The position numbers and the translations under genes are program-made. Below the pieces are notes generated by a model. The model was not told where the DNA came from and ran no database searches. It saw nothing but the letters and a program-made list of their open reading frames with translations. Below, piece after piece: positions 1 through 64,000 of a stretch of 64,000 nt of DNA. The stretch's first letter is position 1. Each line of letters begins with the position of its first letter. This stretch comes from an uncultured Acidimicrobiia bacterium. Lineage in GTDB: Bacteria > Actinomycetota > Acidimicrobiia > Spongiisociales > Spongiisociaceae. The stretch spans positions 2,888,548-2,952,547 of the forward strand of contig OY282370.1 in the NCBI GenBank assembly GCA_958295745.1. Direction: 5' to 3'.

Positions 1-1955
1 CGACCTTCATCAGGTCGCATGACGGCATTCTACGCCTCATCATCAGCCCGCACCTGAGCGAGTCGGACAGAGATGCGATCCGGGATGGTGTAACCTCTCC
101 GCAGGATGCGGCCGAGTCTCTTCTCAAAGACCTATTCATCACCAGCGATTATATTCAAGAACATACTCTGAAGTGCTTGACATGGCTCCTTCGCAAGGGC
201 CGTATCGAATTAAAGGTCGCAATCATGCCGTCCGCGGTATTTCATCCCAAGGTATGGCTCTTTAAGGATCAAGTATCCATACTAGCAGTTCACGGGTCAA
301 GTAATATGACCCATTCGGGTATCAATAGAAATATAGAACAGGTCTCCATCTCAAAAGGCTGGGAAGATAACAATCAGTATTACATCACAGATAAACTCGA
401 GAGACAATTCTCCGAGCTCTGGGAAGATAGAGACGAGAATTGTTTAGTTGTTGGTATGCCTGATGCCATACGAGAGCACTTACTAAGAACATACGACTCA
501 GAAATTCCACCGAGTGAATCCGATATTAAAGATCTCTATGCAAAAGCAATGCTAATATCCAACGACTACACCTGGAAATATGTTCTTCGCCGAAAGCAGT
601 TTGCTATACCTTCAGAACTCCGTTATGAAGATGGGCCATATGCTCATCAAGGCAAGGCAGTAAGGGCTTGGTGTGATGCTGGATACCGCGGAGTATTGGA
701 AATGGCTACCGGTTCAGGAAAAACTATTGCGGCTATGATTGCTGCCCATAGATTGTATGAGGAGCGAAAGCCTTTGTTGATAGTTATTTCAGCTCCGTAT
801 GTTCCTCTTATACAGCAGTGGTGTGATGAAGTAGCCTTATTTGGGATCACTCCTATAAATCTTTCTGAAGCCGGAGGACCTAAAGGTCGAGCAAGAGAAT
901 TAGGGATGCTTAGGAGACAACTCAAAAATGGATCTCTTGATGTCGGAGTTGTTGTTGTTTCTCATACCACTTTAGCAAATACCAAATTCAAGTCTGATCT
1001 AGGAAGCTTTAGTTGCGATAAGCTACTCATAGCAGACGAAGCTCACAATCTGGGTAGTGAAGGATTCATCTCAGATATGCCTAAGTTTTTTAATCATCGG
1101 CTGGGTTTGTCTGCTACCCCTGTTCGACAGTACGATGAGACTGGTACGGAAGCTCTTTTTGAATTCTTAGGACCGGTAGTATTCCGCTACAGCCTTGAGG
1201 AAGCTATAGGTAACTGCCTGGTAGAGTACGATTATTTTGTTCATCCAGTAGAACTAACAAAGATTGAGGTGGATAGATGGTTTGAACTGACCCAACGCAT
1301 TGGTGCTAATGCTTGGCGAGCAGATGACAAAGGCAACCCCGACGAATTTTTACAGAAGCTGTTAATAGCACGCCGTGCTATTCTTGAGGTAGCAGAGAAC
1401 AAGATAGTAACACTAGAAACCTTATTGAATCGCGAAAGTCTTTCAGACCTTCACCACACTCTGATCTATGCTTCTGATAAAGATCCTGAACAGTTGAAGG
1501 ATGTAAATCAATTACTCATAAACCGGAGAATTCTCTTCCATCAGCTCACTCACGAAGAGACTAGAAATAAAACAAAAACAACACGCCTCATTAAAGAGTT
1601 CCAAGAAGGTTCTCTAAATGTGTTAACTGCTAAGCGCGTGTTGGATGAAGGCGTGAATATTCCTCAAATCAAGCGGGCATTTATTATGGCCAGCACGACT
1701 GTAGAGCGCCAATGGATACAACGCAGAGGTCGTTTGCTTAGGAAATGCAAGGAGATCGACAAAACACATTCAGAAGTTCATGACTTTGTTGTAACACCAC
1801 CTAACACAGACAAAACTAGTGATGATGATATGAAGGCGCTTATTGGTTCTGAACTCAAGAGAATTCAAGCCTTTGCTTGCCTGGCACGCAATGCCGGGAG
1901 ACCGTCTGGACCGCTCCCCATTATTGATCGACTTTTAAAGTTGATCAACAAATAA
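1..1955 (+). CDS. PLD-like nuclease / SF2 DEAH helicase fusion, 5' end outside window
   Basis: The reading frame is open from base 3, so the true start lies upstream; the first internal start codon is the TTG at 177. The visible N-terminal part resembles a phospholipase-D-type nuclease domain: FHPKVWLFKD (about 240-270) followed by GSSNMTHSG, the usual HxK and GSxN signature. A superfamily 2 helicase follows: Walker A ATGSGKT near 705-725, DEAH box IADEAHN near 1030-1050, motif III LSATP near 1105-1120 and motif VI QRRGRLLRK near 1715-1745. PLD-helicase fusions are frequent in restriction and anti-phage systems. It is followed after 14 bases by a small gene and then by an SMC-like ATPase, so it is probably the first visible member of a defence operon. 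Base composition is clearly AT-richer than the chromosome after 6.7 kb, suggesting acquisition. Only one PLD half is visible; the second motif may lie upstream or in a partner subunit. Confidence 0.85.
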   Translation, partial: TFIRSHDGILRLIISPHLSESDRDAIRDGVTSPQDAAESLLKDLFITSDYIQEHTLKCLTWLLRKGRIELKVAIMPSAVFHPKVWLFKDQVSILAVHGSSNMTHSGINRNIEQVSISKGWEDNNQYYITDKLERQFSELWEDRDENCLVVGMPDAIREHLLRTYDSEIPPSESDIKDLYAKAMLISNDYTWKYVLRRKQFAIPSELRYEDGPYAHQGKAVRAWCDAGYRGVLEMATGSGKTIAAMIAAHRLYEERKPLLIVISAPYVPLIQQWCDEVALFGITPINLSEAGGPKGRARELGMLRRQLKNGSLDVGVVVVSHTTLANTKFKSDLGSFSCDKLLIADEAHNLGSEGFISDMPKFFNHRLGLSATPVRQYDETGTEALFEFLGPVVFRYSLEEAIGNCLVEYDYFVHPVELTKIEVDRWFELTQRIGANAWRADDKGNPDEFLQKLLIARRAILEVAENKIVTLETLLNRESLSDLHHTLIYASDKDPEQLKDVNQLLINRRILFHQLTHEETRNKTKTTRLIKEFQEGSLNVLTAKRVLDEGVNIPQIKRAFIMASTTVERQWIQRRGRLLRKCKEIDKTHSEVHDFVVTPPNTDKTSDDDMKALIGSELKRIQAFACLARNAGRPSGPLPIIDRLLKLINK

Positions 1956-1969
1956 TAAGGAGGCAATAG

Positions 1970-2191
1970 ATGCCAGTCAACAACCTAAAGGTAATACAGA
2001 TTATTCGCGATGAGCTGGATAAGTTAGAACAGAGAGGTAGAGGCTATCGAGAGGAACTTGGAGAAACAATTGTGGAGGTTATAGAATACGTGCAACAGAA
2101 TCGGGTTAGCAAGACATATGTGCAGAAGAATATTAATGATAAAGTCAATGCGCTCGGGCTTTATCTCTATAAGAATCGATCAGGTTCATAG
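1970..2191 (+). CDS. 73-aa hypothetical protein in defence-like operon
   Basis: A short protein starting at ATG 1970, preceded by a good Shine-Dalgarno (AAGGAGGC, 7-8 bases upstream). It is predicted mostly helical and charged, with no recognisable motif, cysteine pair or membrane segment. It sits 14 bases after the helicase stop and 23 bases before the SMC-like ATPase, and shares their AT-rich composition, so it is almost certainly co-transcribed. A small helical protein in this position could be an adaptor between the helicase and the ATPase, but that is inference from position only. Confidence 0.7.
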   Translation: MPVNNLKVIQIIRDELDKLEQRGRGYREELGETIVEVIEYVQQNRVSKTYVQKNINDKVNALGLYLYKNRSGS

Positions 2192-2214
2192 GGATTGAAA
2201 GAGAGGTATTAAAG

Positions 2215-4338
2215 GTGCGACTGATTCAAGCCAGATTTACCAACTTCCGTCTTCTGCGGGATCTTACTTTAGATTTTTCGACAGATACGGGCAAGAATTT
2301 AATCGTTGTACGAGCAGCGAATGAGTCTGGTAAAACCACAGTCTTGTATGGACTTCAATGGGCATTGTACGGCAATGATGCTCTTCCTATTCCACGCCGG
2401 AATTTCCGTATGCATCCTGTTAACTGGGAGGCTTCGGAAGTAACAAAGGTTCCTATCAGAGTAGAGGTAGATTTTGAAATAAAGATATTTCGTCGTAGCA
2501 AGACATATGATTTGATTGAGACTATTAGAAGGTATCGGATCATTCGCTCTACATATGACAGGATAGACGGAGCGGAGTGGTACCCTGGGCCAACAAATGC
2601 AAAGCTGTTTGAGATAACATCAGAAGGTAGTATACCACAGGAACCTCCAGAGTCCCGGATTAAAGAACAACTACCAGAAAACTTGCGAGAAGTATTCTTT
2701 ACAGATGGTGATCGTGCTCTTAGCTTTATTGATACTGATATTGATACTAAGACAAAGAGAACTAGAGTGCAACATGCTATCAGATCATTGTTAGGACTTG
2801 ATGTGATTGAAGAGGCTCGTGACCGAGTAAAGACAACTGCGCGTGGTGTGAACACTCGTGTGCGTAGCTTGGTTCGAGATAATAATCTCGCGCGAATTTC
2901 CGAACGAATCACAGAGATATCCGATGAAGAACTAGAGTTAGAGAATCAAATTAAGGATGCCAAACAGCAATTCATGTCATTTGATGAACGGCTTGTTGAA
3001 ATCGAAAAAGAGATAGAAGAAGCCTTGTCTAAGGGAAATAAGGAAGAAATGCGAAAACAACTAAATAATCTACGTAGCGATGTGACTCTAATTGGTCATG
3101 ATCTCAAAAAGGCTAATATCACTCATGCTGACTTGCTGAAAGATGTATTTCTATCTCGAGAGCTTAGTGCTCCAATGATATCGCTAGGTCTTTCTAAGCT
3201 TGATGCTCTCCGCGATCAAGGCAAGATACCCAATAGCACCATACCAGTGCTGGAAGAGAGATTGACTTCTCCTTTCTGTATATGTGGTGAAGCATTGAAT
3301 AAGCAAGATAAAGACTCAGAGCGGCGGCGAGAAAATATTAAAAGACTTATAGATGAAGCTCGCGATTCTGATATCCTTCAAGGTATCGTTACAGAACTAT
3401 ATTATGCTTCCCTTTCTTTATCTATGGATAGAACTATCGACCGAACTTGGATTTCCAGATATGAGGAAGTAGCTGCCCTGAGGGATGGTTTACTAATCCG
3501 AAGTAAAGGACTAGGTCAGCAGATGCGTAGTTTAGAAGTAAAAATGGACCAAATCCCCAACACAGATCTTCAGATACTAAGAGATACTAAATCTTCTTAC
3601 AAAAAGCAACGTGACAGATTTAACGAAAAATGGACTCTGCTCAAACCAGATTTAAACAATCTCAGACAGGAACAAACAAAACTAATTAGTGAGCGAAACC
3701 GCCTTCTTAAAAGCCAGCAAAAGGGAGACAGAATAATGGCAGAGCTTGAAGTAGCTCAAGATATTTTGACCGTTCTATCAAACTCATATCAACGGCTTAC
3801 AAATGAAGAATTAAACAAAGTTAGTAACAAAATGAACTCTGTATTTCTTGAAATGATTGTAGCTGATCCTGATCAAGGAGCCATTATCCATAAGGCAGAG
3901 ATAACGAAGCAGTTCGATATTATAGTCTACGGTCCTAATGGAAGACAATTGAATCCAAATATAGACCTCAATGGCGCTTCACGTCGAGCATTGACCCTGG
4001 CGTTTGTTTTAGCTTTGACTAAAGTAAGTGAAGTTGAAGCCCCCAATGTCATAGACACACCGCTCGGTATGATGGAGGGACTTGTTAAGACTTCTGTTCT
4101 GACGACAGCCATAAAGGAAAGCTCCCAATTGATTTTGCTACTTACCCGCTCAGAAATAAAAAATTGTGAGGAAATAATTGACGCAAAAGCAGCCCATATC
4201 ATAACTCTAACTAATCCTGCTCATTATCCTAAAATGCTAGTCAACGAGCCTCCTTCAACAACAGGGGCTATTGTCAAGTGTGGATGCAACCATCGTCAGG
4301 AATGTGAGATTTGTCAGCGTCGAGCGGAACTTGATTGA
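2215..4338 (+). CDS. DndD/Rad50-like SMC-family ATPase
   Basis: A 707-aa ATPase with the split architecture of SMC/Rad50/DndD proteins. Walker A (NESGKTT) lies at residues 37-43 after the typical RFTNFRLLRDL strand. A long charged coiled-coil region covers about 200-540 and is interrupted by a C-x-CG pair at C355/C357, reminiscent of a zinc hook. The C-terminal half carries an ABC-signature-like NGASRRALTLAFVLAL and the Walker B/D-loop IDTPLG (613-618), the form seen in DndD of DNA phosphorothioation clusters. The start is GTG 2215, preceded by GAGAGGTATTAAAG. No dndC/dndE partners are visible, so a phosphorothioation role cannot be claimed. With the upstream PLD-helicase it fits a DNA-end-sensing or translocating defence complex. 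AT-rich like its neighbours. Confidence 0.85.
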   Translation: MRLIQARFTNFRLLRDLTLDFSTDTGKNLIVVRAANESGKTTVLYGLQWALYGNDALPIPRRNFRMHPVNWEASEVTKVPIRVEVDFEIKIFRRSKTYDLIETIRRYRIIRSTYDRIDGAEWYPGPTNAKLFEITSEGSIPQEPPESRIKEQLPENLREVFFTDGDRALSFIDTDIDTKTKRTRVQHAIRSLLGLDVIEEARDRVKTTARGVNTRVRSLVRDNNLARISERITEISDEELELENQIKDAKQQFMSFDERLVEIEKEIEEALSKGNKEEMRKQLNNLRSDVTLIGHDLKKANITHADLLKDVFLSRELSAPMISLGLSKLDALRDQGKIPNSTIPVLEERLTSPFCICGEALNKQDKDSERRRENIKRLIDEARDSDILQGIVTELYYASLSLSMDRTIDRTWISRYEEVAALRDGLLIRSKGLGQQMRSLEVKMDQIPNTDLQILRDTKSSYKKQRDRFNEKWTLLKPDLNNLRQEQTKLISERNRLLKSQQKGDRIMAELEVAQDILTVLSNSYQRLTNEELNKVSNKMNSVFLEMIVADPDQGAIIHKAEITKQFDIIVYGPNGRQLNPNIDLNGASRRALTLAFVLALTKVSEVEAPNVIDTPLGMMEGLVKTSVLTTAIKESSQLILLLTRSEIKNCEEIIDAKAAHIITLTNPAHYPKMLVNEPPSTTGAIVKCGCNHRQECEICQRRAELD

Positions 4339-4353
4339 TATAAAGAAGGGAAC

Positions 4354-4830
4354 ATGACACAACAATATCATAACCCGTTCTCGGCTGTGTATTTGGTGTA
4401 TCCGAAAGACCAGGGCGAGTATTATCAGCAATATTGCCAGGGAACAGGGTTAGGATCAACTATTGACCGTAGTCCTTTTCCTAGGATGGTAGACTTATGG
4501 TTTGCCGGATTGTCCATCGCAGCTCATGAGAGACTGCAACCAGTTGATCTTACAGCTCGCAAGCCTTCCAATATGGTATACGGCTCAATATTTGATCGCG
4601 ATAGCTGGCGGGTCCAAGTTGTTATGCTCATTGCGATCGCAGTAGAGGATAATATAGAGGTAGTAGGAAAACCTAATCGTATGATGGCGATCGCCAATGG
4701 ACTAGCCGCAGCTGGGGTGCCTCATATCGTTGAGATGCTTAAGAGAGGCGACCAGGAGCCAATCTGGAACCTGTCGGATGCTCTAGCTGATCTTCTGGGT
4801 GGCGAAGAGACAACCGACAAGCATACCTAG
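4354..4830 (+). CDS. 158-aa unknown protein, last gene of the island
   Basis: Starts at ATG 4354, sixteen bases after the SMC-like ATPase, with AAGAAGGG as ribosome-binding site. I do not recognise the family. It has an aromatic N-terminus (NPFSAVYLVYP), a central segment WRVQVVMLIAIAVEDN and a helical C-terminus, and appears soluble. Co-orientation, spacing and AT-rich composition tie it to the helicase/ATPase operon. Its TAG stop (4828-4830) overlaps the stop of the convergent methyltransferase (4827-4829) in a shared CTAG, so the two transcription units meet with no spacer. A sensor or DNA-end-binding accessory role is possible but unsupported. Confidence 0.75.
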   Translation: MTQQYHNPFSAVYLVYPKDQGEYYQQYCQGTGLGSTIDRSPFPRMVDLWFAGLSIAAHERLQPVDLTARKPSNMVYGSIFDRDSWRVQVVMLIAIAVEDNIEVVGKPNRMMAIANGLAAAGVPHIVEMLKRGDQEPIWNLSDALADLLGGEETTDKHT

Positions 4831-6350
4831 TCCTTTACACCCATGGTCGAGTGGGCTGCACCTATTAGATGTTTCTCGAATGGGAGAGTAGCCTGCAATA
4901 CGGAGCTGTCAGACCATCGGGGGAGGGTTACCCCGGTTTCTTCGGCTAGCAGCTCTAGGTCGAGGTTTGCCAGTAGTCGAGCTGTTATCGGTCGCTTTGC
5001 GTCCCAGAAGACCAGGGAACCGAAGAACCCTCTGGCGGCTTCCGAGTTGAGCAGGCCGGTGAGCAGATCGGCGTCGCGGCGGGTTCGGCAGGGCAGAAAG
5101 TAGCAGGTGTCATCGAGCACGATAGGTTTTCCCCCGGCAGGTCCGACGCATCGGAAATCGAGGCGCTTGTAGAAGCCTGATATAGCAACCTTCCAGGGAG
5201 CAAAGCTGTACGGTCCTACACCGAAGATGGAGAACCGGGGCCGGTTTCGGTAGATAGAGCTGGAGCGGCCGTCGAGCCGGGCGGCGTGAGATTGCAAGTA
5301 CGCCCAGGTACGGGGGGTTTCACGTTCGACTTTCGAAGTATCTTCTCCTATCGATCTCTGTGGGACAAGCATGAAGCGCGTCGGCGTCGGGATCTGCTTC
5401 ATCAGCTCGGAGCTCTTGAGCATGGGATACAGGTAGGTCGGTTCAAGGCTCACTACTTCGCCCAATCCGTTCTCGAAGGTATCCGAGCCTCTGGGGAGTA
5501 ACTCCATTACACGCGAACAATCGTGCTTCACGCCCGACCTCCACCTGAGTGGAGAAGGGCCAGATAGATACCCATAGGTGTCATAAGCGCCAAGGTCGGC
5601 CACGAGCTTCCCGTCGCGGTAGGCGAACGTCGATTCGGGCGCAGGCGCCTCGAGCCCCAGATATACGGCGCATTCTCTCGAGGCGGAACCGGGTTCGAGG
5701 ATACAGACCAGCAGGCACGCATCGACCGAGACGCCGAAGTGCTCGCCCGCGTCGATCAGGTAGACGGACGAGGCCGAGATCTGTAGATTCCGTCGCCAAG
5801 CATGATGGAGCACCTTCCGGGCGACGGTGGTCTTACAGAGCATCGCAAGCACCGCGTCCTTCCCCGTGAGGCACTCCAGGAGATGCGAAATCATCCACTC
5901 CGAGATGTCGAAGTTGCTCTTGCCGGTGAGAGCGTCGAGGCCGTTCATACCTTGAGCATTGGACTTGATCGGTAGGTTGTCACCGTTCCAGACGCCCACG
6001 TCGGAGTTGGTAACCCAGGGTGGATTGCCAACAACGAGGACCGGCGATTGAAGACCACTCAGCGCCGCGGGCCAGTCCTTTTCGAAAAAGTTCTCGCAAC
6101 CGACCTCTGCCCGCGTAACCGACTTGGCTGTTTGTACATGGTGTGGGTTGATCTCGAACCCGAGGAAGCGCCCGCATTCGGGAAATACATCCACGGAGGC
6201 CCGCAGGAACGAACCTGTGCCGCAGGTCGGCTCGACTACCGACCCCGGAGACACCCCCAGGCGGCGGAGCACCCCGCATACTCTGCGGGCGAGAGCGTCA
6301 GGAGTCTGGAAGTCCCCGAATTCGGTTTTTGCCTTTCTGGCCACGTTCAA
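4827..6350 (-). CDS. N6-adenine DNA methyltransferase (class I, NPPW type)
   Basis: A type IIG/BREX-like adenine methyltransferase of about 507 aa. An early FGDFQTP segment precedes SAM-binding motif I (VEPTCGTGSF, residues 39-48). Catalytic motif IV NPPW is at 109-112, and the C-terminal half (for example LLTGLLNSEAARGFF) resembles target-recognition regions of Eco57I/TaqI-type enzymes. I place the start at TTG 6350, which overlaps the stop of the upstream ORF (TTGA); GTG 6344 is an alternative. The frame stays open upstream to 6752, but that part translates to low-complexity sequence typical of a wrong frame. It is convergent with the helicase/ATPase operon, with shared stop bases. It could mark self DNA for that system or be a solitary modification enzyme; no endonuclease is recognisable beside it. 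Confidence 0.85.
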   Translation of the reverse strand: MNVARKAKTEFGDFQTPDALARRVCGVLRRLGVSPGSVVEPTCGTGSFLRASVDVFPECGRFLGFEINPHHVQTAKSVTRAEVGCENFFEKDWPAALSGLQSPVLVVGNPPWVTNSDVGVWNGDNLPIKSNAQGMNGLDALTGKSNFDISEWMISHLLECLTGKDAVLAMLCKTTVARKVLHHAWRRNLQISASSVYLIDAGEHFGVSVDACLLVCILEPGSASRECAVYLGLEAPAPESTFAYRDGKLVADLGAYDTYGYLSGPSPLRWRSGVKHDCSRVMELLPRGSDTFENGLGEVVSLEPTYLYPMLKSSELMKQIPTPTRFMLVPQRSIGEDTSKVERETPRTWAYLQSHAARLDGRSSSIYRNRPRFSIFGVGPYSFAPWKVAISGFYKRLDFRCVGPAGGKPIVLDDTCYFLPCRTRRDADLLTGLLNSEAARGFFGSLVFWDAKRPITARLLANLDLELLAEETGVTLPRWSDSSVLQATLPFEKHLIGAAHSTMGVKD

Positions 6351-6661
6351 CTTACCCGCATAATTCCATTGACGATGCCTGCTTTCTCTATGACTCTCCG
6401 GTACTGAAGCTGCCATTGCAGAGCATTCGAGATGGTCAAATACCCCAGTGTCGGAGGATTGGCCAGTAGCTCTTCTGCGAGTTGTACCGTGTCGGTATCG
6501 TCGATCGGTAGGTTCCGCACCCGAACACCGCAAGACCAACCTAACAGCCGTGTTCCAGCATTCTCGGTACTGTCCGGCCTGCCCTGTATCGGCTCCATCG
6601 TCGGCGGGCGTCGGTGTTTCTTTCGCTTTCCGACCTCCAATGTATGGGAGGGATGTGACAC
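6347..6661 (-). CDS. small hypothetical ORF upstream of and overlapping the methyltransferase start
   Basis: An ORF of up to 104 aa ending at 6347 in the sequence IVNGIMRVS, its TGA overlapping the TTG start of the methyltransferase gene. The C-terminal half (LAEELLANPPTLGYLTISNA, then a Gln/Arg-rich helix) reads like real protein, whereas the first 35 residues are low-complexity and may not be translated. The arrangement suggests translational coupling. It could be a short partner of the methyltransferase or the 3' remnant of a longer gene lost when the island joined the chromosome near 6.6 kb. Function unknown. Confidence 0.4.
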   Translation of the reverse strand: MSHPSHTLEVGKRKKHRRPPTMEPIQGRPDSTENAGTRLLGWSCGVRVRNLPIDDTDTVQLAEELLANPPTLGYLTISNALQWQLQYRRVIEKAGIVNGIMRVS

Positions 6662-6769
6662 TTTGTGGTCGGCGTACCTCGAGATCGGATCGGTCCGGCA
6701 TCCCCCGGATCGCAGGCCTTCGGTCGTAACATGGGGGCCTGATCTGATTCACAGACGGGCAGGGCGTAC

Positions 6770-7675
6770 ATGACGCAGAAGGTAGAACTCCATCCCCTGG
6801 GCCTTCAGGTGGAGGAGTATCTGTCGGTGCTGGCGGTGGAGCGGGGGTTGAGCCGCAACACGGTCTCGGCGTACCGGCGGGACCTGGCGGGGTATCTGGA
6901 GTTCCTGGGGGAGGGGATCGCCTCGCCGGAGCTGGTGGACGGGTTCGTGGCCTCGTTGTATGAGCGGGGGATGCAGACCTCCACCATCGCCCGCAAGCTG
7001 GCGGCGGTGCGCGGGTTCCACCGCTTCCTGGTCGCCGAGGGCGAGTCCGGCGAGGACCCCACCCGGTTCACGGAAACCCCCCGCCGCCGGTTGGGGTTCC
7101 CCAAGGCCCTGGACGTCCACGAGGCCGTCCTCTTGGTGGAATCTCCCCCCCTCGACACGGTGCTCGGGAGGCGGGACCGGGCGATGCTGGAGACCCTGTA
7201 CGGAACGGCGGTGCGGGTGAGCGAGCTGGTGGGCATGGATCTGGCGGAGCTGGACCTGGACACCCGCAGCGCCCTGGTTACGGGCAAGGGAGGCAAGCAG
7301 CGGCTGGTGCCTCTGGGCCGCCCGGCGGTGGAAACGATCGGCGCCTACCTTCCCGGACGGATGGAGCTGCGCCGCCCGGGGGAGGACCCGGGGGCGGTGT
7401 TCCTGAACGCCAGAGGGGGCCGGCTGACCCGCCAGGGGGTCTTCGGCATCGTCCGCAAGCACGCCCTGCGGGTGGGCATCCCCGGCAGCCGCATCTCGCC
7501 CCACGTCCTCCGCCATTCGGCCGCCACCCACATGGTGGAAGGGGGCGCCGACCTGCGCACCGTTCAGGAAATCCTGGGTCACGCTAGTGTTTCCACCACG
7601 CAGGTGTATACGCGCATGTCGCTGCGGCACCTGCACGAAGTTTACGTGGAGGCTCATCCGAGAGCCCTGCGGTGA
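6770..7675 (+). CDS. xerD: tyrosine recombinase XerD
   Basis: A 301-aa site-specific recombinase, the standard length for XerC/XerD, which resolves chromosome dimers at dif near the septum. The N-terminal SAM-like domain (LSVLAVERGLSRNTVSAYRR) is followed by the catalytic domain: first Arg in LYGTAVRVSELVG, Lys in GKGGKQR, HVLRHSAATHM, ILGHASVSTTQVYTRMS with the nucleophilic Tyr. It opens a housekeeping series running to cmk, the usual actinobacterial context for xerD, which favours the cellular recombinase over an island integrase even though a foreign-looking island lies immediately to the left. Start at ATG 6770. Confidence 0.93.
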   Translation: MTQKVELHPLGLQVEEYLSVLAVERGLSRNTVSAYRRDLAGYLEFLGEGIASPELVDGFVASLYERGMQTSTIARKLAAVRGFHRFLVAEGESGEDPTRFTETPRRRLGFPKALDVHEAVLLVESPPLDTVLGRRDRAMLETLYGTAVRVSELVGMDLAELDLDTRSALVTGKGGKQRLVPLGRPAVETIGAYLPGRMELRRPGEDPGAVFLNARGGRLTRQGVFGIVRKHALRVGIPGSRISPHVLRHSAATHMVEGGADLRTVQEILGHASVSTTQVYTRMSLRHLHEVYVEAHPRALR

Positions 7676-7707
7676 ACGAAGAGTCCTAAACCGGAGAGAG
7701 GTGTCGC

Positions 7708-8052
7708 ATGGCCGACTATTCGGCAGCCCGTGAGATCCTGTTGGAGGAGCGGGAGAAGCTGGTGCACCAGCTCAAGGAGCTCGGCGCCACCGAATCCGGC
7801 GCCTTGCGGAGCGACCTGGACTTTGGAGAAGGGTTCTCCGATGCGGGGGCCGTCACCGCCGAACGGACCGAGGTTCTGGGCATCGTAGAGTCGCTGAAGT
7901 CCCACCTGGGCGAGGTGGACGCCTCCCTGGCCCGGATCGACGACAACACCTACGGGACATGCGCCCGGTGTGCGAACCGGATCTCGCCGGAGAGGATGGA
8001 GGTCCGTCCGAGGTCCAGGCTGTGCGTGAAATGCAAAACGGCCATGGCCTGA
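7708..8052 (+). CDS. DksA/TraR-type zinc-finger protein
   Basis: A 114-aa protein with a helical N-terminal hairpin and the C-terminal C4 zinc finger of the DksA/TraR family (YGTCARCANRI, then LCVKCK). In proteobacteria such proteins bind in the RNA-polymerase secondary channel; in actinobacteria the short forms are less well characterised and may also be RNA-polymerase-binding. ATG 7708 has GGAGAGAGGTG upstream. It lies 32 bases after xerD and overlaps the next ORF by about 20 bases, so it belongs to the same transcript. Confidence 0.88.
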   Translation: MADYSAAREILLEEREKLVHQLKELGATESGALRSDLDFGEGFSDAGAVTAERTEVLGIVESLKSHLGEVDASLARIDDNTYGTCARCANRISPERMEVRPRSRLCVKCKTAMA

Positions 8053-8696
8053 CCCGGCCGCCCGGAACCGGAAGCCTGACGCCCCCGGCCCCCCTGGTTC
8101 CGTTGAGAAAGCGAATCCACCGCCTCGGTCATCTGGCGGCCAGGTATACGGACGCGGTCCTGTCCAGGCGCCTGACCCCGGCGGAACAGGCCGAGGCGGC
8201 CGGATATCTGAGGTCGGACGCCGAACGGGGGATGTTCTGGGGGCAGTCGAAAGCGGACCGGCGGCACGGTTTGGCCGCCGCCCGGTCAATCGCCGAAGCC
8301 CGCCAGGACCGGCCCGATCTGATCCGGGCCGCCCTGCTCCACGATGTCGGTAAACGTCATGCCCGGCTGGGAGCGGCGGGCCGGGTGTGGGCGGTGGTCC
8401 GCTCCGGGCTGGGCTTCCCGCCCTCCGAGCGGGGGGCGGCCTACCTGGATCACGGGCGCAGGGCGGCCGAGGAGCTGGCCGCCGGGGGCGCCGAACCCCT
8501 GGTGGTCGCCTATGCGCTGCATCACCACGGAAGGCGGCCCTCGGAGATCGCCTCGGAGGACTGGAAGATGCTGCAAGAGGCGGACCGGGCCCGCCTGCCC
8601 GGATACGGGCCCGACCGGCGGCGGAGGCAAAGACCGCGACCGGACGGTCCCTCTACCTACGATGGCGCCCGTCCGGCGGACGAGGCGGGAAAATGA
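8031..8696 (+). CDS. HD-domain phosphohydrolase
   Basis: About 221 aa with an HD metal-binding core: H in WGQSKADRRHGLAAAR, the HD pair in ALLHDVGKRHA, and a later His in YALHHHGRRP. These spacings fit small HD hydrolases acting on nucleotides or phosphate esters; the substrate cannot be read from sequence. The start at ATG 8031 overlaps the zinc-finger gene; TTG 8104 is a possible later start. The C-terminal 25 residues are Pro/Arg-rich. Its TGA overlaps the ATG of scpA (ATGA), indicating coupling. Confidence 0.75.
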   Translation: MQNGHGLTRPPGTGSLTPPAPLVPLRKRIHRLGHLAARYTDAVLSRRLTPAEQAEAAGYLRSDAERGMFWGQSKADRRHGLAAARSIAEARQDRPDLIRAALLHDVGKRHARLGAAGRVWAVVRSGLGFPPSERGAAYLDHGRRAAEELAAGGAEPLVVAYALHHHGRRPSEIASEDWKMLQEADRARLPGYGPDRRRRQRPRPDGPSTYDGARPADEAGK

Positions 8697-9463
8697 CCTA
8701 TGAGGTGAAAACGGACGTGTTCGAGGGGCCCCTCGAGCTGCTGCTCCAGCTCATAAACCAGCACCATGTGGATGTCACGAGGGTGAACATCACCGGGGTC
8801 GTCGACGGCTTCTGGGAGAAGATGGAAGCCCGCCGCCTGGACATCGACGCGGCGTCCGGGTTCGTTCTGATGGCCGCCTTGCTCATCCAGCTCAAGGTGC
8901 GGTTCCTGCTGGCCGACCGGGACCCGATCGAGCTGGAGGAGGAGCTGGCCCTGCTCGACGAGCGGGACCGGCTGCTGGCCCGGTTGCTGGCCTTCCTAAC
9001 GTTCAAGGACGCGGCGGTCGTGCTGGGGCACCGGCTCGCCCGAACCGCCCGCCGGCGGGGCCGCTCGGCGGGAATCGACCAGGAGCTGGTCGATCCTTCC
9101 ATCCCCGCCCTGCCCTCGGAGGTAACGCCGGGCGTGCTGGCCGCCGTCTTCGAAGGTCTGGTAGAGGTTGAACCTGTACTTGAACCTGAGGTTGATCACC
9201 TGGACTTCGACCTTCCTTCGATCGGCGACGCCATCGAGGAGATAAGGGCCCGCATCACCGCCGATCTGGAATCCACCTTCAGCAGGCTGGTGTCCCATTG
9301 CACACGCAGGGTGGAGGTGGCCGCCTACTTTCTCGCCGTGTTGGAGCTGGCCCGCTGGGGGGTGGTGTCGGTCGCCCAGGAAGATCCTTCCGAAATCGAG
9401 GTGCGGCGCCGGGCGGACGCGTCCGCCGGAGCGCCGGACGGCGGATACGGTTACAGCCCATGA
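8693..9463 (+). CDS. scpA: segregation and condensation protein ScpA
   Basis: A 256-aa kleisin that bridges Smc heads in the chromosome condensin Smc-ScpAB. The N-terminal signature FEGPLELLLQLI and the following VDVTRVNITGV helices are diagnostic, as is the C-terminal winged helix (VEVAAYFLAVLELARWGVV). The length is standard. The start ATG 8693 overlaps the HD gene stop (ATGA), and its own stop overlaps the scpB ATG the same way. Followed directly by scpB, as in most Gram-positive genomes. Confidence 0.95.
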   Translation: MTYEVKTDVFEGPLELLLQLINQHHVDVTRVNITGVVDGFWEKMEARRLDIDAASGFVLMAALLIQLKVRFLLADRDPIELEEELALLDERDRLLARLLAFLTFKDAAVVLGHRLARTARRRGRSAGIDQELVDPSIPALPSEVTPGVLAAVFEGLVEVEPVLEPEVDHLDFDLPSIGDAIEEIRARITADLESTFSRLVSHCTRRVEVAAYFLAVLELARWGVVSVAQEDPSEIEVRRRADASAGAPDGGYGYSP

Positions 9464-10035
9464 AACCCGAAGCCGCCCTCGAAGCCATCCTCTTCGTCGC
9501 CGAAACCCCCGTACCGGAAGGTGAGCTGGCCGAAGTGCTGGAGACGCCGCTGGCGGAGGTGAAGGCCCGGCTGGCGGCGTGGGCGGAGCGGCTGGAAGCC
9601 GAGGACCGCGGCATTTCCCTCCGCTGCGCCGCAGGGGGCTGGCGCCTCTACACCAAGCCCGAAGCCCTGCCGTATCTGGAACGGTTCGCGGCGGAGGACC
9701 GGGCGGTGCGGCTGTCCAACGCCGCCCTCGAGGTGTTGGCGGTGGTCGCCTACCGCCAGCCGGTGACCCGAGGCCAGATCGCCGAGCTGCGGGGCGTCGA
9801 TTCCGGATCCGCCCTCCGCACGCTGGCCCGCCGGGGGTTGGTGGAGGAGACCGGCCGCCTGCCCGCCCCCGGCAACCCGGCCGTGTACGGGACCACCGAC
9901 CTGTTCCTCGAATCGCTCGGAATGGGATCGCTGTCCGACCTGCCGCCCATCATCGATCACATGCCGGCCCCCGAAGCGGCCGAATCTATCGAGAGGGCCT
10001 ACTTTGCCGCCGATGAACCCGACCGCGAAGGCTGA
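9460..10035 (+). CDS. scpB: segregation and condensation protein ScpB
   Basis: A 191-aa partner of ScpA made of tandem winged helices. Recognisable stretches are ALEAILFVAETPV at the N-terminus, ISLRCAAGGWRLYTKPE, LAVVAYRQPVTRGQIAELRG and TTDLFLESLGM. The start ATG 9460 overlaps the scpA stop (ATGA). It overlaps the start of the pseudouridine synthase by 23 bases, continuing the tightly packed operon. Confidence 0.95.
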   Translation: MKPEAALEAILFVAETPVPEGELAEVLETPLAEVKARLAAWAERLEAEDRGISLRCAAGGWRLYTKPEALPYLERFAAEDRAVRLSNAALEVLAVVAYRQPVTRGQIAELRGVDSGSALRTLARRGLVEETGRLPAPGNPAVYGTTDLFLESLGMGSLSDLPPIIDHMPAPEAAESIERAYFAADEPDREG

Positions 10036-10780
10036 ACGGCTCCAGAAGGTCATCGCCCGGAGCGGCCTGACCTCGCGCCGGGTCGCCGATCTGCTGATCA
10101 CGGCGGGCCGGGTCTCCGTAGACGGGAACACCGCCGCACCGGGCCTGCGGGTAGACCCGGCCGAGGCCGAGATCATGGTCGACGGGATCCGGCTCCCGGC
10201 GGATCCCGGGCTGGTCCACTACCTGGTGAACAAACCGGCCGAGGTCATCAGCACCACGGACGATCCTCAGGGCCGCCCGACGGCGGTGGAGATGGTCCCG
10301 GCCCATCCGCGGGTGTTTCCGGTGGGGCGCCTCGATGCGGACACCACCGGCCTGCTGATGCTCACCAACGACGGCGATTTCGCCAACCTGGTCACCCACC
10401 CGCGTTACGGAATCACCAAGACCTACGAGGTGCTGGTGGATGGCGTCCCCGCAGGTCGGGATCTGGCGGACATCCGGCGGGGCATAGAGCTGGAGGACGG
10501 CCCGGCCAGGGCGCTCTCGGTGCGGAAGATCGGGTCGAACGGGCGCCGCACCCACCTGGAGATGACCATGGGGGAAGGCAGGAACCGGGAGGTCCGGCGG
10601 CTGTGCGCGGCGGCCGGTTTCCCGGTGGTTCGCCTCCACCGCACCTCGATCGGCCCGCTGCGGGACCGGGCCCTGCGCCCGGGGGAGTGGCGGCGGCTGG
10701 AAATCCACGAGGTGCGGGCCTTCTACGAACAACGCGACCGGAAGGCCGCTGATCCGGTCGGCGGTGCGGGGCGCCTATGA
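10013..10780 (+). CDS. rluB: 23S rRNA pseudouridine synthase, RluB/RsuA family
   Basis: About 255 aa with an N-terminal S4 RNA-binding domain (RLQKVIARSGLTSRRVADLL) and the RsuA/RluB catalytic domain. The catalytic Asp lies in VGRLDADTTGLLMLTNDG, and the late motif GRNREVRRLCAAAGFPV is present. It isomerises a uridine in 23S rRNA (RluB position by family context). ATG 10013 preferred; TTG 10004 is in frame. Located after scpAB as in most actinobacteria. Its stop overlaps the aroA ATG. Confidence 0.92.
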   Translation: MNPTAKAERLQKVIARSGLTSRRVADLLITAGRVSVDGNTAAPGLRVDPAEAEIMVDGIRLPADPGLVHYLVNKPAEVISTTDDPQGRPTAVEMVPAHPRVFPVGRLDADTTGLLMLTNDGDFANLVTHPRYGITKTYEVLVDGVPAGRDLADIRRGIELEDGPARALSVRKIGSNGRRTHLEMTMGEGRNREVRRLCAAAGFPVVRLHRTSIGPLRDRALRPGEWRRLEIHEVRAFYEQRDRKAADPVGGAGRL

Positions 10781-12030
10781 GATGGTACGAGGTGCGGCCC
10801 AGGCGTATCCGGGAGGCCGCGGTGAGGCCGCCGGGGTCCAAGAGCATCACCAACCGGGCGCTGGTGGCGGCGGCCCTGGCCGAGGGCGATTCGCTGGTCT
10901 CCGGGGCGCTCCGCAGCGACGACACCGAGGCCATGGCCGGGTGCCTGCGGCAGATGGGGGCCGTGGTCGAGGCGACGCCCGGCGGCTTTCGGGTGCGCTC
11001 GGACGGCCGCCTCCGGGGGGGAGGCCCCCTCGACGCCCGGGCTTCGGGCACCACCGCCCGTTTCATCACCGCCGCCGCCGTCCTGGCGGAAGGCCCGAGT
11101 GTGATCGACGGCGCGCCCCGCATGCGTGAACGCCCCATCGGTGCGCTGGTGGCGGCCCTCCGGAACCTCGGCGCCGAGGTGGAAGCCGACCGGGGCGGAC
11201 GGTACCCCCCGGTGAGGACGGCGGGCGGCGGAATGGCGGGCGGCCGGGCGGCCGTCGACGGCTCGCAGTCCAGCCAGTTCGTCTCGGCGGTGCTGCTGAG
11301 CGCTCCCCTGGCGAGGCGGGCGGTGACGCTCGACCTGGGGGGGGAGGTGGTTTCACGCCCCTACCTGGACACCACCCTGGAGGTCATGGCGGCGTTCGGG
11401 GCCGAGGCCCGGTGGCTGGACGGGCGCTCCCTGACGGTGTCGCCCGGCGGGTACCGGCCCGCCTCGTTCATGGTGGAAGCCGACGCCTCCGCCGCCGTAT
11501 ATCCGTGGGCCGCCGCCGCCGTCACGGGTGCCTCGGTGACCGTGACGGGGATCGACCCCGCCAGCACCCAGGCCGACATGGCCGCCTTGGGAATCTTCGA
11601 GCGGATGGGCTGCCGCATTCGGTCGGCCGCCGGCGGAATCACCGTGACAGGCCCCGCCCGGTTGGCGGGGGTGGAAGCCGATCTGAACGACTGCCCGGAC
11701 GCCTCCTTGGCGCTGGCGGTGACGGCCGCCTTCGCCGCCGGACCCAGCCGCTTCACCAACATCGCCAACCTGCGGATCAAGGAAACCGACCGTCTGGATG
11801 CGCTGGAGAACGAGCTGAACCGGATGGGCGCCCGGGCGTCCACCGGACCGGACTGGATCGCCGTCGACCCCGGCCCGCTCCGCCCGGCCCGCATCCGCAC
11901 CTACGACGACCACCGCATGGCTATGGCCTTCGCCGTGGCCGGCCTGTCGCAGCCGGGTATCTCGATAGAGGACCCGGATTGCACGGCCAAGACCTGGCCC
12001 GGCTTCTTCGACATGCTGGAGGGGCTGTGA
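10777..12030 (+). CDS. aroA: 3-phosphoshikimate 1-carboxyvinyltransferase (EPSP synthase)
   Basis: A 417-aa enzyme of the shikimate pathway joining shikimate-3-phosphate and phosphoenolpyruvate. Visible family motifs are PGSKSITNRALVAAAL at the N-terminus, a DARASGTTARF segment, SSQFVSAVLL, the ADASAAVYPWAAAA region, NIANLRIKETDRL and the C-terminal DHRMAMAFAVAGL. Start ATG 10777 overlaps the pseudouridine-synthase stop; the stop overlaps the GTG of cmk. Aromatic supply fits the trp genes further along. Confidence 0.95.
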   Translation: MRWYEVRPRRIREAAVRPPGSKSITNRALVAAALAEGDSLVSGALRSDDTEAMAGCLRQMGAVVEATPGGFRVRSDGRLRGGGPLDARASGTTARFITAAAVLAEGPSVIDGAPRMRERPIGALVAALRNLGAEVEADRGGRYPPVRTAGGGMAGGRAAVDGSQSSQFVSAVLLSAPLARRAVTLDLGGEVVSRPYLDTTLEVMAAFGAEARWLDGRSLTVSPGGYRPASFMVEADASAAVYPWAAAAVTGASVTVTGIDPASTQADMAALGIFERMGCRIRSAAGGITVTGPARLAGVEADLNDCPDASLALAVTAAFAAGPSRFTNIANLRIKETDRLDALENELNRMGARASTGPDWIAVDPGPLRPARIRTYDDHRMAMAFAVAGLSQPGISIEDPDCTAKTWPGFFDMLEGL

Positions 12031-12707
12031 CCGGAGGCGCCGGAGGCGGGGAACCGGCGGGCCGGCGGTTCGTGGTGGCCGTGGACGGGCCGGGAGGCGT
12101 CGGCAAGACCACCCTGTCGCGAGGGGTGGCCGACGCACTGGGATGCGCCCACCTGGACACCGGCGCCTACTACCGGGCGGCCGCTCTGGTGGCCATGGTG
12201 CACCGGGTGGATCTCTCGAACGAGGCCGAGGTGATGGCGGCGGCGGCGGGGGCCGTCCTCGACTACGAAGACGGGGTGATGCTGGTGGAGGGGATCGACG
12301 TGAGCCGGGCGATCCGAACCGGGGAGGTGACGGCCGAGGTGAGCCGGGTCTCGGCGCTGGCGGGCCTGCGGCTGCTCCTGGTCGGGCGGCAGCGTGAATG
12401 GCTGGCCTCGCACGGAGGGCGGGGGGTGGTGGAGGGCCGGGACATCGGAACGGTGGTGTTCCCCGGCGCCGATCTCAAGGTGTTCCTGACTGCCCGCCCG
12501 GAGGTGCGGGCCGCCCGGCGGGCCGGCCAGGAGTCGGCCGGGATCGCCGCCGTCCGGGAGGAGCTGACCCGGCGCGACCATCTCGACTCGACCCGCCCGG
12601 TCTCGCCCCTGGTCAAGGCGGAGGACGCAGTGGTGATCGACACCTCCGAGCTCACCGCGGCGGGGGCGGTCGAGGAGGTGCTGCGCCTGTGCGCCGGGTT
12701 CGGCTGA
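12027..12707 (+). CDS. cmk: cytidylate kinase
   Basis: A 226-aa CMP/dCMP kinase. The P-loop is DGPGGVGKTTLSRGVA, followed by LDTGAYYRA, the GRDIGTVVFPGADLKVFLTA motif and the lid RRDHLDSTRPVSPL. GTG 12027 overlaps the aroA stop (GTGA). The gene ends the xerD-cmk run; ispH lies convergent 107 bases downstream with no clear terminator in the gap. Confidence 0.94.
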   Translation: MTGGAGGGEPAGRRFVVAVDGPGGVGKTTLSRGVADALGCAHLDTGAYYRAAALVAMVHRVDLSNEAEVMAAAAGAVLDYEDGVMLVEGIDVSRAIRTGEVTAEVSRVSALAGLRLLLVGRQREWLASHGGRGVVEGRDIGTVVFPGADLKVFLTARPEVRAARRAGQESAGIAAVREELTRRDHLDSTRPVSPLVKAEDAVVIDTSELTAAGAVEEVLRLCAGFG

Positions 12708-12814
12708 TTTCCTCGCCTGGGTGAGGTGTACGAAACCCTTCGATGTCGTCGAGAGCACCCGCTCAAAACCGGGCCGGGGGAGGTCTCTGACGATTTTGCC
12801 CGGTCGGAGAAGAT

Positions 12815-13954
12815 TCAGGGCGATTCCAGGGCGGACAAGGCGTCGGTGGCGGTGACCAGGCGGTCTTGGGCGAGGGGTTCGGGTCGGTCCGCCCTGGCGG
12901 TGAATCCCAGGGCGAGGGCCGCACCGAGCGCGGTCAGGAAAGACCGCAGGCGGCGCGGCAGCGGGAAGTATTCGTCCTCCTCGGTGATGCGGAACAGATC
13001 CCAGCCTTCGGTCGGGTCGAGCCGATCCATCACCTCCCTCACCAGGTGGTCGGGCGCCGAGGCCCCCGCCGTGACACCCACCACCCGGGCGCCTTCCAAC
13101 CATTCGCCGCGGATGGCGTCCGCCGCGTCCACCCGGTAGGCGGGGGTGCCCAGCATGGCCGCGGTGCGCACCAGCGCCCTCGTGTTGGACGAATTGTCGG
13201 AACCCACCACCAATATGAGGTCACATTCCCCGCTCATCTCCCGCACCGCCTCCTGGCGGTTGGTGGTTGCGTAGCAGAGGTCGCTCTTGCGGGCCGTCAC
13301 CAGGCCGGGGTAGCGCCGGGACGCCTCGGCCAGGACCGTCTCCCATTCGTGGACGCCCAGGGTGGTCTGGGCGAAGAGGGCCACCCGTTCGGGGTCTTTG
13401 GGGGCGAAGTCGGCCAGTCCGGTCTCCGGTTCCACCAGCGTTATGGCCGAAGGCGCCTCCGCCAGGGTTCCCACCGCCTCGTCGTGGCCTTCGTGGCCCA
13501 CGAAAACTATGTCGAAGTCCTTCGCAGCGGTTTTCTTGACCTCGTGATGGACCTTGGTCACCAGGGGGCACACCGCGTCGATCACCACCCCTGCCCGCCC
13601 GGTTGCCTCGTTCACCACTTCGGGCGCCGATCCGTGGGCGGACAGCATGACCGGGGCGCCTTCGGGAACCTGTCCGATCGAATCCACGAAGACCACTCCG
13701 GCCCGTTCGAAGGCCTCGACGACGAACCGGTTGTGGACTATCTCGTGATAGCAGTACACCGGGGAGTCGAATATCTTGACCATCCAGGCGAGGGCCTTGA
13801 TGGCCATGTCCACCCCGGCGCAGAAACCGCGCGGTTCGGCCAGCAGCACCTTGGTGGGGCGTGCGGATTCCGGGCGCCCCGATTTCGATGCCGGTCGATG
13901 ACGGGGCGGCGGAGGGCGGGGATGGGATATGGCGGGCTGGGATATCGGAGGCAT
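12815..13954 (-). CDS. ispH: 4-hydroxy-3-methylbut-2-enyl diphosphate reductase
   Basis: Final step of the MEP isoprenoid pathway, an iron-sulfur enzyme. All three cluster cysteines are visible: RGFCAGVDMAI, DAVCPLVTKVHHEV and LCYATTNRQEAV. The catalytic region YCYHEIVHN and the HGSAPEV segment are also present. At 379 aa it is longer than the usual 310-330. The N-terminus has about 35 Pro/Arg-rich residues that may be untranslated (a later start is possible). The C-terminus adds about 45 residues with a hydrophobic stretch (FLTALGAALALGFTA), not part of the catalytic fold. Divergent from der. Confidence 0.93.
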   Translation of the reverse strand: MPPISQPAISHPRPPPPRHRPASKSGRPESARPTKVLLAEPRGFCAGVDMAIKALAWMVKIFDSPVYCYHEIVHNRFVVEAFERAGVVFVDSIGQVPEGAPVMLSAHGSAPEVVNEATGRAGVVIDAVCPLVTKVHHEVKKTAAKDFDIVFVGHEGHDEAVGTLAEAPSAITLVEPETGLADFAPKDPERVALFAQTTLGVHEWETVLAEASRRYPGLVTARKSDLCYATTNRQEAVREMSGECDLILVVGSDNSSNTRALVRTAAMLGTPAYRVDAADAIRGEWLEGARVVGVTAGASAPDHLVREVMDRLDPTEGWDLFRITEEDEYFPLPRRLRSFLTALGAALALGFTARADRPEPLAQDRLVTATDALSALESP

Positions 13955-14048
13955 CGGGCCGAATCGTACCGGAGCAGTGCGTGGAATTGCGCGACCCGCC
14001 GCTCTTTAGACTGGCCGCGACGGAGGCTCCCGACAGCGGCGGGAGGTC

Positions 14049-15377
14049 ATGAGCAGATCCAAACCCCTCATTGCCATCGTAGGCCGGCCCAACGTGGGCA
14101 AATCGACCCTGGTGAACCGCATCGTCGGCAGGCGGGCGGCGGTGGTCCAGGAAAAACCGGGCGTGACCAGGGACCGCCGCTACTTCGAGGCGGAGTGGAA
14201 CGGGCGTTCCTTCACGGTGATCGACACGGGGGGGTGGCAGCGGAGCGCCGACGCGGAGCTGGTCGAGGACATCCGCACCCAGGCGGAGCTGGCCATCGCA
14301 GCCGCCGACCTGATCGTGTTCGTGGTGGACGCCCAGGGGATCATCTCGACCGACGACGCGGCGGTGGCCGCCCTGCTCCGTCCGGCGCGGGACCGGGTGG
14401 TGGTGGCGGCCAACAAGTCCGACAACGAGGGGATCGCCAGGTCGGCGGGGGAGTTCGGAAGGATGGGCTTGGGCGATCCCGTCCCGGTGTCGGCCATCCA
14501 CGGACAGGGGGTGGCGGAGCTGCTGGACATCGTCGTCGGACGGATTCCGGACGCAGCAGAAGACCGCGCCGAAGACCGAATACCCGAAGCGGCCATCATC
14601 GGGCGCCCCAACGTGGGCAAGTCCACCTTGATGAACCGCCTGACAGGGGAGGAGCGGGTGGTGGTGTCACCCGTTCCGGGAACCACCCGCGACCCGATCG
14701 ACGTGGACATCGAGATCGACGGTTCGACCTACCGGCTCATCGACACCGCCGGAATACGCAGGAAGCCCAAGATATCCGAAGACGTGGAGTATTTCGCGGT
14801 GCTCCGGGCCCGCGAGGTGCTGAGGCGGGCCGACGCGGCTCTGCTGCTCGTGGACGCCCTCGACGGGGTCACCCACCAAGACCAGCGGATCGCGGAGGAG
14901 GCGGCCCGGTCGGGTGCGGCGCTGATCGTTCTGCTGAACAAGTGGGATGCGGCCGACCGGGACAGGAAAGAGCAGACCACCGCGGAGGTGGGATACAAGC
15001 TGGGTTTCGCGGGCTGGGCGCCGGTGCTGCGCATCTCGGCCCTGAGCGGAGCGCGCCTGCATAGGCTCGGCCCGGCTCTGGAGACGGTGCTGGCCAATCG
15101 GGAGCGAAGGATTCCCACCCCCGCCCTCAACCGTCTGCTGGCGGAGTGGACCGGAGAGCACCCGCCCCCGGTCAGGAAGGGGCGCCGGCCCAGGATCCTC
15201 TACGCGGCCCAATCCAGGACCGCCCCCCCCACCCTGGCCTTGTTCGTGAAGGGCGGCAAGATCGACGACACCTATCTCCGCTACCTGGAACGGAGAGCGC
15301 GGCAAGCCTACGACTTCATGGGCACACCCATACGCCTGGTGATCCGCCGGAGCGCCGGACGGAAGGGGCCCCGGTGA
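14049..15377 (+). CDS. der: ribosome-assembly GTPase Der (EngA)
   Basis: A 442-aa double-GTPase needed for 50S maturation. Two G domains each begin with GRPNVGKSTLVNR or GRPNVGKSTLMNR, with DTGGW and DTAGIRR switch II motifs and NKSD / NKWD specificity motifs. A KH-like C-terminal domain follows (RRPRILYAAQSRTAPPTLAL to YLERRARQAYDF). ATG 14049 has GGGAGGTC upstream at good spacing. Divergent from ispH by 94 bases. Its stop overlaps a tiny downstream ORF. Confidence 0.96.
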   Translation: MSRSKPLIAIVGRPNVGKSTLVNRIVGRRAAVVQEKPGVTRDRRYFEAEWNGRSFTVIDTGGWQRSADAELVEDIRTQAELAIAAADLIVFVVDAQGIISTDDAAVAALLRPARDRVVVAANKSDNEGIARSAGEFGRMGLGDPVPVSAIHGQGVAELLDIVVGRIPDAAEDRAEDRIPEAAIIGRPNVGKSTLMNRLTGEERVVVSPVPGTTRDPIDVDIEIDGSTYRLIDTAGIRRKPKISEDVEYFAVLRAREVLRRADAALLLVDALDGVTHQDQRIAEEAARSGAALIVLLNKWDAADRDRKEQTTAEVGYKLGFAGWAPVLRISALSGARLHRLGPALETVLANRERRIPTPALNRLLAEWTGEHPPPVRKGRRPRILYAAQSRTAPPTLALFVKGGKIDDTYLRYLERRARQAYDFMGTPIRLVIRRSAGRKGPR

Positions 15378-15514
15378 GCGGGCCTGATCCGTCGGGCGGT
15401 CATGCGCCTCCCCGGACGCCCTTCAGCTTCAAGTTGATGGTGGGGCTGGCGGGCCTATACCTGGGGTGGAGGCTCGTCCAAGGAGCGGCGGCCCTGATCA
15501 GATGGCTGACCTGA
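15374..15514 (+). CDS. 46-aa single-span membrane protein coupled to der
   Basis: GTG 15374 overlaps the der stop (GTGA) and opens a 46-codon frame. After a Pro-rich start it encodes one hydrophobic segment (LMVGLAGLYLGWRLVQ) ending in AALIRWLT. The stop-start overlap matches the coupling used throughout this chromosome, which is the main support that it is translated. Function unknown. It ends about 25 bases before the 3' end of the oppositely oriented tRNA-Pro gene. Confidence 0.5.
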   Translation: MSGPDPSGGHAPPRTPFSFKLMVGLAGLYLGWRLVQGAAALIRWLT

Positions 15515-15539
15515 ACCGATCCGATGGCGGGATCGATGG

Positions 15540-15613
15540 TCGGGCTGGCGGGATTTGAACCCGCGGCCTCTTGACCCCCAGTCAAGCGCGCTGCCAAGCT
15601 GCGCCACAGCCCG
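15540..15613 (-). tRNA. tRNA-Pro(GGG)
   Basis: On the minus strand the sequence folds into a cloverleaf: acceptor CGGGCTG paired with CAGCCCG, D-stem GCGC/GCGC, anticodon stem CTTGA/TCAAG enclosing CTGGGGG (anticodon GGG) and T-arm GCGGG-TTCAAAT-CCCGC. The four bases following the acceptor read ACCA (15537-15540), so discriminator A and a CCA end seem to be encoded. Reads proline codon CCC. Confidence 0.95.
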
Positions 15614-15706
15614 AGAGTCAGAAGTCTACCACGTCCGCCTCGAGCCGGCGCCCCGGCCGGTTCTTCGGGGGGCAACAACCGGGGTCGATGCCCGGAGCAC
15701 GGTCGA

Positions 15707-15775
15707 TCAAGTGGCTATGTAGACGTTCTTGAGATCGGTGTAGTAGTCGAGGACGCAGGCCAACCATTACCCACA
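15707..15775 (-). pseudogene. 3' remnant of an aldehyde dehydrogenase gene
   Basis: The minus strand reads CVLDYYTDLKNVYIAT followed by TGA at 15707-15709. A tail of the form YTDLKNVYI is the characteristic C-terminus of class I aldehyde dehydrogenases. No dehydrogenase sequence continues upstream of about 15775; instead unrelated sequence and the Jag-like chimera follow. The matching N-terminus sits at 17105-17300 on the same strand, so both are parts of one interrupted gene. Confidence 0.7.
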
Positions 15776-15842
15776 GAGAAATCGGCCACAAAAGCCCTCG
15801 GCCAGAAGCAACCTGCTCCCTTCTCGCCTCGTTTCGGCCATT

Positions 15843-16676
15843 TCAACTCGCTGGCCAAGCGGCGTACCCATTGCCGATCTGCGTCTCACAAGGGTACCCA
15901 TCCTCGTCATTACCATCCCGACGGCCCCAATTAAACTTCGAACCCGCCGACCGAACCATGTCTCGTAGCTCGTCGACAGTTCCGCGATCCGGCCAATCTC
16001 CGCAAGACACCTCCTTAAGATCAGAAGCCCTCAATCTCCCACTCGCCGAAGTCGTCCGTGCTGTGGTTGTGGTCGGAGCCACTGAAGTTGTCGGTGCTGT
16101 GGTTGTGGTCGGAGCCACTGAAGTTGTCGGTGCTGTGGTCGTGGTCGGAGCCACTGAAGTTGTCGGTGCTGTGGTCGTGGTCGGAGCCGCCGAAGTTGTC
16201 GGTGCTGTGGTCGTGGTCGGAGCCGCCGAAGTCGTCGGTGCTGTGGTCGTGGTCGGAGCCGCCGAAGTTGTCGGAGCATATCCGTCGCCGATCGCCTCGG
16301 TCTCCTCGCCGCTAAACGCCCCCAACAACGCAGCTACACCAAATATCAACAACACACTAATCGATACAAACCAGCCGATACAATTACCAACTCTTACAGG
16401 CTGCTTGCTTCTATCGGGCTGGCGCCCCGAGGGTTGTTTCTGCCCCGAGGGTCTCCTCTTGCGCCCGAAGCGGCCCCTTCGCGCCCGCTTCGGGCGGGGC
16501 TGGGGCTTGACGCGAACGATGGCGTCTTGTCGGCCGATTCCAAGAAAGCCGCGCTGAGGTTCTTGTAAAATTTCCACCTCTGCTCTGGCTTCTTCGATGC
16601 CCAGTTCCTCGAGGGCGGCCTTGACGGCCACCTCTACCGAGATGCCTTCGACCTCGACCCACTCTCCGGCCACCAT
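15843..16676 (-). CDS. chimeric protein: Jag N-domain, membrane segment, Pro/Thr repeats, Excalibur-like end
   Basis: A 277-aa ORF with ATG 16676 and GGATGAG upstream. Residues 5-56 (WVEVEGISVEVAVKAALEEL to GFLGIGRQDAIVRV) are a clear Jag N-terminal domain, normally the start of the KH/R3H RNA-binding protein Jag encoded after yidC. The usual KH and R3H domains are absent. Instead there is a basic linker (57-95), one membrane segment (about 98-122, GWFVSISVLLIFGVAALLGA) and six near-identical 12-residue PTTSAAPTTTTA-type repeats (about 135-210). The C-terminus has CGDWPD and DGNDEDGYPCE, the pattern of Excalibur calcium-binding domains. The tail is probably extracellular. It lies 8 bases after a decayed yidC tail, so the first 55 codons come from a yidC-jag copy and the rest was joined on. 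Confidence 0.75.
   Translation of the reverse strand: MVAGEWVEVEGISVEVAVKAALEELGIEEARAEVEILQEPQRGFLGIGRQDAIVRVKPQPRPKRARRGRFGRKRRPSGQKQPSGRQPDRSKQPVRVGNCIGWFVSISVLLIFGVAALLGAFSGEETEAIGDGYAPTTSAAPTTTTAPTTSAAPTTTTAPTTSAAPTTTTAPTTSVAPTTTTAPTTSVAPTTTTAPTTSVAPTTTTARTTSASGRLRASDLKEVSCGDWPDRGTVDELRDMVRSAGSKFNWGRRDGNDEDGYPCETQIGNGYAAWPAS
16040..16278 (-). repeat. 36-bp in-frame tandem repeat (six units)
   Basis: Six consecutive 36-base units, each coding 12 residues of the PTTSxAPTTTTA type, differ at one or two positions (A/V exchange and a few synonymous changes). There are no spacers and the frame is kept, so this is a coding minisatellite prone to slippage, producing a flexible surface stalk. 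Confidence 0.85.
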
Positions 16677-16683
16677 ATTTTTC

Positions 16684-17105
16684 TCATCCTCTCCTACGTC
16701 GGTTTCGCTTTTTCCGCGACCCCTGCTGTTTAGACGGCTTGTCGCCGTCGTCCGGCTTCTTGGGGCACATATGAAATCGCCCCGAACACCAGCGGCAGGA
16801 TCTTCGTGATCCGCTGCATGCTCTCCACCTGCGGGTTGCTGGCCTGCGGCTTGCCGGGAGGACTCAGCAACTTCTGCTGCAGGAACCCGGTCCCCACCAC
16901 TACGGCCACCACCAGCAGATAGGGGAGGTGCTGATCGAGAACAACCCTTCCGCCCCCACCACCTCCGAGGGGGCCAGACTCAGGTCCATGGTGAGAAACA
17001 AAGGCGGAGAAGCCCCGTCCGCCAGCGCCTCGGCCAGAGCCGATCCGTTCCATCTCGAGGGCGGTCAGCGGGGTCAGTCCGGCAGGGCCAAAGGTCGAAG
17101 TCTGT
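16684..17105 (-). pseudogene. decayed yidC fragment (membrane insertase)
   Basis: Read on the minus strand across frames, the segment preserves YidC/Oxa1 features in the right order: PLTALEMERIGSG, then PLFLTMDLSLAPSEVVGAEG (the FLGMDL-like region), then DQHLPYLLVVAVVVGTGFLQ and SMQRITKILPLVFGAISYV. The C-terminal basic tail KKPDDGDKPSKQQGSRKKRN follows, with a TGA at 16684-16686. At least two frameshifts and an internal deletion (after GAISYV, where PAGLVLYW-like sequence should follow) make it non-functional. The order yidC then jag matches the normal operon, so this is a displaced partial copy. Its right end runs into aldehyde dehydrogenase sequence near 17105. Confidence 0.7.
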
Positions 17106-17300
17106 TCCTCGATTAGCCTCCCCGACCCGGCGCAGCAGAGCGGCCCGGTCGCAGGGCGCGACGTTGCGCCACGTCTCGAAGGCCGCCTTCGCCTTGGCAA
17201 CGGCCCGGTCGGCCTCCTCGACCCCGGCGGCGGGTATCCGCGTGATGACCTGCCCGGCGGCGGGCTCTACGATCTCCGTGGTATCTGCCAATTCGTTCAT
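17105..17300 (-). pseudogene. 5' remnant of an aldehyde dehydrogenase gene
   Basis: ATG 17300 begins MNELADTTEIVEPAAGQ, then AAGVEEADRAVAKAKAAFET, the standard N-terminal part of NAD-dependent aldehyde dehydrogenases (EEADRAVAKAKAAFxxW). After AALLRRVG the frame is lost, though RLIEEQT can still be read in another frame, and the sequence then becomes yidC-like. The cofactor-binding and catalytic portions are gone. It is divergent from the aminotransferase operon at 17.4 kb, whose proposed pathway would normally use such an enzyme. Confidence 0.72.
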
Positions 17301-17411
17301 ACCGACCTTCGGTTATGCCGATGATATGATTCTTGGTCATCGAGCGAGGGGCCTGCAGCAGTCGTTGTTCAGCAGCCTCCCCGAATATCACACCTAGGAG
17401 GTCGATTGCAG

Positions 17412-19490
17412 GTGAAGGCACCGTTCGTCGCACCCGACGCCACTTCCGTGTTCCATCTCGAGCTGGCCCGCCGCTACCGGGTCATCGCCTCAGGGGAGGG
17501 CGCCTGGGTGGAGGACTCCACCGGAAAGCGGTATCTGGACGCCATGAGCGGCGGTTCGATGGCCGCCGGCCTAGGCCACGGGCGGCGCGACCTGATCGAG
17601 GCGGCCTGGGAACAGTCCCGCCGCATCTCCTACCTGGACAACAAACGGCTCACCAGCCCCTGGCAGGAGGCCCTGGCCGCCGAGCTGGTGAAGCTGGCCC
17701 CGCCGGGTTTCTCCCGGGTACGGTTCGTCACCGGGGGTTCAGAAGCCAACGAAGCCGTCCTCCGGGCAGCCCGCGCCTATCACCTGGCCCGGGGCGAACC
17801 GCAGCGGTGGCAGATCATCTCCCCGGCCCAGGCCTATCACGGCCCTACCATGGCCACCCTTTCCCTCACCGGACGGCCGGGACTGCAGGGCGCCTTCGGC
17901 CCCTACCTGAACCGCCACTCCCATATCCCGCCGTCCACCCGGAGGTTCGACCCCACCGGCCGGGAAGCGCTCGACGCCCTCGACGAGGCCTTGGAGCAGG
18001 CCGGACCCGAGAACGTCTCGGCTTTCTTCTGCGAGCCGGTGAGCGCCGCCGCGTTGCCGGCCTACTCGCCCCCCGACCTCTTCTGGGAGGGTCTGGCCGA
18101 GCGGAGGGAGCGGTACGGCTTCCTGGTCTGCTTCGACGAGGTGGTGACCGGCATCGGCAGGACCGGGAGATGGTTCGCCGCCAACGACGTTCCCTGTCCC
18201 GCCGACATGATCGCCCTGGCCAAGGGGCTGGGGGCGGGATACACGGCCATAGGCGCGGTGCTCTACGCCGAGCGCGTGTACGACGCCATCGCTTCGGGGC
18301 CGGTTCCCTACTCGATGGGCCACACCTGGGACGGGGCGCCGTTGCCGTGCGCGGTGGGCTTGGCGGTGCTCGAGGTGCTCGAAAAGGAGGGATGGGTGGA
18401 TCATGTGGCCGCCCGCGGACCTTCATTGCGCCAGGAACTGGAGGCGGCGCTGGAGGGCGATGAGATGGTGGGGGAGGTGCGCGGCCGCGGTTACCTGCTC
18501 GGCGTCGACTACGCGGATCCGAGGGACGGCAGCTCCTTCCTCCCCCCGGAGCTGGGGACGGCGGGCCGGATCGAGCGGGCCGCCGCCCGCCGCGGCCTGC
18601 TGATCCTGGGAACCCAGCCCACCCGGGACGGGTTCGCCGGCGACCAGCACCTGTTCGCGCCCCCTTTCGTGACGCCGGAGGCGGACCTGGCGGAGATGGT
18701 GGAACGCATGGCGGCTGCGGTGGGGGAGGTCTCCTCCGAAGTGAAGAACGAGATCCGTACGGGCCGGGTGCGGGGGGGCGGACCTTCGGGAACGGCGGGC
18801 GGCCTGCGGGTGCTGGTGGTGCAGCACGAGGAACCGACCCCCGGCGGGCTGGTGGTCGATTGGCTGCAGGAGCACGGGTCGGACGTGGAGGTCTTCCGCA
18901 TCGATCTGGACGACCGCCGCCCGGATCCAACCCGCTACGACATGATCGTGTCGCTCGGGTCCGAGTTCGCCGCCTTCGACGATTCCATCCCCTGGATAGG
19001 CCGGGAGAAGGACCTCCTGATAGAGGCTTTCGGGGCCGATGTCCCCATCCTGGGCGTCTGTTTCGGCGGCCAGCTGCTGGCCCGGGTTCTGGGAGGAGAG
19101 TCCTACCGGGGCGAGCTGTCGGAAGTGGGCTGGTTGAAAGTCAGAAGTAGGAACGAGGATCTGGTGCCGGAAGGCCCCTGGTTCCAATGGCACTTCGACA
19201 CTTTCACCCTGCCGCCGGGCGCCGAGCTTCTCGCCGACAGCGAGGCCGGGGTCCAGGCGTTCGCGGCCGGACGCAGCCTCGGGATCCAGTTCCACCCGGA
19301 GGTGACCAACGAGATCATGGCCCGATGGGTGGAGGTCTACCGCCACGAGCTCGACGACGACGGGGTCGATCCGGACGACCTCATGGACGAAACCCGGCGG
19401 CGGGCGGACGCATCGCAGGCCGCGGCGCGGCAGCTTCTGGAACGGTTCGTCGATGAGATCGCCGGGCTGGCCCTGCCGCGGCAAGGATGA
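17412..19490 (+). CDS. class III aminotransferase fused to class I glutamine amidotransferase
   Basis: About 692 aa. Residues 20-430 are a PLP-dependent class III (omega/GABA-type) aminotransferase: AMSGGSMAAGLGHG, FVTGGSEANEAVLRAAR, CFDEVVTGIGRTG and the Schiff-base Lys in ALAKGLGAG (about 271). A Gly-rich linker leads to a class I glutamine amidotransferase domain with nucleophile elbow GVCFGGQLLA (Cys about 549) and HPEV (His about 628, Glu about 630). I choose GTG 17412 because AGGAGGT lies nine bases upstream; TTG 17406 is too close. This fusion is unusual. With the following aminotransferase and glutamine-synthetase-like gene it suggests gamma-glutamylated amine catabolism: ligation, transamination, and release of glutamate by the amidotransferase domain. 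Substrate not determinable. Confidence 0.87.
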   Translation: MKAPFVAPDATSVFHLELARRYRVIASGEGAWVEDSTGKRYLDAMSGGSMAAGLGHGRRDLIEAAWEQSRRISYLDNKRLTSPWQEALAAELVKLAPPGFSRVRFVTGGSEANEAVLRAARAYHLARGEPQRWQIISPAQAYHGPTMATLSLTGRPGLQGAFGPYLNRHSHIPPSTRRFDPTGREALDALDEALEQAGPENVSAFFCEPVSAAALPAYSPPDLFWEGLAERRERYGFLVCFDEVVTGIGRTGRWFAANDVPCPADMIALAKGLGAGYTAIGAVLYAERVYDAIASGPVPYSMGHTWDGAPLPCAVGLAVLEVLEKEGWVDHVAARGPSLRQELEAALEGDEMVGEVRGRGYLLGVDYADPRDGSSFLPPELGTAGRIERAAARRGLLILGTQPTRDGFAGDQHLFAPPFVTPEADLAEMVERMAAAVGEVSSEVKNEIRTGRVRGGGPSGTAGGLRVLVVQHEEPTPGGLVVDWLQEHGSDVEVFRIDLDDRRPDPTRYDMIVSLGSEFAAFDDSIPWIGREKDLLIEAFGADVPILGVCFGGQLLARVLGGESYRGELSEVGWLKVRSRNEDLVPEGPWFQWHFDTFTLPPGAELLADSEAGVQAFAAGRSLGIQFHPEVTNEIMARWVEVYRHELDDDGVDPDDLMDETRRRADASQAAARQLLERFVDEIAGLALPRQG

Positions 19491-19527
19491 GGCGGGCTGT
19501 GGCCGAAAACACCGAAGGAGCAGCCGA

Positions 19528-20880
19528 GTGACCATCGACCAAGCATCCACCAGCGTATTCCCCAAGCATCCCGGCCTCGGTTATCCGAGCGTGGACCGCG
19601 CCCGGGGGGTGCGCCTCTACACCACCGACGGGCGGACCATCCTCGACGCCTGCTCGGGCGGGGCGATGGCGGCCGGCCTGGGGCACGGGGTGGGGGATAT
19701 CGTGGACGCCGCCGCCGCCTCCGTCGGCGGCATTCTCTACTACTACGCCCACCACTTCACCAACCAGCCTCAGGAGAAGCTGGCCGAGCGTCTGACGGGG
19801 CTGGCGCCGGAGATGACCCGGGTCCGTTTCCAGAGCGGCGGCGCCGAAGCGAATGAGACCGCCCTCCGGCTGGCCCGCCAATACCACGTCGACCGGGGCG
19901 AGAGCGGCAGGTGGCTCGTGATCTCCGCCGCCCAGTCATACCACGGCGCCACCATGGCCACCCTGGCCCTGAGCGGGCGGGCCGGCCTGCAGGCCCCGTT
20001 CGGCCCGTACATGGCCGGCCATCTGCACATCCCCCCGTGCACCGAGCGGTTCGACCCCACCGGTGAAGCCGCCCTCGATGCGCTCGACGAGGCTCTGGAA
20101 CGGGCCGGCCCCGAGAACGTGGCGGCTTTCTTCTGCGAGACGGTCAGCGCCCTCTCCCTGCCCGGATATTCGCCCCCCGACCGGTTCTGGGAGGGTCTGG
20201 CCGAGCGGCGGGAGCGGCACGGTTTCCTGATCTGCTTGGACGAGGTGGTCGTCGGCTTGGGGCGCACCGGCCGGTGGTTCGCCTACGAGGACCTGCCGAT
20301 CACCCCCGACATCGTTACTCTCGGCAAGACGCTCGGCGCCGGATACACGCCCCTTTCAGCCACCATGTGCCGGGCCCCGGTCTACGACGCCCTAGCCGGG
20401 GGTTCGCAGGAGTTCGACCTGGGCCATACCTGGGACGGCGCGCCTCTTTCGTGCGCGGTGGGCCTGGCCGTTATCGACTATATAGACCGCCGAGGCCTGG
20501 TCGAGCGGGTGGCCGGCCGCGGCCCCGCCCTGCGAGACGAGCTGGAGTCGGCGGTGAGCGGATGCGAGATGGTGGGCCGGGTGCGGGGCCGCGGGTTCCT
20601 GCTGGGGGTGGAGTACGTCGACCCCCGGGACGGCACCTCCATCCTGCCGTCGTCCGCGGGGCTCGCCGACATGGTGGATTCCCATGCCCTCGACAGCGGC
20701 CTGCTGGTCCGTTCCACCCCCGCAGACAGCAACCGGTGGGCGGGCGACCAGACCCTTTTGGCGCCGGCCTTCACGAGCACCGACGAGGAGCTGTCCGAGA
20801 TGATCGAGCGCTTTGCCCAAGTGGTGGGGGAGGTGGAGCGAATCGTGAAAGACCGCCTGCCGAATGGAGCTGCGAAATGA
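19528..20880 (+). CDS. class III aminotransferase
   Basis: A 450-aa PLP enzyme paralogous to the aminotransferase half of the preceding gene (ACSGGAMAAGLGHG, FQSGGAEANETALRLAR, CLDEVVVGLGRTG, Lys267 in TLGKTLGAGYTPL). GTG 19528 follows GAAGGAGCAG at normal spacing, 37 bases after the previous stop. Class III members act on omega-amino groups (GABA, beta-alanine, putrescine-like amines, polyamine derivatives). Two tandem related aminotransferases point to a stepwise route or a heteromer. The stop overlaps the ATG of the ligase gene. Confidence 0.92.
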   Translation: MTIDQASTSVFPKHPGLGYPSVDRARGVRLYTTDGRTILDACSGGAMAAGLGHGVGDIVDAAAASVGGILYYYAHHFTNQPQEKLAERLTGLAPEMTRVRFQSGGAEANETALRLARQYHVDRGESGRWLVISAAQSYHGATMATLALSGRAGLQAPFGPYMAGHLHIPPCTERFDPTGEAALDALDEALERAGPENVAAFFCETVSALSLPGYSPPDRFWEGLAERRERHGFLICLDEVVVGLGRTGRWFAYEDLPITPDIVTLGKTLGAGYTPLSATMCRAPVYDALAGGSQEFDLGHTWDGAPLSCAVGLAVIDYIDRRGLVERVAGRGPALRDELESAVSGCEMVGRVRGRGFLLGVEYVDPRDGTSILPSSAGLADMVDSHALDSGLLVRSTPADSNRWAGDQTLLAPAFTSTDEELSEMIERFAQVVGEVERIVKDRLPNGAAK

Positions 20881-22169
20881 TCTGGTCCCCTTCCGAAGAC
20901 GGCTTCGTACTGCTCGGTATGCCCGACGTGCACGGTTCGATCCGGGGCAAGGCGCTGCGCCCCGGCGCCTTCCGCAACGCGGTGGAGAAGGGCGCGGTGA
21001 TGACCGACCTCTGGCTGGGCCTGGATCCGGTGGACATGCCGATCACCGACTACCGCACGTACGGGATCAACACCGGCGCCCCGGATCTGCTGCTGACGCC
21101 CGACCCCGCCTCGCTCCGCCCGCTGTCATGGCGGCCCGGCTGGGGTGTTTGTCTGGCCGATCCGAGCTGGCCGGACGGGTCCCGGTGCCGCCTCGCCTCC
21201 CGCGAGGTCCTGCGGGATGTCCTAGCGGACCTGGCAGAACTCGGTTACGAGGTGATGGCCGGGTTCGAATACGAAGTGCGGATCCGGGACGGAGCGGGCC
21301 GGCCACTGTCCTCGGGCATCAGCTACAGCCTGGGCGAGATCGGACGCTTCGACGCCCTGCTGGAGGTGCTGGTACCGGCCTTCGAAGGCCTGGGCGTGGA
21401 TCTGGAGGCGGTGCATACCGAGGCGGCGCCGGGCCTGCTGGAGCTGAACATCGCCGCCCGGCGCGGTTTGCAGGCCGCCGACGACGCCGCTCTCCTCAAG
21501 TTCGCCGTCAAGGAAACGGCGGCCTCTCTGGGTCTCAGCGCCAGCTTCCTGGCCAAGACCGAGCCCTTGGAGGAAGGTTCCAGCGGCCACGTCCACATGT
21601 CGTTCTGGCAGGGCGGGGAGAACGCCTTCGCCCCCGGCCCCGGCGGGGATCTCCCGGAGGCATGTATGTCGGCCGTAGCCGGGCTGCTCGATCACCTCCC
21701 GGCGGCCTCCCTGCTGATCAACCCGACCGTGAACTCGTACAAGCGGCTGGTCCCGGGCTACTTCGCCCCCGTGAACGTGAGCTGGGGGTACGAGAACCGC
21801 TCCGCCTCGGTGCGGGCCATCCGGGGCAGCGGCCCGGCCCGCTCCCGGCTCGAATGCCGCCGCCCGGGCGCCGACGCCAATCCTTACCTGGCGCTGGCGG
21901 CTCTGGTGTCCTCGGCGGTGCTCGGAATCCGGGAAGGGTCTCTGCCGCCCCCGCCCGAGAGCCGGGACGTGTCCGAGCGGAGCGACCTGCCGGCCCTTCC
22001 CAACTCCTTGGAGAGCGCCTTGGCGGCATTCCGCGACGATGCAGAGCTGCGAACGGCGCTGGGCGCCGAGTTCAGCGAGTACTACGACATCTCGAGAGCC
22101 TGGGAGCTGAAAGCCTGGCAGCGGAGCGTGAGCGACTGGGAGCGGGACCGTTACACCGGGGCCGTCTGA
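20877..22169 (+). CDS. glutamine-synthetase-like gamma-glutamyl ligase
   Basis: A 430-aa member of the glutamine synthetase superfamily. The metal/substrate motifs are AGFEYEVRI, SSGHVHMSFW, NPTVNSYKRLVPGYFAPVN, WGYENRSASVRAI and RLECRRPGADANPYLALAAL. The N-terminus is that of GlnA-like/PuuA-type ligases rather than housekeeping GlnA, and the gene context (two aminotransferases and an amidotransferase domain) supports gamma-glutamylation of an amine. ATG 20877 overlaps the aminotransferase stop (ATGA). It is the last gene of the operon. Confidence 0.88.
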   Translation: MIWSPSEDGFVLLGMPDVHGSIRGKALRPGAFRNAVEKGAVMTDLWLGLDPVDMPITDYRTYGINTGAPDLLLTPDPASLRPLSWRPGWGVCLADPSWPDGSRCRLASREVLRDVLADLAELGYEVMAGFEYEVRIRDGAGRPLSSGISYSLGEIGRFDALLEVLVPAFEGLGVDLEAVHTEAAPGLLELNIAARRGLQAADDAALLKFAVKETAASLGLSASFLAKTEPLEEGSSGHVHMSFWQGGENAFAPGPGGDLPEACMSAVAGLLDHLPAASLLINPTVNSYKRLVPGYFAPVNVSWGYENRSASVRAIRGSGPARSRLECRRPGADANPYLALAALVSSAVLGIREGSLPPPPESRDVSERSDLPALPNSLESALAAFRDDAELRTALGAEFSEYYDISRAWELKAWQRSVSDWERDRYTGAV

Positions 22170-22224
22170 GCCTGCGCCGCCTTCCCGGCAACCGCCCCGC
22201 ATATCAGCCCTTGCCCCCGATTGC

Positions 22225-22270
22225 TCATAGCCGGGGCGTCGGGGTGGGCGTCACAGCGTCGGACGGCGCC
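22225..22270 (+). repeat. dispersed intergenic repeat, copy A
   Basis: TCATAGCCGGGGCGTCGGGG followed by TGGGCGTCACAGCGTCGG. The core GTCGGGGTGGGCG, preceded by TCAT-(A/G)-CCGGG, recurs at 24058-24112, 27012-27054 (minus strand) and 34361-34405, always outside genes. Here it lies between the convergent ligase and thioesterase genes. Confidence 0.5.
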
Positions 22271-22293
22271 GTGAACCAGGCTACCCGCCGTCT

Positions 22294-22752
22294 TCAGTCC
22301 GCCGGGGCCAGCTCCTCGATGGTGTGGCTCACCAGATACAGGCCGGAAGCTGATACGGCTACCCGGCCGTCCTCGGCGTCCAGCAGCTCGCCGCTGATGC
22401 TCAGCCGCTTGCCCCGCCGCTCGTCCACCCGCCCCCGCAGCTCAATGCGGTCACCCAGGTTGGTGACCGGGCGGCGGTAGCGCAGCTCCAGTTTGGCGGT
22501 CACGGTCAGCACCTCCTCCTGGATGATGCCCGCCCACACCAGGATCTCGTCCAGGGCTGTAGCCGAGATGCCCCCGTGGAGGTTCCCGATGGTCCCCTGG
22601 TAGTCGGAGCGGGCTGTGAACCGGGCCGCGATGTCGCCGCCCCGACGGGTGAAACCGTCGAGGTGCAGGCCGATCGGGTTGGCCAGGCCGCAGGCGAAGC
22701 ACCCGTTGCCCGTGTGCTCCCGCAGCCGGTTCGACATCTCGGCGATCGACAT
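22294..22752 (-). CDS. PaaI/hotdog-fold thioesterase
   Basis: About 152 aa with a small hotdog fold: GCFACGLANPIGLHL at the N-terminus, then NLHGGISATALDEILVWAGI, where the HGG-x-SATALDE helix is the acyl-CoA thioesterase active-site region, and a C-terminal strand AVSASGLYLV. It probably hydrolyses an acyl-CoA of unknown identity. ATG 22752 starts just after the xpt stop (22760); an in-frame TTG at 22767 would overlap xpt. Third gene of a nth-xpt-thioesterase minus-strand unit. Confidence 0.82.
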   Translation of the reverse strand: MSIAEMSNRLREHTGNGCFACGLANPIGLHLDGFTRRGGDIAARFTARSDYQGTIGNLHGGISATALDEILVWAGIIQEEVLTVTAKLELRYRRPVTNLGDRIELRGRVDERRGKRLSISGELLDAEDGRVAVSASGLYLVSHTIEELAPAD

Positions 22753-22759
22753 GGCTGCC

Positions 22760-23338
22760 TCAGCCAAACCGGATGACTCCTCCCTCTACCGAGGCGATGT
22801 TCAGCACCGACCACACCGGCCATCCCCGCTCTTCGAGCCGGGCCCGTCCGCCCACCCAGGCCTTCTCCACCGCGAACACCGATCCCAACATCAGACAACC
22901 CAGATCCTCGACGATCTCGCCCAGCGCCGCCGCCGTGCGCCCCTGCGCCAGGAAATCGTCTACCACCAGCACCCGCAGGCCGGGATCCAGCACCCGCCGC
23001 CGGATCTCGATGGTGTATTCGAAACCCTTGGTGGCGGACGACACTTCGCGGCTGGCCGTCTGCCGGGGGCCGGGCAGCACGTACTTCTTGGCGTAGACCA
23101 TCGGCAGATCCATCTCCGCCGCGGTCAGCAGGGCGGGAGGGATGCCGCTCGCCTCGGCGGTGACGATCACGTCCGGGCGCAACGGGGCCGCTATCGCCGC
23201 CATGCGCCTGGCTATCTCGGCCATCACCGCCGTGTTCACCCGGTGGTTGATGAACGTGTCCACGTTGACGATGTCTCCGTTTACGCTCGACCGCTCGACT
23301 AGGTAGTTCTCCAAGTCCATGCCCGCGGGGTCCGTCAT
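22760..23338 (-). CDS. xpt: xanthine phosphoribosyltransferase
   Basis: A 192-aa purine-salvage enzyme converting xanthine and PRPP to XMP. It contains the type I PRTase PRPP loop VLVVDDFLAQGRTAAAL, with FINHRVNT, VTAEASGIPPALLTA and MVYAKKY matching Xpt specifically. ATG 23338 overlaps the nth stop (ATGA), suggesting coupling. No purine riboswitch can be seen because the gene is internal to the unit. Confidence 0.92.
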   Translation of the reverse strand: MTDPAGMDLENYLVERSSVNGDIVNVDTFINHRVNTAVMAEIARRMAAIAAPLRPDVIVTAEASGIPPALLTAAEMDLPMVYAKKYVLPGPRQTASREVSSATKGFEYTIEIRRRVLDPGLRVLVVDDFLAQGRTAAALGEIVEDLGCLMLGSVFAVEKAWVGGRARLEERGWPVWSVLNIASVEGGVIRFG

Positions 23339-24033
23339 GAGGTTTCTCCTTCCGGCGCGGGCGTCTTGGGATCGTACGGGCAGAGGTCATGGAGGTCGCA
23401 TTCCCAGCACCGGGGGCGGCGGGCTTCGCACACGTCCCGCCCGAACTGGATTATACGCATCGAAAGGCGCCTCCATTCGTGTTTGGGGACCAGGGCCTTG
23501 AGCTCCTGTTCTATCTTGGCGGGGTCGTCCTCCGCGGTCATCTCGAGGCGGTTGGTGATCCTGCGCACGTGGGTGTCGACCGCGATGGCCGGCTGCCCGA
23601 ATGCCTCCGCCAAGACAACGGAGGCGGTCTTGCGGCCCACCCCCTTCAGCGTTACCAGATCCTCCATGCGTTCGGGGACCACCCCTCCGTAGCGGTCTAC
23701 CAGGTCCTGGGCCAAGGCGATGATCGAGCGGGTCTTCTGGCGGTAGAAACCGGTGGAGAAGATCACCTGCTCCACCCGCTCGTGGTCGGCCATGGCCAGG
23801 TCCTCGACGTTGGGCCACCGGGCGAACAGCTCCGGGGTGGCCCGGTTCACGTTCTCGTCGGTGGTCTGGGCGGAGATGACCGTAGAAACCAGCAGCTCGA
23901 ACGGGTTCCGATAGCGCAGGGCGGTAGTTATCTCGGGGTAGCGGACCGCCAAGCGGTTCACGATGCGCCGGGCGTAACCCCGCTCCTTAGGGGTGGGTAC
24001 GGTGCCGTCCGCTCTTTTCTCGCCTGCCGCCAT
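23335..24033 (-). CDS. nth: endonuclease III
   Basis: About 232 aa base-excision-repair glycosylase/AP lyase. The helix-hairpin-helix LKGVGRKTASVVLAEAFG contains the catalytic Lys, the catalytic Asp is in AIAVDTHVRRITNRL, and the C-terminal iron-sulfur cluster is CEARRPRCWECDLHDLC (C-x6-C-x2-C-x5-C). Start at ATG 24033; the frame stays open to 24138, but that part covers intergenic repeat sequence. Divergent from the MATE transporter. Confidence 0.94.
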   Translation of the reverse strand: MAAGEKRADGTVPTPKERGYARRIVNRLAVRYPEITTALRYRNPFELLVSTVISAQTTDENVNRATPELFARWPNVEDLAMADHERVEQVIFSTGFYRQKTRSIIALAQDLVDRYGGVVPERMEDLVTLKGVGRKTASVVLAEAFGQPAIAVDTHVRRITNRLEMTAEDDPAKIEQELKALVPKHEWRRLSMRIIQFGRDVCEARRPRCWECDLHDLCPYDPKTPAPEGETS

Positions 24034-24057
24034 AGACGCGGAGGTTAACCCTGATCG

Positions 24058-24112
24058 TTCATGGCCGGGTCGTCGGGGTGGGCGGCGCAGGCGTTGCTCC
24101 GTAACCGGCGCC
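24058..24112 (+). repeat. dispersed intergenic repeat, copy B
   Basis: TCATGGCCGGGTCGTCGGGG followed by TGGGCGGCGCAGGCG, matching copies A, C and D. It lies between the divergent nth and MATE genes. Confidence 0.5.
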
Positions 24113-24228
24113 CCTGCCCACCCAACCCAAAACCTCATGCACAGTCAGGATCAGAAGGCCCGCCGACCACGGGAATCTTCTTCGCCGAGCTGACCGCCAT
24201 AAGCTCCCCGTCCAAAGCGAAGAGCCCG

Positions 24229-25509
24229 ATGTTCCGTATCACCGAAGACGACCGCAGCATATTCCGGCTGGCCGTTCCCGCGTTGGGGGCGCTGGCCGCC
24301 GAGCCTCTCGTGGCGTTGGTTGACACCGCCTTCGTGGGCCGCCTGGGCGAGGAACCCCTGGCCGCCCTAGGGGTGGTCACGGCGTTGCTGATGCTGGTCT
24401 TCTTCGTGTTCTTCGTCCTTTCCTTCGCCGCCACCCCCCTGATCGCCCGCGCCGTCGGCGCCGGCGACCGGGACCGGGCCTCCGACTTGGTGGGCCAGTC
24501 CCTGCTTTTGGCCGCCGTTCTGGCCGCGGCCGGCCTGTCCGTGATCGAAGGCGCAGCGCCGCGGTTGGTGGATCTGATGGGGGCTTCCCCGGAGGTGAAA
24601 GGCGCCGCGGTGGATTATCTACGCATCCGCGGCCTCGGCCTCCCGTCCCTGCTCGCCATCACCGTGGGCCACGCCGTATACCGAGGGGTGGGGAATACCC
24701 GCACCCCGATGTACATCACCTTGGGCCTGAGCCTGATCAATGCGGTGCTCGACCCGGTGCTGATCTTCGGGTTCGGTTGGGGGCTGGCGGGGGCGGGCAT
24801 CGCTACGGTGACCGCCCAGACCGCCGGGGCTGCCGTATTCCTGTACCTGCTGGTAACCGGCCGCACCGGTTTGGCCTTCCGGTGGGTGGTTCCCCGGTGG
24901 AAGGACATGTCCGAGCTGGCGGGCGCCGGCTCGGCTCTCTTCGTGCGGACGCTGATGCTGGTGGCGACCTTCACGGCGGCGGCGGGGGCCGCCGCCCGTC
25001 TGGGGGTGACCCAGGTGGCCGCCCATCAGGTGGCGGTCCAGGTCTGGTTGTTCCTGTCCCTGGTAGTCGACTCGATCGCCATCGCCGCCCAGAACCTGGT
25101 GGCGGTCCGGCTCGAGACCGACCGCCGGGAGGCCCGGCGGCTGTCCAACCGGATGCTCGGTTGGGGGTTCGTCTGGGGCCTGCTGCTGGCGGCGGTGTTC
25201 TGGCTGCTGCGGGGCGTCCTGCCCGGCTGGTTCACTTCCGATCAGTCGGTCATCGCCGCGGCCGCTTCCCTGATGCCCTTCGTGGCAGCCACCCAGCCGC
25301 TCAACAGCGTGGTGTTCGTCCTCGACGGGATCATGATCGGCGCCACCGACTTCAAATTCCTGGCCGCCGCCATGACCGGGGCGGCTGTTCTCACCTGCCT
25401 GCTGATAGTCCTGGCCGGGTCGCTGGCGGGCATATGGTGGGCGCTGGTGGTGTTGATGGCGGCCCGGCTGGTTCCCCTTGCCCTGCGCTATATACGGATC
25501 GTCACCTGA
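24229..25509 (+). CDS. MATE-family (DinF-like) efflux transporter
   Basis: A 426-aa polytopic protein with the two-fold repeated MATE architecture of about 12 membrane segments. Family stretches include IFRLAVPALGALAAEPLVAL, VDTAFVGRLG, GVGNTRTPMYITLGLSLINA, VLDPVLIFGFGWGLAGAGIA and AVSQNLVA-like IAAQNLVAVRL. Likely a Na+ or H+ antiporter exporting organic cations or metabolites. ATG 24229 chosen because the protein similarity begins there. Its end overlaps the convergent MFS gene by 22 bases. Confidence 0.88.
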   Translation: MFRITEDDRSIFRLAVPALGALAAEPLVALVDTAFVGRLGEEPLAALGVVTALLMLVFFVFFVLSFAATPLIARAVGAGDRDRASDLVGQSLLLAAVLAAAGLSVIEGAAPRLVDLMGASPEVKGAAVDYLRIRGLGLPSLLAITVGHAVYRGVGNTRTPMYITLGLSLINAVLDPVLIFGFGWGLAGAGIATVTAQTAGAAVFLYLLVTGRTGLAFRWVVPRWKDMSELAGAGSALFVRTLMLVATFTAAAGAAARLGVTQVAAHQVAVQVWLFLSLVVDSIAIAAQNLVAVRLETDRREARRLSNRMLGWGFVWGLLLAAVFWLLRGVLPGWFTSDQSVIAAAASLMPFVAATQPLNSVVFVLDGIMIGATDFKFLAAAMTGAAVLTCLLIVLAGSLAGIWWALVVLMAARLVPLALRYIRIVT

Positions 25510-26720
25510 CCCATCTCGTTGCCCAGGGTCTCGGGGATCGCCATCTGTATGAGGACGGCCAGCACCACGCCGGAACCGAGGACGGTCACCGTCAGCGGCA
25601 GGTCCCAGAGCTCGATGGTGATGCCCGCCGTGTACAGGCCCAACATGGAACCCAGCACCGCCATCGAATGGAGCCACTGGGAGGCGGCGGCGCGTATTTC
25701 GGTGGGGAACAGCTCGGCGCGCTGGGCGGCGCTCACCGGGAAGGCCGCCGAGCTCCCGAACGCCGAGAGGGCGGCGGAGGCCAGGAGCAGGTTGGGGTGG
25801 GACCACCAGTAGAAGCCCACCCCGCCTGTCAGGCCGATCAGAAGCGACAGGATGATGGCCGGTTTGCGCCCCAGGGTGTCTGCTATCCGCCCCCCGAGGA
25901 AGAAACCGACGCCGCCCGCGGTTCCCCCGATCAGCAGTATCCGGGCCGCTTCGCCGCTCGAGTATCCGAGGTCGTTGACCAGGCGCTCCAGAGCGAAGGT
26001 GACGGCCACGGCCGAGAAGGCGCTGATCGACAGGCTGTACAAGGCCACGAGCCAGAACCGTCCTGCGTAGCTGCCCACCAGGGGGAACACGAAATTGGTG
26101 CGCCTCCCCGCGTCGCTGTACAGCTTGCTCTCCCGAAGCTTCGCCTGCAGCAGAAGGTAGACCGGCAGCCCGAGCAGCACCGCCGCGAAGAGCCACCGCC
26201 AACCCCCCTCGTACAGCTGCGCAACAGGGAGGGCTATCAGGCCCGCCCCCGATCCTAGGGCCACCGCGGTGGAGTAGAAACCGATCGCCCAGGCCCGGTT
26301 GTTCCAGCGGACCTGCTCGGCCAACAGTACGGTGGCCAGCATCGCCATCCCCGCCGCGCCGAGGCGGGCTATGACCTGCATGGCGGTGTAGAAGTTGGGG
26401 AAAAAGGCCAGGGAGGTTGCCCCGGTTGCCAGCAGCAGCGCCAGGTAGGTGAACAGGAACGGACCGCGCCGCCCCCGTCGGTCGCCCAGCACCGCGCATA
26501 CCACCGCAACCAGGGCGCCGACGCGGGCGATCATGAAAAGGCGGCTCATGTCGGCTTCGGTGAGGCCGAAGTCGATTCGCACGAAGGGAAGGGTGTTGAC
26601 GGCCTGGGTCTGGGCGTATCCCTGGAAGAGGCCGGCGATATACATCAGCCCGAGCAGGCGGCGGTCTTCGGGGCGGTACGCCGAGGCCGGCCCGAACGCC
26701 CTTACGAACCTGCCGATCAT
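25488..26720 (-). CDS. major facilitator superfamily transporter
   Basis: A 410-aa, roughly 12-span MFS protein. The loop 2-3 motif GDRRGRRGPF and the second-half equivalent GGRIADTLGRKPAI are diagnostic, with PETLG near the C-terminus as in sugar/metabolite:proton symporters. Substrate unknown. Convergent with the MATE gene (22-base overlap). The start at ATG 26720 has no strong ribosome-binding site. Confidence 0.87.
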   Translation of the reverse strand: MIGRFVRAFGPASAYRPEDRRLLGLMYIAGLFQGYAQTQAVNTLPFVRIDFGLTEADMSRLFMIARVGALVAVVCAVLGDRRGRRGPFLFTYLALLLATGATSLAFFPNFYTAMQVIARLGAAGMAMLATVLLAEQVRWNNRAWAIGFYSTAVALGSGAGLIALPVAQLYEGGWRWLFAAVLLGLPVYLLLQAKLRESKLYSDAGRRTNFVFPLVGSYAGRFWLVALYSLSISAFSAVAVTFALERLVNDLGYSSGEAARILLIGGTAGGVGFFLGGRIADTLGRKPAIILSLLIGLTGGVGFYWWSHPNLLLASAALSAFGSSAAFPVSAAQRAELFPTEIRAAASQWLHSMAVLGSMLGLYTAGITIELWDLPLTVTVLGSGVVLAVLIQMAIPETLGNEMGQVTIRI

Positions 26721-27095
26721 GGTGGGGAGTCGTCCGGTTCGGTCATGCGGCGGGGGGCGGCGCCGGTTTGGTCAGGGGTGTGCATTAGGGCGGGCGGAGG
26801 CCATTTCCCTCAGGTTACCTTTGCCGGCGGAGGGGCAACGCGGGTCGGCGGGGCGCAGGTCGTCGCGGCCCTGGAACGGCCGACTGCTAGCGTTTCCCGT
26901 ATGCTATCAGGGCGGTGTGCTGTTTCTTTCATCTCATGGGGCGGGCGCTTCCGACCGGGGCCACATACGCGTCTGTTACAACCCATGATCCCAGGTCCAT
27001 TGGTTGCTCGGCGCCTGTTACACGCCCACCCCGACACTTCCGGCCGTCATGAGTGATCGGGGCCGGATCCACAGAAGAGAGCGGGTAGGTTAGAC
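26721..27095. other. 375-bp intergenic spacer with repeat copy C
   Basis: Lies between the divergent MFS and ccdA genes. No convincing coding frame. It holds dispersed repeat copy C (minus strand, 27012-27054) and presumably the promoters of both genes, though no clear -35/-10 pair stands out. Confidence 0.5.
27012..27054 (-). repeat. dispersed intergenic repeat, copy C
   Basis: On the minus strand TCATGACGGCCGGAAGTGTC followed by GGGGTGGGCGTG and ACAGGCGCC, sharing the GTCGGGGTGGGCG core with the other copies. Lies 42 bases upstream of the ccdA start. Confidence 0.5.
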
Positions 27096-27848
27096 GTGGA
27101 CCCGGCCAGTGCGTTGAGCGCATTCTTGTTCGGGATCCTTTCGTTTGCGTCGCCCTGCGTGCTTCCGTTGCTTCCCGGTTACCTGGCGCTCATGTCCGGC
27201 TACTCGGCGGCCGAGCTGCAGAGCGGGCAGGCGTCCGCCCTGCGGATGTTGCGGGTAACCGTGCTGTTCGCAGCCGGGTTCACGGCCGTGTTCGTGGCGC
27301 TGGGGGCCGGGGCGACCTCGGTGTCGGGTTTCCTGCTCCGTAACAGGAGTGTCGTGTCGTCGGTGGCTGGTTCGCTCATCATTCTGTTCGGATTGGTCAT
27401 CCTGGTGATGGCGCTCAGCAATACTTCCCGTCTGGCCTTCCTGTTCCAGGAGCGCCGTTTCGAGATACGGCCTTCCCGCCTCGGGGTGTGGGCGCCCCCC
27501 TTGATGGGGATGGCCTTCGGTTTTGGATGGACCCCGTGTATCGGGCCGGTGCTGGCCGCCATCCTCACTTTGGCCGCCTCCCAGAACACTGTGGGGAGGG
27601 GGATGTTCCTGCTGTTCGTGTTCTCGATGGGGCTGGGCATCCCGTTCATCGCCGCCGGTATCGGGGTTACCAAGGTCTACTCGGGGATCAGGGGCCTCCA
27701 GCGCCACCTCCGGAAGATCAACATGGTCTCCGGGCTGCTCATGGTGGGGTTCGGGCTGCTGTTCGTCACAGGGCGGATATCCGACCTGTCGAGCCTGATC
27801 AGCAATCTGATGCTCCGCCTCGGGCTGGAGTGGCTGACCATCATCTAG
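27096..27848 (+). CDS. ccdA: cytochrome c biogenesis protein CcdA
   Basis: A 250-aa, six-span thiol-disulfide transporter that carries electrons across the membrane to extracytoplasmic thioredoxin-like proteins. The two redox cysteines are in the conserved FASPCVLPLLPGYLALMSG and GWTPCIGPVLAAIL motifs. Start GTG 27096. No thioredoxin partner or other cytochrome c maturation gene is adjacent here. Confidence 0.93.
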   Translation: MDPASALSAFLFGILSFASPCVLPLLPGYLALMSGYSAAELQSGQASALRMLRVTVLFAAGFTAVFVALGAGATSVSGFLLRNRSVVSSVAGSLIILFGLVILVMALSNTSRLAFLFQERRFEIRPSRLGVWAPPLMGMAFGFGWTPCIGPVLAAILTLAASQNTVGRGMFLLFVFSMGLGIPFIAAGIGVTKVYSGIRGLQRHLRKINMVSGLLMVGFGLLFVTGRISDLSSLISNLMLRLGLEWLTII

Positions 27849-27979
27849 ACGAAATTCCGTGCGCCTGGATGTATGTGGCGTTATCGAATGGAAGGCGCGA
27901 AAAAAATCATCGAATATCGCATACGCCTCAAATCGGTTCTGGACTAAGTTGATTGGGTCGACTACCATGGAGGCGAATG

Positions 27980-28387
27980 ATGGAGTTCTTCACGAGCAAT
28001 CCGGCCGGGTGGGGGAACACTCTTCTCTTGGCTGTTCTGGGATGGCTCGTGTTCATTCAATACAACGACCGCAAGGAGACCCGCAGGTTCCAGAGTGAGA
28101 TACTCCGTAAAATGGACGAAGAGCACGCGGCTCTCCGTCAGGAGATGCGGCATATTCGCGAGGAGATGCGGGGCGGGTTCGCCGAGGCCAGGGAGGATGA
28201 CAAAGCTCTCCGTCAGGAGATGCGGGAGGACTTGGCCGAGCATCGCCGTATGATCGGAAAGGTCGACGGAAAGGTCGACGAAGTCGGTAGACAGGTCGGC
28301 GGCGTCGCTGTGCGGCTGGCCAGAATCGAAGGCCGGCTCGAGGTTCGAGTCGAGGAACCCGCCGCCCTGAGCCTCGCCGCCGACTGA
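27980..28387 (+). CDS. single-span coiled-coil membrane protein
   Basis: About 135 aa: short N-terminus, one membrane helix (WGNTLLLAVLGWLVFIQ), then a long charged coiled coil with repeated LRQEMR units and a heptad-like VDGKVDEVGRQVGGVAVRLA near the end. ATG 27980 has GGAGG six bases upstream; ATG 27977 is also in frame. No domain name can be assigned. It resembles small membrane-anchored coiled-coil proteins of unknown role and stands alone between ccdA and trpE. Confidence 0.7.
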   Translation: MEFFTSNPAGWGNTLLLAVLGWLVFIQYNDRKETRRFQSEILRKMDEEHAALRQEMRHIREEMRGGFAEAREDDKALRQEMREDLAEHRRMIGKVDGKVDEVGRQVGGVAVRLARIEGRLEVRVEEPAALSLAAD

Positions 28388-28465
28388 CGCCCGGCTCGCG
28401 TTCTCACCGCCCTCCACCCCGGACAGGTATCGAAGTGTCTGGTGAGGCCGGTATCGTTGGGTCTC

Positions 28466-29944
28466 ATGGAGGTGTCCCCAGGCCCCGCGGAGTTCCGCCG
28501 ACTTGCCGAGTCTTTCCCGGTCGTACCGGTGACCATGACCTTGCTGGCCGACCGCGAGACACCGGTCAGCGCCTACGGCAAGCTGGTGGGCGACGCGCCC
28601 GGATTCCTGCTCGAATCCCTGGAAGGGGGCGAGAGGTGGGCGCAGTGGTCGTTCCTCGGATGGGATCCGGTGTTCACCTTGACCAGCCGCGACGGCGTGA
28701 CCCGGGTCGACGACCCAAGGCTCGATATTCCCCGAGGAGACCCCCTCGCCGTGTTGGAGGGGTTGCTGGCCCGCTACGCCTCCGAGCCGCTCGAAGGGCT
28801 TCCCCCCCTCCACTCCGGGGCGGTGGGATATCTCGCCTACGACATGGTGCGCTACATCGAGCGCCTTCCCGACCGTCCTGCCGACGACCGGGATCTACCC
28901 GAGATGATGTGGCAGTTCGTGGGGAGCCTGGCAGCCTTGGACCGGTTCGGGCAGACCCTGACCCTGGTCCGCAACGTATTCACCGATCTGGAGGACGACC
29001 TCGACAAGGCCTATCAGGATGCGGCGGGCCGCCTCCACGCCTACGCCGACCGCCTGGGCACTGCACTCGAGTACCCGCCGGCCGGGGTTCTCGACTTCGC
29101 CGGTATGGGGGATCCGGCGGTCACCTCCACGATGACCCGGGAGGTCTTCGAGCGGGCGGTGGACAAGGTGAAGGACTACATACGGGCCGGTGACGCCTAT
29201 CAGGTGGTGCTGAGCCAACGCATGGCCACCCCCTTCGAGGGCGACCCGTTCGGCCTGTACAGGGCGCTCCGCCTCATCAACCCTTCTCCGTTTCTCTTCT
29301 ACCTGCATCATCCGGAGGTGACGGTGGCGGGCTCGTCGCCGGAGCTGATGACCCGGGTGCGGGACGGTACGGTCTACTCCCGCCCCATCGCCGGAACCCG
29401 CCGCCGCGGCGCCACCGAAGAGGAAGACCGGGCCTTGGAGGAGGAGATGCTGGCCGATCCCAAGGAACGGGCCGAGCACCTGATGCTCATCGACTTGGCC
29501 CGCAACGACCTGGGCCGGGTGTGCGAATTCGGTACGGTCGAGGTGGACGACCTGATGGTGGTGGAACGCTACTCCCACGTCATGCATATCGTCTCGGGGG
29601 TGTCGGGGCGGCTGCGGAAGGAGTACGGGCCGGTGGATGTGGTGCGGGCGGTGTTCCCGCACGGCACCGTGTCGGGGGCCCCGAAGGTGCGGGCCATGGA
29701 GATCATCGACGAGATGGAACCGGTGGCGCGCGGCCCCTACGCCGGGGCGGCCGGCTACCTGGATTTCAGCGGCAACGTCGACACCGCCATCTGCCTGAGG
29801 ACGGTGGTGATCGCCGACGGGACCGCCTGGGTCCAGGCGGGGGCCGGGCTGGTGGCCGACTCCGACCCGGCCGCCGAGTTCCGGGAGACGCAGGACAAGG
29901 CGGCGGCTGGTCTGGCCGCCGTGATAGGCGCCGAGATGGTATGA
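28466..29944 (+). CDS. trpE: anthranilate synthase component I
   Basis: About 492 aa, converting chorismate to anthranilate with the amidotransferase TrpG. The N-terminus has LLESLEGGERWAQWSF; the LLES motif is the tryptophan feedback site in the family. The C-terminal chorismate-binding part has YQVVLSQRM, FLFYLHHPEVTVAGSSPELM, RPIAGTRRRGATEEED, LIDLARNDLGRV and GTVSGAPKVRAMEII. ATG 28466 is preferred; GTG 28442 is in frame. First gene of the trp cluster. trpG and trpD are not in the window. The stop overlaps the next gene. Confidence 0.94.
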   Translation: MEVSPGPAEFRRLAESFPVVPVTMTLLADRETPVSAYGKLVGDAPGFLLESLEGGERWAQWSFLGWDPVFTLTSRDGVTRVDDPRLDIPRGDPLAVLEGLLARYASEPLEGLPPLHSGAVGYLAYDMVRYIERLPDRPADDRDLPEMMWQFVGSLAALDRFGQTLTLVRNVFTDLEDDLDKAYQDAAGRLHAYADRLGTALEYPPAGVLDFAGMGDPAVTSTMTREVFERAVDKVKDYIRAGDAYQVVLSQRMATPFEGDPFGLYRALRLINPSPFLFYLHHPEVTVAGSSPELMTRVRDGTVYSRPIAGTRRRGATEEEDRALEEEMLADPKERAEHLMLIDLARNDLGRVCEFGTVEVDDLMVVERYSHVMHIVSGVSGRLRKEYGPVDVVRAVFPHGTVSGAPKVRAMEIIDEMEPVARGPYAGAAGYLDFSGNVDTAICLRTVVIADGTAWVQAGAGLVADSDPAAEFRETQDKAAAGLAAVIGAEMV

Positions 29945-30894
29945 GCCTCGCGAGCTCCTGGCCGGAGACGTTCGGAGACGTAACCGGCGAATACACCGCG
30001 GCCCACCAGGAGGCAGGGTTCATCGGCGGCGCCGGCGGACTGTTATGGGCGGAGGGACCCGATACCGTTCCGTTCCTTCAGGGCGTCCTTAGCCAGGACA
30101 TCGAAGCCATGGCGCCGGGGGCGGCGGCTCGGTCCTTCCTGCTGGCGCCGCGGGGCAAGCTGGAGGCGTTGCTGTGGATTTTGCGGGGCGAGGAACGGGT
30201 GGGGATCGTCACCGAAGCAGCCCAGCTGGAGCAAGTCCGCAGCTCCCTGGCCCGATGGCGGCTGCGGGTGAAGGTGGACCTGACCCCAGACCCGCGGGAG
30301 GTGTTCGACGTGTGGGGTCCGGCCCCCGCCGGCTTGGACGCGGCGGATGGGTGGAGAGACGAGGGCGGGGTGCTGGCGGCGGAGGTCCGCGTCGCGCCGT
30401 TGCGCCGCCGCTTGGTGGCCGGTCTGTCCGCCGGAGACTTGGAAAAGCGCGGGCTGAGGCCCATCGGGCGGATGGTGGAGACCACCCTTCGGATCGAGGT
30501 AGGCGAACCCCGCATGGATGTGGACGTGAACTCCAAGACCATCCCCCAGGAGACCGGCCTGGTTGCCGAGGCGGTCTCCTTTACTAAGGGCTGCTACCTG
30601 GGGCAGGAGCTGGTGGCGCGCATAGACAGCCGGGGCCGGGTCAACCGGCATCTGCGGGGGGTGCGTATGCTGGAGGCGGTGATCCCTCCGACGGGAGCTC
30701 AGGTGGTCCACGGCGGCAAGGCCGTGGGAACCCTCACATCCGTGGGGGAGAGCCGGGCGGTGCGGGCGCCGGTGGCCTTGGCGCTGATCCGCCGGGAGGC
30801 GCCCCCTGGAACCGAAGTCGCGGTGTCCTGGGATGGCGGAGAGACCGGAGCGATGGTCGAGAAGCTCCCAATGATCGAAAAGCTCAGTCCCTGA
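29941..30894 (+). CDS. ygfZ: YgfZ/GcvT-like folate-binding protein
   Basis: A 317-aa protein of the YgfZ family, folate-dependent factors for iron-sulfur enzyme maintenance. The diagnostic motif KGCYLGQE is present in FTKGCYLGQELVARIDSRG, preceded by DVDVNSKTIPQETGL. GcvT-like N-terminal folds include LQGVLSQDIEAMAPG. ATG 29941 overlaps the trpE stop, so it is translationally coupled inside the trp cluster, although the family has no direct role in tryptophan synthesis. Confidence 0.9.
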   Translation: MSLASSWPETFGDVTGEYTAAHQEAGFIGGAGGLLWAEGPDTVPFLQGVLSQDIEAMAPGAAARSFLLAPRGKLEALLWILRGEERVGIVTEAAQLEQVRSSLARWRLRVKVDLTPDPREVFDVWGPAPAGLDAADGWRDEGGVLAAEVRVAPLRRRLVAGLSAGDLEKRGLRPIGRMVETTLRIEVGEPRMDVDVNSKTIPQETGLVAEAVSFTKGCYLGQELVARIDSRGRVNRHLRGVRMLEAVIPPTGAQVVHGGKAVGTLTSVGESRAVRAPVALALIRREAPPGTEVAVSWDGGETGAMVEKLPMIEKLSP

Positions 30895-30982
30895 CGTTGC
30901 AGACCACCACCCGGACGCGGCGCAGATGCAACCGGATCGTCATATTCAGAGGGTTCTCCTCCGCCGATTACCCTGCTCCGTG

Positions 30983-31750
30983 ATGCTAGAAGATGTCCTC
31001 TCCTCGGTGCGGCGCCGGTTGCCCGCCCTCGAGGAGCGGGAGGCCGAGCTGCGCGAGGCGGCCGGGCGGATGCCGCCGGCGCGGGGCTTCGCGGCTGCGC
31101 TGGCCGCTCCCGGCCTGTCGGTCATCGCCGAGTTCAAGCGCGCCTCCCCTTCACGGGGGGTGATCAACGCCGGCATGGATCCGTCCGAACGGGCCGCCGC
31201 CTTCGAGTCGGGCGGGGCGGCGGCGGTATCGGTGCTGACCGAGCCGGATCATTTCATGGGCGGCCCCGGGGACCTCCGAGCGGTCCGGTCGGCCATGACC
31301 CTCCCGGTGCTGCGCAAGGACTTCACTCTCCACTCCGCCCACGTATGGGAGGCGCGGGCGATGGGGGCCGATGCGGTGCTGCTGATAGCGGCCGTGCTCG
31401 ACGACGATCTCCTCGCCGATCTGTTGCAGACCGCCGCCGAGGCCGGGATGGCCGCACTGGTGGAGGTGCACGACCGCGAGGAGGCGGTACGGGCGCAGAG
31501 AGCGGGGGCCTCCGTCCTGGGTGTGAACAACCGGGACCTGCGCACCTTCCGGGTGGATCTGTCCACCGCCGAGCGGCTGGCGCCTTTCCTGGAGTGGGCG
31601 GAGGTCCGGGTGGCCGAGAGCGGCGTACACGGCCCCGGGGATGCCGCCCGGCTCCGGGAGGCCGGATATGACGCCCTCCTGGTGGGCGAATACCTTTCGA
31701 TGGCGGATGATCCGGCGGCGGCCATCGCCGGGTTGAGGGGCTCGGCGTGA
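30983..31750 (+). CDS. trpC: indole-3-glycerol phosphate synthase
   Basis: A 255-aa TIM-barrel enzyme. Landmarks are IAEFKRASPSRGVI (catalytic Lys), VSVLTEPDHFMGG, LPVLRKDFTLHSAHVWEARA, LVEVHDREEAVRA, LGVNNRDLRTF and VAESGVHGPGDAARL. Start ATG 30983 (GTG 30980 adjacent). Its stop overlaps the trpF GTG. Confidence 0.95.
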   Translation: MLEDVLSSVRRRLPALEEREAELREAAGRMPPARGFAAALAAPGLSVIAEFKRASPSRGVINAGMDPSERAAAFESGGAAAVSVLTEPDHFMGGPGDLRAVRSAMTLPVLRKDFTLHSAHVWEARAMGADAVLLIAAVLDDDLLADLLQTAAEAGMAALVEVHDREEAVRAQRAGASVLGVNNRDLRTFRVDLSTAERLAPFLEWAEVRVAESGVHGPGDAARLREAGYDALLVGEYLSMADDPAAAIAGLRGSA

Positions 31751-32361
31751 CCTGGGTCAAGGTGTGCGGTATGCGAACCGAAGCCGACCTCGAGACGGCG
31801 GCCGAGGCCGGAGCGGACGCGGCCGGGTTGGTGCTGGTTGAAGGAACCCCGCGATGGCTGGAGATCGAAGAGGCCGCCCGGTTGGCTTCCCTGGCCCGCC
31901 TTCCGACCGTTATCCTCACCTTGGACGCCGGACCCGATACCCTGGTGGAGATGCTGGTGCGGGTGGGCGCCGCCGGGGTGCAGCCCTACGGGGATCATGC
32001 GCCCGAAGCCGCCTCGGCCGCGGAAGCGTCCGGCGCCTTCGTCCTCCAACCGGTACGGGTGCGGGGTCCGGTCGACCTGGATGATATCCCGCCCGGCCGC
32101 ACCGCATTGCTGGACGGATATTCGCCCGGCGAGCTGGGCGGCGCCGGTGTGAGGGTGGCGTCCGAGTGGCTTCCCTCCCCGGGTAGCCGCTACGTTCTGG
32201 CGGGCGGGCTCGACCCGTCCAACGTGGCCGATGCGGTGCGTAGGCACCGCCCGTGGGGGGTGGACGCTTCGTCCGGGTTGGAGTCGTCGCCCGGGGTGAA
32301 GGACCCGGCCAAGATACGAGCCTTCGTCAGAAACGCCAAGCAGGCGGAGGGAGGAACATGA
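31747..32361 (+). CDS. trpF: phosphoribosylanthranilate isomerase
   Basis: A 204-aa TIM-barrel enzyme. The catalytic Cys is in [12 protein letters not shown], the catalytic Asp segment is [13 protein letters not shown], and the phosphate-binding end is [16 protein letters not shown] with [19 protein letters not shown] 31747 overlaps the trpC stop (GTGA). The gene order trpC-trpF-trpB-trpA is the biosynthetic order minus trpD. Confidence 0.93.
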
Positions 32362-33548
32362 CCGGGATGCGGCTGGACCGCCCTGACGAGCGGGGCCGCT
32401 TCGGCGAATACGGGGGCATGTTCGCGCCCGAGACGTTGATGCCCGCCTTGGAGGAGCTGGCGCACGGGTTCGCCGACGCCTGGGCCGACTCCGGTTTCGC
32501 AGGAGGTTTCCGCGAGCTGCTGAATACTTATGCGGGGCGGCCCACGCCTCTGCACGGCGCCGACCGTCTGTCCGAGGAGATCGGGGTGCGGGTTCTGCTC
32601 AAGCGGGAGGACCTGGCGCACACCGGCGCCCACAAGATCAACAACGCCTTGGGCCAGGGACTGCTGGCTTCCCGCATGGGCAAGACCCGCCTGATCGCGG
32701 AGACCGGCGCCGGCCAGCACGGGGTGGCCACCGCTACCGCCGCCGCCTATGTAGGCCTCGAATGCCTCGTATACATGGGGGAGAAGGACATCGAGCGCCA
32801 AGCCCTGAACGTGATGAGGATGCGGATGCTGGGGGCCGGGGTGATACCGGTGACCGCGGGGGCCGGCACTCTCAAGGACGCCGTCAACGAGGCTATGCGG
32901 GACTGGGTGCGCACCGTCGAGAACACCCATTACATAATCGGGTCCGCGGTGGGACCCCATCCTTTCCCCTGGATGGTGCGGGAGTTCCAGAAGGTGATAG
33001 GGGAGGAGAGCATCTCCCAGCTGGAAGGGGAGCGGCCCGACACGGTGGTGGCCTGCGTGGGCGGCGGATCGAACGCCATCGGGATGTTCTACCCGTTTGC
33101 CGGCCTTCCGGGTATTGATCTGGTCGGGGTGGAGGCGGCCGGACACGGCATCGCCACCGGACGCCACGGCGCCTCGATAGGGGCCGGGTCGCCCGGCATC
33201 CTCCACGGGGCCCGCACCTACATGCTGCAGGACGACGAAGGCCAGGTGCTGGAGGCGCATTCCATCTCGGCCGGGCTGGACTATCCGGGGGTAGGCCCCG
33301 AACTCGCCTACTTCGCCGACGCCGGGCTGGCCCGGTATGTGTCGATCACCGACCAGGAAGCGTTGGAGGGCGTGGACCTGCTGGCCCGCACCGAAGGGAT
33401 CATCCCCGCTTTGGAGTCGGCCCACGCCGTGGCCTGGGTGGCCCGGGAGGCGGACGCCCTGGATGGGAGGACCGTGTTGCTCAACCTTTCCGGGCGGGGT
33501 GACAAGGATGTGGAGATGATCGCCGCCCATGCTTCGGAGGGGTCGTGA
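32358..33548 (+). CDS. trpB: tryptophan synthase beta chain
   Basis: A 396-aa PLP enzyme. The N-terminal [19 protein letters not shown], the Schiff-base Lys93 in [13 protein letters not shown], the phosphate-binding [12 protein letters not shown] and the [12 protein letters not shown] segment are all present, of the TrpB1 type. ATG 32358 overlaps the trpF stop; GAGGGAGGAAC provides the ribosome-binding site. Its stop overlaps trpA. Confidence 0.96.
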
Positions 33549-34354
33549 GCCGCCGGTGCTTGGACGGGCTCTTTGCTCGGGTGAGGGAAGAAGGGCGCAC
33601 CGCCTTCTTGCCGTTCATGACCGCCGGGCTGCCCGATCCGGGGACCACGGTGGAGGCCTTCACGGCGATGGCAGAGGCGGGGGCGGACGCCTTCGAGGTG
33701 GGCATTCCCTACAGCGATCCGCTCATGGACGGGCCCATCATCCAGGCGGCCAGCGCCAAGGCCATCGAGTCGGGCATGACCCTGCGAGGCGGGTTCGAAG
33801 TGCTCGGCCGGGTGGTGGAGGCCACCGGCCTTCCCGCCCTGGCCATGTCGTATGCAAATCCGGTGTTCCGGCTGGGACCCGATGAGTTTGCCCGCCGGGC
33901 GGCCGACGCGGGGGCTTGCGGGCTCATCGTGGCCGACCTGCCCCTAGAGGAGGCCCCGCCGGTGGCGGAGGCCGCGCATCGGGCCGGGATCGGCTTGGTG
34001 CTGTTCGCCGCTCCCACCACTCACGACGAGCGGCTGGCCCGCATCGCCGCCCGCCGTCCGGTGTTCATATACGGGGTGGCGGAGCTGGGGGTGACCGGGG
34101 AAAGGAACCGGATGTCGGCGCGCCCCCGGGATCTGGCCGCCCGGATCAGGGCCGTGACCGACACCCCGCTGGTGATGGGGGTGGGCATAGGCACCCCCCA
34201 ACAGGCGGCGGCCCTGGCCCCCTACGCGGACGGGGTGATCGTCGGGTCCGCCTTGGTGCGCCGGGCCATCGAATCCCCCGACCCGATCCCGGAGATCGCG
34301 GCGGCGGCGGCCGCCCTGGCCGGAGCCCTGTCCGGCTCTGGCGCACCGAAGTAA
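33545..34354 (+). CDS. trpA: tryptophan synthase alpha chain
   Basis: A 269-aa TIM-barrel subunit cleaving indole-glycerol phosphate. The catalytic Glu and Asp are in [20 protein letters not shown], followed by [19 protein letters not shown] and the phosphate site [14 protein letters not shown] 33545 overlaps the trpB stop. Last gene of the cluster; repeat copy D follows within 50 bases. Confidence 0.95.
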
Positions 34355-34360
34355 CCCTGG

Positions 34361-34405
34361 TTGTCATTACAGGGGTGTTGCGGTGGGCGGCACAGGCGCC
34401 GGGGT
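34361..34405 (+). repeat. dispersed intergenic repeat, copy D
   Basis: TCATTACAGGGGTGTTGCGG followed by TGGGCGGCACAGGCGCC, a divergent match to the GTCGGGGTGGGCG core. Situated between trpA and tRNA-Leu. Confidence 0.4.
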
Positions 34406-34459
34406 GCATGAATAAATAATCAGGGTTGGGTACAAGGCGCGGTAATATCGGCGCCCCTC

Positions 34460-34543
34460 GCCGGGATGGCGGAATTGGTAGACGCGCCGGACTCAAAATC
34501 CGGTGCCCGCAAGGGCGTATGGGTTCGAGTCCCATTCCCGGTA
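34460..34543 (+). tRNA. tRNA-Leu(CAA)
   Basis: An 84-base class II tRNA. Acceptor GCCGGGA pairs with TCCCGGT (G-U end pair). The anticodon stem CCGGA/TCCGG encloses CTCAAAA with anticodon CAA. A long variable arm (TGCCCGCAAGGGCG) and T-arm ATGGG-TTCGAGT-CCCAT follow. It reads leucine TTG. A TAATAT element about 15 bases upstream could be the -10 box. Confidence 0.95.
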
Positions 34544-34628
34544 CCCGGGCTCCCTCGGCAGGGGGCCGAGGCTCCGTTGCCTTCTGTCCCCTGAACCCAT
34601 TGGGCTGGCCGGGCTACGATCATTGCGT

Positions 34629-37271
34629 ATGCCCACCCTGGTACTGCTCGACGGCCACAGTCTGGCCTACCGCGCCTTCTACGCACTCCCCCCCGACCTG
34701 GCCACCCGTTCGGGTCAGGTGACCAACGCCGCCTACGGGTTCACCTCCATGCTGATCAGACTGCTGGGCGACCATTCCCCGGAGGGCCTGGCGGTGGCCT
34801 GGGACGTGGGGCGTTCCACCTTCCGCACCGAGGCCTTCCCCGAATACAAGGCGCAGCGGATGTCAGCCCCCGATAACTTCCGAAGTCAGCTGCCGTTGAT
34901 CCGCGAGGTGCTGGACGTCATGGACATCACCCAGTTGGAGCTCAAGGGCTACGAGGCGGACGATGTGATCGCCAGCCTGGTCCGCCGGATGGAGAAAGAG
35001 GGTTGGAACGTGCTGGTGGTTACGGGCGACCGCGACTGCTTCCAGCTGGTCGGCCCCAAAGTCAACGTGGTGTACACGCGGCGCGGGATCACCGACACGG
35101 TGATGGTCGATGCGGCCTGGGTGGAGCAGAAATACGGGATCCGGCCCGACCAGTACCTCGACTATGCGGCCCTGCGGGGCGACGTTTCGGACAACCTGCC
35201 AGGGGTTCCGGGAGTGGGGGAGAAGACCGCCTCCCGTCTGGTATCGACCTTCGGGGATCTGGAAGGGGTCTTCGAGCACCTCGACCGCCATCCGCCCCGC
35301 CTGCGCCGGAACCTGGCCGATCATCGGGAGCAGGTCTTTCGCAACCGCTCCCTCATGTCGTTGGTCGATGATCTGGATCTGGGTCTGGACCCCGACCGCC
35401 TCCTGCGCACCGTTCCCGACCGAAACGCCGCCCGGGAGATATTCGACCGGCTGGAGTTCTTCACACTGTGGACCCGCCTGATGGAGATGGAAGACGGGGT
35501 GTCGGAGCCTTCCGAGACGCAGATCGAGGTGAAGGTGAGGGCCCTGCGGACCCCGGAGGATGCGGCCCGGTTCACCGGTTCCCGGGGCCTGGTGATCGAA
35601 CCTGTCTATGACGATGGGAAGCTGGCCGGACTGGCGGTGATACCGGACGTTTCCCGGTCGGACGAGGGCGCGGAGCAGGTATTCGTGGCGCAGATCGAGG
35701 CGCTGGAGTACTTGGCGCCCGCCTTGGCCGACCCCGGAGTGGAGATCTCCGTGTACAAATCGAAGGAGCTGTTCCGCAGCCTGTTCGAGATGGGCCGCGA
35801 TCTGAACGGGTTGGTGTTCGACCCGGTGCTGGCGGGTTACATCATCGATCCCGCCGCCCGCTCCGATTCTCTCGAGGACCTGGCCTCACGTTACCTGGGG
35901 GTGAGGCTGGTGAGCGCCCGTGAAGAGGGCGGCGACTCCGGGCAGGGGATGCTGGACTTCGGCGGCGGTCCGGATCTGGAGGCGGCGGGCTGCCGGGCGG
36001 CGGCGGTGAGGAGGCTGCGTCCGGTCATGGAGTCCAAACTGGAGGAACGCGACCAGAGCGATCTGCTGAACGGCATGGAGCTTCCGCTGGCGCCGGTTCT
36101 GGCCCGGATGGAGATGGCCGGCATCCTGGTCGACCGCGGCTACCTGGAGGGCATGAGCGATACCTTCCGCAGCGAGCTGGCGGAGCTGGAAACCGAGATC
36201 CATGAGCTGGCTGGGGAAACCTTCAACATCAACTCGACGCTGCAGCTTCGTCGGGTGCTGTTCGGCAAACTCCAGCTCCCGGTTGTGAAGAAGACCCCGA
36301 AGGGGGCGCCGAGCACCGATGCCTCGGTCCTGGCCAAGCTCGAGGACGCCCATCCCATGGTGGCCCGGCTGCTCCGTTACCGCGAGATCGAGAAACTGCG
36401 CAGCACCTACGTGGACGGCTACCTGCCTCTGGTAGGGCGGGACGGTCGCATCCACGCCCACTTCAACCAGACAGGGGCGTCCACCGGACGGCTGTCCTCC
36501 GACCGGCCCAACCTCCAGAACATCCCGGTGCGTTCCGAGACGGGTCGGATGATCCGCCGGGCCTTCGTGGCGCCCAAGGGTTACTTGTTCATCGTGGCCG
36601 ACTACTCGCAGATCGAGCTGCGGATACTGGCTCACCTGTCGAAGGACCCCGGGCTGATGGAGGCGTTCGACGCCGGCGAGGACATCCACACCGCAACCGC
36701 CGCCCGGGTCTTCGGCTTTGAGTCCGATCTGGTCACACCCGAGCTGCGCCGACGGGCCAAGGCCATCAATTTCGGCCTCCTCTACGGGATGGAGGCGTTC
36801 GGGCTGGCCGACCGGCTGAAAATCAGCCGAACAGAGGCCCGGGAGCATATGGACACCTATTTCCGCCAGTTCCCCCTCGTCCGCGACTACATGAGGTCGG
36901 TTGTGGCCGAGGCTCGCCGCACCGGCTATACGACCACGTTGTTCGGTCGGCGCCGCTACCTGCCCGAGCTGGCCTCGGACAACGCTCGCATCCGCCAGAT
37001 GGGGGAGAGGATGGCGCTCAACGCCCCTGTGCAGGGATCGGCCGCCGACGTGATCAAGATGGCGATGATCGAGCTGGCCCCGCGGCTGGAGGAACACCCC
37101 GCCAAGATGCTGCTGCAGGTTCATGACGAGCTGGTTCTGGAGGCCCGCCGCGAGGCGGCCGGAGAGGTCGTCGGGCTGGTCGAGGAGGTGATGGAAGGGG
37201 TGGGCAACCTGGATGTCCCGCTCACGGTGGACATCGCCACCGGCGCCGATCTCGCCTCCGTAAAGGGCTGA
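34629..37271 (+). CDS. polA: DNA polymerase I
   Basis: An 880-aa repair/replication polymerase. The N-terminal 5'-3' exonuclease (LLDGHSLAYRAFYAL, GYEADDVIASL, VTGDRDCFQLV, LRGDVSDNLPGVPGVGEKTA) is followed by a 3'-5' exonuclease-like domain lacking recognisable catalytic acidic motifs. The polymerase domain has motif A IVADYSQIELRILAHLS, the O-helix RRRAKAINFGLLYGM and motif C LLQVHDELVLEA. ATG 34629. The last about 160 bases of the gene plus the downstream leader are repeated at 39467-39797 and 42028-42330, so the present 3' end is one of three copies flanking inserted modules. Confidence 0.96.
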   Translation: MPTLVLLDGHSLAYRAFYALPPDLATRSGQVTNAAYGFTSMLIRLLGDHSPEGLAVAWDVGRSTFRTEAFPEYKAQRMSAPDNFRSQLPLIREVLDVMDITQLELKGYEADDVIASLVRRMEKEGWNVLVVTGDRDCFQLVGPKVNVVYTRRGITDTVMVDAAWVEQKYGIRPDQYLDYAALRGDVSDNLPGVPGVGEKTASRLVSTFGDLEGVFEHLDRHPPRLRRNLADHREQVFRNRSLMSLVDDLDLGLDPDRLLRTVPDRNAAREIFDRLEFFTLWTRLMEMEDGVSEPSETQIEVKVRALRTPEDAARFTGSRGLVIEPVYDDGKLAGLAVIPDVSRSDEGAEQVFVAQIEALEYLAPALADPGVEISVYKSKELFRSLFEMGRDLNGLVFDPVLAGYIIDPAARSDSLEDLASRYLGVRLVSAREEGGDSGQGMLDFGGGPDLEAAGCRAAAVRRLRPVMESKLEERDQSDLLNGMELPLAPVLARMEMAGILVDRGYLEGMSDTFRSELAELETEIHELAGETFNINSTLQLRRVLFGKLQLPVVKKTPKGAPSTDASVLAKLEDAHPMVARLLRYREIEKLRSTYVDGYLPLVGRDGRIHAHFNQTGASTGRLSSDRPNLQNIPVRSETGRMIRRAFVAPKGYLFIVADYSQIELRILAHLSKDPGLMEAFDAGEDIHTATAARVFGFESDLVTPELRRRAKAINFGLLYGMEAFGLADRLKISRTEAREHMDTYFRQFPLVRDYMRSVVAEARRTGYTTTLFGRRRYLPELASDNARIRQMGERMALNAPVQGSAADVIKMAMIELAPRLEEHPAKMLLQVHDELVLEARREAAGEVVGLVEEVMEGVGNLDVPLTVDIATGADLASVKG

Positions 37272-37440
37272 AACCCGCCTGCCCGGACACTCGCCGCGGC
37301 GTTCCGGATCCGGGCCGCCGTGGGCGTCCCGCCAACTGGTAACCTGTCGATAATTCCGTTACACGCCATGCGTTGCGGGAGCTTCTGATCCGGAGGTACA
37401 TACCCATGTTTATCGAATCGGCTGGCAAACTGGACCCTGC
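37114..37440 (+). repeat. polA 3'-end / leader repeat, copy 1 (functional polA end)
   Basis: From the CTGCAGG in polA motif C (37114) through the stop at 37271 and the noncoding leader with TGGTAACCTG to the ribosome-binding site GGAGGTACATACCCATG. Copies 2 and 3 match closely through the TGGTAACCTG element. Copy 1 alone keeps polA open and lacks the GCCGCG-hairpin seen in the others. Confidence 0.85.
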
Positions 37441-37447
37441 CCGATGA
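37406..37447 (+). CDS. 13-aa leader peptide coupled to AT-rich membrane gene 1
   Basis: ATG 37406 opens MFIESAGKLDPAR and ends in TGA 37445-37447, which overlaps the ATG (37444) of the membrane protein gene. GGAGGTAC lies at ideal spacing upstream. An equivalent MF-starting leader precedes the second module and rpsA, so the arrangement is conserved and probably drives translation of the downstream gene by coupling. Confidence 0.55.
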   Translation: MFIESAGKLDPAR

Positions 37448-39159
37448 AGCCACGGCCTTCTCCTCGGTCCTTAGGAACCAACCGTTATCAATTTGCTTCC
37501 CGTTCTATTTTCTATGTAGTTGTACCACCTATACTTGTTGTACTACCACTTTTAGGACTAGCCTTCCAATCTGATCAACGTACATATATCTACCACTTCG
37601 CCGCCCGATTGAACGTCAATCCCGTACTAATATTTGATTCAGTTTACTCTGAAATAGGTAAGTATCTCATAAAGGTTGGCAACTTTCGACCTATTGGTCG
37701 TTTAATAATATCGACTGAAGAATCATTGCGCTTTGATATAGCGGCTGCTACTGGAGTGCCACCACATATAGTACAGGGTATCATTAAGTTGATGATGATC
37801 TCAGCTCTTGCTGTGGTAGCTACTCGTCTTGTCTCAGTATTACATGGGTCCGCAGTACATAGATTTCAATCTAGGTTTGGAGAGAATAGATTTGTCGATA
37901 AGATAATTAGCCACCCTATAGTTGAACCTTTCCCTCTTATCCTAGCTTCTACTCTGATCGTTGCTGGCCTTCACCATCCATTATCTCTATTTCCTTTTTT
38001 CCTTATAGGTAATATGATCATTCTTCTGGGGATACCATTGTTGATGGCCTCTGATAAGGGTATCTATGATAAGGGTATTACTAAGAGTGAAATATTAGGT
38101 AACGTGCTGTTAGGGTTAGTTGCCGCTTCGACATACGAGCTTTTGTATCTCTTACCTATAGTATGTCTAATAATGATCTTGATACGTGCAAAGTTAGCAG
38201 GATTCACTGTTCAACTACTACTGCATAGCAAAGGCTTTTTTAGGTTTATTGTCTTTTGTAGTTCATTTGTCCTAGTCTTTATACCTATTCGAATCATGAT
38301 AGCAGTTAATTGTTCTCGAATTGATTGCTATGATGGAACCGAGATATCTTTTTCGGGATTATCATTCATACACTGGCTTGTTAGAAGTATATCGGGAGTA
38401 CCACTAGTTTATCCATTTATCAACAAAAATGCCCCTAAAGCAATGCCCAATGATCTAGATATAGTTAGCGATAACAAATGGCTAACTATTAGCTATCTTA
38501 TTCTGTTAGTCTTAGTGATAAGGGCCAGCATTAGATATGTTAGAAGCACTAGTCTTGGTATGTCATTCAGCGATAATAAAAGGTTATCTGTCTCAAATAT
38601 TATGGTCGGATTAACTTTTATAATTCTACCTCCCTTGTTGATAAGTTTAACAGGAACAGCACAGCGTTGGCAAGCTTCCGGATATGGTTATAAGCAATGG
38701 AGGGATTCGCTATTAGTCCAGATAGGTTGGGCCTTTTTGATATACGGAGTTGTAATCTATCTATTGTCAACTCTTGGTCTTAGAAGAGCACGAAAATTAG
38801 CTGATCGGAATACTGACTCCGTAAATATACGAGAGATATTCAGGTTTATCGTTATGGTAGTTGTACTCTTAGGGCTGGTATCGTCGGCGTTGATTGCTAA
38901 TAGCGTATATGCTACTGACCGCCGCTCTGAACAGTATACTAATTATTCCAACCTAATATCAACGGCGACTATAGAATTTGATAACTCCGAACTTGGTAAC
39001 GCAGTCCGTTGTCACTTGATCACCGCCTTTCCTGAAGGAACCCATTATAGCACAGATCGTTATATACAAAGTCTGAACGAACTTGCTCTCGCAAAGTATG
39101 ATTCGGAGTTTTGTCTTGACGGTGATCAAGAACACCCAGTAGGGGATGCATCGCCCTGA
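37444..39159 (+). CDS. AT-rich polytopic membrane protein, module 1
   Basis: A 571-aa protein with about ten hydrophobic segments (for example IFYVVVPPILVVLPLLGLAF near 20-40, MMISALAVVATRLVSVL near 110-130, IVMVVVLLGLVSSALIANSV near 470-490). A C-terminal soluble tail of about 70 residues contains two cysteines. I do not recognise the family; no glycosyltransferase, permease or enzyme motif is evident. Codon use is strikingly AT-rich inside a GC-rich chromosome, so it is surely transferred. Its ATG overlaps the stop of a leader peptide. Paralogous along its whole length to the gene at 39798-41543, and like it followed by an antisense nitrilase fragment. Confidence 0.8.
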   Translation: MKPRPSPRSLGTNRYQFASRSIFYVVVPPILVVLPLLGLAFQSDQRTYIYHFAARLNVNPVLIFDSVYSEIGKYLIKVGNFRPIGRLIISTEESLRFDIAAATGVPPHIVQGIIKLMMISALAVVATRLVSVLHGSAVHRFQSRFGENRFVDKIISHPIVEPFPLILASTLIVAGLHHPLSLFPFFLIGNMIILLGIPLLMASDKGIYDKGITKSEILGNVLLGLVAASTYELLYLLPIVCLIMILIRAKLAGFTVQLLLHSKGFFRFIVFCSSFVLVFIPIRIMIAVNCSRIDCYDGTEISFSGLSFIHWLVRSISGVPLVYPFINKNAPKAMPNDLDIVSDNKWLTISYLILLVLVIRASIRYVRSTSLGMSFSDNKRLSVSNIMVGLTFIILPPLLISLTGTAQRWQASGYGYKQWRDSLLVQIGWAFLIYGVVIYLLSTLGLRRARKLADRNTDSVNIREIFRFIVMVVVLLGLVSSALIANSVYATDRRSEQYTNYSNLISTATIEFDNSELGNAVRCHLITAFPEGTHYSTDRYIQSLNELALAKYDSEFCLDGDQEHPVGDASP

Positions 39160-39164
39160 TGTGA

Positions 39165-39466
39165 GACGCGTGGCACTGAAAGCGGTGGCGCCGAGAAGAC
39201 CAGACCCTTGGTGATGCGCTCGTATATCTCGGGGCGGCGGTCCCTGTAGAAAGCCCAGCGATGCCGGACCTCCTCGATCAGGTCGAGGTCCAGATCCCGC
39301 ACCACGACCTCGTCGGGAGTGTCCGAGGCGGTGCCGTCGATGATCTGACCCCCGGGGCGACGCGAAGTAGGAGCTGCCGTAGTAGTCTGTGTCTTCCAGG
39401 TTCTCGCTGCACACCCGGTTGATCGCCCCCACGAAGTACTCATTTGGCCACCGCCGCGGTGGTCCT
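39165..39466 (-). pseudogene. nitrilase-family (carbon-nitrogen hydrolase) 3' remnant, module 1
   Basis: The minus strand codes NEYFVGAINRV, then in shifted frame the equivalent of DTDYYGSSYFASPRG, then GQIIDGTASDTPDEVVVRDL, DLIEEVRHRWAFYRDRRPEI and ITKGLVFSAP. This is the C-terminal part of N-carbamoylputrescine-amidase/beta-ureidopropionase-like enzymes. It is frameshifted and lacks the catalytic Cys, Lys and Glu. It ends abruptly at CTGCAGG, where the second polA repeat begins. A longer version is in module 2. Confidence 0.75.
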
Positions 39467-39797
39467 CCTGCAGGGTTCATGACGAGCTGGTTCTGGAGGC
39501 CCGCTGCTAGGCGGCCGGAGAAGTCGTCGGGTTGGTCGAGGAGGTGATGGAAGGGTTGGGGAACCTGGATGTCCCGCTCACGGTGGACATCGCCACCGGC
39601 GCCGATCTCGCCTCCGTGAAGGGCTGAAACCCGCCTGCCCGGACGCTCGCCGCGCCGTTCCGGATCCGGGCCGCCGCGGCGTCCCGCCAAGTGGTAACCT
39701 GTAGACAGCCCCGGTGCCGCGTTGTCGCGGCCGGGTTCACTATCCAAAGGTACATACCCATGTTTACCAAATCGGGCGGCAAACCTGACCGGCCACG
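39467..39797 (+). repeat. polA 3'-end / leader repeat, copy 2
   Basis: Starts at CTGCAGGGTTCATGACGAGC and follows the polA end through AAGGGCTGAAACCCGCC to the leader. It carries an in-frame TAG (GCTGCTAGGCGG) absent from functional polA but shared with copy 3. A GCCGCG-TTGT-CGCGGC hairpin (39716-39731) lies between TGGTAACCTG and a degenerate ribosome-binding site (AAAGGTAC). Confidence 0.85.
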
Positions 39798-39801
39798 ATG
39801 A
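39760..39801 (+). CDS. 13-aa leader peptide coupled to AT-rich membrane gene 2
   Basis: ATG 39760 opens MFTKSGGKPDRPR; its TGA (39799-39801) overlaps the ATG (39798) of the following membrane gene. Same length and arrangement as the leader at 37406, with a weaker Shine-Dalgarno (AAAGG). Confidence 0.5.
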   Translation: MFTKSGGKPDRPR

Positions 39802-41543
39802 AGCCACGCCCCCCCTCCCAATCCTTAGATACAGGAGCCAGCCGTTATCAATTTACTTCCCGTTCTATCTTCTATGTAGTTGTACCCTCTGTACTTGTTG
39901 TACTACCACTTCTCGGACTAGCCTTCCAATCTGATCAACGTACATACATCTACCACTTCGCTGCCCGCTGGGATGCTGATCCTTTACTAAGATTCTGGAA
40001 CAATGCTAATCCCGTACTATCATTTATTAACTTTATCTCTAATATAGGAAGCTATTCATCAGGCAATTTTCGACCTATCGGTCGCTTAGTATTGTATTTT
40101 GAAGAATCATTGCGCTTTGATATAGCGGCTGCTACTGGAGTGCCACCACATATAGTACAGGGTGCTATAATGTTGATGATGATCGCGGTCCTTGCTGTGG
40201 TAGCTACTCGTTTTGTCTCAGTATTATGTGAGTCCGCAGTACATAGACTTCAACCTAGGTTTAGAAAGAATAGATTTGTCGATATAATAATTAGCCATCC
40301 TATAGTTGAACTCTTCCCTTTCATCCTAGCTTCTACTCTGATTATAACAACCCGTAAACATCCATTATCTTTATTTCCTTTTTTCCTCATAGTTAATGCG
40401 ATCATTCTTTTAGGAATACCAATATTGATGGCTTCTGATAAAGGTATTACTGATAAAGGTATTACAAAGCGTGAAATAATAAGTAATGCGCTATTGGGAT
40501 TAGTCACCCCTCTGACATACGAGCTCTTATATCTCCTACCTATAGTATGCCTGATAACGATCTTAGTACGTGGAAAGTTAGCAGGATTCACAGTTCGATT
40601 ACTACTGCATAGTAAAGCCTTTTTACGGTTTATTATTTTTATAGTTACATTCGTACCAGTCTTTATAACTATTCGGATCATGATAGCAGTGAATTGTTCT
40701 CTTATTGATTGCTATGATGGGTCTAATATAGTTCTTTCGGGATTATCCTTTAAGGGTTGGCTTAGTCGAGGTATATCAGGCGTACCATTCGTCTATCAAT
40801 TTATCGACAAGAACGCTCCTGTGATAATGCCTAACGATCTAGATATAGTTAGCAGTAATAAATGGCTAATTATTAGCTATTTTATTCTGTTTGTCTTAGT
40901 GGTAAGGGCTAGTATTAGATATGTTAGAAGCACTAGTCTCGGTATGTCATTCAGCGATAATAAAAGGTTATCTACCGCAAGTATTATAGTCGGATTATCT
41001 TTCATGATTCTACCATCCTTAATGATAAGTTTCACAGAGGGTGCACAACATTGGCAAGCTTCAGGAGTTGGTTATACTCAATGGAGGGATTCTCTACTAG
41101 TACAGATAGGTTCGGCTTTTTTGATATACGGAGTTGTGATCTACCTATTGTCCACACTTAGCCTTAGGAGTTCACGGAAATTATCTGTATTAGAGGACTT
41201 ACGCCATCACATACGAGAGATATTCAGGTTCATCGTTATGGTAGTTGTACTCTTAGGGCTGGTATCGTCGGCGTTGATTGCTAATAGCGTATATGCTACT
41301 GACCGCCGCTCTGAACAGTATACTAACTATACCAACCTAATATCGATGGCAACAATAGAATTTGATAACTCCGAACTTGGCAATGCAGTCCGTTGCTATC
41401 TAATCACCGCCTCTCCTGAGGAAGCCCGTTATAGAAGAGATCTTTATATACAAAATCTGAACAGGTTTGCCCTCGCAAAGTACGATTCGGAGTTCTGTCT
41501 TGACGGTGATCAAGAACACCCAGTAGGGGATACATCTCCCTGA
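39798..41543 (+). CDS. AT-rich polytopic membrane protein, module 2
   Basis: A 581-aa paralogue of the protein at 37444-39159, with the same start (MKPRP, SRSIFYVVVP), the same membrane segments and a near-identical end (CLDGDQEHPVGDTSP). The region after residue 55 differs by about 10 extra residues (WDADPLLRFWNNANPVLSF), and many conservative substitutions are spread over the length. The reading frame is intact despite the divergence, implying selection on the protein after duplication. AT-rich. Function unknown; roughly ten membrane spans plus a C-terminal domain with two Cys, probably exposed outside the cell. Confidence 0.8.
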   Translation: MKPRPPSQSLDTGASRYQFTSRSIFYVVVPSVLVVLPLLGLAFQSDQRTYIYHFAARWDADPLLRFWNNANPVLSFINFISNIGSYSSGNFRPIGRLVLYFEESLRFDIAAATGVPPHIVQGAIMLMMIAVLAVVATRFVSVLCESAVHRLQPRFRKNRFVDIIISHPIVELFPFILASTLIITTRKHPLSLFPFFLIVNAIILLGIPILMASDKGITDKGITKREIISNALLGLVTPLTYELLYLLPIVCLITILVRGKLAGFTVRLLLHSKAFLRFIIFIVTFVPVFITIRIMIAVNCSLIDCYDGSNIVLSGLSFKGWLSRGISGVPFVYQFIDKNAPVIMPNDLDIVSSNKWLIISYFILFVLVVRASIRYVRSTSLGMSFSDNKRLSTASIIVGLSFMILPSLMISFTEGAQHWQASGVGYTQWRDSLLVQIGSAFLIYGVVIYLLSTLSLRSSRKLSVLEDLRHHIREIFRFIVMVVVLLGLVSSALIANSVYATDRRSEQYTNYTNLISMATIEFDNSELGNAVRCYLITASPEEARYRRDLYIQNLNRFALAKYDSEFCLDGDQEHPVGDTSP

Positions 41544-41545
41544 TG

Positions 41546-42027
41546 TGAGACGCGTGGGCACTGAAAGCGGTGGCGCCGAGAAGACCAGACCCTTGGTGAT
41601 CCGTTCGCATATCTCGGGGCGGCGGTCCCTGTAGAAAGCCCAATGGTGCCGGACCTCCTCGATCAGGTCGAGGTCCAGATCCCGCACCACGACCTCATCG
41701 GAAGTGTCCGAGGCGATGCCGTCGATGATCTGACCCCTAGGCGACGCGAAGTAGGAGCTGCCGTAGTAATCGGTGTCCTCCAGGTCCTCGCTGCCCACCC
41801 GGTTGATCGCCCCCACGAAATACTCGTTGGCCACCGCCGCGGCGGGCTGCTCCAGCTCCCACAGGTACTTCGAATGACCCCGGGTGGTGGCGGAGGGGTT
41901 GAAGACGATCTTGGCGCCGGCCAGCCCCAGCTCACGCCAGCCCTCCGGGAAGTGGCGGTCGTAGCAGATGTACACCCCGATCCGGCCCACCGCGGTGTCG
42001 AACACCGGATATCCGAGGTTGCCGGGC
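41546..42027 (-). pseudogene. nitrilase-family 3' fragment, module 2
   Basis: The minus strand codes an undisrupted C-terminal half of a carbon-nitrogen hydrolase: NLGYPVFDTAVGRIGVYICY, then DRHFPEGWRELGLAGAKIVF (catalytic Cys in ICYDRHFPEG), ANEYFVGAINRVGSEDLEDT, DYYGSSYFASPRG and ITKGLVFSAP. The N-terminal half with the catalytic Glu and Lys is missing. The fragment begins exactly where polA repeat copy 3 starts (CCTGCAGGG). No start codon or promoter is associated, so it is a remnant. Confidence 0.8.
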
Positions 42028-42330
42028 CTGCAGGGTTGATGACGCTGGTTCTGGAAGCCCGCCGCTAGGCAGCCGGAGAGGTCGTCGGGCTGGTCGAGGA
42101 GGTGATGGAAGGGGGTGGGGAACCTGGATGTCCCGCTCACGGTGGACATCGCCACCGGCGCCGATCTCGCCTCAGTGAAGGGCTGAAACCCGCCTGCCCG
42201 GACGCTCGCCGCGCCGTTCCGGATCTGGGCCGCCGCGGCGTCCCGCCAAGTGGTAACCTGCGGACAGCCCCGGTGCCGCGTTGACGCGGCCGGGTTCGCT
42301 ATCCGGAGGATATACCCACTCATGTTCAAC
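42028..42330 (+). repeat. polA 3'-end / leader repeat, copy 3 (next to rpsA)
   Basis: Begins CTGCAGGGTTGATGACGCTG and continues as in copies 1 and 2, with the in-frame TAG seen in copy 2. It contains hairpin GCCGCG-TTGA-CGCGGC (42275-42290) and GGAGGATATACCC before the rpsA leader ORF. Being adjacent to rpsA, this is probably the original polA-rpsA junction. Confidence 0.85.
42275..42290 (+). promoter_or_regulatory. hairpin in rpsA leader
   Basis: A perfect six-base-pair stem GCCGCG/CGCGGC with loop TTGA, extendable by CCGG/CCGG around a bulge, located just after TGGTAACCTG and about 12 bases before the Shine-Dalgarno. It is conserved in copy 2 with one loop change. Possible site of leader-based control of rpsA; inference. 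Confidence 0.4.
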
Positions 42331-42399
42331 CCGCAATCCGATGCAGAAGCGGAGCTAGCCGCCGCTGAAGCTCGAGTCGATCCCAACGAAGAGTCCTAG
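42322..42399 (+). CDS. 25-aa leader peptide upstream of rpsA
   Basis: ATG 42322 opens MFNPQSDAEAELAAAEARVD and ends PNEES-TAG, directly abutting the rpsA ATG at 42400. GGAGGATAT lies at good spacing, whereas rpsA itself has no separate strong ribosome-binding site. Translation of rpsA is thus probably coupled to this leader. The modules upstream have shorter versions of the same leader. Confidence 0.5.
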   Translation: MFNPQSDAEAELAAAEARVDPNEES

Positions 42400-43962
42400 A
42401 TGTCAGAAACACAGACTCCCCCCGAAGCGAACCCCGGCCAAGATCCCAAAGAGCAGGCCGGAGACCTCACAGCCGGCGGCCAGGTGGTCGAAGGTCCACC
42501 CGTAGACGCAACGGCGCCCGCCGACGACGACGCGCCCACAGACCCGCCGACTGATTCTGAACCGGTTGTTTCTGAGCCCGTCGATTCTGAACCGGTCGTT
42601 TCTGAGCCCGTCGATTCTGAACCGGTCGTTTCCAAGCCGGCCGGCCCCCCGCCGTCTGTTTCTCCGGCCACCGACCCGATCACGGGACCGCCGGCCATCA
42701 AGGCCCGAAGCGCCAGCTCCCTTCCCGACGACATAGGCCCCGAGGACTTCGAAGCGGCGATTGCCGAGACGGTCCTCGAGTTCAAGGAGAACGACATCAT
42801 CGAGGGGGAGGTGGTGAACATCGAGCAGGACGAGGTGCTGGTGGACATCGGATACAAGTCCGAGGGTGTCATCCCGCTGAAGGAGCTCTCGATCCGCAAG
42901 AACGTGTCGCCGGATCAGATCGTGTCGATAGGCGACCAGATCGAAGTGCTCGTCCTCGAGAAGGAAGACGAGCAGGGCCGCCTGATCCTCTCCAAGAAGC
43001 GGGCCCTCTACGAACGGGTATGGGGCCAGATCGAAGCGGTCCGTGAGCAGGGGGGCACGGTGAAAGGGGTTGTGATCGAGGTGGTGAAGGGGGGCCTTAT
43101 CGTGGATATCGGCCTGCGCGGGTTCCTGCCCGCATCCCTGGTGGACCTGCGCCGGGTGCGCGACCTCGACCCCTTCGTGGGCCAGGAGATCGAGTCCAAG
43201 GTGATCGAGCTGGACCGCAACCGCAACAACGTGGTCCTCTCCCGCAGGGCTTACCTGGAAGAGGCCCAAGCCGAGCAGCGCAGCGCCTTCCTCGCATCAT
43301 TGGTGGAGAGCGAGGTGAAGACCGGGGTGGTGTCGTCGGTGGTCAACTTCGGGGCCTTCGTCGATCTGGGGGGCATGGACGGGCTGGTTCACGTATCCGA
43401 GCTGAGCTGGCAGCACGTAAATCACCCTTCCGAGGTGGTGAAAGTAGGACAGAAGGTGTCCGTGAAGGTCTTGGAGATCGACCGCGTGCGGGAACGCATC
43501 TCGCTGTCCATCAAACAGACCACCCCGGATCCCTGGCAGACGTTCAGCGAGGAGAACGAGGTGGGTGCGGTCATCGACGGCACGGTGATCAAGACGGTTC
43601 CGTTCGGGGCGTTCGTAGGGGTCTCGAATGGGGTGGAAGGTCTGGTGCACGTGTCGGAGATCGCCATGCATCGGGTGGAATCGCCCGAGATGGAGCTCTC
43701 GATCGGCCAGAAGGTCAAGGTCAAGCTCACCGAGATGGACGAAGGTCGGCGCCGGGTCAGTTTCTCCATCAAGCAGGCTTTGCCGGAGTTCACCTCCCGC
43801 AAGCCGGGGCAGCACCCGCCGCGCCGCCGCCGGCCGCAGGTGGTCTCTCAGTTCGAGCGGGCCGACAAGAAGGAGGAGAAACCCCAACGCACCTTCGACG
43901 TGGACGACTCTCTCGAGGCGATCCTCCAGGAGCTGAAGGAGCGGGGGATCGGCCGGCGCTGA
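42400..43962 (+). CDS. rpsA: 30S ribosomal protein S1
   Basis: A 520-aa mRNA-binding ribosomal protein with four S1 motifs: GEVVNIEQDEVLVDIGYKSE, GVVIEVVKGGLIVDIGLRGF, GVVSSVVNFGAFVDLGGMDG and GTVIKTVPFGAFVGVSNGVE. The N-terminal about 110 residues are acidic and Pro-rich, containing 2.5 copies of SEPVDSEPVV encoded by 30-base direct repeats (about 42550-42635); the C-terminus is basic. It follows a 25-aa leader ORF without a gap. polA upstream and coaE downstream are its normal actinobacterial neighbours. Confidence 0.95.
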   Translation: MSETQTPPEANPGQDPKEQAGDLTAGGQVVEGPPVDATAPADDDAPTDPPTDSEPVVSEPVDSEPVVSEPVDSEPVVSKPAGPPPSVSPATDPITGPPAIKARSASSLPDDIGPEDFEAAIAETVLEFKENDIIEGEVVNIEQDEVLVDIGYKSEGVIPLKELSIRKNVSPDQIVSIGDQIEVLVLEKEDEQGRLILSKKRALYERVWGQIEAVREQGGTVKGVVIEVVKGGLIVDIGLRGFLPASLVDLRRVRDLDPFVGQEIESKVIELDRNRNNVVLSRRAYLEEAQAEQRSAFLASLVESEVKTGVVSSVVNFGAFVDLGGMDGLVHVSELSWQHVNHPSEVVKVGQKVSVKVLEIDRVRERISLSIKQTTPDPWQTFSEENEVGAVIDGTVIKTVPFGAFVGVSNGVEGLVHVSEIAMHRVESPEMELSIGQKVKVKLTEMDEGRRRVSFSIKQALPEFTSRKPGQHPPRRRRPQVVSQFERADKKEEKPQRTFDVDDSLEAILQELKERGIGRR

Positions 43963-43973
43963 GCCGGCGCCCC

Positions 43974-44594
43974 GTGCCTGCCGGGCGGACAGAACACCGG
44001 GGGGTTTCGACGAGGCCGGTGCGCGCCGTCATCTGCGGCGGCATCGGCTCGGGTAAATCCGAAGTGGGCCGGATGCTGGCTGGACGCGGTTTCGAGGTGC
44101 TGGACGCCGATCGGATAGGCCACAGACTGTTGGCACCGGGCCATCCGGTGGCTGCACGGACAGCGAAACGCTGGCCGGAGGCGCTGGTGGATGGCCGGAT
44201 CGACCGGGCCATCCTCGGGAGGATCGTGTTCGGGGACCCTGCGCAGCTGGCCGAACTGGAAGCCCTCACCCATCCCGCCATCCGCAGGGCCATAGAAGAG
44301 TGGTCCGCCGAAGGGGGTGAGCGGCCCGCCGCGGTGGAGGTCTCTGTCCTGTCGGTCATGACGGACCTGGCCGGGGACGGCTGGACGAGGGTGGTGGTGG
44401 ACGCCTCCGCAGAGACGAGGCGGGAACGGCTCCGCCGTCGCGGGATGACGGAGGCCGACATCGAAGCCCGCATGTCCGTCCAGCCGAGCCGCAAGGAATG
44501 GCTGGCAACGGCCGACCTGGTGGTGGACAACAACGCCGGCCAGGAGTCGCTCACCTCGGAGGTCGGCCGCTTGGTCGGGAGATTGCTCACATAA
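43974..44594 (+). CDS. coaE: dephospho-CoA kinase
   Basis: About 206 aa, last step of coenzyme A synthesis. The P-loop ICGGIGSGKSEVGRML, the ADRIGHRLLAPGHP segment, LTHPAIRRAI and the lid RRRGMTEADIEARMSVQPS are present. GTG 43974 or GTG 44019 could be the start; the protein family begins at the second (VRAVICGGIG). Directly downstream of rpsA and followed by uvrB, a common actinobacterial arrangement. Confidence 0.9.
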   Translation: MPAGRTEHRGVSTRPVRAVICGGIGSGKSEVGRMLAGRGFEVLDADRIGHRLLAPGHPVAARTAKRWPEALVDGRIDRAILGRIVFGDPAQLAELEALTHPAIRRAIEEWSAEGGERPAAVEVSVLSVMTDLAGDGWTRVVVDASAETRRERLRRRGMTEADIEARMSVQPSRKEWLATADLVVDNNAGQESLTSEVGRLVGRLLT

Positions 44595-44740
44595 TCATCC
44601 CCCCTTCCGGTCTCCGCAGTCTGAGATCGTTCTCTTTGTGATGGGCGTCTTTCGTGATTCGTGGGTGTTGGGTAATAGTGAAGGGTGTTGGATGTGAACG
44701 TCAGGGGTGGCCTTGGAACTACCCATCTAGACTCAGCCCG

Positions 44741-46753
44741 ATGGCCGAGTTCCGAGTCCATTCCGAGTTCAGCCCGGCGGGTGACCAGCCCGCCGCCATC
44801 GCCGCCTTGGTCGAGGGAGTCGAGCGGGGGGACCCCTTCCAGACCCTGCTCGGCATCACAGGATCGGGCAAGTCGGCCACTATCGCCTGGGCTATCGAAG
44901 GCTTCCAGCGCCCGGCGCTGGTGATAGCCCCCAACAAGGCCCTGGCCGCCCAGCTGGCCTCGGAGTTCCGCCAGTTCTTCCCCGAGAACCGAGTCGAGTA
45001 CTTCGTGTCCTACTACGACTACTACCAGCCCGAGGCGTACATCCCCCAGACCGACACCTACATCGAGAAGGACGCCACGGTCAACGACGAGATCGACCGG
45101 CTGCGCCACGCCGCCACCTCCTCTCTGCTGTTTCGCGACGACGTGGTGATCGTCGCCAGCGTCTCGTGCATCTACGGATTGGGCAGCCCCGACGAATACG
45201 CCGGGCAGGTGCTGCGGCTGGTCAGGGGAGTGGAATATCCGCTCCACGAAGCCATCCGGCGGCTGGTCGATATCCAGTACGAACGCAACGAGGTGAACCT
45301 GACGAGAGGGCGGTTCCGGGTGCGGGGGGACACCCTCGAGGTCTTTCCCGCCTACGAGGAGACCGTGGCCAGGGTGGAGTACTTCGGAGAGGAAGTGGAT
45401 CGCATCCTGCGCATGAACCCGCTGACCGGGGAGCTCATCGAGGAGATGAAGGAGCTCTGGGTGTATCCCGCCTCCCACTACGCCACCACCCGGGAACGGA
45501 TGGAGAAGGCCTTGGTGAACATCGAGCTGGAACTCCAAGAGCGCCTGGCCGAGTTGGATAAACAAGGCAAGCTGCTGGAGGCCCAGCGGCTCAGGATGCG
45601 CACCTCCTACGACATGGAGATGATCCGGGAGGTGGGCTTCTGCTCCGGGATCGAGAACTACAGCCGGCACATCGACGGGCGGGCGCCGGGCGAACCCCCG
45701 TATACGCTGCTCGACTACTTCCCGGACGATTTCGTCACCATCATCGACGAGAGCCACGTGGCGGTACCGCAGCTGCACGGCCAGTACGAGGGCGACCGCA
45801 GCCGCAAGGACGTCCTGGTAGAGCACGGTTTCCGGCTTCCGTCGGCGATGGACAACCGCCCGCTCCGCTTCGACGAATGGCTGGAGAAGACCGGGCAGGT
45901 GATCTTCATGTCGGCCACCCCCAGCCCGTTCGAGCGGCGCCGGTCCGACAACATCGTGGAACAGATCGTCCGCCCCACCGGATTGGTAGATCCAGAGGTG
46001 GTGGTGCGCCCCGCCAAGGGTCAGATCGACGACCTGCTGGAGGAGATACGCGCCCAGGCGGTGGCCGACGAACGGGTGCTGGTCACCACCCTCACCAAGA
46101 AGATGTCCGAAGACCTGACCGACTATCTGTTGGAGCTGGGGATAAGGGCCCGTTACCTGCACTCGGAGATCGACACGCTGGAACGCATAGAGCTGCTGCG
46201 CGACCTGCGGCTGGGGGAGTACGATGTGCTGGTGGGCATCAACCTGCTCCGGGAAGGCCTCGACCTGCCGGAGGTATCGCTGGTGGCCATCCTCGACGCC
46301 GACAAAGAAGGGTTTCTGCGTTCGGAGACCAGCCTCATCCAGATCATCGGGCGGGCGGCCCGCAACGTGTCGGGGCGGGTGATCATGTATGCGGACCAGG
46401 TAACCCGTTCGATGCAGGCGGCCATCGGAGAGACCAACCGCCGCCGCAACCTGCAGATCCGGTACAACAGGGAGCACGGGATCGACCCGCAGACCATCCG
46501 CAAGAAGGTGTCGGACATCCTCGAGCTGGTGTCTTCGGGTAAGGCCTCCTCGTCTCGGCGGGGGAAGCGCGACATGGAGATACGGGCGCCGATCGAGCTG
46601 GCGGGCGAGGATCTGGGGCGCCTGATCCAGAGCCTCGAGGACGAGATGCGGGAAGCCGCCAAGGAACTCCGCTTCGAGTATGCGGCCCGGCTGCGGGACG
46701 AGGTGGCCGAGCTGAGGCGGGAGATGCGGGACCTGAGCGAGGTAATGGCCTGA
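44741..46753 (+). CDS. uvrB: excinuclease ABC subunit B
   Basis: A 670-aa helicase-like damage-verification subunit of nucleotide excision repair. [11 protein letters not shown] and Walker [16 protein letters not shown] are followed by the beta-hairpin region [20 protein letters not shown], motif [35 protein letters not shown] and the C-terminal UvrC-binding coiled coil ([20 protein letters not shown]). Start ATG 44741. The stop overlaps the next gene (TGATG). Confidence 0.96.
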
Positions 46754-47748
46754 TGGGGCCCTCACCGGCCGCCTCCGCCGCACCTGCCGGCCCCGCCGCC
46801 GCAGGCGGGGAACCCCGGTTCGGGGTGCTGATGGCACCTCCCCTGACCTCCGGTTCGGTGGTGGAGACGGCCCGCCGGGTGGAGGAACTGGGATACGACG
46901 CCTTCTTCCTTCCCGACCACTTCAACGAGGTGATCTCGCCGGTTCCGGCGCTGGCCGCCGCCGCGGTTGCGACCTCCCTGCGGATCGGTTCGTACATGCT
47001 GGTCAACGATCTTCGCCACCCGGTGATGGTGGCGCGGGACTTCGCCGCCCTCGACGAGATATCCGAGGGCCGGGCCGAGCTGGGGATCGGCGCCGGATGG
47101 TGGCCGGCCGACTACCGCGCGGTGGGCTTGGAGATGTACCGGGCCCCGGATCGGATCTCCCGGCTGCGGGAAGCGGTGTCCCTGATCCGGTCGTGCTGGA
47201 CCGACGAAGAGGTAGATCACGAGGGTAGGTGGTATCGGACCCGCCTCATCCCGCAGGTGCGCCCCGTCCAGCAGCCCCATCCGCCCATCATGGTGGGCGG
47301 AGGAGGACCGAGGATTCTCCGGGCGGCCGCCGAGATGGCCGACGTGGTGTCGATCGGCATCTCCCTCCCGAGCGGCAGGCGCGCCGATGTACACGCCGCG
47401 GCCGGGAGAGCCACCTTCGACGAGGTGGCCCGGAAGGCGCAGACCGCTCGGGAGCAGACCGCTCGGGTTGAGGCCCAGCGGGCCCGACTGGTCGATATGC
47501 TGCTGCTCCGGGTGGTCGTCGATGAGAATTCGGAGAGGGCGATCGATCGGGTGGCCGCCATGCACGGCCTCTCCCCGGAACAGGTGCGGCGGTCGCCCTA
47601 CCTGCAGGTGGGAACCGCGTCAGAAGTGGCCGGCGGACTGGAAGGCTTGGCCGCGGCGGGGGTCGGTTCCTTCGTGGTGCGGGTGGCCGACATGGAGTCG
47701 GGGGCGCAGGTGAGGGCCGAGATGCGGTCCCGCCGCCGGGGACGCTGA
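46753..47748 (+). CDS. LLM-class F420-dependent oxidoreductase
   Basis: A 331-aa luciferase-like TIM-barrel protein of the TIGR03621-type F420-dependent group. Landmarks are GYDAFFLPDHFNE, LRIGSYMLVNDLRHPVMVAR, LDEISEGRAELGIGAGWW and PPIMVGGGGPRILRAAAEMAD. ATG 46753 overlaps the uvrB stop. Substrate unknown; cofactor assignment (F420 rather than FMN) rests on family resemblance. The Ala/Pro-rich first 20 residues may be partly untranslated. Confidence 0.88.
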   Translation: MGPSPAASAAPAGPAAAGGEPRFGVLMAPPLTSGSVVETARRVEELGYDAFFLPDHFNEVISPVPALAAAAVATSLRIGSYMLVNDLRHPVMVARDFAALDEISEGRAELGIGAGWWPADYRAVGLEMYRAPDRISRLREAVSLIRSCWTDEEVDHEGRWYRTRLIPQVRPVQQPHPPIMVGGGGPRILRAAAEMADVVSIGISLPSGRRADVHAAAGRATFDEVARKAQTAREQTARVEAQRARLVDMLLLRVVVDENSERAIDRVAAMHGLSPEQVRRSPYLQVGTASEVAGGLEGLAAAGVGSFVVRVADMESGAQVRAEMRSRRRGR

Positions 47749-48313
47749 TCCCGGACCGCGCCGAGCGCCGGCTCACGAGTAGCGCCCGGCGCGAGCTTTC
47801 GGATATTCGCCTCTAAGAGGGTGCGCGGATAGGTGCTCACCTGGGAAAACACTGCTTGCGGCGGTTGATGAGCCCACAGCCATAGCCAGGGGTTCCGAAC
47901 TGGATCCTGACTGGCGTTACGAACAGGAACGGCCGCGGTCCGCCTATCCGCTAAGCCGAGGTTTTCGCGTTCTCCCGCCGAAAAACCCGGCTTCGCCGGG
48001 CCCTGCCCCCGCCGCCACCAACCACCGTCTTCGGGCTGCGGGGGGCGTGTTCACACCGCCCGTGCCCGATGCGTTTTCAGCCACAGCTACTTCGTACCGC
48101 TCCGCCCTTCGGTCGCCTGCCTGCCTGCGGGAGGCGGTCGGCCTGGGCGGTTCGATTCCTTTCTGATCGCAGTATCCGGATTCACTGCGATATCTGCTCG
48201 TACAACACTATACAACAGTAATGAGACAACGCCAATACCCTTCCGGCGCCAATCCAAAACTTTTTTGGCGATCTTCCCCCTTAACTGTGATATTCGGGGA
48301 GGTTGGCCTCGGT
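47749..48313. other. 565-bp gene-free spacer
   Basis: Between the convergent oxidoreductase and ROK kinase genes. It contains a possible plus-strand terminator (GCGCCGG...CCGGCGC, 47764-47793) and a clear minus-strand one at 47981-48000. The middle is GC-rich with several short inverted repeats, and the right end is AT-rich. No coding frame with plausible protein. Confidence 0.5.
47981..48000 (-). terminator. Rho-independent terminator for the sugar operon
   Basis: On the minus strand CCCGGCGAAGCCGGG (six-base-pair stem, tight loop) is followed by TTTTT. It is placed about 310 bases after the ROK kinase stop, in the right orientation for that operon. Confidence 0.55.
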
Positions 48314-49234
48314 TCAGGAAGCGTCCACCCGGTCGAGAAGGGTGAGGCCTGCGCCCATCACCCCGGCGGACGGGCCGCCGCGTCCGGGCAGTATGGGCGT
48401 CTGCCGGGCCCGGTCGGACCAGACCGAGGCGAGGGCTTTCTCACCGATGCGGTCCAGCAGGTCCGGAGCGTAGGTCAGGCCCCCGCCGATTACCACGCAG
48501 CCCGGATCGAGGATGTCGATCAGCGTCGCCGTCATATGGCCCAGGAGGTCGGCGGCCTGCCCGACCACCAGCTGCGCGTCGGGGTCCCCGCCCGCCCCCC
48601 GCTCGAACACCTCCAGGGCGGGAACCTCCTCCCCGGTGATCCGCTGGTAACGCTCGGATATCCCGCGCCCGGAGGCGGCGTCCTCGGGGCGGCAGCCCAC
48701 CAGTCGGTTCGTATCCTCGTCGAGGACCGTGAGCAGGGTAGAACCGCACATCAGTGCCCGGCCGTACTGGCCCTCGAACGGGCGCCCCTCGATCAGCAGG
48801 CAGTGGCTGATTCCGGTGCCCAGGTTGATATAGAGCGTGATACGGTGCCCGGCGGCGCTCCCCAGGCGGGACTCGGCGAGGGCGGCGGCGCGAATGTCGG
48901 CCTCTATCCGCACCGGTCCGTACCGGTCGAAGACGGCATGCACGTCGTCGTCCTCCCATGCGACCACCGCCGCCGAGGTGATCCTGCCGTCTTCCACCAG
49001 CTCGGGCAGGCCGATCCCGGCGCCGACGATGCGGAGGTCTTCGCCGGCGGCGGCCGCGGACACGGCGGCGCCCAGATCGGCGGCCCGCCGCAGGGACTCC
49101 TTGCCGGGCCGGCCGGTGGGCGCGGTCCGGAGATGAAGGACCTCCCCTAGGCGGTTCACGAGGCCCGCCGCGATCTTGGTTCCGCCGACGTCGATCGCCA
49201 GCGCCACCTCCCGGGCGTCGGGCCCGGCGCTCAA
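48314..49234 (-). CDS. ROK-family sugar kinase
   Basis: About 306 aa. The N-terminal phosphate-binding motif LAIDVGGTKIAAGLV and LYINLGTGISHCLLI identify the ROK family of glucokinases and amino-sugar kinases. The ROK zinc signature CxCGxxGC is not present in recognisable form (CGSTLLTVLDEDTNRLVGC instead), so it is a divergent member. TTG 49234 overlaps the upstream stop (TTGA); GTG 49207 is an alternative. As the last gene of the uptake operon it would phosphorylate the imported or modified sugar. Confidence 0.82.
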   Translation of the reverse strand: MSAGPDAREVALAIDVGGTKIAAGLVNRLGEVLHLRTAPTGRPGKESLRRAADLGAAVSAAAAGEDLRIVGAGIGLPELVEDGRITSAAVVAWEDDDVHAVFDRYGPVRIEADIRAAALAESRLGSAAGHRITLYINLGTGISHCLLIEGRPFEGQYGRALMCGSTLLTVLDEDTNRLVGCRPEDAASGRGISERYQRITGEEVPALEVFERGAGGDPDAQLVVGQAADLLGHMTATLIDILDPGCVVIGGGLTYAPDLLDRIGEKALASVWSDRARQTPILPGRGGPSAGVMGAGLTLLDRVDAS

Positions 49235-50100
49235 TCCCCGTCCGGGCCGGGCAGGTAGGCGGGTGCCGCGCCGAACAGAAACTCGGCCGGCGCGGCGCCG
49301 TTGGCGAAGCACTGGTACCGGGTTCCGACCGGGGCGTAGAACCCGTCCCCGACCCCGAGCTCGAACCAGGAGGGGGCTTCGGAATCGGGCAGGAAGACCG
49401 CCATGGACCCGGTGAGGACGACCAAGGCCGCATCCCCGCCGTGGCGGCGGACCCCGCTGCGCTGCCCCGGGAGCAGCGAACCCCGCCCGGCGGTCAGATG
49501 TTCGGTGGAGGCGATCAGGCCTATCAGCAGATCGTCGGAGGGGTCGTCGAACCTCCACAGCAGGTCTCCCTCGCCTACGAGGTGGAACGAGCGCCCCCGG
49601 TCCCGCTCCGCCCGGTCCATCGGCCACCGCCCCAGCAGGCGGTCGTCGCCGTATCTCCATTCCGACAGGTAGGGGCGGGTGCGGGCGTAGCTCGACGACG
49701 CACCGGAGGCCGGGGGAGGGGCGAACAGCTCCATGACCCGCAGGGGCCGGTCGGGGCTGCGGTTGATGGCGTGGTGCCAGGTGTCGCGCCGGAAGAACAC
49801 CGACTCGCCGGGGCGGGCCCGCACGGCCTCCCCGGTCTCGGGGTTGACCAGCAGCATCTCGCCCTCCACGACGTGCAGTACCTCGTCGGCCGCGAACACG
49901 GTGCGGTTGAGGTCGGAGTGGGTGAACCGGGCGCGCGGCGGGAGCGAGAACTCGATCAGGTGGATGAGCTCCGACGACACGTAGATGCGGTCGCCCACGT
50001 AACCGGCTTCGGGGTCTCCCCACAGGTGCATGACGGCCTCGCCGTAGGGGACTGCGGCCGCCCGATCCAGGGAGGGGCGGGGCGACGATCTCCGCTTCAC
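49231..50100 (-). CDS. two-cupin protein
   Basis: A 289-aa soluble protein with two cupin barrels. The first has HSDLNRTVFAADEVLHVVEG, EMLLVNPETGEAV and FFRRDTWHHAINRSPDRPLR, with candidate metal His residues. The second, near 215-280, has LVVLTGSMAVFLPDSE and FYAPVGTRYQCFA. In a sugar operon such proteins can be isomerases, lyases or ligand sensors; none can be chosen from sequence. Lies 28 bases after the dehydrogenase gene; its stop overlaps the kinase start. Confidence 0.8.
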   Translation of the reverse strand: MKRRSSPRPSLDRAAAVPYGEAVMHLWGDPEAGYVGDRIYVSSELIHLIEFSLPPRARFTHSDLNRTVFAADEVLHVVEGEMLLVNPETGEAVRARPGESVFFRRDTWHHAINRSPDRPLRVMELFAPPPASGASSSYARTRPYLSEWRYGDDRLLGRWPMDRAERDRGRSFHLVGEGDLLWRFDDPSDDLLIGLIASTEHLTAGRGSLLPGQRSGVRRHGGDAALVVLTGSMAVFLPDSEAPSWFELGVGDGFYAPVGTRYQCFANGAAPAEFLFGAAPAYLPGPDGD

Positions 50101-50128
50101 GCGCCGGGCTCTTCCATGAGAACCCCGG

Positions 50129-51250
50129 TCACTCCTCGGCTCGGAGGATGCGGTGATCGTGGGTGGGGAAGGTGCTCTCCAGCACGATCGAGTCCGGGTC
50201 GTAGGGGATGGGGTCTACCCTGCTCGACAGGGTCTGCGCCCTTCCGGTGCGGGCCGCCTCGTCGGCCTTGAGCATTATCTCCAGGACGTGATAGGCGTGC
50301 CGGGGGAGCATGAGCCGGGGGGCGCCGTCCACCGCGTCCACCAGGTGCCGGAGTCCGGCCGTCCAGTCCCAGCCCGGATCGACCTCGCCGTGCACCGACC
50401 AGACGCCGAACCGGTTGGCCCACATCTCGTAACCGTCGGGCCCCCAGTCGTCGCCCATCATCTGGACGGTGCCCTCGCTCCCGTACAGCTCGATGGCGGG
50501 CGACCGGTAGCTCTGCATCGTGAAACCGGTGGTCACGGTCGCGATGGCCCCCGATCCGAATTCGAGCATGATCTGGTAGTTGTCGTAGACGGCGACCTCC
50601 ACCTCCTCGCCGTCCACGATCCGGCGGGGTTCGACGGTGCCGGCGAAGGCGGCCACCCGCTCGACGGACCCGAACAGGCCCGTGAGCGAGGTGATGTTGT
50701 ACACCCCCAGATCGAACACCGGGCCCCCGCCCGTCTGGTAGTACCACTTCCCCCAGGTAGGCCCCGACCACCCGTAACGCGCCCGCGCCAGGTCGACCCG
50801 TCCGATCTGCCCTTCGTGTACCACCCGTTTCCATATCGCCTGGTAGGTCGGGCTGAGGATCACACTCGGAGCGCATATGAGGACCGAACCCTCCCGCTCG
50901 GCGGCCTCGAGGATCGCCTCGGCCGTCTCCAGATCGACCGCCATGGGTTTCTCGACCAGTACGTGCTTTCCGGCCCGGAGCGCTTCGAGAGCGATGGGGC
51001 CGTGGAACGGCATGGAGGTGAGTATCAGCACGGCGTCCACGGCCGGGTCTGCGATCACCTCCCGGTAGTCGGTGCTGAACGGGGCGGCCTCGTACAGGAA
51101 ACGTTCCACCTCCCCGGCCCGTTCGGGGACCGTGTCGCAGGTGCGGGCCACCCGGATCCGGCCTTCGATCCGCAGATCCCGGATCAGCGCCGCGTAGGGC
51201 TCGAACACGCTTCCCAGCCCGATCACTCCCAAGCCCAACATGCCGCTCAT
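50129..51250 (-). CDS. Gfo/Idh/MocA-family oxidoreductase
   Basis: A 373-aa NAD(P)-dependent sugar or inositol dehydrogenase. The N-terminal Rossmann fold (LGVIGLGSVFEPYAALI) is followed by the family hallmark GKHVLVEKPMAVDLETAE and a C-terminal beta-sheet domain with GGGPVFDLGVYNI. Part of the minus-strand sugar operon; it probably oxidises or epimerises the imported sugar. Confidence 0.9.
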   Translation of the reverse strand: MSGMLGLGVIGLGSVFEPYAALIRDLRIEGRIRVARTCDTVPERAGEVERFLYEAAPFSTDYREVIADPAVDAVLILTSMPFHGPIALEALRAGKHVLVEKPMAVDLETAEAILEAAEREGSVLICAPSVILSPTYQAIWKRVVHEGQIGRVDLARARYGWSGPTWGKWYYQTGGGPVFDLGVYNITSLTGLFGSVERVAAFAGTVEPRRIVDGEEVEVAVYDNYQIMLEFGSGAIATVTTGFTMQSYRSPAIELYGSEGTVQMMGDDWGPDGYEMWANRFGVWSVHGEVDPGWDWTAGLRHLVDAVDGAPRLMLPRHAYHVLEIMLKADEAARTGRAQTLSSRVDPIPYDPDSIVLESTFPTHDHRILRAEE

Positions 51251-51290
51251 CGCCGCCCTCCTCGATCCGCCGTCGGCCCGCAGGTCATGC

Positions 51291-52244
51291 CTACCCCTTG
51301 AGCCCGAACATCTTCATGCCCTGGATGAAATACTTCTGCGCGAACGCGAACAGGATCACGAGCGGAGCGGTCATCAAGGTCGCGGCGGCCATCATCAGGT
51401 GCCATTCGGTGAGTCTACGCCCCCGGAATGAGAACAGCCCCAGCGAGAGGGGGAACTGGTCGGGATCCGACAGGTAGATGAGCGGCCGGAAGAACTCGTG
51501 CCACGTCCAGACGAACGTGAAGACAGCCATCACCACCAGGGCGGGTTTGACCAGCGGCAGCATGATCTGCCAGAAGATGCGGAACTCGCCCGCCCCGTCC
51601 ACCCGGGCGGCGTCGTCCAGCTCCCGCGGCAGGCCGCGGAAGAACTGGCGCATCAGGAAGATGAAGAAGGCCTCCGCGAAGAAAGCAGGCGCGATGAGCG
51701 GTATGTAGGTGCCCAGCACACCGAGCCTCTTGAAAAGGAGGAAGGTCGGGATGAAGGTGACCACGTAGGGAACCATCATGGTGGACAGGGTGATCCCGAA
51801 AAGAATGTCGCGGCCCGGGAAACGCAGGCGGGCGAACCCGTAACCCACCAATGCGCAGGAGATGACCGTTCCGACCGTAACGAGGCCGGCGTAGAACAGG
51901 CTGTTCGAAAAGAAGCGGAGGAACGGGAACCCCGGATAGCTGAGGACGGCCGCGAAGTTCTCCCACCGGAGGGTCTCGGGCAGCCACTGGACCGGTACGG
52001 TGAATATCTCCCTGTTCTCCTTCAGGGCCGAGCTCAGCATCCAGAGCAGCGGGATGGCGAAGCAGACCGATATGACGCTGAGCACCAGGTGCCATCCCGT
52101 CTGGTGCAGCAGGCCGCCTTTCCCGATGCGGCCCCGCGGCGCGGCGCCGCTGTTCTCCTCCCGGCGGACAAGGGCCGAGGGTCGGATCATCCTCATGGGG
52201 ATGCTCTTGTCGAAGTCCGGTTGCTGTTCATCAGATTCCCTCAT
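51291..52244 (-). CDS. ABC sugar permease (MalG/UgpE type)
   Basis: About 317 aa with six membrane segments and the permease EAA loop EAA-like LPRELDDAARVDGAGEFRIF, which contacts the ATPase. The C-terminus YFIQGMKMFGLKG is typical of MalG-like subunits (YF-x-GM-x-x-GLKG). ATG 52244 overlaps the end of the partner permease by 14 bases. The N-terminal 45 residues are cytoplasmic and Arg/Glu-rich. Confidence 0.92.
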   Translation of the reverse strand: MRESDEQQPDFDKSIPMRMIRPSALVRREENSGAAPRGRIGKGGLLHQTGWHLVLSVISVCFAIPLLWMLSSALKENREIFTVPVQWLPETLRWENFAAVLSYPGFPFLRFFSNSLFYAGLVTVGTVISCALVGYGFARLRFPGRDILFGITLSTMMVPYVVTFIPTFLLFKRLGVLGTYIPLIAPAFFAEAFFIFLMRQFFRGLPRELDDAARVDGAGEFRIFWQIMLPLVKPALVVMAVFTFVWTWHEFFRPLIYLSDPDQFPLSLGLFSFRGRRLTEWHLMMAAATLMTAPLVILFAFAQKYFIQGMKMFGLKG

Positions 52245-53139
52245 GCACCCAGCGCCGGGTGGTGCCGAAGATGGCGGCGGTGACCGCCAGGATGACCAGG
52301 AACAGAACCATCGCCTGCGCAGAGGCGTAACCCATGTTGAAGTACCTGAAAGCCGACCTGTAGATGAGGACCATGTACATGAGGGTCGATCCATTGGGCT
52401 CGCCGGTCGGCCCTCCCACGATCATCGCCGCATCGAACACCTGGAAGGAGTAGATGATCCCTATCACCAGGTTGAAGAGGATCACCGGGGTGAGCAGGGG
52501 AAGCGTCACGCGGAGGAAGCGCTGCCAGGAGCTCGCCCCGTCGATCGAGGCCGCCTCGAGCAGCGACTGGGGAATCTCCTGGAGCCCGGCCAGGAAGATC
52601 AGCGTGGCCGCGCCCACCCCCCACAGGCTCAGGACGATCAGCCCCCATTTGGCCCAGCGCGGATCATGGAACCAGGCCGGGCCGTCGAGGCCGACCGATT
52701 CGATCGCCGTGTTGAGCAGCCCCGAGCGGGGCTCCATCAGCAGGAGGAACACGATCGTGCCCGCAACCGGCGGAACCACGGCGGGCATGTAGAAGAGCGT
52801 CCGGTGGATGCCGACGCCCCGTACCGGCCGGTTCAGCAATAGCGCCAGCATCAGCGAGACCGCCAAGCCGATCGGCACCGACAGCAGGGCGTAGAACAGG
52901 CTGTTGCGGGCGGCCAGCCACACGGCGTCGTCGTTCCACATGTCCACGTAGTTGTCCACCCCCGCCCATTCGGGGGGGTTCAGGACGTCGTATTCGGTGA
53001 ACGACAGGTAGGTGGCGGCGCCGATCGGGTAGAGATGGAACACCGCCAAGGCCACCAGCCAGGGGGCCACGAACAGGAACCCGGCCAGCGCCTCGCGGCG
53101 GCCCAGAGAGCGGGCCCCGGACCGCCGCAACCTGTTCAT
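52231..53139 (-). CDS. ABC sugar permease (MalF/UgpA type)
   Basis: A 302-aa, six-span permease. FLFVAPWLVALAVFHLYPIG at the N-terminus, the PVAGTIVFLLL segment and the EAA loop IPQSLLEAASIDGASSWQRF are characteristic. It lies 18 bases downstream of the binding-protein gene. No ATPase gene is present in the operon; many actinobacteria share one MsiK-like ATPase among such importers. Confidence 0.92.
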   Translation of the reverse strand: MNRLRRSGARSLGRREALAGFLFVAPWLVALAVFHLYPIGAATYLSFTEYDVLNPPEWAGVDNYVDMWNDDAVWLAARNSLFYALLSVPIGLAVSLMLALLLNRPVRGVGIHRTLFYMPAVVPPVAGTIVFLLLMEPRSGLLNTAIESVGLDGPAWFHDPRWAKWGLIVLSLWGVGAATLIFLAGLQEIPQSLLEAASIDGASSWQRFLRVTLPLLTPVILFNLVIGIIYSFQVFDAAMIVGGPTGEPNGSTLMYMVLIYRSAFRYFNMGYASAQAMVLFLVILAVTAAIFGTTRRWVHEGI

Positions 53140-53157
53140 TCGACCCCCTGGGGCCGG

Positions 53158-54618
53158 TCAACCCGCCAACAGATCGTCGAGCTCGGCCTGAGACGCTTCC
53201 TGGGCCGCCGTCAGCGCTTCCCTGGGGGTGGCCGTCTTGAGCATCACCGCATCGATCGCCTCGCTGATGCGGTCGTGCATGAAGTCCTGAACCGGACAGG
53301 TCCACATGGGGGCGGCCACCTCCAGCTGGCCTGTGAAGAACCGGGTTATATCGGAGGCGAACTCGTCCCCCCGCTGGTCGGCTATCGCTTGGGGGAACAG
53401 GTCGTCCGGCGCCTGCCGGTTGGTGGGGATGTCCGGAACCTGGCTGAACCATTCCCTCATGCCTTCGACCACCAGATAGTCCAGCCATGCGAAGGCGGCC
53501 TCCGGGTTCGCCGACCCGGAGGGGATGGCGCACCAGTTCGGCCAGAAGCCGGAAGCCGTAGAGGTTCCGCTGGGGCCGACCGGGAACTGCGCCACGTTCC
53601 ACCGCTCCCACCCGTCGAACTCGACGCCGTACACGTCGGAGGCGAACCAGAATCCGTTGACAAGGGCGGCGTGGTCGCCCGCATGGAAGGCGGGAGGGCG
53701 GCCGTTGTCGTCGACGTACCCGCCGCCGGTGAAGTTGCCCGAAGCCGTGAGGGCCACCCAGTCACCCTTGTACTGCTCGTTGAGCCATCGGAGTCCGTAG
53801 TCCAGCATCTCGATGTTCTGATCCGAGTCGAGCCGGAACCGCTTGGCGTCGGCGTCGTAGAGTATCCCGCCGTTGGTGGCCGACCAGATGGCGCTCTCGA
53901 TGGCGTCGTACGGCGGGATGAACCCCGCCGATACCAGGGTGTCCCCGTCCCACTCTACGAACTCCGCCGACATGGCCTTGAGATCGTCCCACGTCTTGGG
54001 GAAGTCATCGCGGGCGCTCGAGATCCCTTTGCTCTCCAGCAGCTCCTCGTTGTAGAAGATGCCGTAGGAGCTAGCGGTGGCGGGGAGGCCGTAGATCTTC
54101 CCGTCCCAGCGGCACGAGCTCAGCACCCCCTCCGGCCAGTTCTCCAGCTGCGAGTAGGTGGATGAGGCCATGAGGTCGTCCAACGGCGCCCAGGCGCCGC
54201 GGGACGCCAGCACGACCGGCGGGCTCCAGATGATCACCGCATCGGGGGGAGATCCGGCGGCCAGGCTGGCCAGTATCCGCTCGGTGAAGTCCTCGTCTTC
54301 GCCGACTCCGCATAGGACCTCTTCGATCGTGATGCCCGATCCGGAGGCGGCGAAGTTGTCGCCTACGGTCCGGAACGCTCCGCAGAACGGGTCCGATCCG
54401 CCCGGAAGCCAGAAGTCCAGCCCGACCGCCTGCGGCGCGGCGGTGGTGGTCGTGCCGGCTGTACCTGATGTACCGGCCGACGCCGTGGTGGTCGTCTCTT
54501 CAGAACCGCCGCAGGCACCCAGGAAGGCGGCGGCGCCCCCCGCCCCGAGAAGCTGCAGGAACCTCCTGCGGTCTACCACCATGGGGCCCATCTGTCCTGG
54601 CCGGTTGCGCCTCTTCAC
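53158..54618 (-). CDS. sugar-binding lipoprotein of ABC importer, Tat-type signal
   Basis: About 486 aa. The N-terminal [20 protein letters not shown] resembles a twin-arginine signal followed by a lipobox Cys (FLGAC). A Thr/Ala-rich spacer then leads to a family 1 solute-binding protein ([58 protein letters not shown]). GTG 54618 is chosen because GGAGAGGAGAGG lies immediately upstream; earlier in-frame starts lack one. First gene of the sugar operon, divergent from uvrA. Confidence 0.9.
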
Positions 54619-54934
54619 GATCCTCTCCTCTCCAAGTTCGGGAATCGATCCTGATTCGTGCTCCGGAAGCATCCCCCGCCGTCAAGTCGGGCCGAGGGCC
54701 TCCGTCGTCCCGCTGCCGTCCACGGGAGCTGTCACCGCAACCGAGAATAGCCCTTACCCCCGCCGCGCGCGGCCTCTATATTCCGCGCCCCCGCCAATTT
54801 CGCGGTGTATGATACGAACATATGTATGTATAGGACGACCTAAAAGGCGGGCGGCGTCCGCGGCGGGATGCGCCGCAGGGTTCACTACAGTTGGCCCGCC
54901 GCCACGCTTCCCCTGCGATCGACACCCGGGCAAG
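54619..54934. other. 316-bp divergent promoter region (sugar operon / uvrA)
   Basis: Gene-free. It contains the uvrA promoter candidate and LexA-like box described separately, and presumably the promoter of the minus-strand sugar operon, for which no clear boxes or operator palindrome stand out. Confidence 0.6.
54808..54828 (+). promoter_or_regulatory. uvrA promoter -10 and SOS/LexA-like box
   Basis: A TATGAT -10 element (54808-54813) is followed immediately by CGAACATATGTATG (54815-54828). This matches the actinobacterial LexA operator (CGAAC-N4-GTTCG) except for GTAT in place of GTTC. Position at the transcription start of a known SOS gene supports LexA control. About 107 bases upstream of the uvrA ATG. 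Confidence 0.6.
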
Positions 54935-57751
54935 ATGACGAGAGACAAACTGGTCGTTCGCGGAGCCCGCGAGCACAACCTCCAAGACATATCCATCGAG
55001 CTTCCCCGCGATCGGCTGATCGTGTTCACCGGGCTGTCCGGATCGGGCAAGTCCAGCCTGGCGTTCGACACCATCTACGCCGAGGGCCAGCGCCGTTACG
55101 TGGAGAGTCTGTCGGCCTACGCCCGGCAGTTCCTCGGCCAGATGGACAAGCCCGATGTGGACTTCATCGAAGGCCTGTCACCGGCCATCTCCATCGACCA
55201 GAAGACCGCCAGCCGCAACCCCCGATCCACGGTGGGCACCATCACGGAGATCCACGACTACCTGCGCCTGCTCTACGCCCGGATCGGACAGCCCCACTGC
55301 CCGGAATGCGGCCGGGAGGTGGCCCGCCAGACACCCCAACAGATCGTCGACCAGATCGCCGGATTCGAGGAAGGCACCCGCTTCCAGGTGTTGGCCCCCG
55401 TGGTCCGGGGCCGCAAGGGGGAATACGAGGAGCTGTTCCGCGACCTGTCCAGGCAGGGTTACAGCCGGGCCCGGGTGGACGGCGAGGTCATGGACCTGGG
55501 TGAACGGATCCGCCTGGACCGCTACTTCATCCACACCATCGAGGTGGTGATCGACCGGCTGATAGCGGGCCGGAGCGGGGTCAGGCGGCTGACCGAATCG
55601 TTGGAGACCGCCCTGAGTCTCACCGGCGGGATCGCGGTGGTGGACATCATCGACGGACCCGAGCTGACCTTCAGCCAGCACCTGGCCTGCGACCACTGCG
55701 GGTTGTCGTTCGAGGAGCTGCAGCCCCGTTCCTTTTCCTTCAACAGCCCCTACGGCGCCTGCGGGGCGTGCTCGGGCCTCGGCACCAAGTTCGAGGTGGA
55801 TCCGCTGCTGGTGATCCCGGACGACGAGCTCTCCATCGAAGGCGGGGCCATCGCCCCGTGGGCGGGCAACCGGAACCGCTACTTCCACCACCTGTTGAAC
55901 GGGTTGGCGAAGGAGCTCGGCTTCGACGTGAGCGCTCCGTTCTACTCCCTCGACCAAGAGTATCAGGCGGCGGTGCTGTACGGGACCGGCGGGCGCCCCA
56001 TCCAGGTGTCGTTCACCAACCGGTTCGGACGGCGGAGGCGGTATCGGGCGACCTACGAAGGGGTGATTCCGGTGCTGCGCCGCCGCCACGAACAGACCGA
56101 ATCTGAGTCGGCCCGGTCGCATTATCAGGAATACATGCGCGAGGTCCCCTGTCCGGCCTGCGGGGGCGCCCGGCTGAACGCCGCGTCGATGGCGGTGACC
56201 GTGGGCGGGATGAACATCTTCGAGCTGAGCAACCGTTCCATACGGAGAACGCTCGACGCCCTGGAGAGATTGGAGCTGGGGGAGCGGGCGGCCGTCATCG
56301 CCGACCCGGTGCTCAAGGAGATACGGGCCCGCCTGCAGTTCCTGCTCAACGTGGGCTTGGAGTACCTGACCCTCTACAGGGGGGCGGCCACCCTCTCCGG
56401 CGGGGAGGCCCAGCGCATACGTCTGGCCACCCAGATCGGATCGGGCCTGGTGGGAGTGCTCTACGTTCTCGACGAGCCCTCGATAGGCCTGCACCAGCGG
56501 GACAACCGCCGGCTACTGGAAACCTTGCTCCGCCTCCGGGACCTGGGCAACACCTTGATCGTGGTGGAGCACGACGAGGAGACCATCCGCACCGCCGACT
56601 ACATCGTCGACCTCGGGCCGGGGGCGGGCGAGCGCGGCGGCCATGTGGTGGCGGAGGGCGGTCTGGCCGAGATCACCTCCGAGTCGACTTCCCTCACCGG
56701 GGACTATCTGGTGGGCCGCCGGAGCATCCCCACCCCCGAAGGGCGCCGTCCGGGGGACGGGCGCACCCTGGTAGTGGTAGGGGCGTCCGAGAACAACCTC
56801 CGCCAGATAGACGTGAGCTTCCCGCTGGGCATGATGATCGCGGTCACCGGGGTTTCGGGAAGCGGCAAGTCGTCCCTGGTGCAGGAGATCCTGTCGAAGG
56901 CCCTCCACCACAAGCTGCACAGGGCGCGGTCGGTGCCGGGGCGCCACCGCCGGATCGAAGGCGTCGAACAGCTGGACAAGGTGATCGACATCGACCAGTC
57001 GCCCATCGGACGCACCCCGCGCTCCAACCCCGCCACCTACACCAAGCTGTTCGACCGGATCAGGAAGCTGTTCTCGTCCACCCCGGAGGCCAGGGCCCGG
57101 GGCTATATGCCGGGCCGGTTCTCCTTCAACGTGCGGGGCGGGCGCTGCGAGGCCTGCCGGGGCGATGGGAACATCAAGATAGAGATGCACTTCCTCCCCG
57201 ACGTGTACGTGCCCTGCGAGATATGCGAGGGCCGGCGCTACAACCGGGACACCCTGGAGGTCCGCTGGAAGGGCCGCTCGATAGCCGACATCCTGAACAT
57301 GCCGGTGGAGGAGGCTTTGACCTTCTTCGAGGCGCAGCCGCCCATCGCCCGCATCCTCCAGACCATCTACGACGTGGGCCTCGGGTACATCCGCCTCGGT
57401 CAGCCCGCCCCCACCCTCTCCGGCGGCGAGGCGCAGCGGGTCAAGCTGGCCTCCGAGCTGGGCAAACGGTCCACCGGCAACACCCTGTACATCCTCGACG
57501 AACCCACCACCGGCCTCCACTTCGAGGATACGCGCAAGCTTCTGGAGGTGCTCCACCGCCTGGTCGACGGCGGCAACACGGTGGTGATCATCGAGCACAA
57601 CCTGGACGTGGTGCGTTCGGCCGACTGGATAATCGACATGGGCCCCGAAGGAGGGGACGAAGGGGGCCGGGTGGTGGCCTTCGGAACCCCCGAACAGATA
57701 ACGGCGACACCCGAGTCCTACACGGGCAAGTTCCTGCGCGACGTGCTCTGA
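54935..57751 (+). CDS. uvrA: excinuclease ABC subunit A
   Basis: A 938-aa dual-ABC ATPase of nucleotide excision repair. First Walker A is [20 protein letters not shown]; zinc motifs are [16 protein letters not shown]...CGACSG and CEACRGDG...[10 protein letters not shown]; second Walker A is [16 protein letters not shown]; both ABC signatures [17 protein letters not shown] and [17 protein letters not shown] are intact. ATG 54935; the frame is open far upstream, but that part is antisense to the binding-protein gene. Stands alone as a monocistron with a LexA-like box. Confidence 0.97.
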
Positions 57752-58034
57752 CCCGCCCTCGATGTACTGGCAGACCTCGTTGACGCCTGCCGAAAGTGGA
57801 TGCAGTCGGAAAGCGGGTAGTTGGTGAGCGGCAGCGGTAAGGTTGACCTGGGAAGAGGCGACATCGTGCAGAACAGGTACAGCGCGGAAACGAACACCCC
57901 GTCCCCGGTGCATTCTGGTGATAGCGGAAGACCCGGTCGGGAGGAGGGACGCGCTCGTATTCCACGCCTGCCATGGAGATTGCGACAACGTCTCCGGTAG
58001 CATGAGGTACGGGCCTCTATGGTGAGGAGACGAC

Positions 58035-58226
58035 ATGCCTAGGCCTGCCACCCCTGAAGAGGTCGAAGAGTTCCAGCGAACATCTTGGTTCTGCCGGCCG
58101 GAGAATCAGCTGACCATTGAAGAATGGATAGCCGGATACGAACGCGGCGACCCCGAATATGCAGGGGCGCGGGAATCCAACCGGCGCGATCTGGCCGCCA
58201 GTAAGGAAGCGAAAGCCGCAGGTTAG
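58035..58226 (+). CDS. 63-aa hypothetical protein
   Basis: ATG 58035 with GGTGAGGAGACG upstream. The product is small, acidic and hydrophilic: TPEEVEEFQRTSWFCRPENQ, then IEEWIAGYERGDPEYAGARE. No membrane segment, single Cys. Family not recognised. The good ribosome-binding site and host-like codon use support it as a real gene. The 283 bases before it hold nothing recognisable. Confidence 0.55.
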   Translation: MPRPATPEEVEEFQRTSWFCRPENQLTIEEWIAGYERGDPEYAGARESNRRDLAASKEAKAAG

Positions 58227-58331
58227 CCCACGCTCGACTTGGTATATTCATATCGCTGGAGTTAATGATTAGTATAAGCATCCGATAGAGCGTATCTATA
58301 TACCTGTAAAAGAGATGTAGCGAGGCAAAGG

Positions 58332-59222
58332 TTGACTCAGCAGATAGGTGACTGGAACGAACTGACCGAGTGGTGGACAGCGGAGGCGCAGGAACCGGCC
58401 TACGGGGAGGAGGTGATCCCGCTCTTCTTCGAGGTGCTCGGCGAGGTGGGGGGCCGGACGCTGCTCGATCTGGGTTGCGGGGACGGGCGTATATCGGGAC
58501 TGGCCGCCGACCGGGGGGCGAAGGTGATCGGGGTGGATCTCAACCTCGATCTGGCCCGCCGGGCCTCCCGCGGCCATCCGGTTTTCCTCAACCGACTGCC
58601 GGGTCTGGCCTGCGTGCGGGACAGGGCGGTGGACGGCGCCTACGCGGTGCTGACCCTGGAACACTTCGAGGACTCACCGCGCTTCTTCGCCGAGACGGCC
58701 AGGGTGGTCCGCCCCGGAGGGCCGCTGGCCTTGGTGATCAACCATCCCGTGTACACGGCGCCGGAATCGGGTCCGGTGCTCGACCCCACCGACGGGGAAC
58801 TGTTCTGGAGGTTCGGGGACTACCTGAACACCGGCCGCACCCGCGACCCGGCGGGCGGCCACACCGTGGAGTTCATCCACCGTCCGATCGGGGCGCTGCT
58901 CACCGAGGCGGCTTCCGCCGGCTGGCTGCTGGAGGAGGTGCGGGAGCAGGGGGTGGGGGCGAGGTCCGCGGCCCGGGACCCGATCCTCGCCAAACACGGA
59001 GGCATCCCCCACCTGATGGCCCTCCGCTGGCGCCGCGGGCATACCGCCGGGGGACGCTGCTCGATCCGCGGGCTCGAGGCTGAGGCCGCTCCCGCCGAGG
59101 AAGGCCTGCTCAAGCAGAATCGAACGGCCGCGGAGCACCCGGTGGACCGCATCAGCGGCATCCTCGACGGCGCTTTCGAGGGAGAGGTCGATGAATACAT
59201 CGAGGAGATACGCGGTAGGTGA
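58332..59222 (+). CDS. SAM-dependent methyltransferase
   Basis: A 296-aa class I methyltransferase with motif I LLDLGCGDGRISGLAADRGA, the acidic strand end VIGVDLNLDLARRA, VDGAYAVLTLEHFEDSPRFF and VVRPGGPLALVINHPVY. UbiE/type 11-like; substrate unknown. The start TTG 58332 has GAGGCAAAGG upstream. A C-terminal extension of about 60 residues after the fold is Ala/Glu-rich with ISGILDGAFEGEVDEYIEEI. Convergent with the channel gene. Confidence 0.85.
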   Translation: MTQQIGDWNELTEWWTAEAQEPAYGEEVIPLFFEVLGEVGGRTLLDLGCGDGRISGLAADRGAKVIGVDLNLDLARRASRGHPVFLNRLPGLACVRDRAVDGAYAVLTLEHFEDSPRFFAETARVVRPGGPLALVINHPVYTAPESGPVLDPTDGELFWRFGDYLNTGRTRDPAGGHTVEFIHRPIGALLTEAASAGWLLEEVREQGVGARSAARDPILAKHGGIPHLMALRWRRGHTAGGRCSIRGLEAEAAPAEEGLLKQNRTAAEHPVDRISGILDGAFEGEVDEYIEEIRGR

Positions 59223-59262
59223 CCGCCGATTCTTGATAGGGCCTCACAGCGGAGGCCGTCGG

Positions 59263-61335
59263 TCAGGCGCCGAACCAGCGTTCGTGGAGCCGTTCGTAGA
59301 CGCCGGACTCGATCAATTCGAGCAGGGCGAGGTCGATCTGCTCGCGCAACTCGTCCTCGTCCTCGCCGATGACCAGCCCGTACCGCACCTTCTCGAAGAG
59401 TGGTCCGACCGTCGACACCTGGCCGCGGCCCTGGCGGGAAGCATGGAAACGGAGCACGGGGGCGTCGAACACGACGGCGTCCACTTCGCCCAGGGCCAGG
59501 AGGTCGTAGGCCTCGTCGATCTCGTCCACCAGCACCGGACCCACCCCGATCGTCGAAAGATAGGACTCCCCGGCCGATCGGGCCACGGTGGCCACCCGTT
59601 TCCCCGGCAGATCGGTGGGGCCGGAGATGCCGCTCCTCAGCTCGCTCACCGCCAGCGAAGAGGCGATGGAGGCGGTGAAGCTGGCGAACACCAGGGTTCC
59701 CAGGGCGATCCATATGAGCGCCACCACCCGCCCCCTAATTCCCCGGGCCACTTTGTCACCGTATCCCACCGTGCTCATGGTCACCACCGACCAGTAGAAG
59801 GAGTCCCATATCCCCCGCAGATACGGAGTGGCGAAGTCGGGGTTGTGCCGGCGTTCCAGCAACCAGATCAGATGCGCCGCCACCAGCACCGCCACCCCGA
59901 ACACGATCAGCAGCCAGGGCAGGTCGGAGGATGAGATGGCCCGGAAGAAGCCCAGGATCCGGTCGCCGAAGGTGCGGGCGGCGCGGGTGGGCGCCAAGAT
60001 GGTCAGGCCGGTGTCGAGCACCGGGAGGGAGAAATCGACCAGCTCGGCGCGTGATCCGGTGATGGCCACCCCTCCCAGCGCCAACCGGGCCGCCCCGCGG
60101 GTCACGTCGTCGAGCTGTTTGGCGACGGTGTCCACCCCGTAGATATCCACCGTCATTCCCAGCCGGGCCGCCAGGAAACGGACCAGCTCCACCTCGAAGC
60201 CGCTGTAGGCGCGGTTCTCGTAGATGACGTAGGGCGGCAGCGGGCGGGCCGCCACGGTCAGCACACTGCCGTCCGCCGCCGTTTGCTCGCTTCCGGTGTC
60301 GTCCAGCCCCACGGCACCGGGGTCGGCGGTCTCGATCCAACGGTCGACCATGGCCCGGTTGTCCGCTATCCACTCCTCGGCGTGCCGCCGGATATCCGCC
60401 GGGTCCCCTTCGTCGGCCACCATCCGGGCGTTCTGTGCCGAGATGTCGTCGAGGGGGATGACCACCTGCTCCAGCAGCCGGCGGATCGACGGGTTGTCCG
60501 CCAGGAAGCCGGAATTGGCCACCACCAGGATGTCGTTGGGCGGCCAGCCGGTCTGGCACGGGTCGTTGGCGCAGCCGGGAATGCCGGGAATGGAGGTGCG
60601 GTCGAGCGCCGCGGCCTGATCCGGGGGGAGAGAAGGAAAGGGTGTCTCCAGCCACACCACATCACGGCCGGGCACCAGCTCGCCCACCGTCCAGTTGGGG
60701 GTCCAGGTATAGAAGAGCACGGGCTGCCCGGAGTTGTAACGGTCGATCGTCTCGGTTATCAACGGTGAATAGTCGCCCTGTACGTGCTCGACCGCGCCGG
60801 ACAAACCGTAGGCTTCGAGGTGGTGGTCTATGGTCGCCGTGCAGGACCATCCGATGTTGCAGCCGATGAGGTCGGCCCGGCCGTCTCCGTCGCGGTCGAA
60901 AAGGGCGGCGATCGTAGGATCGGCCAGGTCGCCGAGGTTGGTGAGGCCGTGAGCCTCGGCGGTCGCCGCGTCGACGAAATAGCCTTGGAGCGCCCCGTCG
61001 TCGACCTGCGTGCCGACCCGTTCCACCGGGCCTCCCTCCTCGACGTAGGAGTCGTGCAGCGGGAACCATCCGTTGGCCCACAGGTCGACCCCGCCCGCCG
61101 CCGCGGCCCGGTAGAACTCGGCGACTTCCATGGTGACCGGACCTTCCACCGGGTAGCCGAGCATCTGGAGCAGCAACCGGTAGACCTCCGCCTGGAACCA
61201 TCCGGTGTCCCAGGTGGGCCGGGCAAGGCGCACCGTCGGCTTTTCGTCGGGAGTCTGCGCCGACACCCCCGCGACCGGCGGGAGGACCAGCACGGCGGCC
61301 AGGATTCCCAGGACGGCGATGGCAGTTCGGCGCAT
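59263..61335 (-). CDS. OpuAC betaine-binding-like domain fused to GluR0-type ligand-gated K+ channel
   Basis: About 690 aa. A Sec signal peptide (1-26, AVLGILAAVLVLPPVAGVSA) precedes an OpuAC/ProX-like substrate-binding domain (about 35-330), with TWDTGWFQ, DLWANGWFPLHD and an inserted DRDGDGRAD loop (147-155) resembling an EF-hand calcium loop. A second ligand-binding domain of the SBP_bac_3/ionotropic-glutamate-receptor type begins near 365 (LPPYVIYENRAYSGFEVELV). It is split by a two-helix pore module: M1 WLLIVFGVAVLVAAHLIWLL, pore loop SVVTMSTVGYGDKV (TVGYGD at 522-527, potassium selectivity) and M2 VALIWIALGTLVFASFTASI. The second lobe (GPTDLPGKRVATVARSAGES to the end) follows. This S1-M1-P-M2-S2 order is that of cyanobacterial GluR0. 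ATG 61335. Divergent from a BCCT carrier. The fusion with OpuAC suggests gating by a compatible solute. Confidence 0.88.
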   Translation of the reverse strand: MRRTAIAVLGILAAVLVLPPVAGVSAQTPDEKPTVRLARPTWDTGWFQAEVYRLLLQMLGYPVEGPVTMEVAEFYRAAAAGGVDLWANGWFPLHDSYVEEGGPVERVGTQVDDGALQGYFVDAATAEAHGLTNLGDLADPTIAALFDRDGDGRADLIGCNIGWSCTATIDHHLEAYGLSGAVEHVQGDYSPLITETIDRYNSGQPVLFYTWTPNWTVGELVPGRDVVWLETPFPSLPPDQAAALDRTSIPGIPGCANDPCQTGWPPNDILVVANSGFLADNPSIRRLLEQVVIPLDDISAQNARMVADEGDPADIRRHAEEWIADNRAMVDRWIETADPGAVGLDDTGSEQTAADGSVLTVAARPLPPYVIYENRAYSGFEVELVRFLAARLGMTVDIYGVDTVAKQLDDVTRGAARLALGGVAITGSRAELVDFSLPVLDTGLTILAPTRAARTFGDRILGFFRAISSSDLPWLLIVFGVAVLVAAHLIWLLERRHNPDFATPYLRGIWDSFYWSVVTMSTVGYGDKVARGIRGRVVALIWIALGTLVFASFTASIASSLAVSELRSGISGPTDLPGKRVATVARSAGESYLSTIGVGPVLVDEIDEAYDLLALGEVDAVVFDAPVLRFHASRQGRGQVSTVGPLFEKVRYGLVIGEDEDELREQIDLALLELIESGVYERLHERWFGA

Positions 61336-61625
61336 AGGTGGGATATCGGGGTAGGGGAGGCGAAGGATAGCGAAAGTAAGTAGATGGCCGCGGGCCACCC
61401 GAAAATATTGATCCAACTTATAAATAAGACCATGTAACCACCCTGTTTTAAACCCTTTTCACGGAAACCTGGAATAAAAACGGAAAATCGGATGCACCGG
61501 TGCGATGCAAGTGGTAGTTTTTCCCTGACTGGGTCCCGCAGCCGGTTCACCGGGTGCGAGCAGAACCGGGTACGCCGATGGAGAGGAGCTGGTGCCAGTG
61601 GTTGCGCAGATCGAAAGGAAGCGCC
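61336..61625. other. 290-bp divergent regulatory region (channel / BCCT)
   Basis: Gene-free, with an AT-rich centre (61400-61460, including TTATAAATAAGACC and TGTTTTAAACCC) likely holding both promoters. No obvious operator palindrome. It links the channel and the betaine-transporter operon for joint regulation. Confidence 0.5.
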
Positions 61626-63392
61626 ATGACTGAAAGGGACCTGACCGAGGCAACCTCGGCGCTTCAGGACTGGGAGCAGGAGGAGGAAGGCCGTCGGCAG
61701 GAGGCGATCCACAACCGGAAAGCCTTCGAAGGCCTCCAGGTCGATCCCGACATCGAGTTCTATCCAGAGGTGGCCGACCGTTCGCCCGGTGATAAGAACA
61801 TCGTCCGGTTCGGGTTCGACATGCACCCACAGGTAACGTTCTGGTCCGCCGGATTCCTTACAGTCTTCATCGCCCTGTCGCTGATCTTCTCCGACGCCAC
61901 GAGCGGGATATTCGGCGCCATTCTGAGTTTCATAAACGAAAGCTTGGGTTGGCTGTACGTCCTCGACTTCAACATCTTTTTGGTCTTGGGCATCTATTTC
62001 GCCATGAGCAGATATGGAAAGATCCGCTTAGGCGGCCCCATGGCCCGGCCGGAGTTCTCGACCGGCGCCTGGTACGCGATGTTGATATCGGCCGGTATCG
62101 GCATCGGGTTGATGTTCTGGGGGGTCGCCGAGCCGATCTTCCACCTCAGCTCGCCTCCGCCCGTGTTCGGCGCAGAGCCGGCGACGGGAGAGGCCGCGAA
62201 GGCGGCGATCGCGACGACCTATCTGCACTGGGGATTCCATGCTTGGGCTCTCTACGGGCTCGTCGCCCTTGCGCTGGGGTTCTTCGCGTACAACCGGGGC
62301 TTGCCCCTTACCTTCCGGTCTATCTTCTACCCGATCCTCGGGCCGAAGATCTACGGCGGTTGGGGCAACGCCATCGACACATTGACCGTCGTGGCGACCC
62401 TGTTCGGGCTGGCGACTTCGCTGGGGTTCGGCGCCGGCCAGGCCGCAGCCGGATTGAACAGACTGTTCGGTTGGCCGTCGGACACCTGGTTCCAGATCGT
62501 GCTGATCGCCTGCATCACGGGTCTGGCCACCATCTCGGTGGTCGCCGGATTGGATGCCGGTGTGAAGCGGCTGAGCCAGCTCAACATCTACCTGGCCGGG
62601 GCGTTCCTGCTATTCGTAGCGATAGTCGGACCGACCCTGTTCATACTCTCGCTGTTCACCCAGAGTCTGGGCCACTACATAAGCATCCTGCCCGAGTTCG
62701 GCTTCTGGAACGAGGCTTTCACGGGCACCAATTGGCAAGCGAGTTGGACCATCTTCTACTGGGGATGGTGGATCTCATGGTCGCCGTTCGTAGGGATGTT
62801 CGTAGCCCGGATATCGAAGGGCCGCACCGTTCGGGAGCTGCTCTTGGGCATCATCTTCCTGCCTTCGGTGCTGTGCTTCCTCTGGTTCTCGGTCTTCGGC
62901 GGATCGGCTATCCGCCTGCAGCTCACCGGAGCCAGGGATGTGGCGACGGCCGTCAACGAAAACGTGGCGACAGCCCTCTTCGACATGCTGGAGGCCTTCC
63001 CGCTGACCGGCTTCGTCTCCTTGGTCGGCGTGTTCCTGCTGGTCTCGTTCTTCGTGACCTCCTCGGACTCCGGCTCTCTGGTGGTGGACCATCTGACTTC
63101 GGGAGGCAAGCTCGACTCGCCCAAACCCCAGCGGGTGTTCTGGGCGGTCATGGAAGGGACGGTCGCCATCGTCCTGCTGCTCGGCGGCGGCCTGTCGGCC
63201 CTGCAGACTGCGGCGGTCGCAACCGGACTTCCGTTCGCCATCATCCTGCTCATAATGTGTTGGAGCCTCAAGAAGGCCTTCGACGAAGAGCTGGACCTGT
63301 TGGAGAGTCACTACGACGAGGCGATCTTCCGCTCCCGCCACAAGGGGCTCCTCACCAAACTGGGGCTGTCCCGTGACCAGGAGGAGGTGTGA
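61626..63392 (+). CDS. BCCT-family betaine/choline/carnitine transporter
   Basis: A 588-aa secondary transporter with 12 membrane segments. The family signature WGWWISWSPFVGMFVARISKGRTVRE contains the aromatic substrate-binding box, supported by GIGLMFWGVAEPIFH and SFFVTSSDSGSLVVDHLTS. A 75-residue acidic N-terminus and a charged C-terminal tail (DQEEV) may serve osmosensing, as in BetP, by inference. ATG 61626 with GGAAGCGCC upstream. The next gene starts two bases after its stop. Confidence 0.93.
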   Translation: MTERDLTEATSALQDWEQEEEGRRQEAIHNRKAFEGLQVDPDIEFYPEVADRSPGDKNIVRFGFDMHPQVTFWSAGFLTVFIALSLIFSDATSGIFGAILSFINESLGWLYVLDFNIFLVLGIYFAMSRYGKIRLGGPMARPEFSTGAWYAMLISAGIGIGLMFWGVAEPIFHLSSPPPVFGAEPATGEAAKAAIATTYLHWGFHAWALYGLVALALGFFAYNRGLPLTFRSIFYPILGPKIYGGWGNAIDTLTVVATLFGLATSLGFGAGQAAAGLNRLFGWPSDTWFQIVLIACITGLATISVVAGLDAGVKRLSQLNIYLAGAFLLFVAIVGPTLFILSLFTQSLGHYISILPEFGFWNEAFTGTNWQASWTIFYWGWWISWSPFVGMFVARISKGRTVRELLLGIIFLPSVLCFLWFSVFGGSAIRLQLTGARDVATAVNENVATALFDMLEAFPLTGFVSLVGVFLLVSFFVTSSDSGSLVVDHLTSGGKLDSPKPQRVFWAVMEGTVAIVLLLGGGLSALQTAAVATGLPFAIILLIMCWSLKKAFDEELDLLESHYDEAIFRSRHKGLLTKLGLSRDQEEV

Positions 63393-63394
63393 GG

Positions 63395-64000
63395 ATGACC
63401 TACAAGGCATACAAGACGGACCACACGGTCCTGGGCGCCACCGGAACGAAGTTGGCGGGCTTGGCGGCCGCGCTGATGTTGGTGCTGGCGGCCTGCGGGG
63501 GGGACGTGGACTCCGGAGAGGTAAAGATGGCCCGGGCGGACTGGGGCAGCGGCCACATGCAGGCCGCCATCTACGCCCAGCTCATCGGTGAGCTCGGATA
63601 CGAGGTGACCGACCCGGCCGAGAACACCCTCGACCCCAACGGGTTCTACCCCGCCCTGGCCAGCGGTCAATACGACCTGTGGGCCAACGGCTGGTTCCCG
63701 CTCCACGACATCTACCTCAAAGGTGAGCTGGTCACCGGACAGGCGACCGACCTGCCGATCGAACCGGTTGGCTGGCAGGTGGCGTCCGGAGCCCTCCAGG
63801 GGTACATGGTCGACATGGCCACGTCGGAACGGCTGGGGATCACCACCATGGCCGATGTGATCGCAAACGCCGGAGCATTCGACATGGACGGTGACGGACG
63901 CGCCGACCTGATCGGATGCAACAAGGGATGGGGTTGCAACACCGTCATAGACCAGCACATCTCCGAGTTCGGCTGGGGCGGCAGCGTGGAGCAGGTGGTA
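63395..64000 (+). CDS. OpuAC/ProX-like betaine-binding lipoprotein, 3' end outside window
   Basis: The first 202 residues are visible. A signal peptide ends in lipobox LAAC (Cys34), followed by a compatible-solute-binding domain: MARADWGSGHMQAAIYAQLI, DLWANGWFPLHD (near 95-106), ALQGYMVDMATSERLGI and a DMDGDGRADLIGCNKGWGCN segment. The same WANGWFPLHD and DxDGDGRADLIGCN blocks occur in the channel fusion encoded on the other strand. ATG 63395 is two bases after the BCCT stop, with GGAGGTGTGAGG upstream. Possibly the start of an ABC importer continuing beyond the window, or a ligand-presenting protein. Confidence 0.88.
   Translation, partial: MTYKAYKTDHTVLGATGTKLAGLAAALMLVLAACGGDVDSGEVKMARADWGSGHMQAAIYAQLIGELGYEVTDPAENTLDPNGFYPALASGQYDLWANGWFPLHDIYLKGELVTGQATDLPIEPVGWQVASGALQGYMVDMATSERLGITTMADVIANAGAFDMDGDGRADLIGCNKGWGCNTVIDQHISEFGWGGSVEQVV

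Follow-up and report, generated by a model that had tools for sequence, protein, structure and literature searches.

Bacteria can join broken DNA ends through Ku and LigD, as Dupuy 2019 reportedly describes. The process of homology-facilitated or double illegitimate recombination is described for incoming DNA in a section of PMC4437187 that cites work on Acinetobacter baylyi. Ku/LigD end joining is characterized, in the relevant section of PMC10932983, by deletions and nucleotide insertions at the breaks, with mostly small deletions. Here we analyze a locus within a stretch of 64,000 nucleotides (hereafter the window; contig OY282370.1 of assembly GCA_958295745.1) from an uncultured Acidimicrobiia bacterium. 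The locus resembles the recombination process, as presented in that section of PMC4437187, in that non-homologous DNA was integrated with little or no homology and in that mosaic genes can result. It differs from it in that at least one donor looks internal, several donor pieces are involved and the event is known from its scar alone. The likeness to end joining, as outlined in PMC10932983, is that Ku is encoded in this genome and may have acted at the site; a difference is that the deletions outlined there are mostly small.

Results and discussion

The aldehyde dehydrogenase gene is reduced to three remnants

An initial annotation of the window had placed the two ends of an aldehyde dehydrogenase (ALDH) gene on the same strand, about 1.3 kb apart. 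This description is accurate, as the outer ends lie approximately 1.36 kb from each other, both on the minus strand (Table 1). The N-terminal remnant preserves 62 amino acids with up to 68% identity to the enzymes of relatives, and the C-terminal remnant at 15710-15751 is LDYYTDLKNVYIAT (amino acids 443-456). A third ALDH piece (at about 17042-17092, the second remnant of Table 1) had been missed, and it ends in the motif ACGGATCG, which is common to yidC. Amino acids from about 71 to 157 and from 176 to 442 are gone, and most of ALDH is deleted, not simply interrupted. The fragment that had been described as lodged inside the gene does lie between ALDH remnants, but as a replacement with several junctions.

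To locate the corresponding site in relatives, we used the neighboring gene, which encodes a 694-amino acid class-III aminotransferase/glutamine amidotransferase, among 14 other genomes of the same family. A close orthologue of this gene (77-78% identity) is found in nine of them; the other five have no close orthologue and lie outside the ALDH comparison. All nine relatives with an identified orthologous site carry an intact ALDH of 456-469 amino acids, divergent to the same aminotransferase gene, and the yidC-jag copy described below is absent from the ALDH site in every one of them. This refutes an ancestral yidC-jag locus at this position. Elsewhere in the genome, the best full-length ALDH is 45% identical to the enzyme of a relative, with none closer. 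The ALDH of a relative falls below the curated cut-off of each of the 25 NCBIfam families shown, and we therefore do not name its substrate.

On the 3' side, a tRNA-Pro(GGG) gene and der lie directly past the end of ALDH. Neither is present in the fetched loci of the nine relatives, so that synteny differs on that side.

Table 1. Features of the mosaic locus, with positions in the window
Feature	Position	Strand	Evidence
tRNA-Pro(GGG) beside the site	15537..15613	-	Absent from the fetched loci of nine relatives
ALDH C-terminal remnant and stop codon	15707..15751	-	Agrees with most relatives at 13 of 14 residues
Chimeric ORF, 277 amino acids: Jag_N, basic stretch, transmembrane helix, Pro/Thr repeats, Cys/Asp domain	15843..16676	-	ORF list, Pfam, hydropathy, structure model
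C-terminal Cys/Asp domain (CGxW..VDELR..V..AG..F.WG.RD..DG.PCE)	15864..16004	-	Homologous to the genome's own protein at C1:1198240
Six 36-bp units, APTTS(A/V)APTTTT (12 residues, Pro/Thr-rich)	16062..16277	-	Codon listing
Predicted transmembrane helix, chimera residues 99-119	16320..16382	-	Hydropathy peak 2.5; model helix 99-119, pLDDT in the 70s
Duplicated 5' end of jag (codons 1 to ~87), encoding Jag_N and the basic stretch	16413..16676	-	blastn 97%; Pfam Jag_N 1e-15
Duplicated 3' part of yidC with its basic tail and the spacer to jag	16677..17048	-	blastn against the intact locus (L009 6771-7259); 115-bp internal deletion and 1-base frameshift
Second ALDH remnant, amino acids ~158-175 (FGPAGLTPLTALEMERI), different frame	17042..17092	-	tblastn E ~2e-4 with relatives' ALDH
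ALDH N-terminal remnant, amino acids 1-62, to about amino acid 70 after a frameshift	17115..17300	-	Pfam PF00171 (Aldedh) 8e-12; tblastn with relatives' ALDH

A second, partial copy of yidC-jag replaces part of the gene

When aligned to its own genome with blastn, the region 16413-17048 proved to be a second copy of the 3' part of yidC and the 5' end of jag. Two blocks match the intact operon at 342 of 352 positions (E 3e-179) and 281 of 284 positions (E 5e-151), far beyond chance. Approximately 115 bp of yidC are missing between the two blocks, through a deletion at 16766, and the yidC part is frameshifted by a one-base gap at a G run. The basic tail and the start of jag follow in the normal yidC-jag order, exactly as had been read from the sequence. 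Of the 1.3 kb between the ALDH ends, yidC-jag accounts for only approximately 636 bp; a further 657 bp or so come from elsewhere and are joined in frame to jag.

The parent of the copied segment is C1:1382505-1383258 of the same genome, and the copy is thus a partial segmental duplication with its intact parent still present. This parent belongs to an intact rnpA-yidD-yidC-jag-parA-parB cluster at C1:1.38 Mb, beside dnaA/dnaN. On the minus strand, rnpA is followed by a yidD-like ORF, yidC (280 amino acids), jag (292 amino acids), parA and parB, with dnaA and dnaN on the other side. The identity of yidC and jag is supported also by Pfam (60KD_IMP at 1e-45 for yidC, Jag_N and R3H for jag), and the remaining genes were named from reading their translations. 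The proposal that an origin-proximal operon fragment had been copied into a catabolic gene is borne out by this position of the cluster and by the intact ALDH of the nine relatives. Besides the copy at the ALDH site, the 14 kb around the intact operon have just two matches in the genome, of 34 and 77 bases.

For the duplicate background on the side of the window, a 19,951-base query returned as long, high-identity matches only local 240-bp repeats. Such repeats, with 93-94% identity, occur at 37110-42390. In this region the 3' part of a carbon-nitrogen hydrolase gene (PF00795, profile positions 126-255 only) recurs in pieces that alternate with two AT-rich (approximately 35-43% GC) paralogous membrane ORFs (37444-39159 and 39798-41543), neither of which has a Pfam match. 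The window thus contains another catabolic gene that is broken and has fragments in duplicate. The window also hosts an AT-rich island at 177-6752, with PbeA- and PbeC-like defense genes, a small ORF (4354-4830) and a type II methyltransferase-like gene (PADLOC models).

The copy and its parent have both diverged

Reads of two loci may have been wrongly joined in assembly or binning, and all the junctions rest on a single assembly (96.87% complete) with an estimated contamination of 3.97%. We consider such an artifact very unlikely. A mis-join is expected to copy the parent exactly, while the copy differs from it by 12 bases and one gap, in addition to its own deletion. Moreover, erosion is evident in the ALDH remnants themselves, the contig spans 3.0 Mb (in a 3.3-Mb genome of 9 contigs) and the aminotransferase pair on the flank has the same arrangement as in the relatives.

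The jag block has a higher density of mismatches (10 of 352) than the yidC block (2 of 284 and one gap). We compared the ten mismatches of the jag block with the sequences of 12 relatives, with jag positions numbered so that the A of ATG is 0. The majority base is found in the copy at two positions (5 and 84) and in the intact jag at three (88, 207 and 208), with five undecided. At residue 31, Arg is found in the copy and in the aligned rows of all 12 relatives, and Gly in the intact jag. The ancestral bases are therefore split between the two, which suggests either that both have changed since their separation or that the copy derives from a sister strain. Some bases of the copy are ancestral and no longer present in the intact jag, so that the copy is more than a plain echo of the assembly. 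An echo of the parent is unlikely whichever origin, own or sister strain, holds.

The second of these origins would imply that DNA with a slightly different yidC-jag was taken up from a close strain and integrated illegitimately, with some similarity to ALDH as an anchor. The ancestral-looking bases of the copy (positions 5 and 84) and its Arg31, all at sites of divergence in the intact jag, agree with this scenario, as do the excess of mismatches in the jag block and the lower G+C content of 15756-16412 (0.583, compared to 0.69 in its neighbors). An internal duplication followed by mutation of the intact jag should, however, leave the same bases, and the extra segment has no virus or plasmid match. 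We regard uptake from a close strain as a tentative explanation with a limited chance of being correct.

The jag frame continues into a chimeric ORF

Between the jag copy and the C-terminal ALDH remnant lie approximately 657 bp of extra DNA (15756-16412), which had gone unnoticed. The jag frame runs on through this DNA without a stop to 15843, resulting in an ORF of 277 amino acids (Table 1). Jag/EloR proteins are composed of Jag_N and RNA-binding domains. The chimera is like them in starting with the Jag_N of the genome's own Jag, but it does not have the C-terminal RNA-binding part (R3H), and in its place it has a predicted transmembrane helix and an outer domain. Jag_N is the only Pfam domain detected in the chimera, which scores 43.8 bits against NCBIfam Jag_EloR, for which the cut-off is 145. 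The single-sequence structure model is poor (mean pLDDT 50.4) and usable only for the transmembrane helix and the outline of Jag_N.

The Cys/Asp domain has a sole, distant homologue in the genome (49% identity over 53 residues), hosted in a secreted-looking protein of 367 amino acids at C1:1198240. Because this paralogue reads in the same frame, the open frame of the chimera may be the natural one of the domain. With its Asp-rich loop ending in xDGxxCE, the domain presumably resembles calcium-binding domains of the Excalibur type, unlike which it has no Pfam match, Excalibur included, at E up to 10. The 367-amino acid protein (L072 1611-2714) bears, together with the domain similar to the C terminus of the chimera, two more repeated stretches of unknown type.

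We searched for a donor of the extra DNA in several data sets. At the DNA level it has no other match in its own genome. At E up to 1e-3, the Cys/Asp domain returned 2 of the 296 genomes of the class, namely its own genome with the one paralogue and one weak match, and nothing was confirmed in genome_contigs or viral_contigs. A 194-amino acid part of the chimera had no match in plasmids or phages. The transmembrane segment returned matches in 27 of 296 genomes (E up to 0.1, self included), which are weak and which we read as unrelated hydrophobic stretches. The low G+C content of the extra segment argues only weakly for a foreign source, as 15% of same-sized stretches of the window are as low or lower.

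The mosaic pseudogene may possibly hold a candidate newborn chimeric gene, to judge from the sequence. The product of such a gene, in which a membrane anchor ties the N-terminal domain of Jag to an outer domain, would be expressed, useful and under selection. In agreement with this, the 277 codons are stop-free, in the frame used by the homologue of the C-terminal domain, and the transmembrane helix is preceded by a stretch (residues 60-97) with 15 Lys/Arg and 1 Asp/Glu. An open frame is nonetheless sufficiently explained by chance, since two frames agree one time in three, and the repeats hold other frames open too, including a stop-free one on the opposite strand. Among jag codons 1-86, six of the eight codons that differ are amino acid changes, although these numbers are too small for a test. 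Finally, no Jag_N fusion like the chimera was found in any of the 14 relatives: 12 of them have exactly one Jag_N match and the other two, which are 72% and 78% complete, have none. Overall, a selected functional chimera appears improbable.

Illegitimate repair as the probable origin of the mosaic

At the ALDH-yidC junction, the 8-base ACGGATCG fits both partners and is present in the ALDH of three of the nine relatives. The microhomology of 8 bases is certain only if the lineage's own ALDH read GAACGGATCG, and six of the nine relatives differ there; depending on the ancestral ALDH, between 3 and 8 bases are shared at this junction. A single base is shared at the internal deletion of yidC. The genome encodes Ku (PF02735, 174.3 bits with a cut-off of 25) and has no match to the reverse transcriptase family RVT_1 (PF00078). 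Among the ORFs of at least 50 amino acids around the site, no transposase-like one stood out by eye, in line with what the initial annotation had reported. Taken together, the junction microhomology, the presence of Ku and the lack of a reverse transcriptase match favor end joining or microhomology-guided copying.

A retrocopy, in which the yidC-jag mRNA was reverse-transcribed and its cDNA integrated, would account for the collinearity of the copy with the operon and for its sense orientation relative to ALDH. Given that no RVT_1 match occurs in the genome, we assign it a minimal probability, bearing in mind that a former reverse transcriptase could have been lost.

Our preferred reading, to which we give a probability of roughly 70%, is that an illegitimate rearrangement, by end joining or microhomology, destroyed ALDH and captured chromosomal DNA, with the chimeric ORF mainly as a by-product. 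We infer the repair mechanism and the order of events as follows. The ALDH gene, divergent to the class-III aminotransferase/glutamine amidotransferase gene, would have been wrecked in this lineage by a single event or by several. With most of the gene gone, a yidC-jag fragment of the genome itself, or of a very close strain, would have been captured in its place. A piece of a secreted-protein-like gene may have been captured too, the source of 15756-16412 having not been found. As the route, we favor end joining, or template switching guided by microhomology, over a transposon or a retrocopy. The 277-amino acid ORF would have been open from the capture onward, and the former start region of ALDH may drive its transcription.

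Conclusions

The evidence is strong that the locus is a genuine mosaic scar, of a kind already known, in a catabolic gene that has been lost. We consider it doubtful, and put forward only as speculation, that a gene was caught here soon after birth. If so, illegitimate repair would have given the Jag_N of Jag, an RNA-binding regulator of cell elongation, a membrane anchor and an extracellular domain, and the resulting single-pass protein could compete with or localize the native Jag/YidC machinery.

Gene loss in bacteria is usually viewed as decay through stops and deletions. This scar still displays the loss, in three ALDH pieces, the capture, in a recent partial copy of a core operon, and the long chimeric frame that resulted, while nine relatives retain the ancestor intact. 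As a case, it is suited to studying the frequency at which new combinations of domains arise through illegitimate repair in bacteria.

Follow-up and report, generated by a model that had tools for sequence, protein, structure and literature searches.

We asked whether a bacterial ion channel can carry a betaine-binding domain. The question is raised by one gene within a window of 64,000 nucleotides (the whole stretch of DNA that was analysed) from an uncultured Acidimicrobiia bacterium. An earlier note, made from the sequence alone, had described its product as a candidate osmolyte-gated potassium channel in which an OpuAC domain is fused to a GluR0-like channel. We wondered if such a fusion is genuine, what its two halves might bind and in which genomic company it occurs.

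Domain organization of the fusion protein

The gene is a single open frame with an ATG start at 61335 and a stop codon at 59263-59265. The coordinates in the earlier note (59263-61335) are thus correct; the strand, which had not been given there, is minus. Predicted features of the gene and of its neighbours are listed in Table 1.

Table 1. Features of the fusion channel gene and of the two genes adjacent to it (window coordinates)
Feature	Position	Strand	Basis
ProX-GluR0 fusion channel gene, 690 aa	59263..61335	-	ORF, profile searches, 42 distinct full-length fusions
Putative signal peptide, residues 1-28 (MRRTAIAVLGILAAVLVLPPVAGVSAQT)	61252..61335	-	sequence reading; AF2 helix 3-16, disorder 18-28
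Putative ProX/OpuAC betaine-binding-type domain, residues 29-338	60322..61251	-	Pfam, NCBIfam, PDB, cage alignment, Foldseek
Predicted cage of the ProX/OpuAC domain: W90, H94, W163, C165, W211	within 60322..61251	-	
Variable linker, residues 341-357	60265..60315	-	low pLDDT; usually highest dN of the gene
S1 half of GluR0-type ligand domain, residues 358-450	59986..60264	-	Pfam; R429, T426 invariant
M1 helix, residues 472-494	59854..59922	-	AF2 helix 472-494; Lig_chan 474-577
Pore helix and K+ filter, residues 505-527 (TVGYGD 522-527)	59755..59823	-	Ion_trans_2; motif conservation
M2 helix, residues 533-562	59650..59739	-	AF2 helix 533-568
S2 half of ligand domain, residues 566-690, D624 invariant	59266..59640	-	Pfam, PDB, alignment
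Divergent BCCT-family transporter	61626..63392	+	ORF from 61554, likely ATG 61626; PF02028 E 1.9e-187
Orphan ProX-type lipoprotein	63389..64000, past window edge; end at window-equivalent 64450	+	L091 5937-6998, 353 aa

The whole protein was searched against Pfam, and all matches exceeded the curated cut-offs. OpuAC was found at residues 34-324 (E 6.5e-46, 157.5 bits against a cut-off of 21.2), followed by SBP_bac_3 at residues 360-689, which is interrupted by Ion_trans_2 (506-561, E 7.8e-14) and Lig_chan (474-577, E 1.2e-12). PRK11119, the NCBIfam equivalog for ProX, also matches the N-terminal part (residues 13-338; 344 bits, cut-off 215; E 6e-103), and in the PDB this part matches E. coli ProX (1r9l, E 1.4e-66). 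The channel part matches the ligand domain of Nostoc GluR0 in both its S1 and S2 halves (2pyy, E 3.9e-34). Two features of GluR0-type prokaryotic ionotropic glutamate receptors (iGluRs) are present: SBP_bac_3 halves that flank the pore, and an M1-P-M2 segment with the K+ filter TVGYGD.

A monomer model built with AlphaFold2 (AF2) has a mean pLDDT of 84.6 and a disordered linker at residues 346-354 (pLDDT below 50). With a pTM of only 0.50, it gives no reliable picture of how the domains are placed relative to each other. When the model was submitted to Foldseek, 1r9l ranked first (TM-score 0.85 by target), followed by LBD-TMD structures of iGluRs. An OpuAC fold is therefore present in the first 330 residues according to both profiles and structure comparison. 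Profiles and model likewise bear out the domain order proposed in the earlier note (signal peptide, OpuAC, binding domain split by M1, TVGYGD, M2), and the OpuAC, SBP_bac_3 and ion channel (Ion_trans_2) profiles it had named for the 690-residue product were all recovered above cut-offs. Pfam search detected no N-terminal domain of LIVBP type, the best N-terminal fold match being ProX, and the model contains no M4 helix after S2: the protein ends at S2 and no helix follows residue 688. The predicted arrangement is one of two stacked extracellular ligand-binding layers, an N-terminal ProX layer above a GluR0-type, inverted pore-loop channel that is putatively K+-selective.

Occurrence, preservation and origin of the fusion

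The same architecture was looked for in other Acidimicrobiia, as the earlier note had proposed. Full-length orthologues with 61-73% identity were found in 11 of the 14 other genomes examined from the family, and one genome from a different family also has such an orthologue. In a twelfth genome of the family (G010), both halves border contig ends, the pattern expected when a contig is broken. Within the class, 395 genomes were examined, and four families (f1, f3, f27 and f42) contain the fusion. Three genomes outside Acidimicrobiia, among 396 genomes of the phylum, also carry it (57-59% identity); its occurrence there is patchy, as seen with denser sampling around two of the three and with the third also included. 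A scan of 84,980 species for the pore motif, which used strict patterns and was the only route by which other phyla were sampled, returned 38 loci; their records carry the name Acidimicrobiia or Acidimicrobiaceae, or are MAGs called simply "bacterium". No relative was retrieved in a viral scan that could point to phage origin, and tblastn against plasmids gave single-domain matches only, none of which covers 80% of the query.

Altogether 42 distinct full-length fusions of near-constant length were collected, nearly all from other assemblies; this set includes one (L061) that is cut at a contig end. The join recurs in all of them and hence is not the sequencing error that the earlier note had considered. 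An assembly or annotation error that joined two genes could be brought to mind by the two relic or truncated copies we encountered (L075 and L126). The number of distinct intact fusions, their near-constant length, low dN/dS and phylum-wide spread speak against it, and the orthologues refute an artefactual join, leaving this explanation with practically no weight.

These degenerate copies deserve a description of their own. At L075 (4764-5827), a truncated and frame-broken copy of the fusion is found with neither BCCT gene nor orphan ProX nearby. At L126 (7584-8435), a channel relic that lacks both the ProX domain and the M1-pore part adjoins an intact BCCT-ProX pair; this relic is evidence of channel loss. 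A GluR0-like channel from a genome of the same family (L026, G005:C35) has SVVTGGEA in its filter region instead of TVGYGD, and is probably not selective for K+.

Comparison of close pairs revealed dN well below dS in ProX, S1, pore and S2, with the linker being loose. Purifying selection acts strongly on these four parts. In most close pairs, dN within the gene is lowest, or close to lowest, in the pore region, and TVGYGD is present in all 40 other fusions. Both observations argue against a loss of ion conduction in which the protein would serve as a receptor for betaine or as an accessory to transport, a reading we regard as very improbable.

To estimate relationships, phylogenetic trees were examined for ProX domains and for channels. 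The fusions form one clade in both (97/82 in the ProX tree, 100/100 in the channel tree), and the fusion has a single origin. In the ProX tree, channel ProX domains are closer to the group of BCCT-linked orphan ProX than to actinobacterial ABC ProX, and the long E. coli branch sits next to the fusion clade. Derivation of the channel ProX as a nested copy of the neighbouring orphan ProX was also considered and is unsupported, the two forming separate clades.

Predicted binding sites and neighbouring genes

In E. coli ProX, glycine betaine is held by W65, H69, W140, G141, C142 and W188 (PMC10087775). The alignment of fusions places W90, H94, W163, residue 164, C165 and W211, respectively, at these positions. 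Tryptophan is invariant at 90 (41/41) and 163 (42/42), as is cysteine at 165 (42/42). Position 94 is histidine in 37 of 41 fusions and glutamine in four, position 211 is tryptophan in 37 and phenylalanine in five, and residue 164 is small and variable. Judged by this alignment, a betaine-type cage suited to quaternary ammonium is maintained by selection. The substitutions at H94 and W211 count against the betaine reading.

The second layer has residues of its own to consider. The amino-acid clamp formed by R429 and D624, together with T426, is invariant in all 40 other fusions. This counts against betaine as the main agonist, a role that an amino acid could fill. Positions 424 (five residues before the clamp arginine R429) and 588 are mostly alanine in fusions; in unfused relatives and Nostoc GluR0 they are mostly serine and threonine, respectively. 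Because of these changes, there may be no second ligand, or one other than glutamate. Since S1/S2 nevertheless keeps a clamp of amino-acid type, betaine may act alone, together with an amino acid, or as a docking cue.

Further, we examined genes next to the channel. A BCCT-family transporter and an orphan ProX-type lipoprotein accompany it at all 32 intact loci on genome contigs with enough flank, at the window locus and at the three loci outside Acidimicrobiia. The layout is divergent at most loci; at L054, L057 and L071 the order is BCCT-ProX-channel on one strand, and at L065, L066 and L106-L108 channel and ProX are convergent. Conservation of company while gene order changes points to functional linkage rather than to one frozen block. 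Such a module suggests, from gene content, that the channel is tied to betaine-like solutes.

As to the nature of the solute, the best PDB match of the module BCCT is TmaT (8zw8, 523 bits; BetP gives 307 bits), and the Trp/Tyr positions of the aromatic box are invariant in 44 cluster BCCTs. TmaT carries trimethylamine and shows no binding of glycine betaine (PMC11708041); the solute shared by the module could accordingly be betaine or a different methylated amine.

The orphan ProX start overlaps the BCCT stop in the window genome, and no ABC ATPase or permease was found beside it. Stop/start overlap of this pair, without ABC subunits, is repeated in many genomes, and such a lipoprotein is an unexpected partner for a BCCT transporter. 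Loci that lack an intact channel can have the pair as well (L022, L089, L090 and L126-L135).

That BCCT and ABC-less orphan ProX travel together with or without the channel suggests a relation between ProX and BCCT, and opens another interpretation: the channel ProX might mainly tether the channel to BCCT, or share solute capture with the orphan ProX, while S1/S2 alone gates with an amino acid. The position of the channel ProX in the tree and the retention of R429 and D624 are consistent with it. On the other side, we know of no BCCT carrier, BetP and TmaT included, that depends on a binding protein, on a ProX partner or on a channel; a role in docking alone would not call for the cage that selection preserves; and the S1/S2 pocket has drifted from that of unfused GluR0-like channels (424 Ser to Ala, 588 Thr to Ala). 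We consider this interpretation rather unlikely. More doubtful is a single physical machine, in which the orphan ProX feeds BCCT, the channel ProX docks at the same site, and K+ exit is linked mechanically to the entry of solute.

Several arrangements of ProX genes were observed besides. Directly after one fusion channel (L047 3103-6365) lies a ProW/ProV-like ABC pair, an exception found in one genome. The window genome has an ordinary ABC betaine operon elsewhere (L092), with ATPase, permeases and several ProX genes. Within this ProV/ProW-type operon, along with further ProX genes, a secreted protein of 825 residues contains two near-identical ProX domains in tandem (L092 13108-15585). In the window genome, genes that by their ORF translations resemble a type I restriction-modification system immediately follow the orphan ProX (L091 7302-15168).

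Proposed role and relation to known systems

The complete ProX cage and the conserved link with BCCT and orphan ProX strengthen the osmolyte idea of the earlier note. We favour, with moderate confidence, the reading that the fusion forms a tetrameric K+ channel: its N-terminal ProX would respond to betaine or a compound close to it and regulate K+ flux while solute is taken up. By analogy with the family, the protein would assemble as a tetramer and expose both ligand domains outside the membrane. The ProX layer, given its intact cage, would bind glycine betaine or a methylated amine much like it. Its closure would act on S1/S2, probably with an amino-acid-like ligand at R429/D624, and the pore would be opened or biased. 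K+ would then move, perhaps outward, when solute is available and under import; K+ would be exchanged for compatible solute, and the charge of any ion-coupled uptake offset. Inheritance of the channel together with BCCT and orphan ProX makes K+ movement during solute import its likely job.

Synechocystis GluR0, the nearest relative that has been studied, offers a different precedent. It is reported to act as a passive path for K+ influx under high KCl or KCl stress, which counts against our efflux-type reading; it complements an E. coli mutant deficient in K+ uptake and makes shrinkage slower after an upshock with KCl (PMC13099474). The fusion could by analogy be a path for K+ entry or volume keeping that ProX tunes by osmolyte level, without driving K+ loss. 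Both the partnership with a transporter and the cage for betaine, however, point to solute exchange and not to K+ uptake, and we hold this possibility to be rather improbable.

If the exchange we favour is true, a bacterial channel would read external supply of compatible solute and adjust the flow of K+ at once; two arms of osmotic adaptation, as a rule treated as separate systems, would be joined in it. As the channel lies almost always beside a gene for a betaine-type transporter, bacteria may tie K+ flow directly to betaine supply.

Judging by homology, the pore half is of GluR0 type and the first half of ProX type; the combination departs from GluR0 in its N-terminal domain and from ProX in its lack of an ABC partner. 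With Synechocystis GluR0 and Group 1 prokaryotic iGluRs the fusion shares a family-3 binding domain (S1/S2) split by M1-pore-M2, a K+ filter and clamp residues. GluR0-type channels have no N-terminal domain (PMC6385376), whereas in the fusion a complete ProX (29-338) precedes S1. In a systematic survey of 100 sequences, OpuAC is absent among the InterPro domains listed (PMC2950845). With E. coli ProX, the substrate-binding protein of the ProU ABC transporter, homology extends over the whole domain, including cage residues and the paired cysteines C159 and C165. Differently from it, fusion ProX is joined to a channel, ProV/ProW neighbours are absent at nearly all fusion loci, and intact loci have a BCCT neighbour instead. 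BetP and TmaT are themselves carriers, related to the neighbour gene by family and by its retained aromatic-box positions.

Nematode DEG-3/DES-2 channels respond to betaine, as is predicted for the fusion, but belong to the unrelated pentameric Cys-loop family and have no binding-protein domain (PMC8747062). The betaine-gated channels returned by our literature search were nematode receptors; neither an OpuAC-channel fusion nor a bacterial betaine-gated channel was found in this search, which covered few subscription papers. As far as it reached, the claim that no bacterial channel of this architecture has been described stands.

Eukaryotic iGluRs (AMPA, NMDA, GLR) have the same order of N-terminal ligand-type domain, LBD and pore, and their similarity is reflected in the LBD-TMD matches of Foldseek. 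Their N-terminal domain is of LIVBP type (type I) and they possess M4, whereas the fusion has a ProX-type N-terminal domain, no M4 and a K+-type filter. A two-layer architecture resembling animal glutamate receptors would thus have arisen separately in bacteria from a different family of binding proteins, and the fusion would represent a simple system for studying the way in which control of an iGluR pore passes to an N-terminal domain.

What the first reader, a model, noticed from the sequence alone, without database searches (positions are those of the whole stretch)
59263..64000. Osmolyte locus: channel, BCCT carrier and second OpuAC protein sharing one ligand-domain family
The channel is divergent from a BCCT transporter and a lipoprotein whose binding domain shares WANGWFPLHD and DGDGRADLIGCN with the channel's N-terminal domain. 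The common promoter region and paralogous ligand domains argue that carrier, binding protein and channel respond to the same solute.
Basis: partly seen in the sequence, partly recalled or inferred. Interest (0 to 1): 0.7.

Follow-up and report, generated by a model that had tools for sequence, protein, structure and literature searches.

The report
Betaine-sensor fused to GluR0-like potassium channel
A bacterial relative of our brain's glutamate-receptor channels carries an extra outer domain built like a glycine-betaine-binding protein and sits beside a betaine-type carrier in several bacterial groups, which suggests that it matches potassium flow to the uptake of a salt-stress protectant.

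Summary
The ORF at 59263-61335 (-) is one protein: signal peptide, complete ProX/OpuAC betaine-binding domain, then a GluR0-type channel (amino-acid-binding lobes S1 and S2 split by M1-pore-M2, K+ filter TVGYGD). It is divergent from a BCCT carrier gene that overlaps, by 4 bp, an OpuAC lipoprotein gene ending at about 64450, outside the window. The fusion is not a local oddity: about 60 loci in seven phyla carry it, with betaine-contact residues kept (Trp65, Trp140 and Cys142 equivalents invariant, Trp188 always aromatic, His69 in 25 of 29). In 45 of 62 loci a BCCT gene lies nearby, in several different gene orders; unfused GluR0-like channels show no such linkage. Best reading: a betaine-regulated, amino-acid-binding K+ channel coupled to betaine uptake. 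Gating is inferred, not shown. Prokaryotic glutamate receptors are described as lacking an N-terminal domain, so this is a new variant of a known kind.

The parts
59263..61335 (-). ProX-GluR0 fusion K+ channel subunit, 690 aa (frame open to TTG 61416)
   Evidence: Pfam, PDB sequence match, AlphaFold2 model and fold match
61252..61335 (-). Probable signal peptide, residues 1-28
   Evidence: Hydrophobic N-terminus seen in the sequence; model helix 2-17
60316..61236 (-). ProX/OpuAC domain, residues 34-340, with betaine-cage residues W90, H94, W163, C165, W211
   Evidence: 1r9l E 1.5e-66, Z 36.5; cage counts
59980..60264 (-). S1 lobe of the amino-acid-binding domain, residues 358-452, with T426 and R429
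   Evidence: Pfam SBP_bac_3; NpGluR0 2pyy match
59635..59922 (-). M1, pore loop and M2, residues 472-567
   Evidence: Ion_trans_2 and Lig_chan; helices in the model
59755..59772 (-). K+ selectivity filter TVGYGD, residues 522-527
   Evidence: Sequence; kept in 28 of 29 diverse fusions
59269..59613 (-). S2 lobe of the amino-acid-binding domain, residues 575-689, with D624
   Evidence: Pfam SBP_bac_3; 2pyy match
61336..61628 (.). Divergent intergenic region between channel and carrier genes
   Evidence: Sequence; no conserved operator among 19 regions
61629..63392 (+). BCCT family carrier, 587 aa
   Evidence: Pfam BCCT E 2e-187; NCBIfam BCCT over cut-off; nearest solved structure is a trimethylamine transporter
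63389..64000 (+). OpuAC/ProX lipoprotein, cut by the window end (continues to about 64450); 4 bp overlap with the BCCT gene
   Evidence: Pfam OpuAC; lipobox LAAC in the sequence; full gene in L007

Best explanation
The locus encodes a betaine-response unit: a BCCT carrier, a ProX-type lipoprotein, and a K+ channel whose own outer part is a ProX domain. Shown by sequence and model: the channel subunit is ProX + S1-M1-P-M2-S2 with a K+ filter. By homology with GluR0 it should form a tetramer with both ends outside. Inferred: glycine betaine (or a close trimethylammonium solute) closes the ProX domain, an amino acid (probably glutamate-like) closes the S1S2 domain, and together they set how far the K+ pore opens. 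When betaine is outside and the carrier imports it, the channel lets K+ move: it releases K+ that had served as emergency osmolyte and steadies the membrane potential that drives Na+-coupled betaine uptake.
For: Complete domain set in 29 of 29 diverse fusions; ProX fold Z 36.5 and GluR0 ligand-core Z 26.8-28.3; cage Trp/Trp/Cys invariant, fourth contact always aromatic; T426/R429 invariant, D624 in 27 of 29, TVGYGD in 28 of 29; BCCT next to the fusion in several gene orders and lineages; BCCT in 23% of genomes of the phylum, but in 5 of 5 fusion genomes of that sample, adjacent; 17 of 18 other fusion genomes have BCCT; unfused GluR0-like channels lack the linkage. K+/glutamate-to-compatible-solute exchange and a cell-volume role of GluR0: PMC13099474.
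Against: No ligand, gating or transport measurement exists. Cage conservation is only modestly above the domain's background (1132 of 100000 draws). His69 is replaced in 4 of 29. Cyanobacterial, Jiangellaceae, Desulfosarcinaceae and Bacteroidetes fusions are not next to BCCT. The carrier scores below NCBI's betaine cut-off and its nearest structure moves trimethylamine. Domain placement in the model is uncertain (pTM 0.49).
Confidence: 0.6

Rival explanations
1. The ProX domain only helps assembly or spacing, as the N-terminal domain partly does in animal receptors; the channel is gated by an amino acid alone, and the nearness of betaine genes reflects history.
For: Animal-receptor chimeras work without the N-terminal domain (PMC6385376); four unfused cyanobacterial channels are nested among fused ones, so the domain can apparently be lost.
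Against: Ligand-contact residues persist at 40-75% overall identity across phyla; the linkage with BCCT recurs in different gene orders and is not seen for unfused channels.
Confidence: 0.15
2. The channel is a sensor for betaine-type solutes as nutrients: it turns their presence into a membrane-potential signal and has little to do with osmotic balance.
For: The neighbouring carrier's nearest solved relative is a trimethylamine transporter; betaine can be a carbon and nitrogen source in bacteria (general knowledge).
Against: No catabolic genes were recognised next to the three-gene block in the window's genome; most other neighbourhoods were not annotated gene by gene, so this is weak.
Confidence: 0.15
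3. The fused ProX domain is a tethered binding protein that hands betaine to the carrier or to an ABC permease, and the channel part is mainly an anchor.
For: ProX relatives deliver to ABC permeases (established for E. coli ProVWX); this genome has a permease with several OpuAC genes elsewhere.
Against: No ABC genes at the locus; filter and amino-acid site are conserved, which an anchor would not need; BCCT carriers are not known to use binding proteins (general knowledge).
Confidence: 0.07
4. The fusion is an assembly chimera or a decaying gene.
For: Three loci have it split by frameshift or stop (L110, L114, L116).
Against: Open full-length fusions in many independent genomes, cultured strains included.
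Confidence: 0.01

Closest known systems
GluR0 of Synechocystis and NpGluR0 of Nostoc (prokaryotic glutamate-gated K+ channels)
   Same: Ligand domain split by M1-P-M2, TVGYG filter, Arg and Asp of the amino-acid site, no M4, probable outside-facing ends; nested with cyanobacterial GluR0-like channels in the tree.
   Different: GluR0 has no N-terminal domain (PMC6385376, PMC12551409); here a complete ProX domain precedes S1, and a BCCT carrier is often adjacent.
ProX of E. coli (binding protein of the ProU ABC transporter)
   Same: Fold (Z 36.5, 39% identity) and betaine-contact residues.
   Different: Covalently joined to a channel; no ProV/ProW genes at the locus.
Animal ionotropic glutamate receptors (NMDA, AMPA)
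   Same: An outer domain precedes the ligand domain and pore.
   Different: The animal N-terminal domain descends from LIVBP-like proteins (PMC12551409); here it is ProX, so the layout is convergent. No M4 and a K+ filter are further differences.
BCCT carriers (BetP, BetT, TmaT)
   Same: The neighbouring carrier is a full BCCT protein.
   Different: Closest solved relative is a trimethylamine transporter, and the gene is paired with a ProX lipoprotein gene.

Membership tests
Prokaryotic iGluR / GluR0-type K+ channels (Group 1 of Ger et al. 2010) | Amino-acid-binding domain in two parts (S1, S2) flanking M1-pore-M2 | tested here: met
   Pfam SBP_bac_3 split by Ion_trans_2; model matches 2pyy and 1ii5
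Prokaryotic iGluR / GluR0-type K+ channels (Group 1 of Ger et al. 2010) | K+ channel filter TVGYG | tested here: met
   TVGYGD at residues 522-527; 28 of 29 relatives
Prokaryotic iGluR / GluR0-type K+ channels (Group 1 of Ger et al. 2010) | Arg and Asp of the amino-acid site | tested here: met
   R429 in 29 of 29, D624 in 27 of 29; aligned with 2pyy
Prokaryotic iGluR / GluR0-type K+ channels (Group 1 of Ger et al. 2010) | Signal peptide at the N-terminus | tested here: inconclusive
   Hydrophobic N-terminus by eye; no signal-peptide predictor was available
Prokaryotic iGluR / GluR0-type K+ channels (Group 1 of Ger et al. 2010) | No N-terminal domain before S1 (as described for GluR0; a description, not a strict criterion) | tested here: not met
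   Complete ProX domain before S1; hence 'variant'
Prokaryotic iGluR / GluR0-type K+ channels (Group 1 of Ger et al. 2010) | Ligand-gated K+ current | not testable with these tools
   Needs electrophysiology
ProX / OpuAC betaine-binding proteins | ProX fold and family profile | tested here: met
   NCBIfam ProX model 344 bits against cut-off 215; Z 36.5 to 1r9l
ProX / OpuAC betaine-binding proteins | Aromatic cage and His/Cys contacts of 1r9l | tested here: met
   W90, H94, W163, C165, W211; contacts listed in PMC10087775
ProX / OpuAC betaine-binding proteins | Separate binding protein serving an ABC transporter | tested here: not met
   Fused to a channel; no ABC genes adjacent
Animal iGluR with N-terminal domain | N-terminal domain of the LIVBP kind | tested here: not met
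   Domain is OpuAC/ProX
BCCT betaine carriers (neighbour gene) | BCCT family profile | tested here: met
   Pfam E 2e-187; TIGR00842 over cut-off
BCCT betaine carriers (neighbour gene) | Glycine betaine as substrate | tested here: inconclusive
   Best NCBIfam model is the betaine one, but 543 bits against cut-off 650; nearest structure moves trimethylamine

The most novel reading that the evidence does not exclude
A bacterial coincidence detector: a K+ channel with two unlike ligand sensors that opens fully only when a betaine and an amino acid are both present outside, comparable in logic with co-agonist-gated NMDA receptors, assembled independently of the animal N-terminal domain and spread across seven phyla.
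Probability: 0.3. Interest if true: 0.87.

Novelty: new variant of a known kind. Interest (0 to 1): 0.74.

Why it matters
Reviews state that prokaryotic glutamate-receptor channels lack the N-terminal domain (PMC12551409; PMC6385376 says so of GluR0), and a domain survey of 100 prokaryotic sequences listed no OpuAC domain among its architectures (PMC2950845). Here a second sensor was added to a GluR0-like channel, its likely ligand class is known, and the channel often travels with a carrier for solutes of that class. That gives a concrete, testable idea of what a bacterial ligand-gated K+ channel is for, which GluR0 has largely left open, and a natural model for how an outer domain can control a pore. 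The fusion passes NCBI's score cut-off for ProX, so copies may be hidden in databases under the name ProX (not checked in annotated records).

Tried and rejected
Recent local duplication of the two OpuAC domains: rejected by the tree. Shared regulation through a conserved operator: nothing conserved in 19 divergent intergenic regions. ABC genes just beyond the window: none, a restriction system instead. Assembly chimera or broken gene: rejected, full-length open fusions in many independent genomes. Plasmid-borne spread: no plasmid record covers the fusion. One strict clade for fused ProX domains: not shown, since L121, a ProX fused to a soluble amino-acid-binding domain, sits inside; a strict clade is not rejected either (AU p 0.19). 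For the channel part, four unfused cyanobacterial channels are nested (AU p 0.09 for a strict clade), so loss of ProX and a second fusion cannot be told apart. AU tests that would force the window's two OpuAC domains together did not finish. Literature searches for a described OpuAC-channel fusion found none in the held open-access library; subscription papers and UniProt/InterPro architecture lists could not be searched. A search for the E. coli ProX contact residues by name gave nothing useful; they came from PMC10087775.

Full report
WHAT IS THERE. The window lies at 2888548-2952547 of a 3.0 Mb contig. Its last 4.7 kb hold three genes. On the minus strand, 59263-61335, is a 690-residue protein (the frame is open to a TTG at 61416). 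On the plus strand are a BCCT carrier, 61629-63392, and, starting 4 bp before the end of that gene, an OpuAC lipoprotein that the window cuts and that ends at window-equivalent 64450. Downstream, outside the window, follow HsdM, HsdS, a DUF3644 protein and HsdR of a type I restriction-modification system, not opuAA/opuAB.

THE CHANNEL IS A FUSION. Pfam finds OpuAC, then SBP_bac_3 interrupted by Ion_trans_2 and Lig_chan. phmmer against the PDB matches the first half to E. coli ProX (1r9l, E 1.5e-66) and the second to the ligand-binding core of Nostoc GluR0 (2pyy) and to NMDA receptors. An AlphaFold2 model from 29 relatives (mean pLDDT 83; pTM 0.49, so domain placement is uncertain) matches 1r9l over residues 29-340 (Z 36.5, rmsd 2.4, 301 aligned), and NpGluR0 (Z 28.3, rmsd 2.0, 212 aligned) and GluR0 (Z 26.8, rmsd 2.3, 219 aligned) over the rest. 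The filter is TVGYGD. The order is signal peptide - ProX - S1 - M1 - pore - M2 - S2. By analogy with GluR0, whose topology was measured (PMC13099474), both ends should face outside.

LIGAND SITES. A published table gives W65, H69, W140, G141, C142 and W188 as the betaine contacts of 1r9l (PMC10087775). Counting along the alignment, these are W90, H94, W163, S164, C165 and W211 here. Across 29 diverse fusions the first two Trp and the Cys are invariant, His is kept in 25, and the last position is Trp in 21, Phe in 7 and Tyr in 1; G141 is not conserved, and I take it to be a backbone contact. The five side-chain positions together are more conserved than five random domain positions in all but 1132 of 100000 draws, a modest signal because much of the domain is conserved. 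The linked lipoprotein keeps all cage residues in 14 of 14 genomes. In the channel's amino-acid site T426 and R429 are invariant and D624 is kept in 27 of 29.

SPREAD. Of the window genome's sampled relatives, 11 others in the family carry the full-length fusion, one more has it split across contigs, and one genome elsewhere in the order has it too. A scan of 84,980 species genomes with two peptide patterns gave 76 loci, about 60 with the fusion, in Actinomycetota, Cyanobacteriota, Chloroflexota, Myxococcota, Thermodesulfobacteriota, Bacteroidota and Kiritimatiellota by record titles and NCBI ranks; several of these phyla rest on single metagenome-assembled genomes. All 29 diverse members tested have every domain. 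It is rare: 5 of 396 genomes sampled across the window's phylum and 6 of 148 in one cyanobacterial order. Several record titles name marine, sponge-associated or salt-lake bacteria; habitat was not tested.

HISTORY. Tree of ProX domains (56 rows, careful method): fused domains group together (95/88) with one outsider, L121; linked lipoproteins lie in another supported group (96/88) with other actinobacterial OpuACs. The two OpuAC domains of this locus are therefore old relatives, not a local duplication. Tree of channel modules: all fused ones fall in one clade (100/99) among cyanobacterial and actinobacterial GluR0-like channels, with four unfused cyanobacterial channels nested inside; all non-cyanobacterial fusions form one clade (96/95). 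The simplest story is one fusion, perhaps in cyanobacteria, loss of ProX in one line, and transfer to other phyla. Direction is not proven, because the root is the midpoint and few unfused channels from other phyla were included.

NEIGHBOURHOOD. In 12 genomes of the family the same three genes lie together, channel divergent from BCCT-OpuAC; relative to uvrA and a methyltransferase gene the block is inverted in the window's genome compared with the others. In other lineages the order differs: convergent with OpuAC-BCCT (L082, L083, L089, L090); co-directional BCCT-OpuAC-channel (L066, L071, L084); BCCT-channel with a 4 bp overlap (L108, Kiritimatiellae); channel-BCCT (L099, L104, L112, L131); BCCT then channel (L097, Chloroflexi). 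In L109 and L115 the order is BCCT, a more distant OpuAC protein, channel. By my count, 45 of 62 fusion loci have a BCCT gene nearby; the loci are not independent and several contigs are short. Controls: 92 of 396 genomes of the phylum have any BCCT, while all 5 fusion genomes in that sample do, with a single reported copy that is adjacent. Of 18 further fusion genomes 17 have BCCT, mostly a single copy. Four unfused GluR0-like channels have neither BCCT nor OpuAC within about 6 kb. Cyanobacterial, Jiangellaceae, Desulfosarcinaceae and Bacteroidetes members lack the linkage.

HOW IT MOST LIKELY WORKS. Bacteria under salt stress first gather K+ with glutamate and later replace it with neutral solutes while K+ glutamate leaves (summarised in PMC13099474). 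Some halophiles switch between KCl and glycine betaine (PMC7042295). A K+ channel that senses betaine outside, beside a betaine-type carrier, could time that exchange and hold the membrane potential that Na+-coupled uptake uses. Shown: domain make-up, conserved sites, conserved linkage. Inferred: ligand, gating, direction of K+ flow, physiological role.

COMPARISON WITH THE KNOWN. Its pore and amino-acid domain belong with GluR0-type channels, but it breaks the description that prokaryotic members lack an N-terminal domain (PMC12551409; PMC6385376). Its outer domain is ProX, not the LIVBP-like domain of animal receptors, so the similar layout is convergent. Ger et al. 2010 list the domains of 100 prokaryotic sequences without OpuAC (PMC2950845). 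I found no description of the fusion in the open-access library, which does not cover subscription journals.

VERDICT ON THE FINDING. The fusion itself is the interesting object.

Noticed in passing
L094:5809-7944 and L114:6173-8056: In two Jiangellaceae genomes (Haloactinopolyspora, Phytoactinopolyspora) the fused channel has TPFGAGN where all others have TVGYGD: a filter change shared by a lineage, selectivity unknown.
   Followed up: partly
L121:330-2468: In an uncultured Chloroflexaceae genome a ProX domain closely related to the fused ones is joined to a soluble amino-acid-binding SBP_bac_3 domain without a pore: another betaine plus amino-acid two-sensor fusion.
   Followed up: partly
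L008:3429-11500 (G000:C1:2009928-2018095): The window's genome has a separate cluster of OpuAC genes with a permease gene, including a protein with two OpuAC domains in tandem (open frame 830 aa); tandem OpuAC frames also occur in relatives.
   Followed up: no
G438, G362, G371, G354, G422, G445 (handles): Some genomes without a detected full-length fused channel have OpuAC and BCCT genes close together, so the carrier-lipoprotein pair may be a module of its own, although BCCT carriers are not known to need binding proteins.
   Followed up: no
L122:1256-8149: Marinimicrococcus flavescens has six OpuAC genes in a row.
   Followed up: no
L007:8802-16668 (just beyond the window end): A type I restriction-modification system with an inserted DUF3644 gene follows the OpuAC gene in the window's genome.
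   Followed up: no
L110:5896-8132, L114:5593-8056, L116:5941-8099: Three fusion genes are split into two frames in their assemblies, by sequencing error or decay.
   Followed up: no
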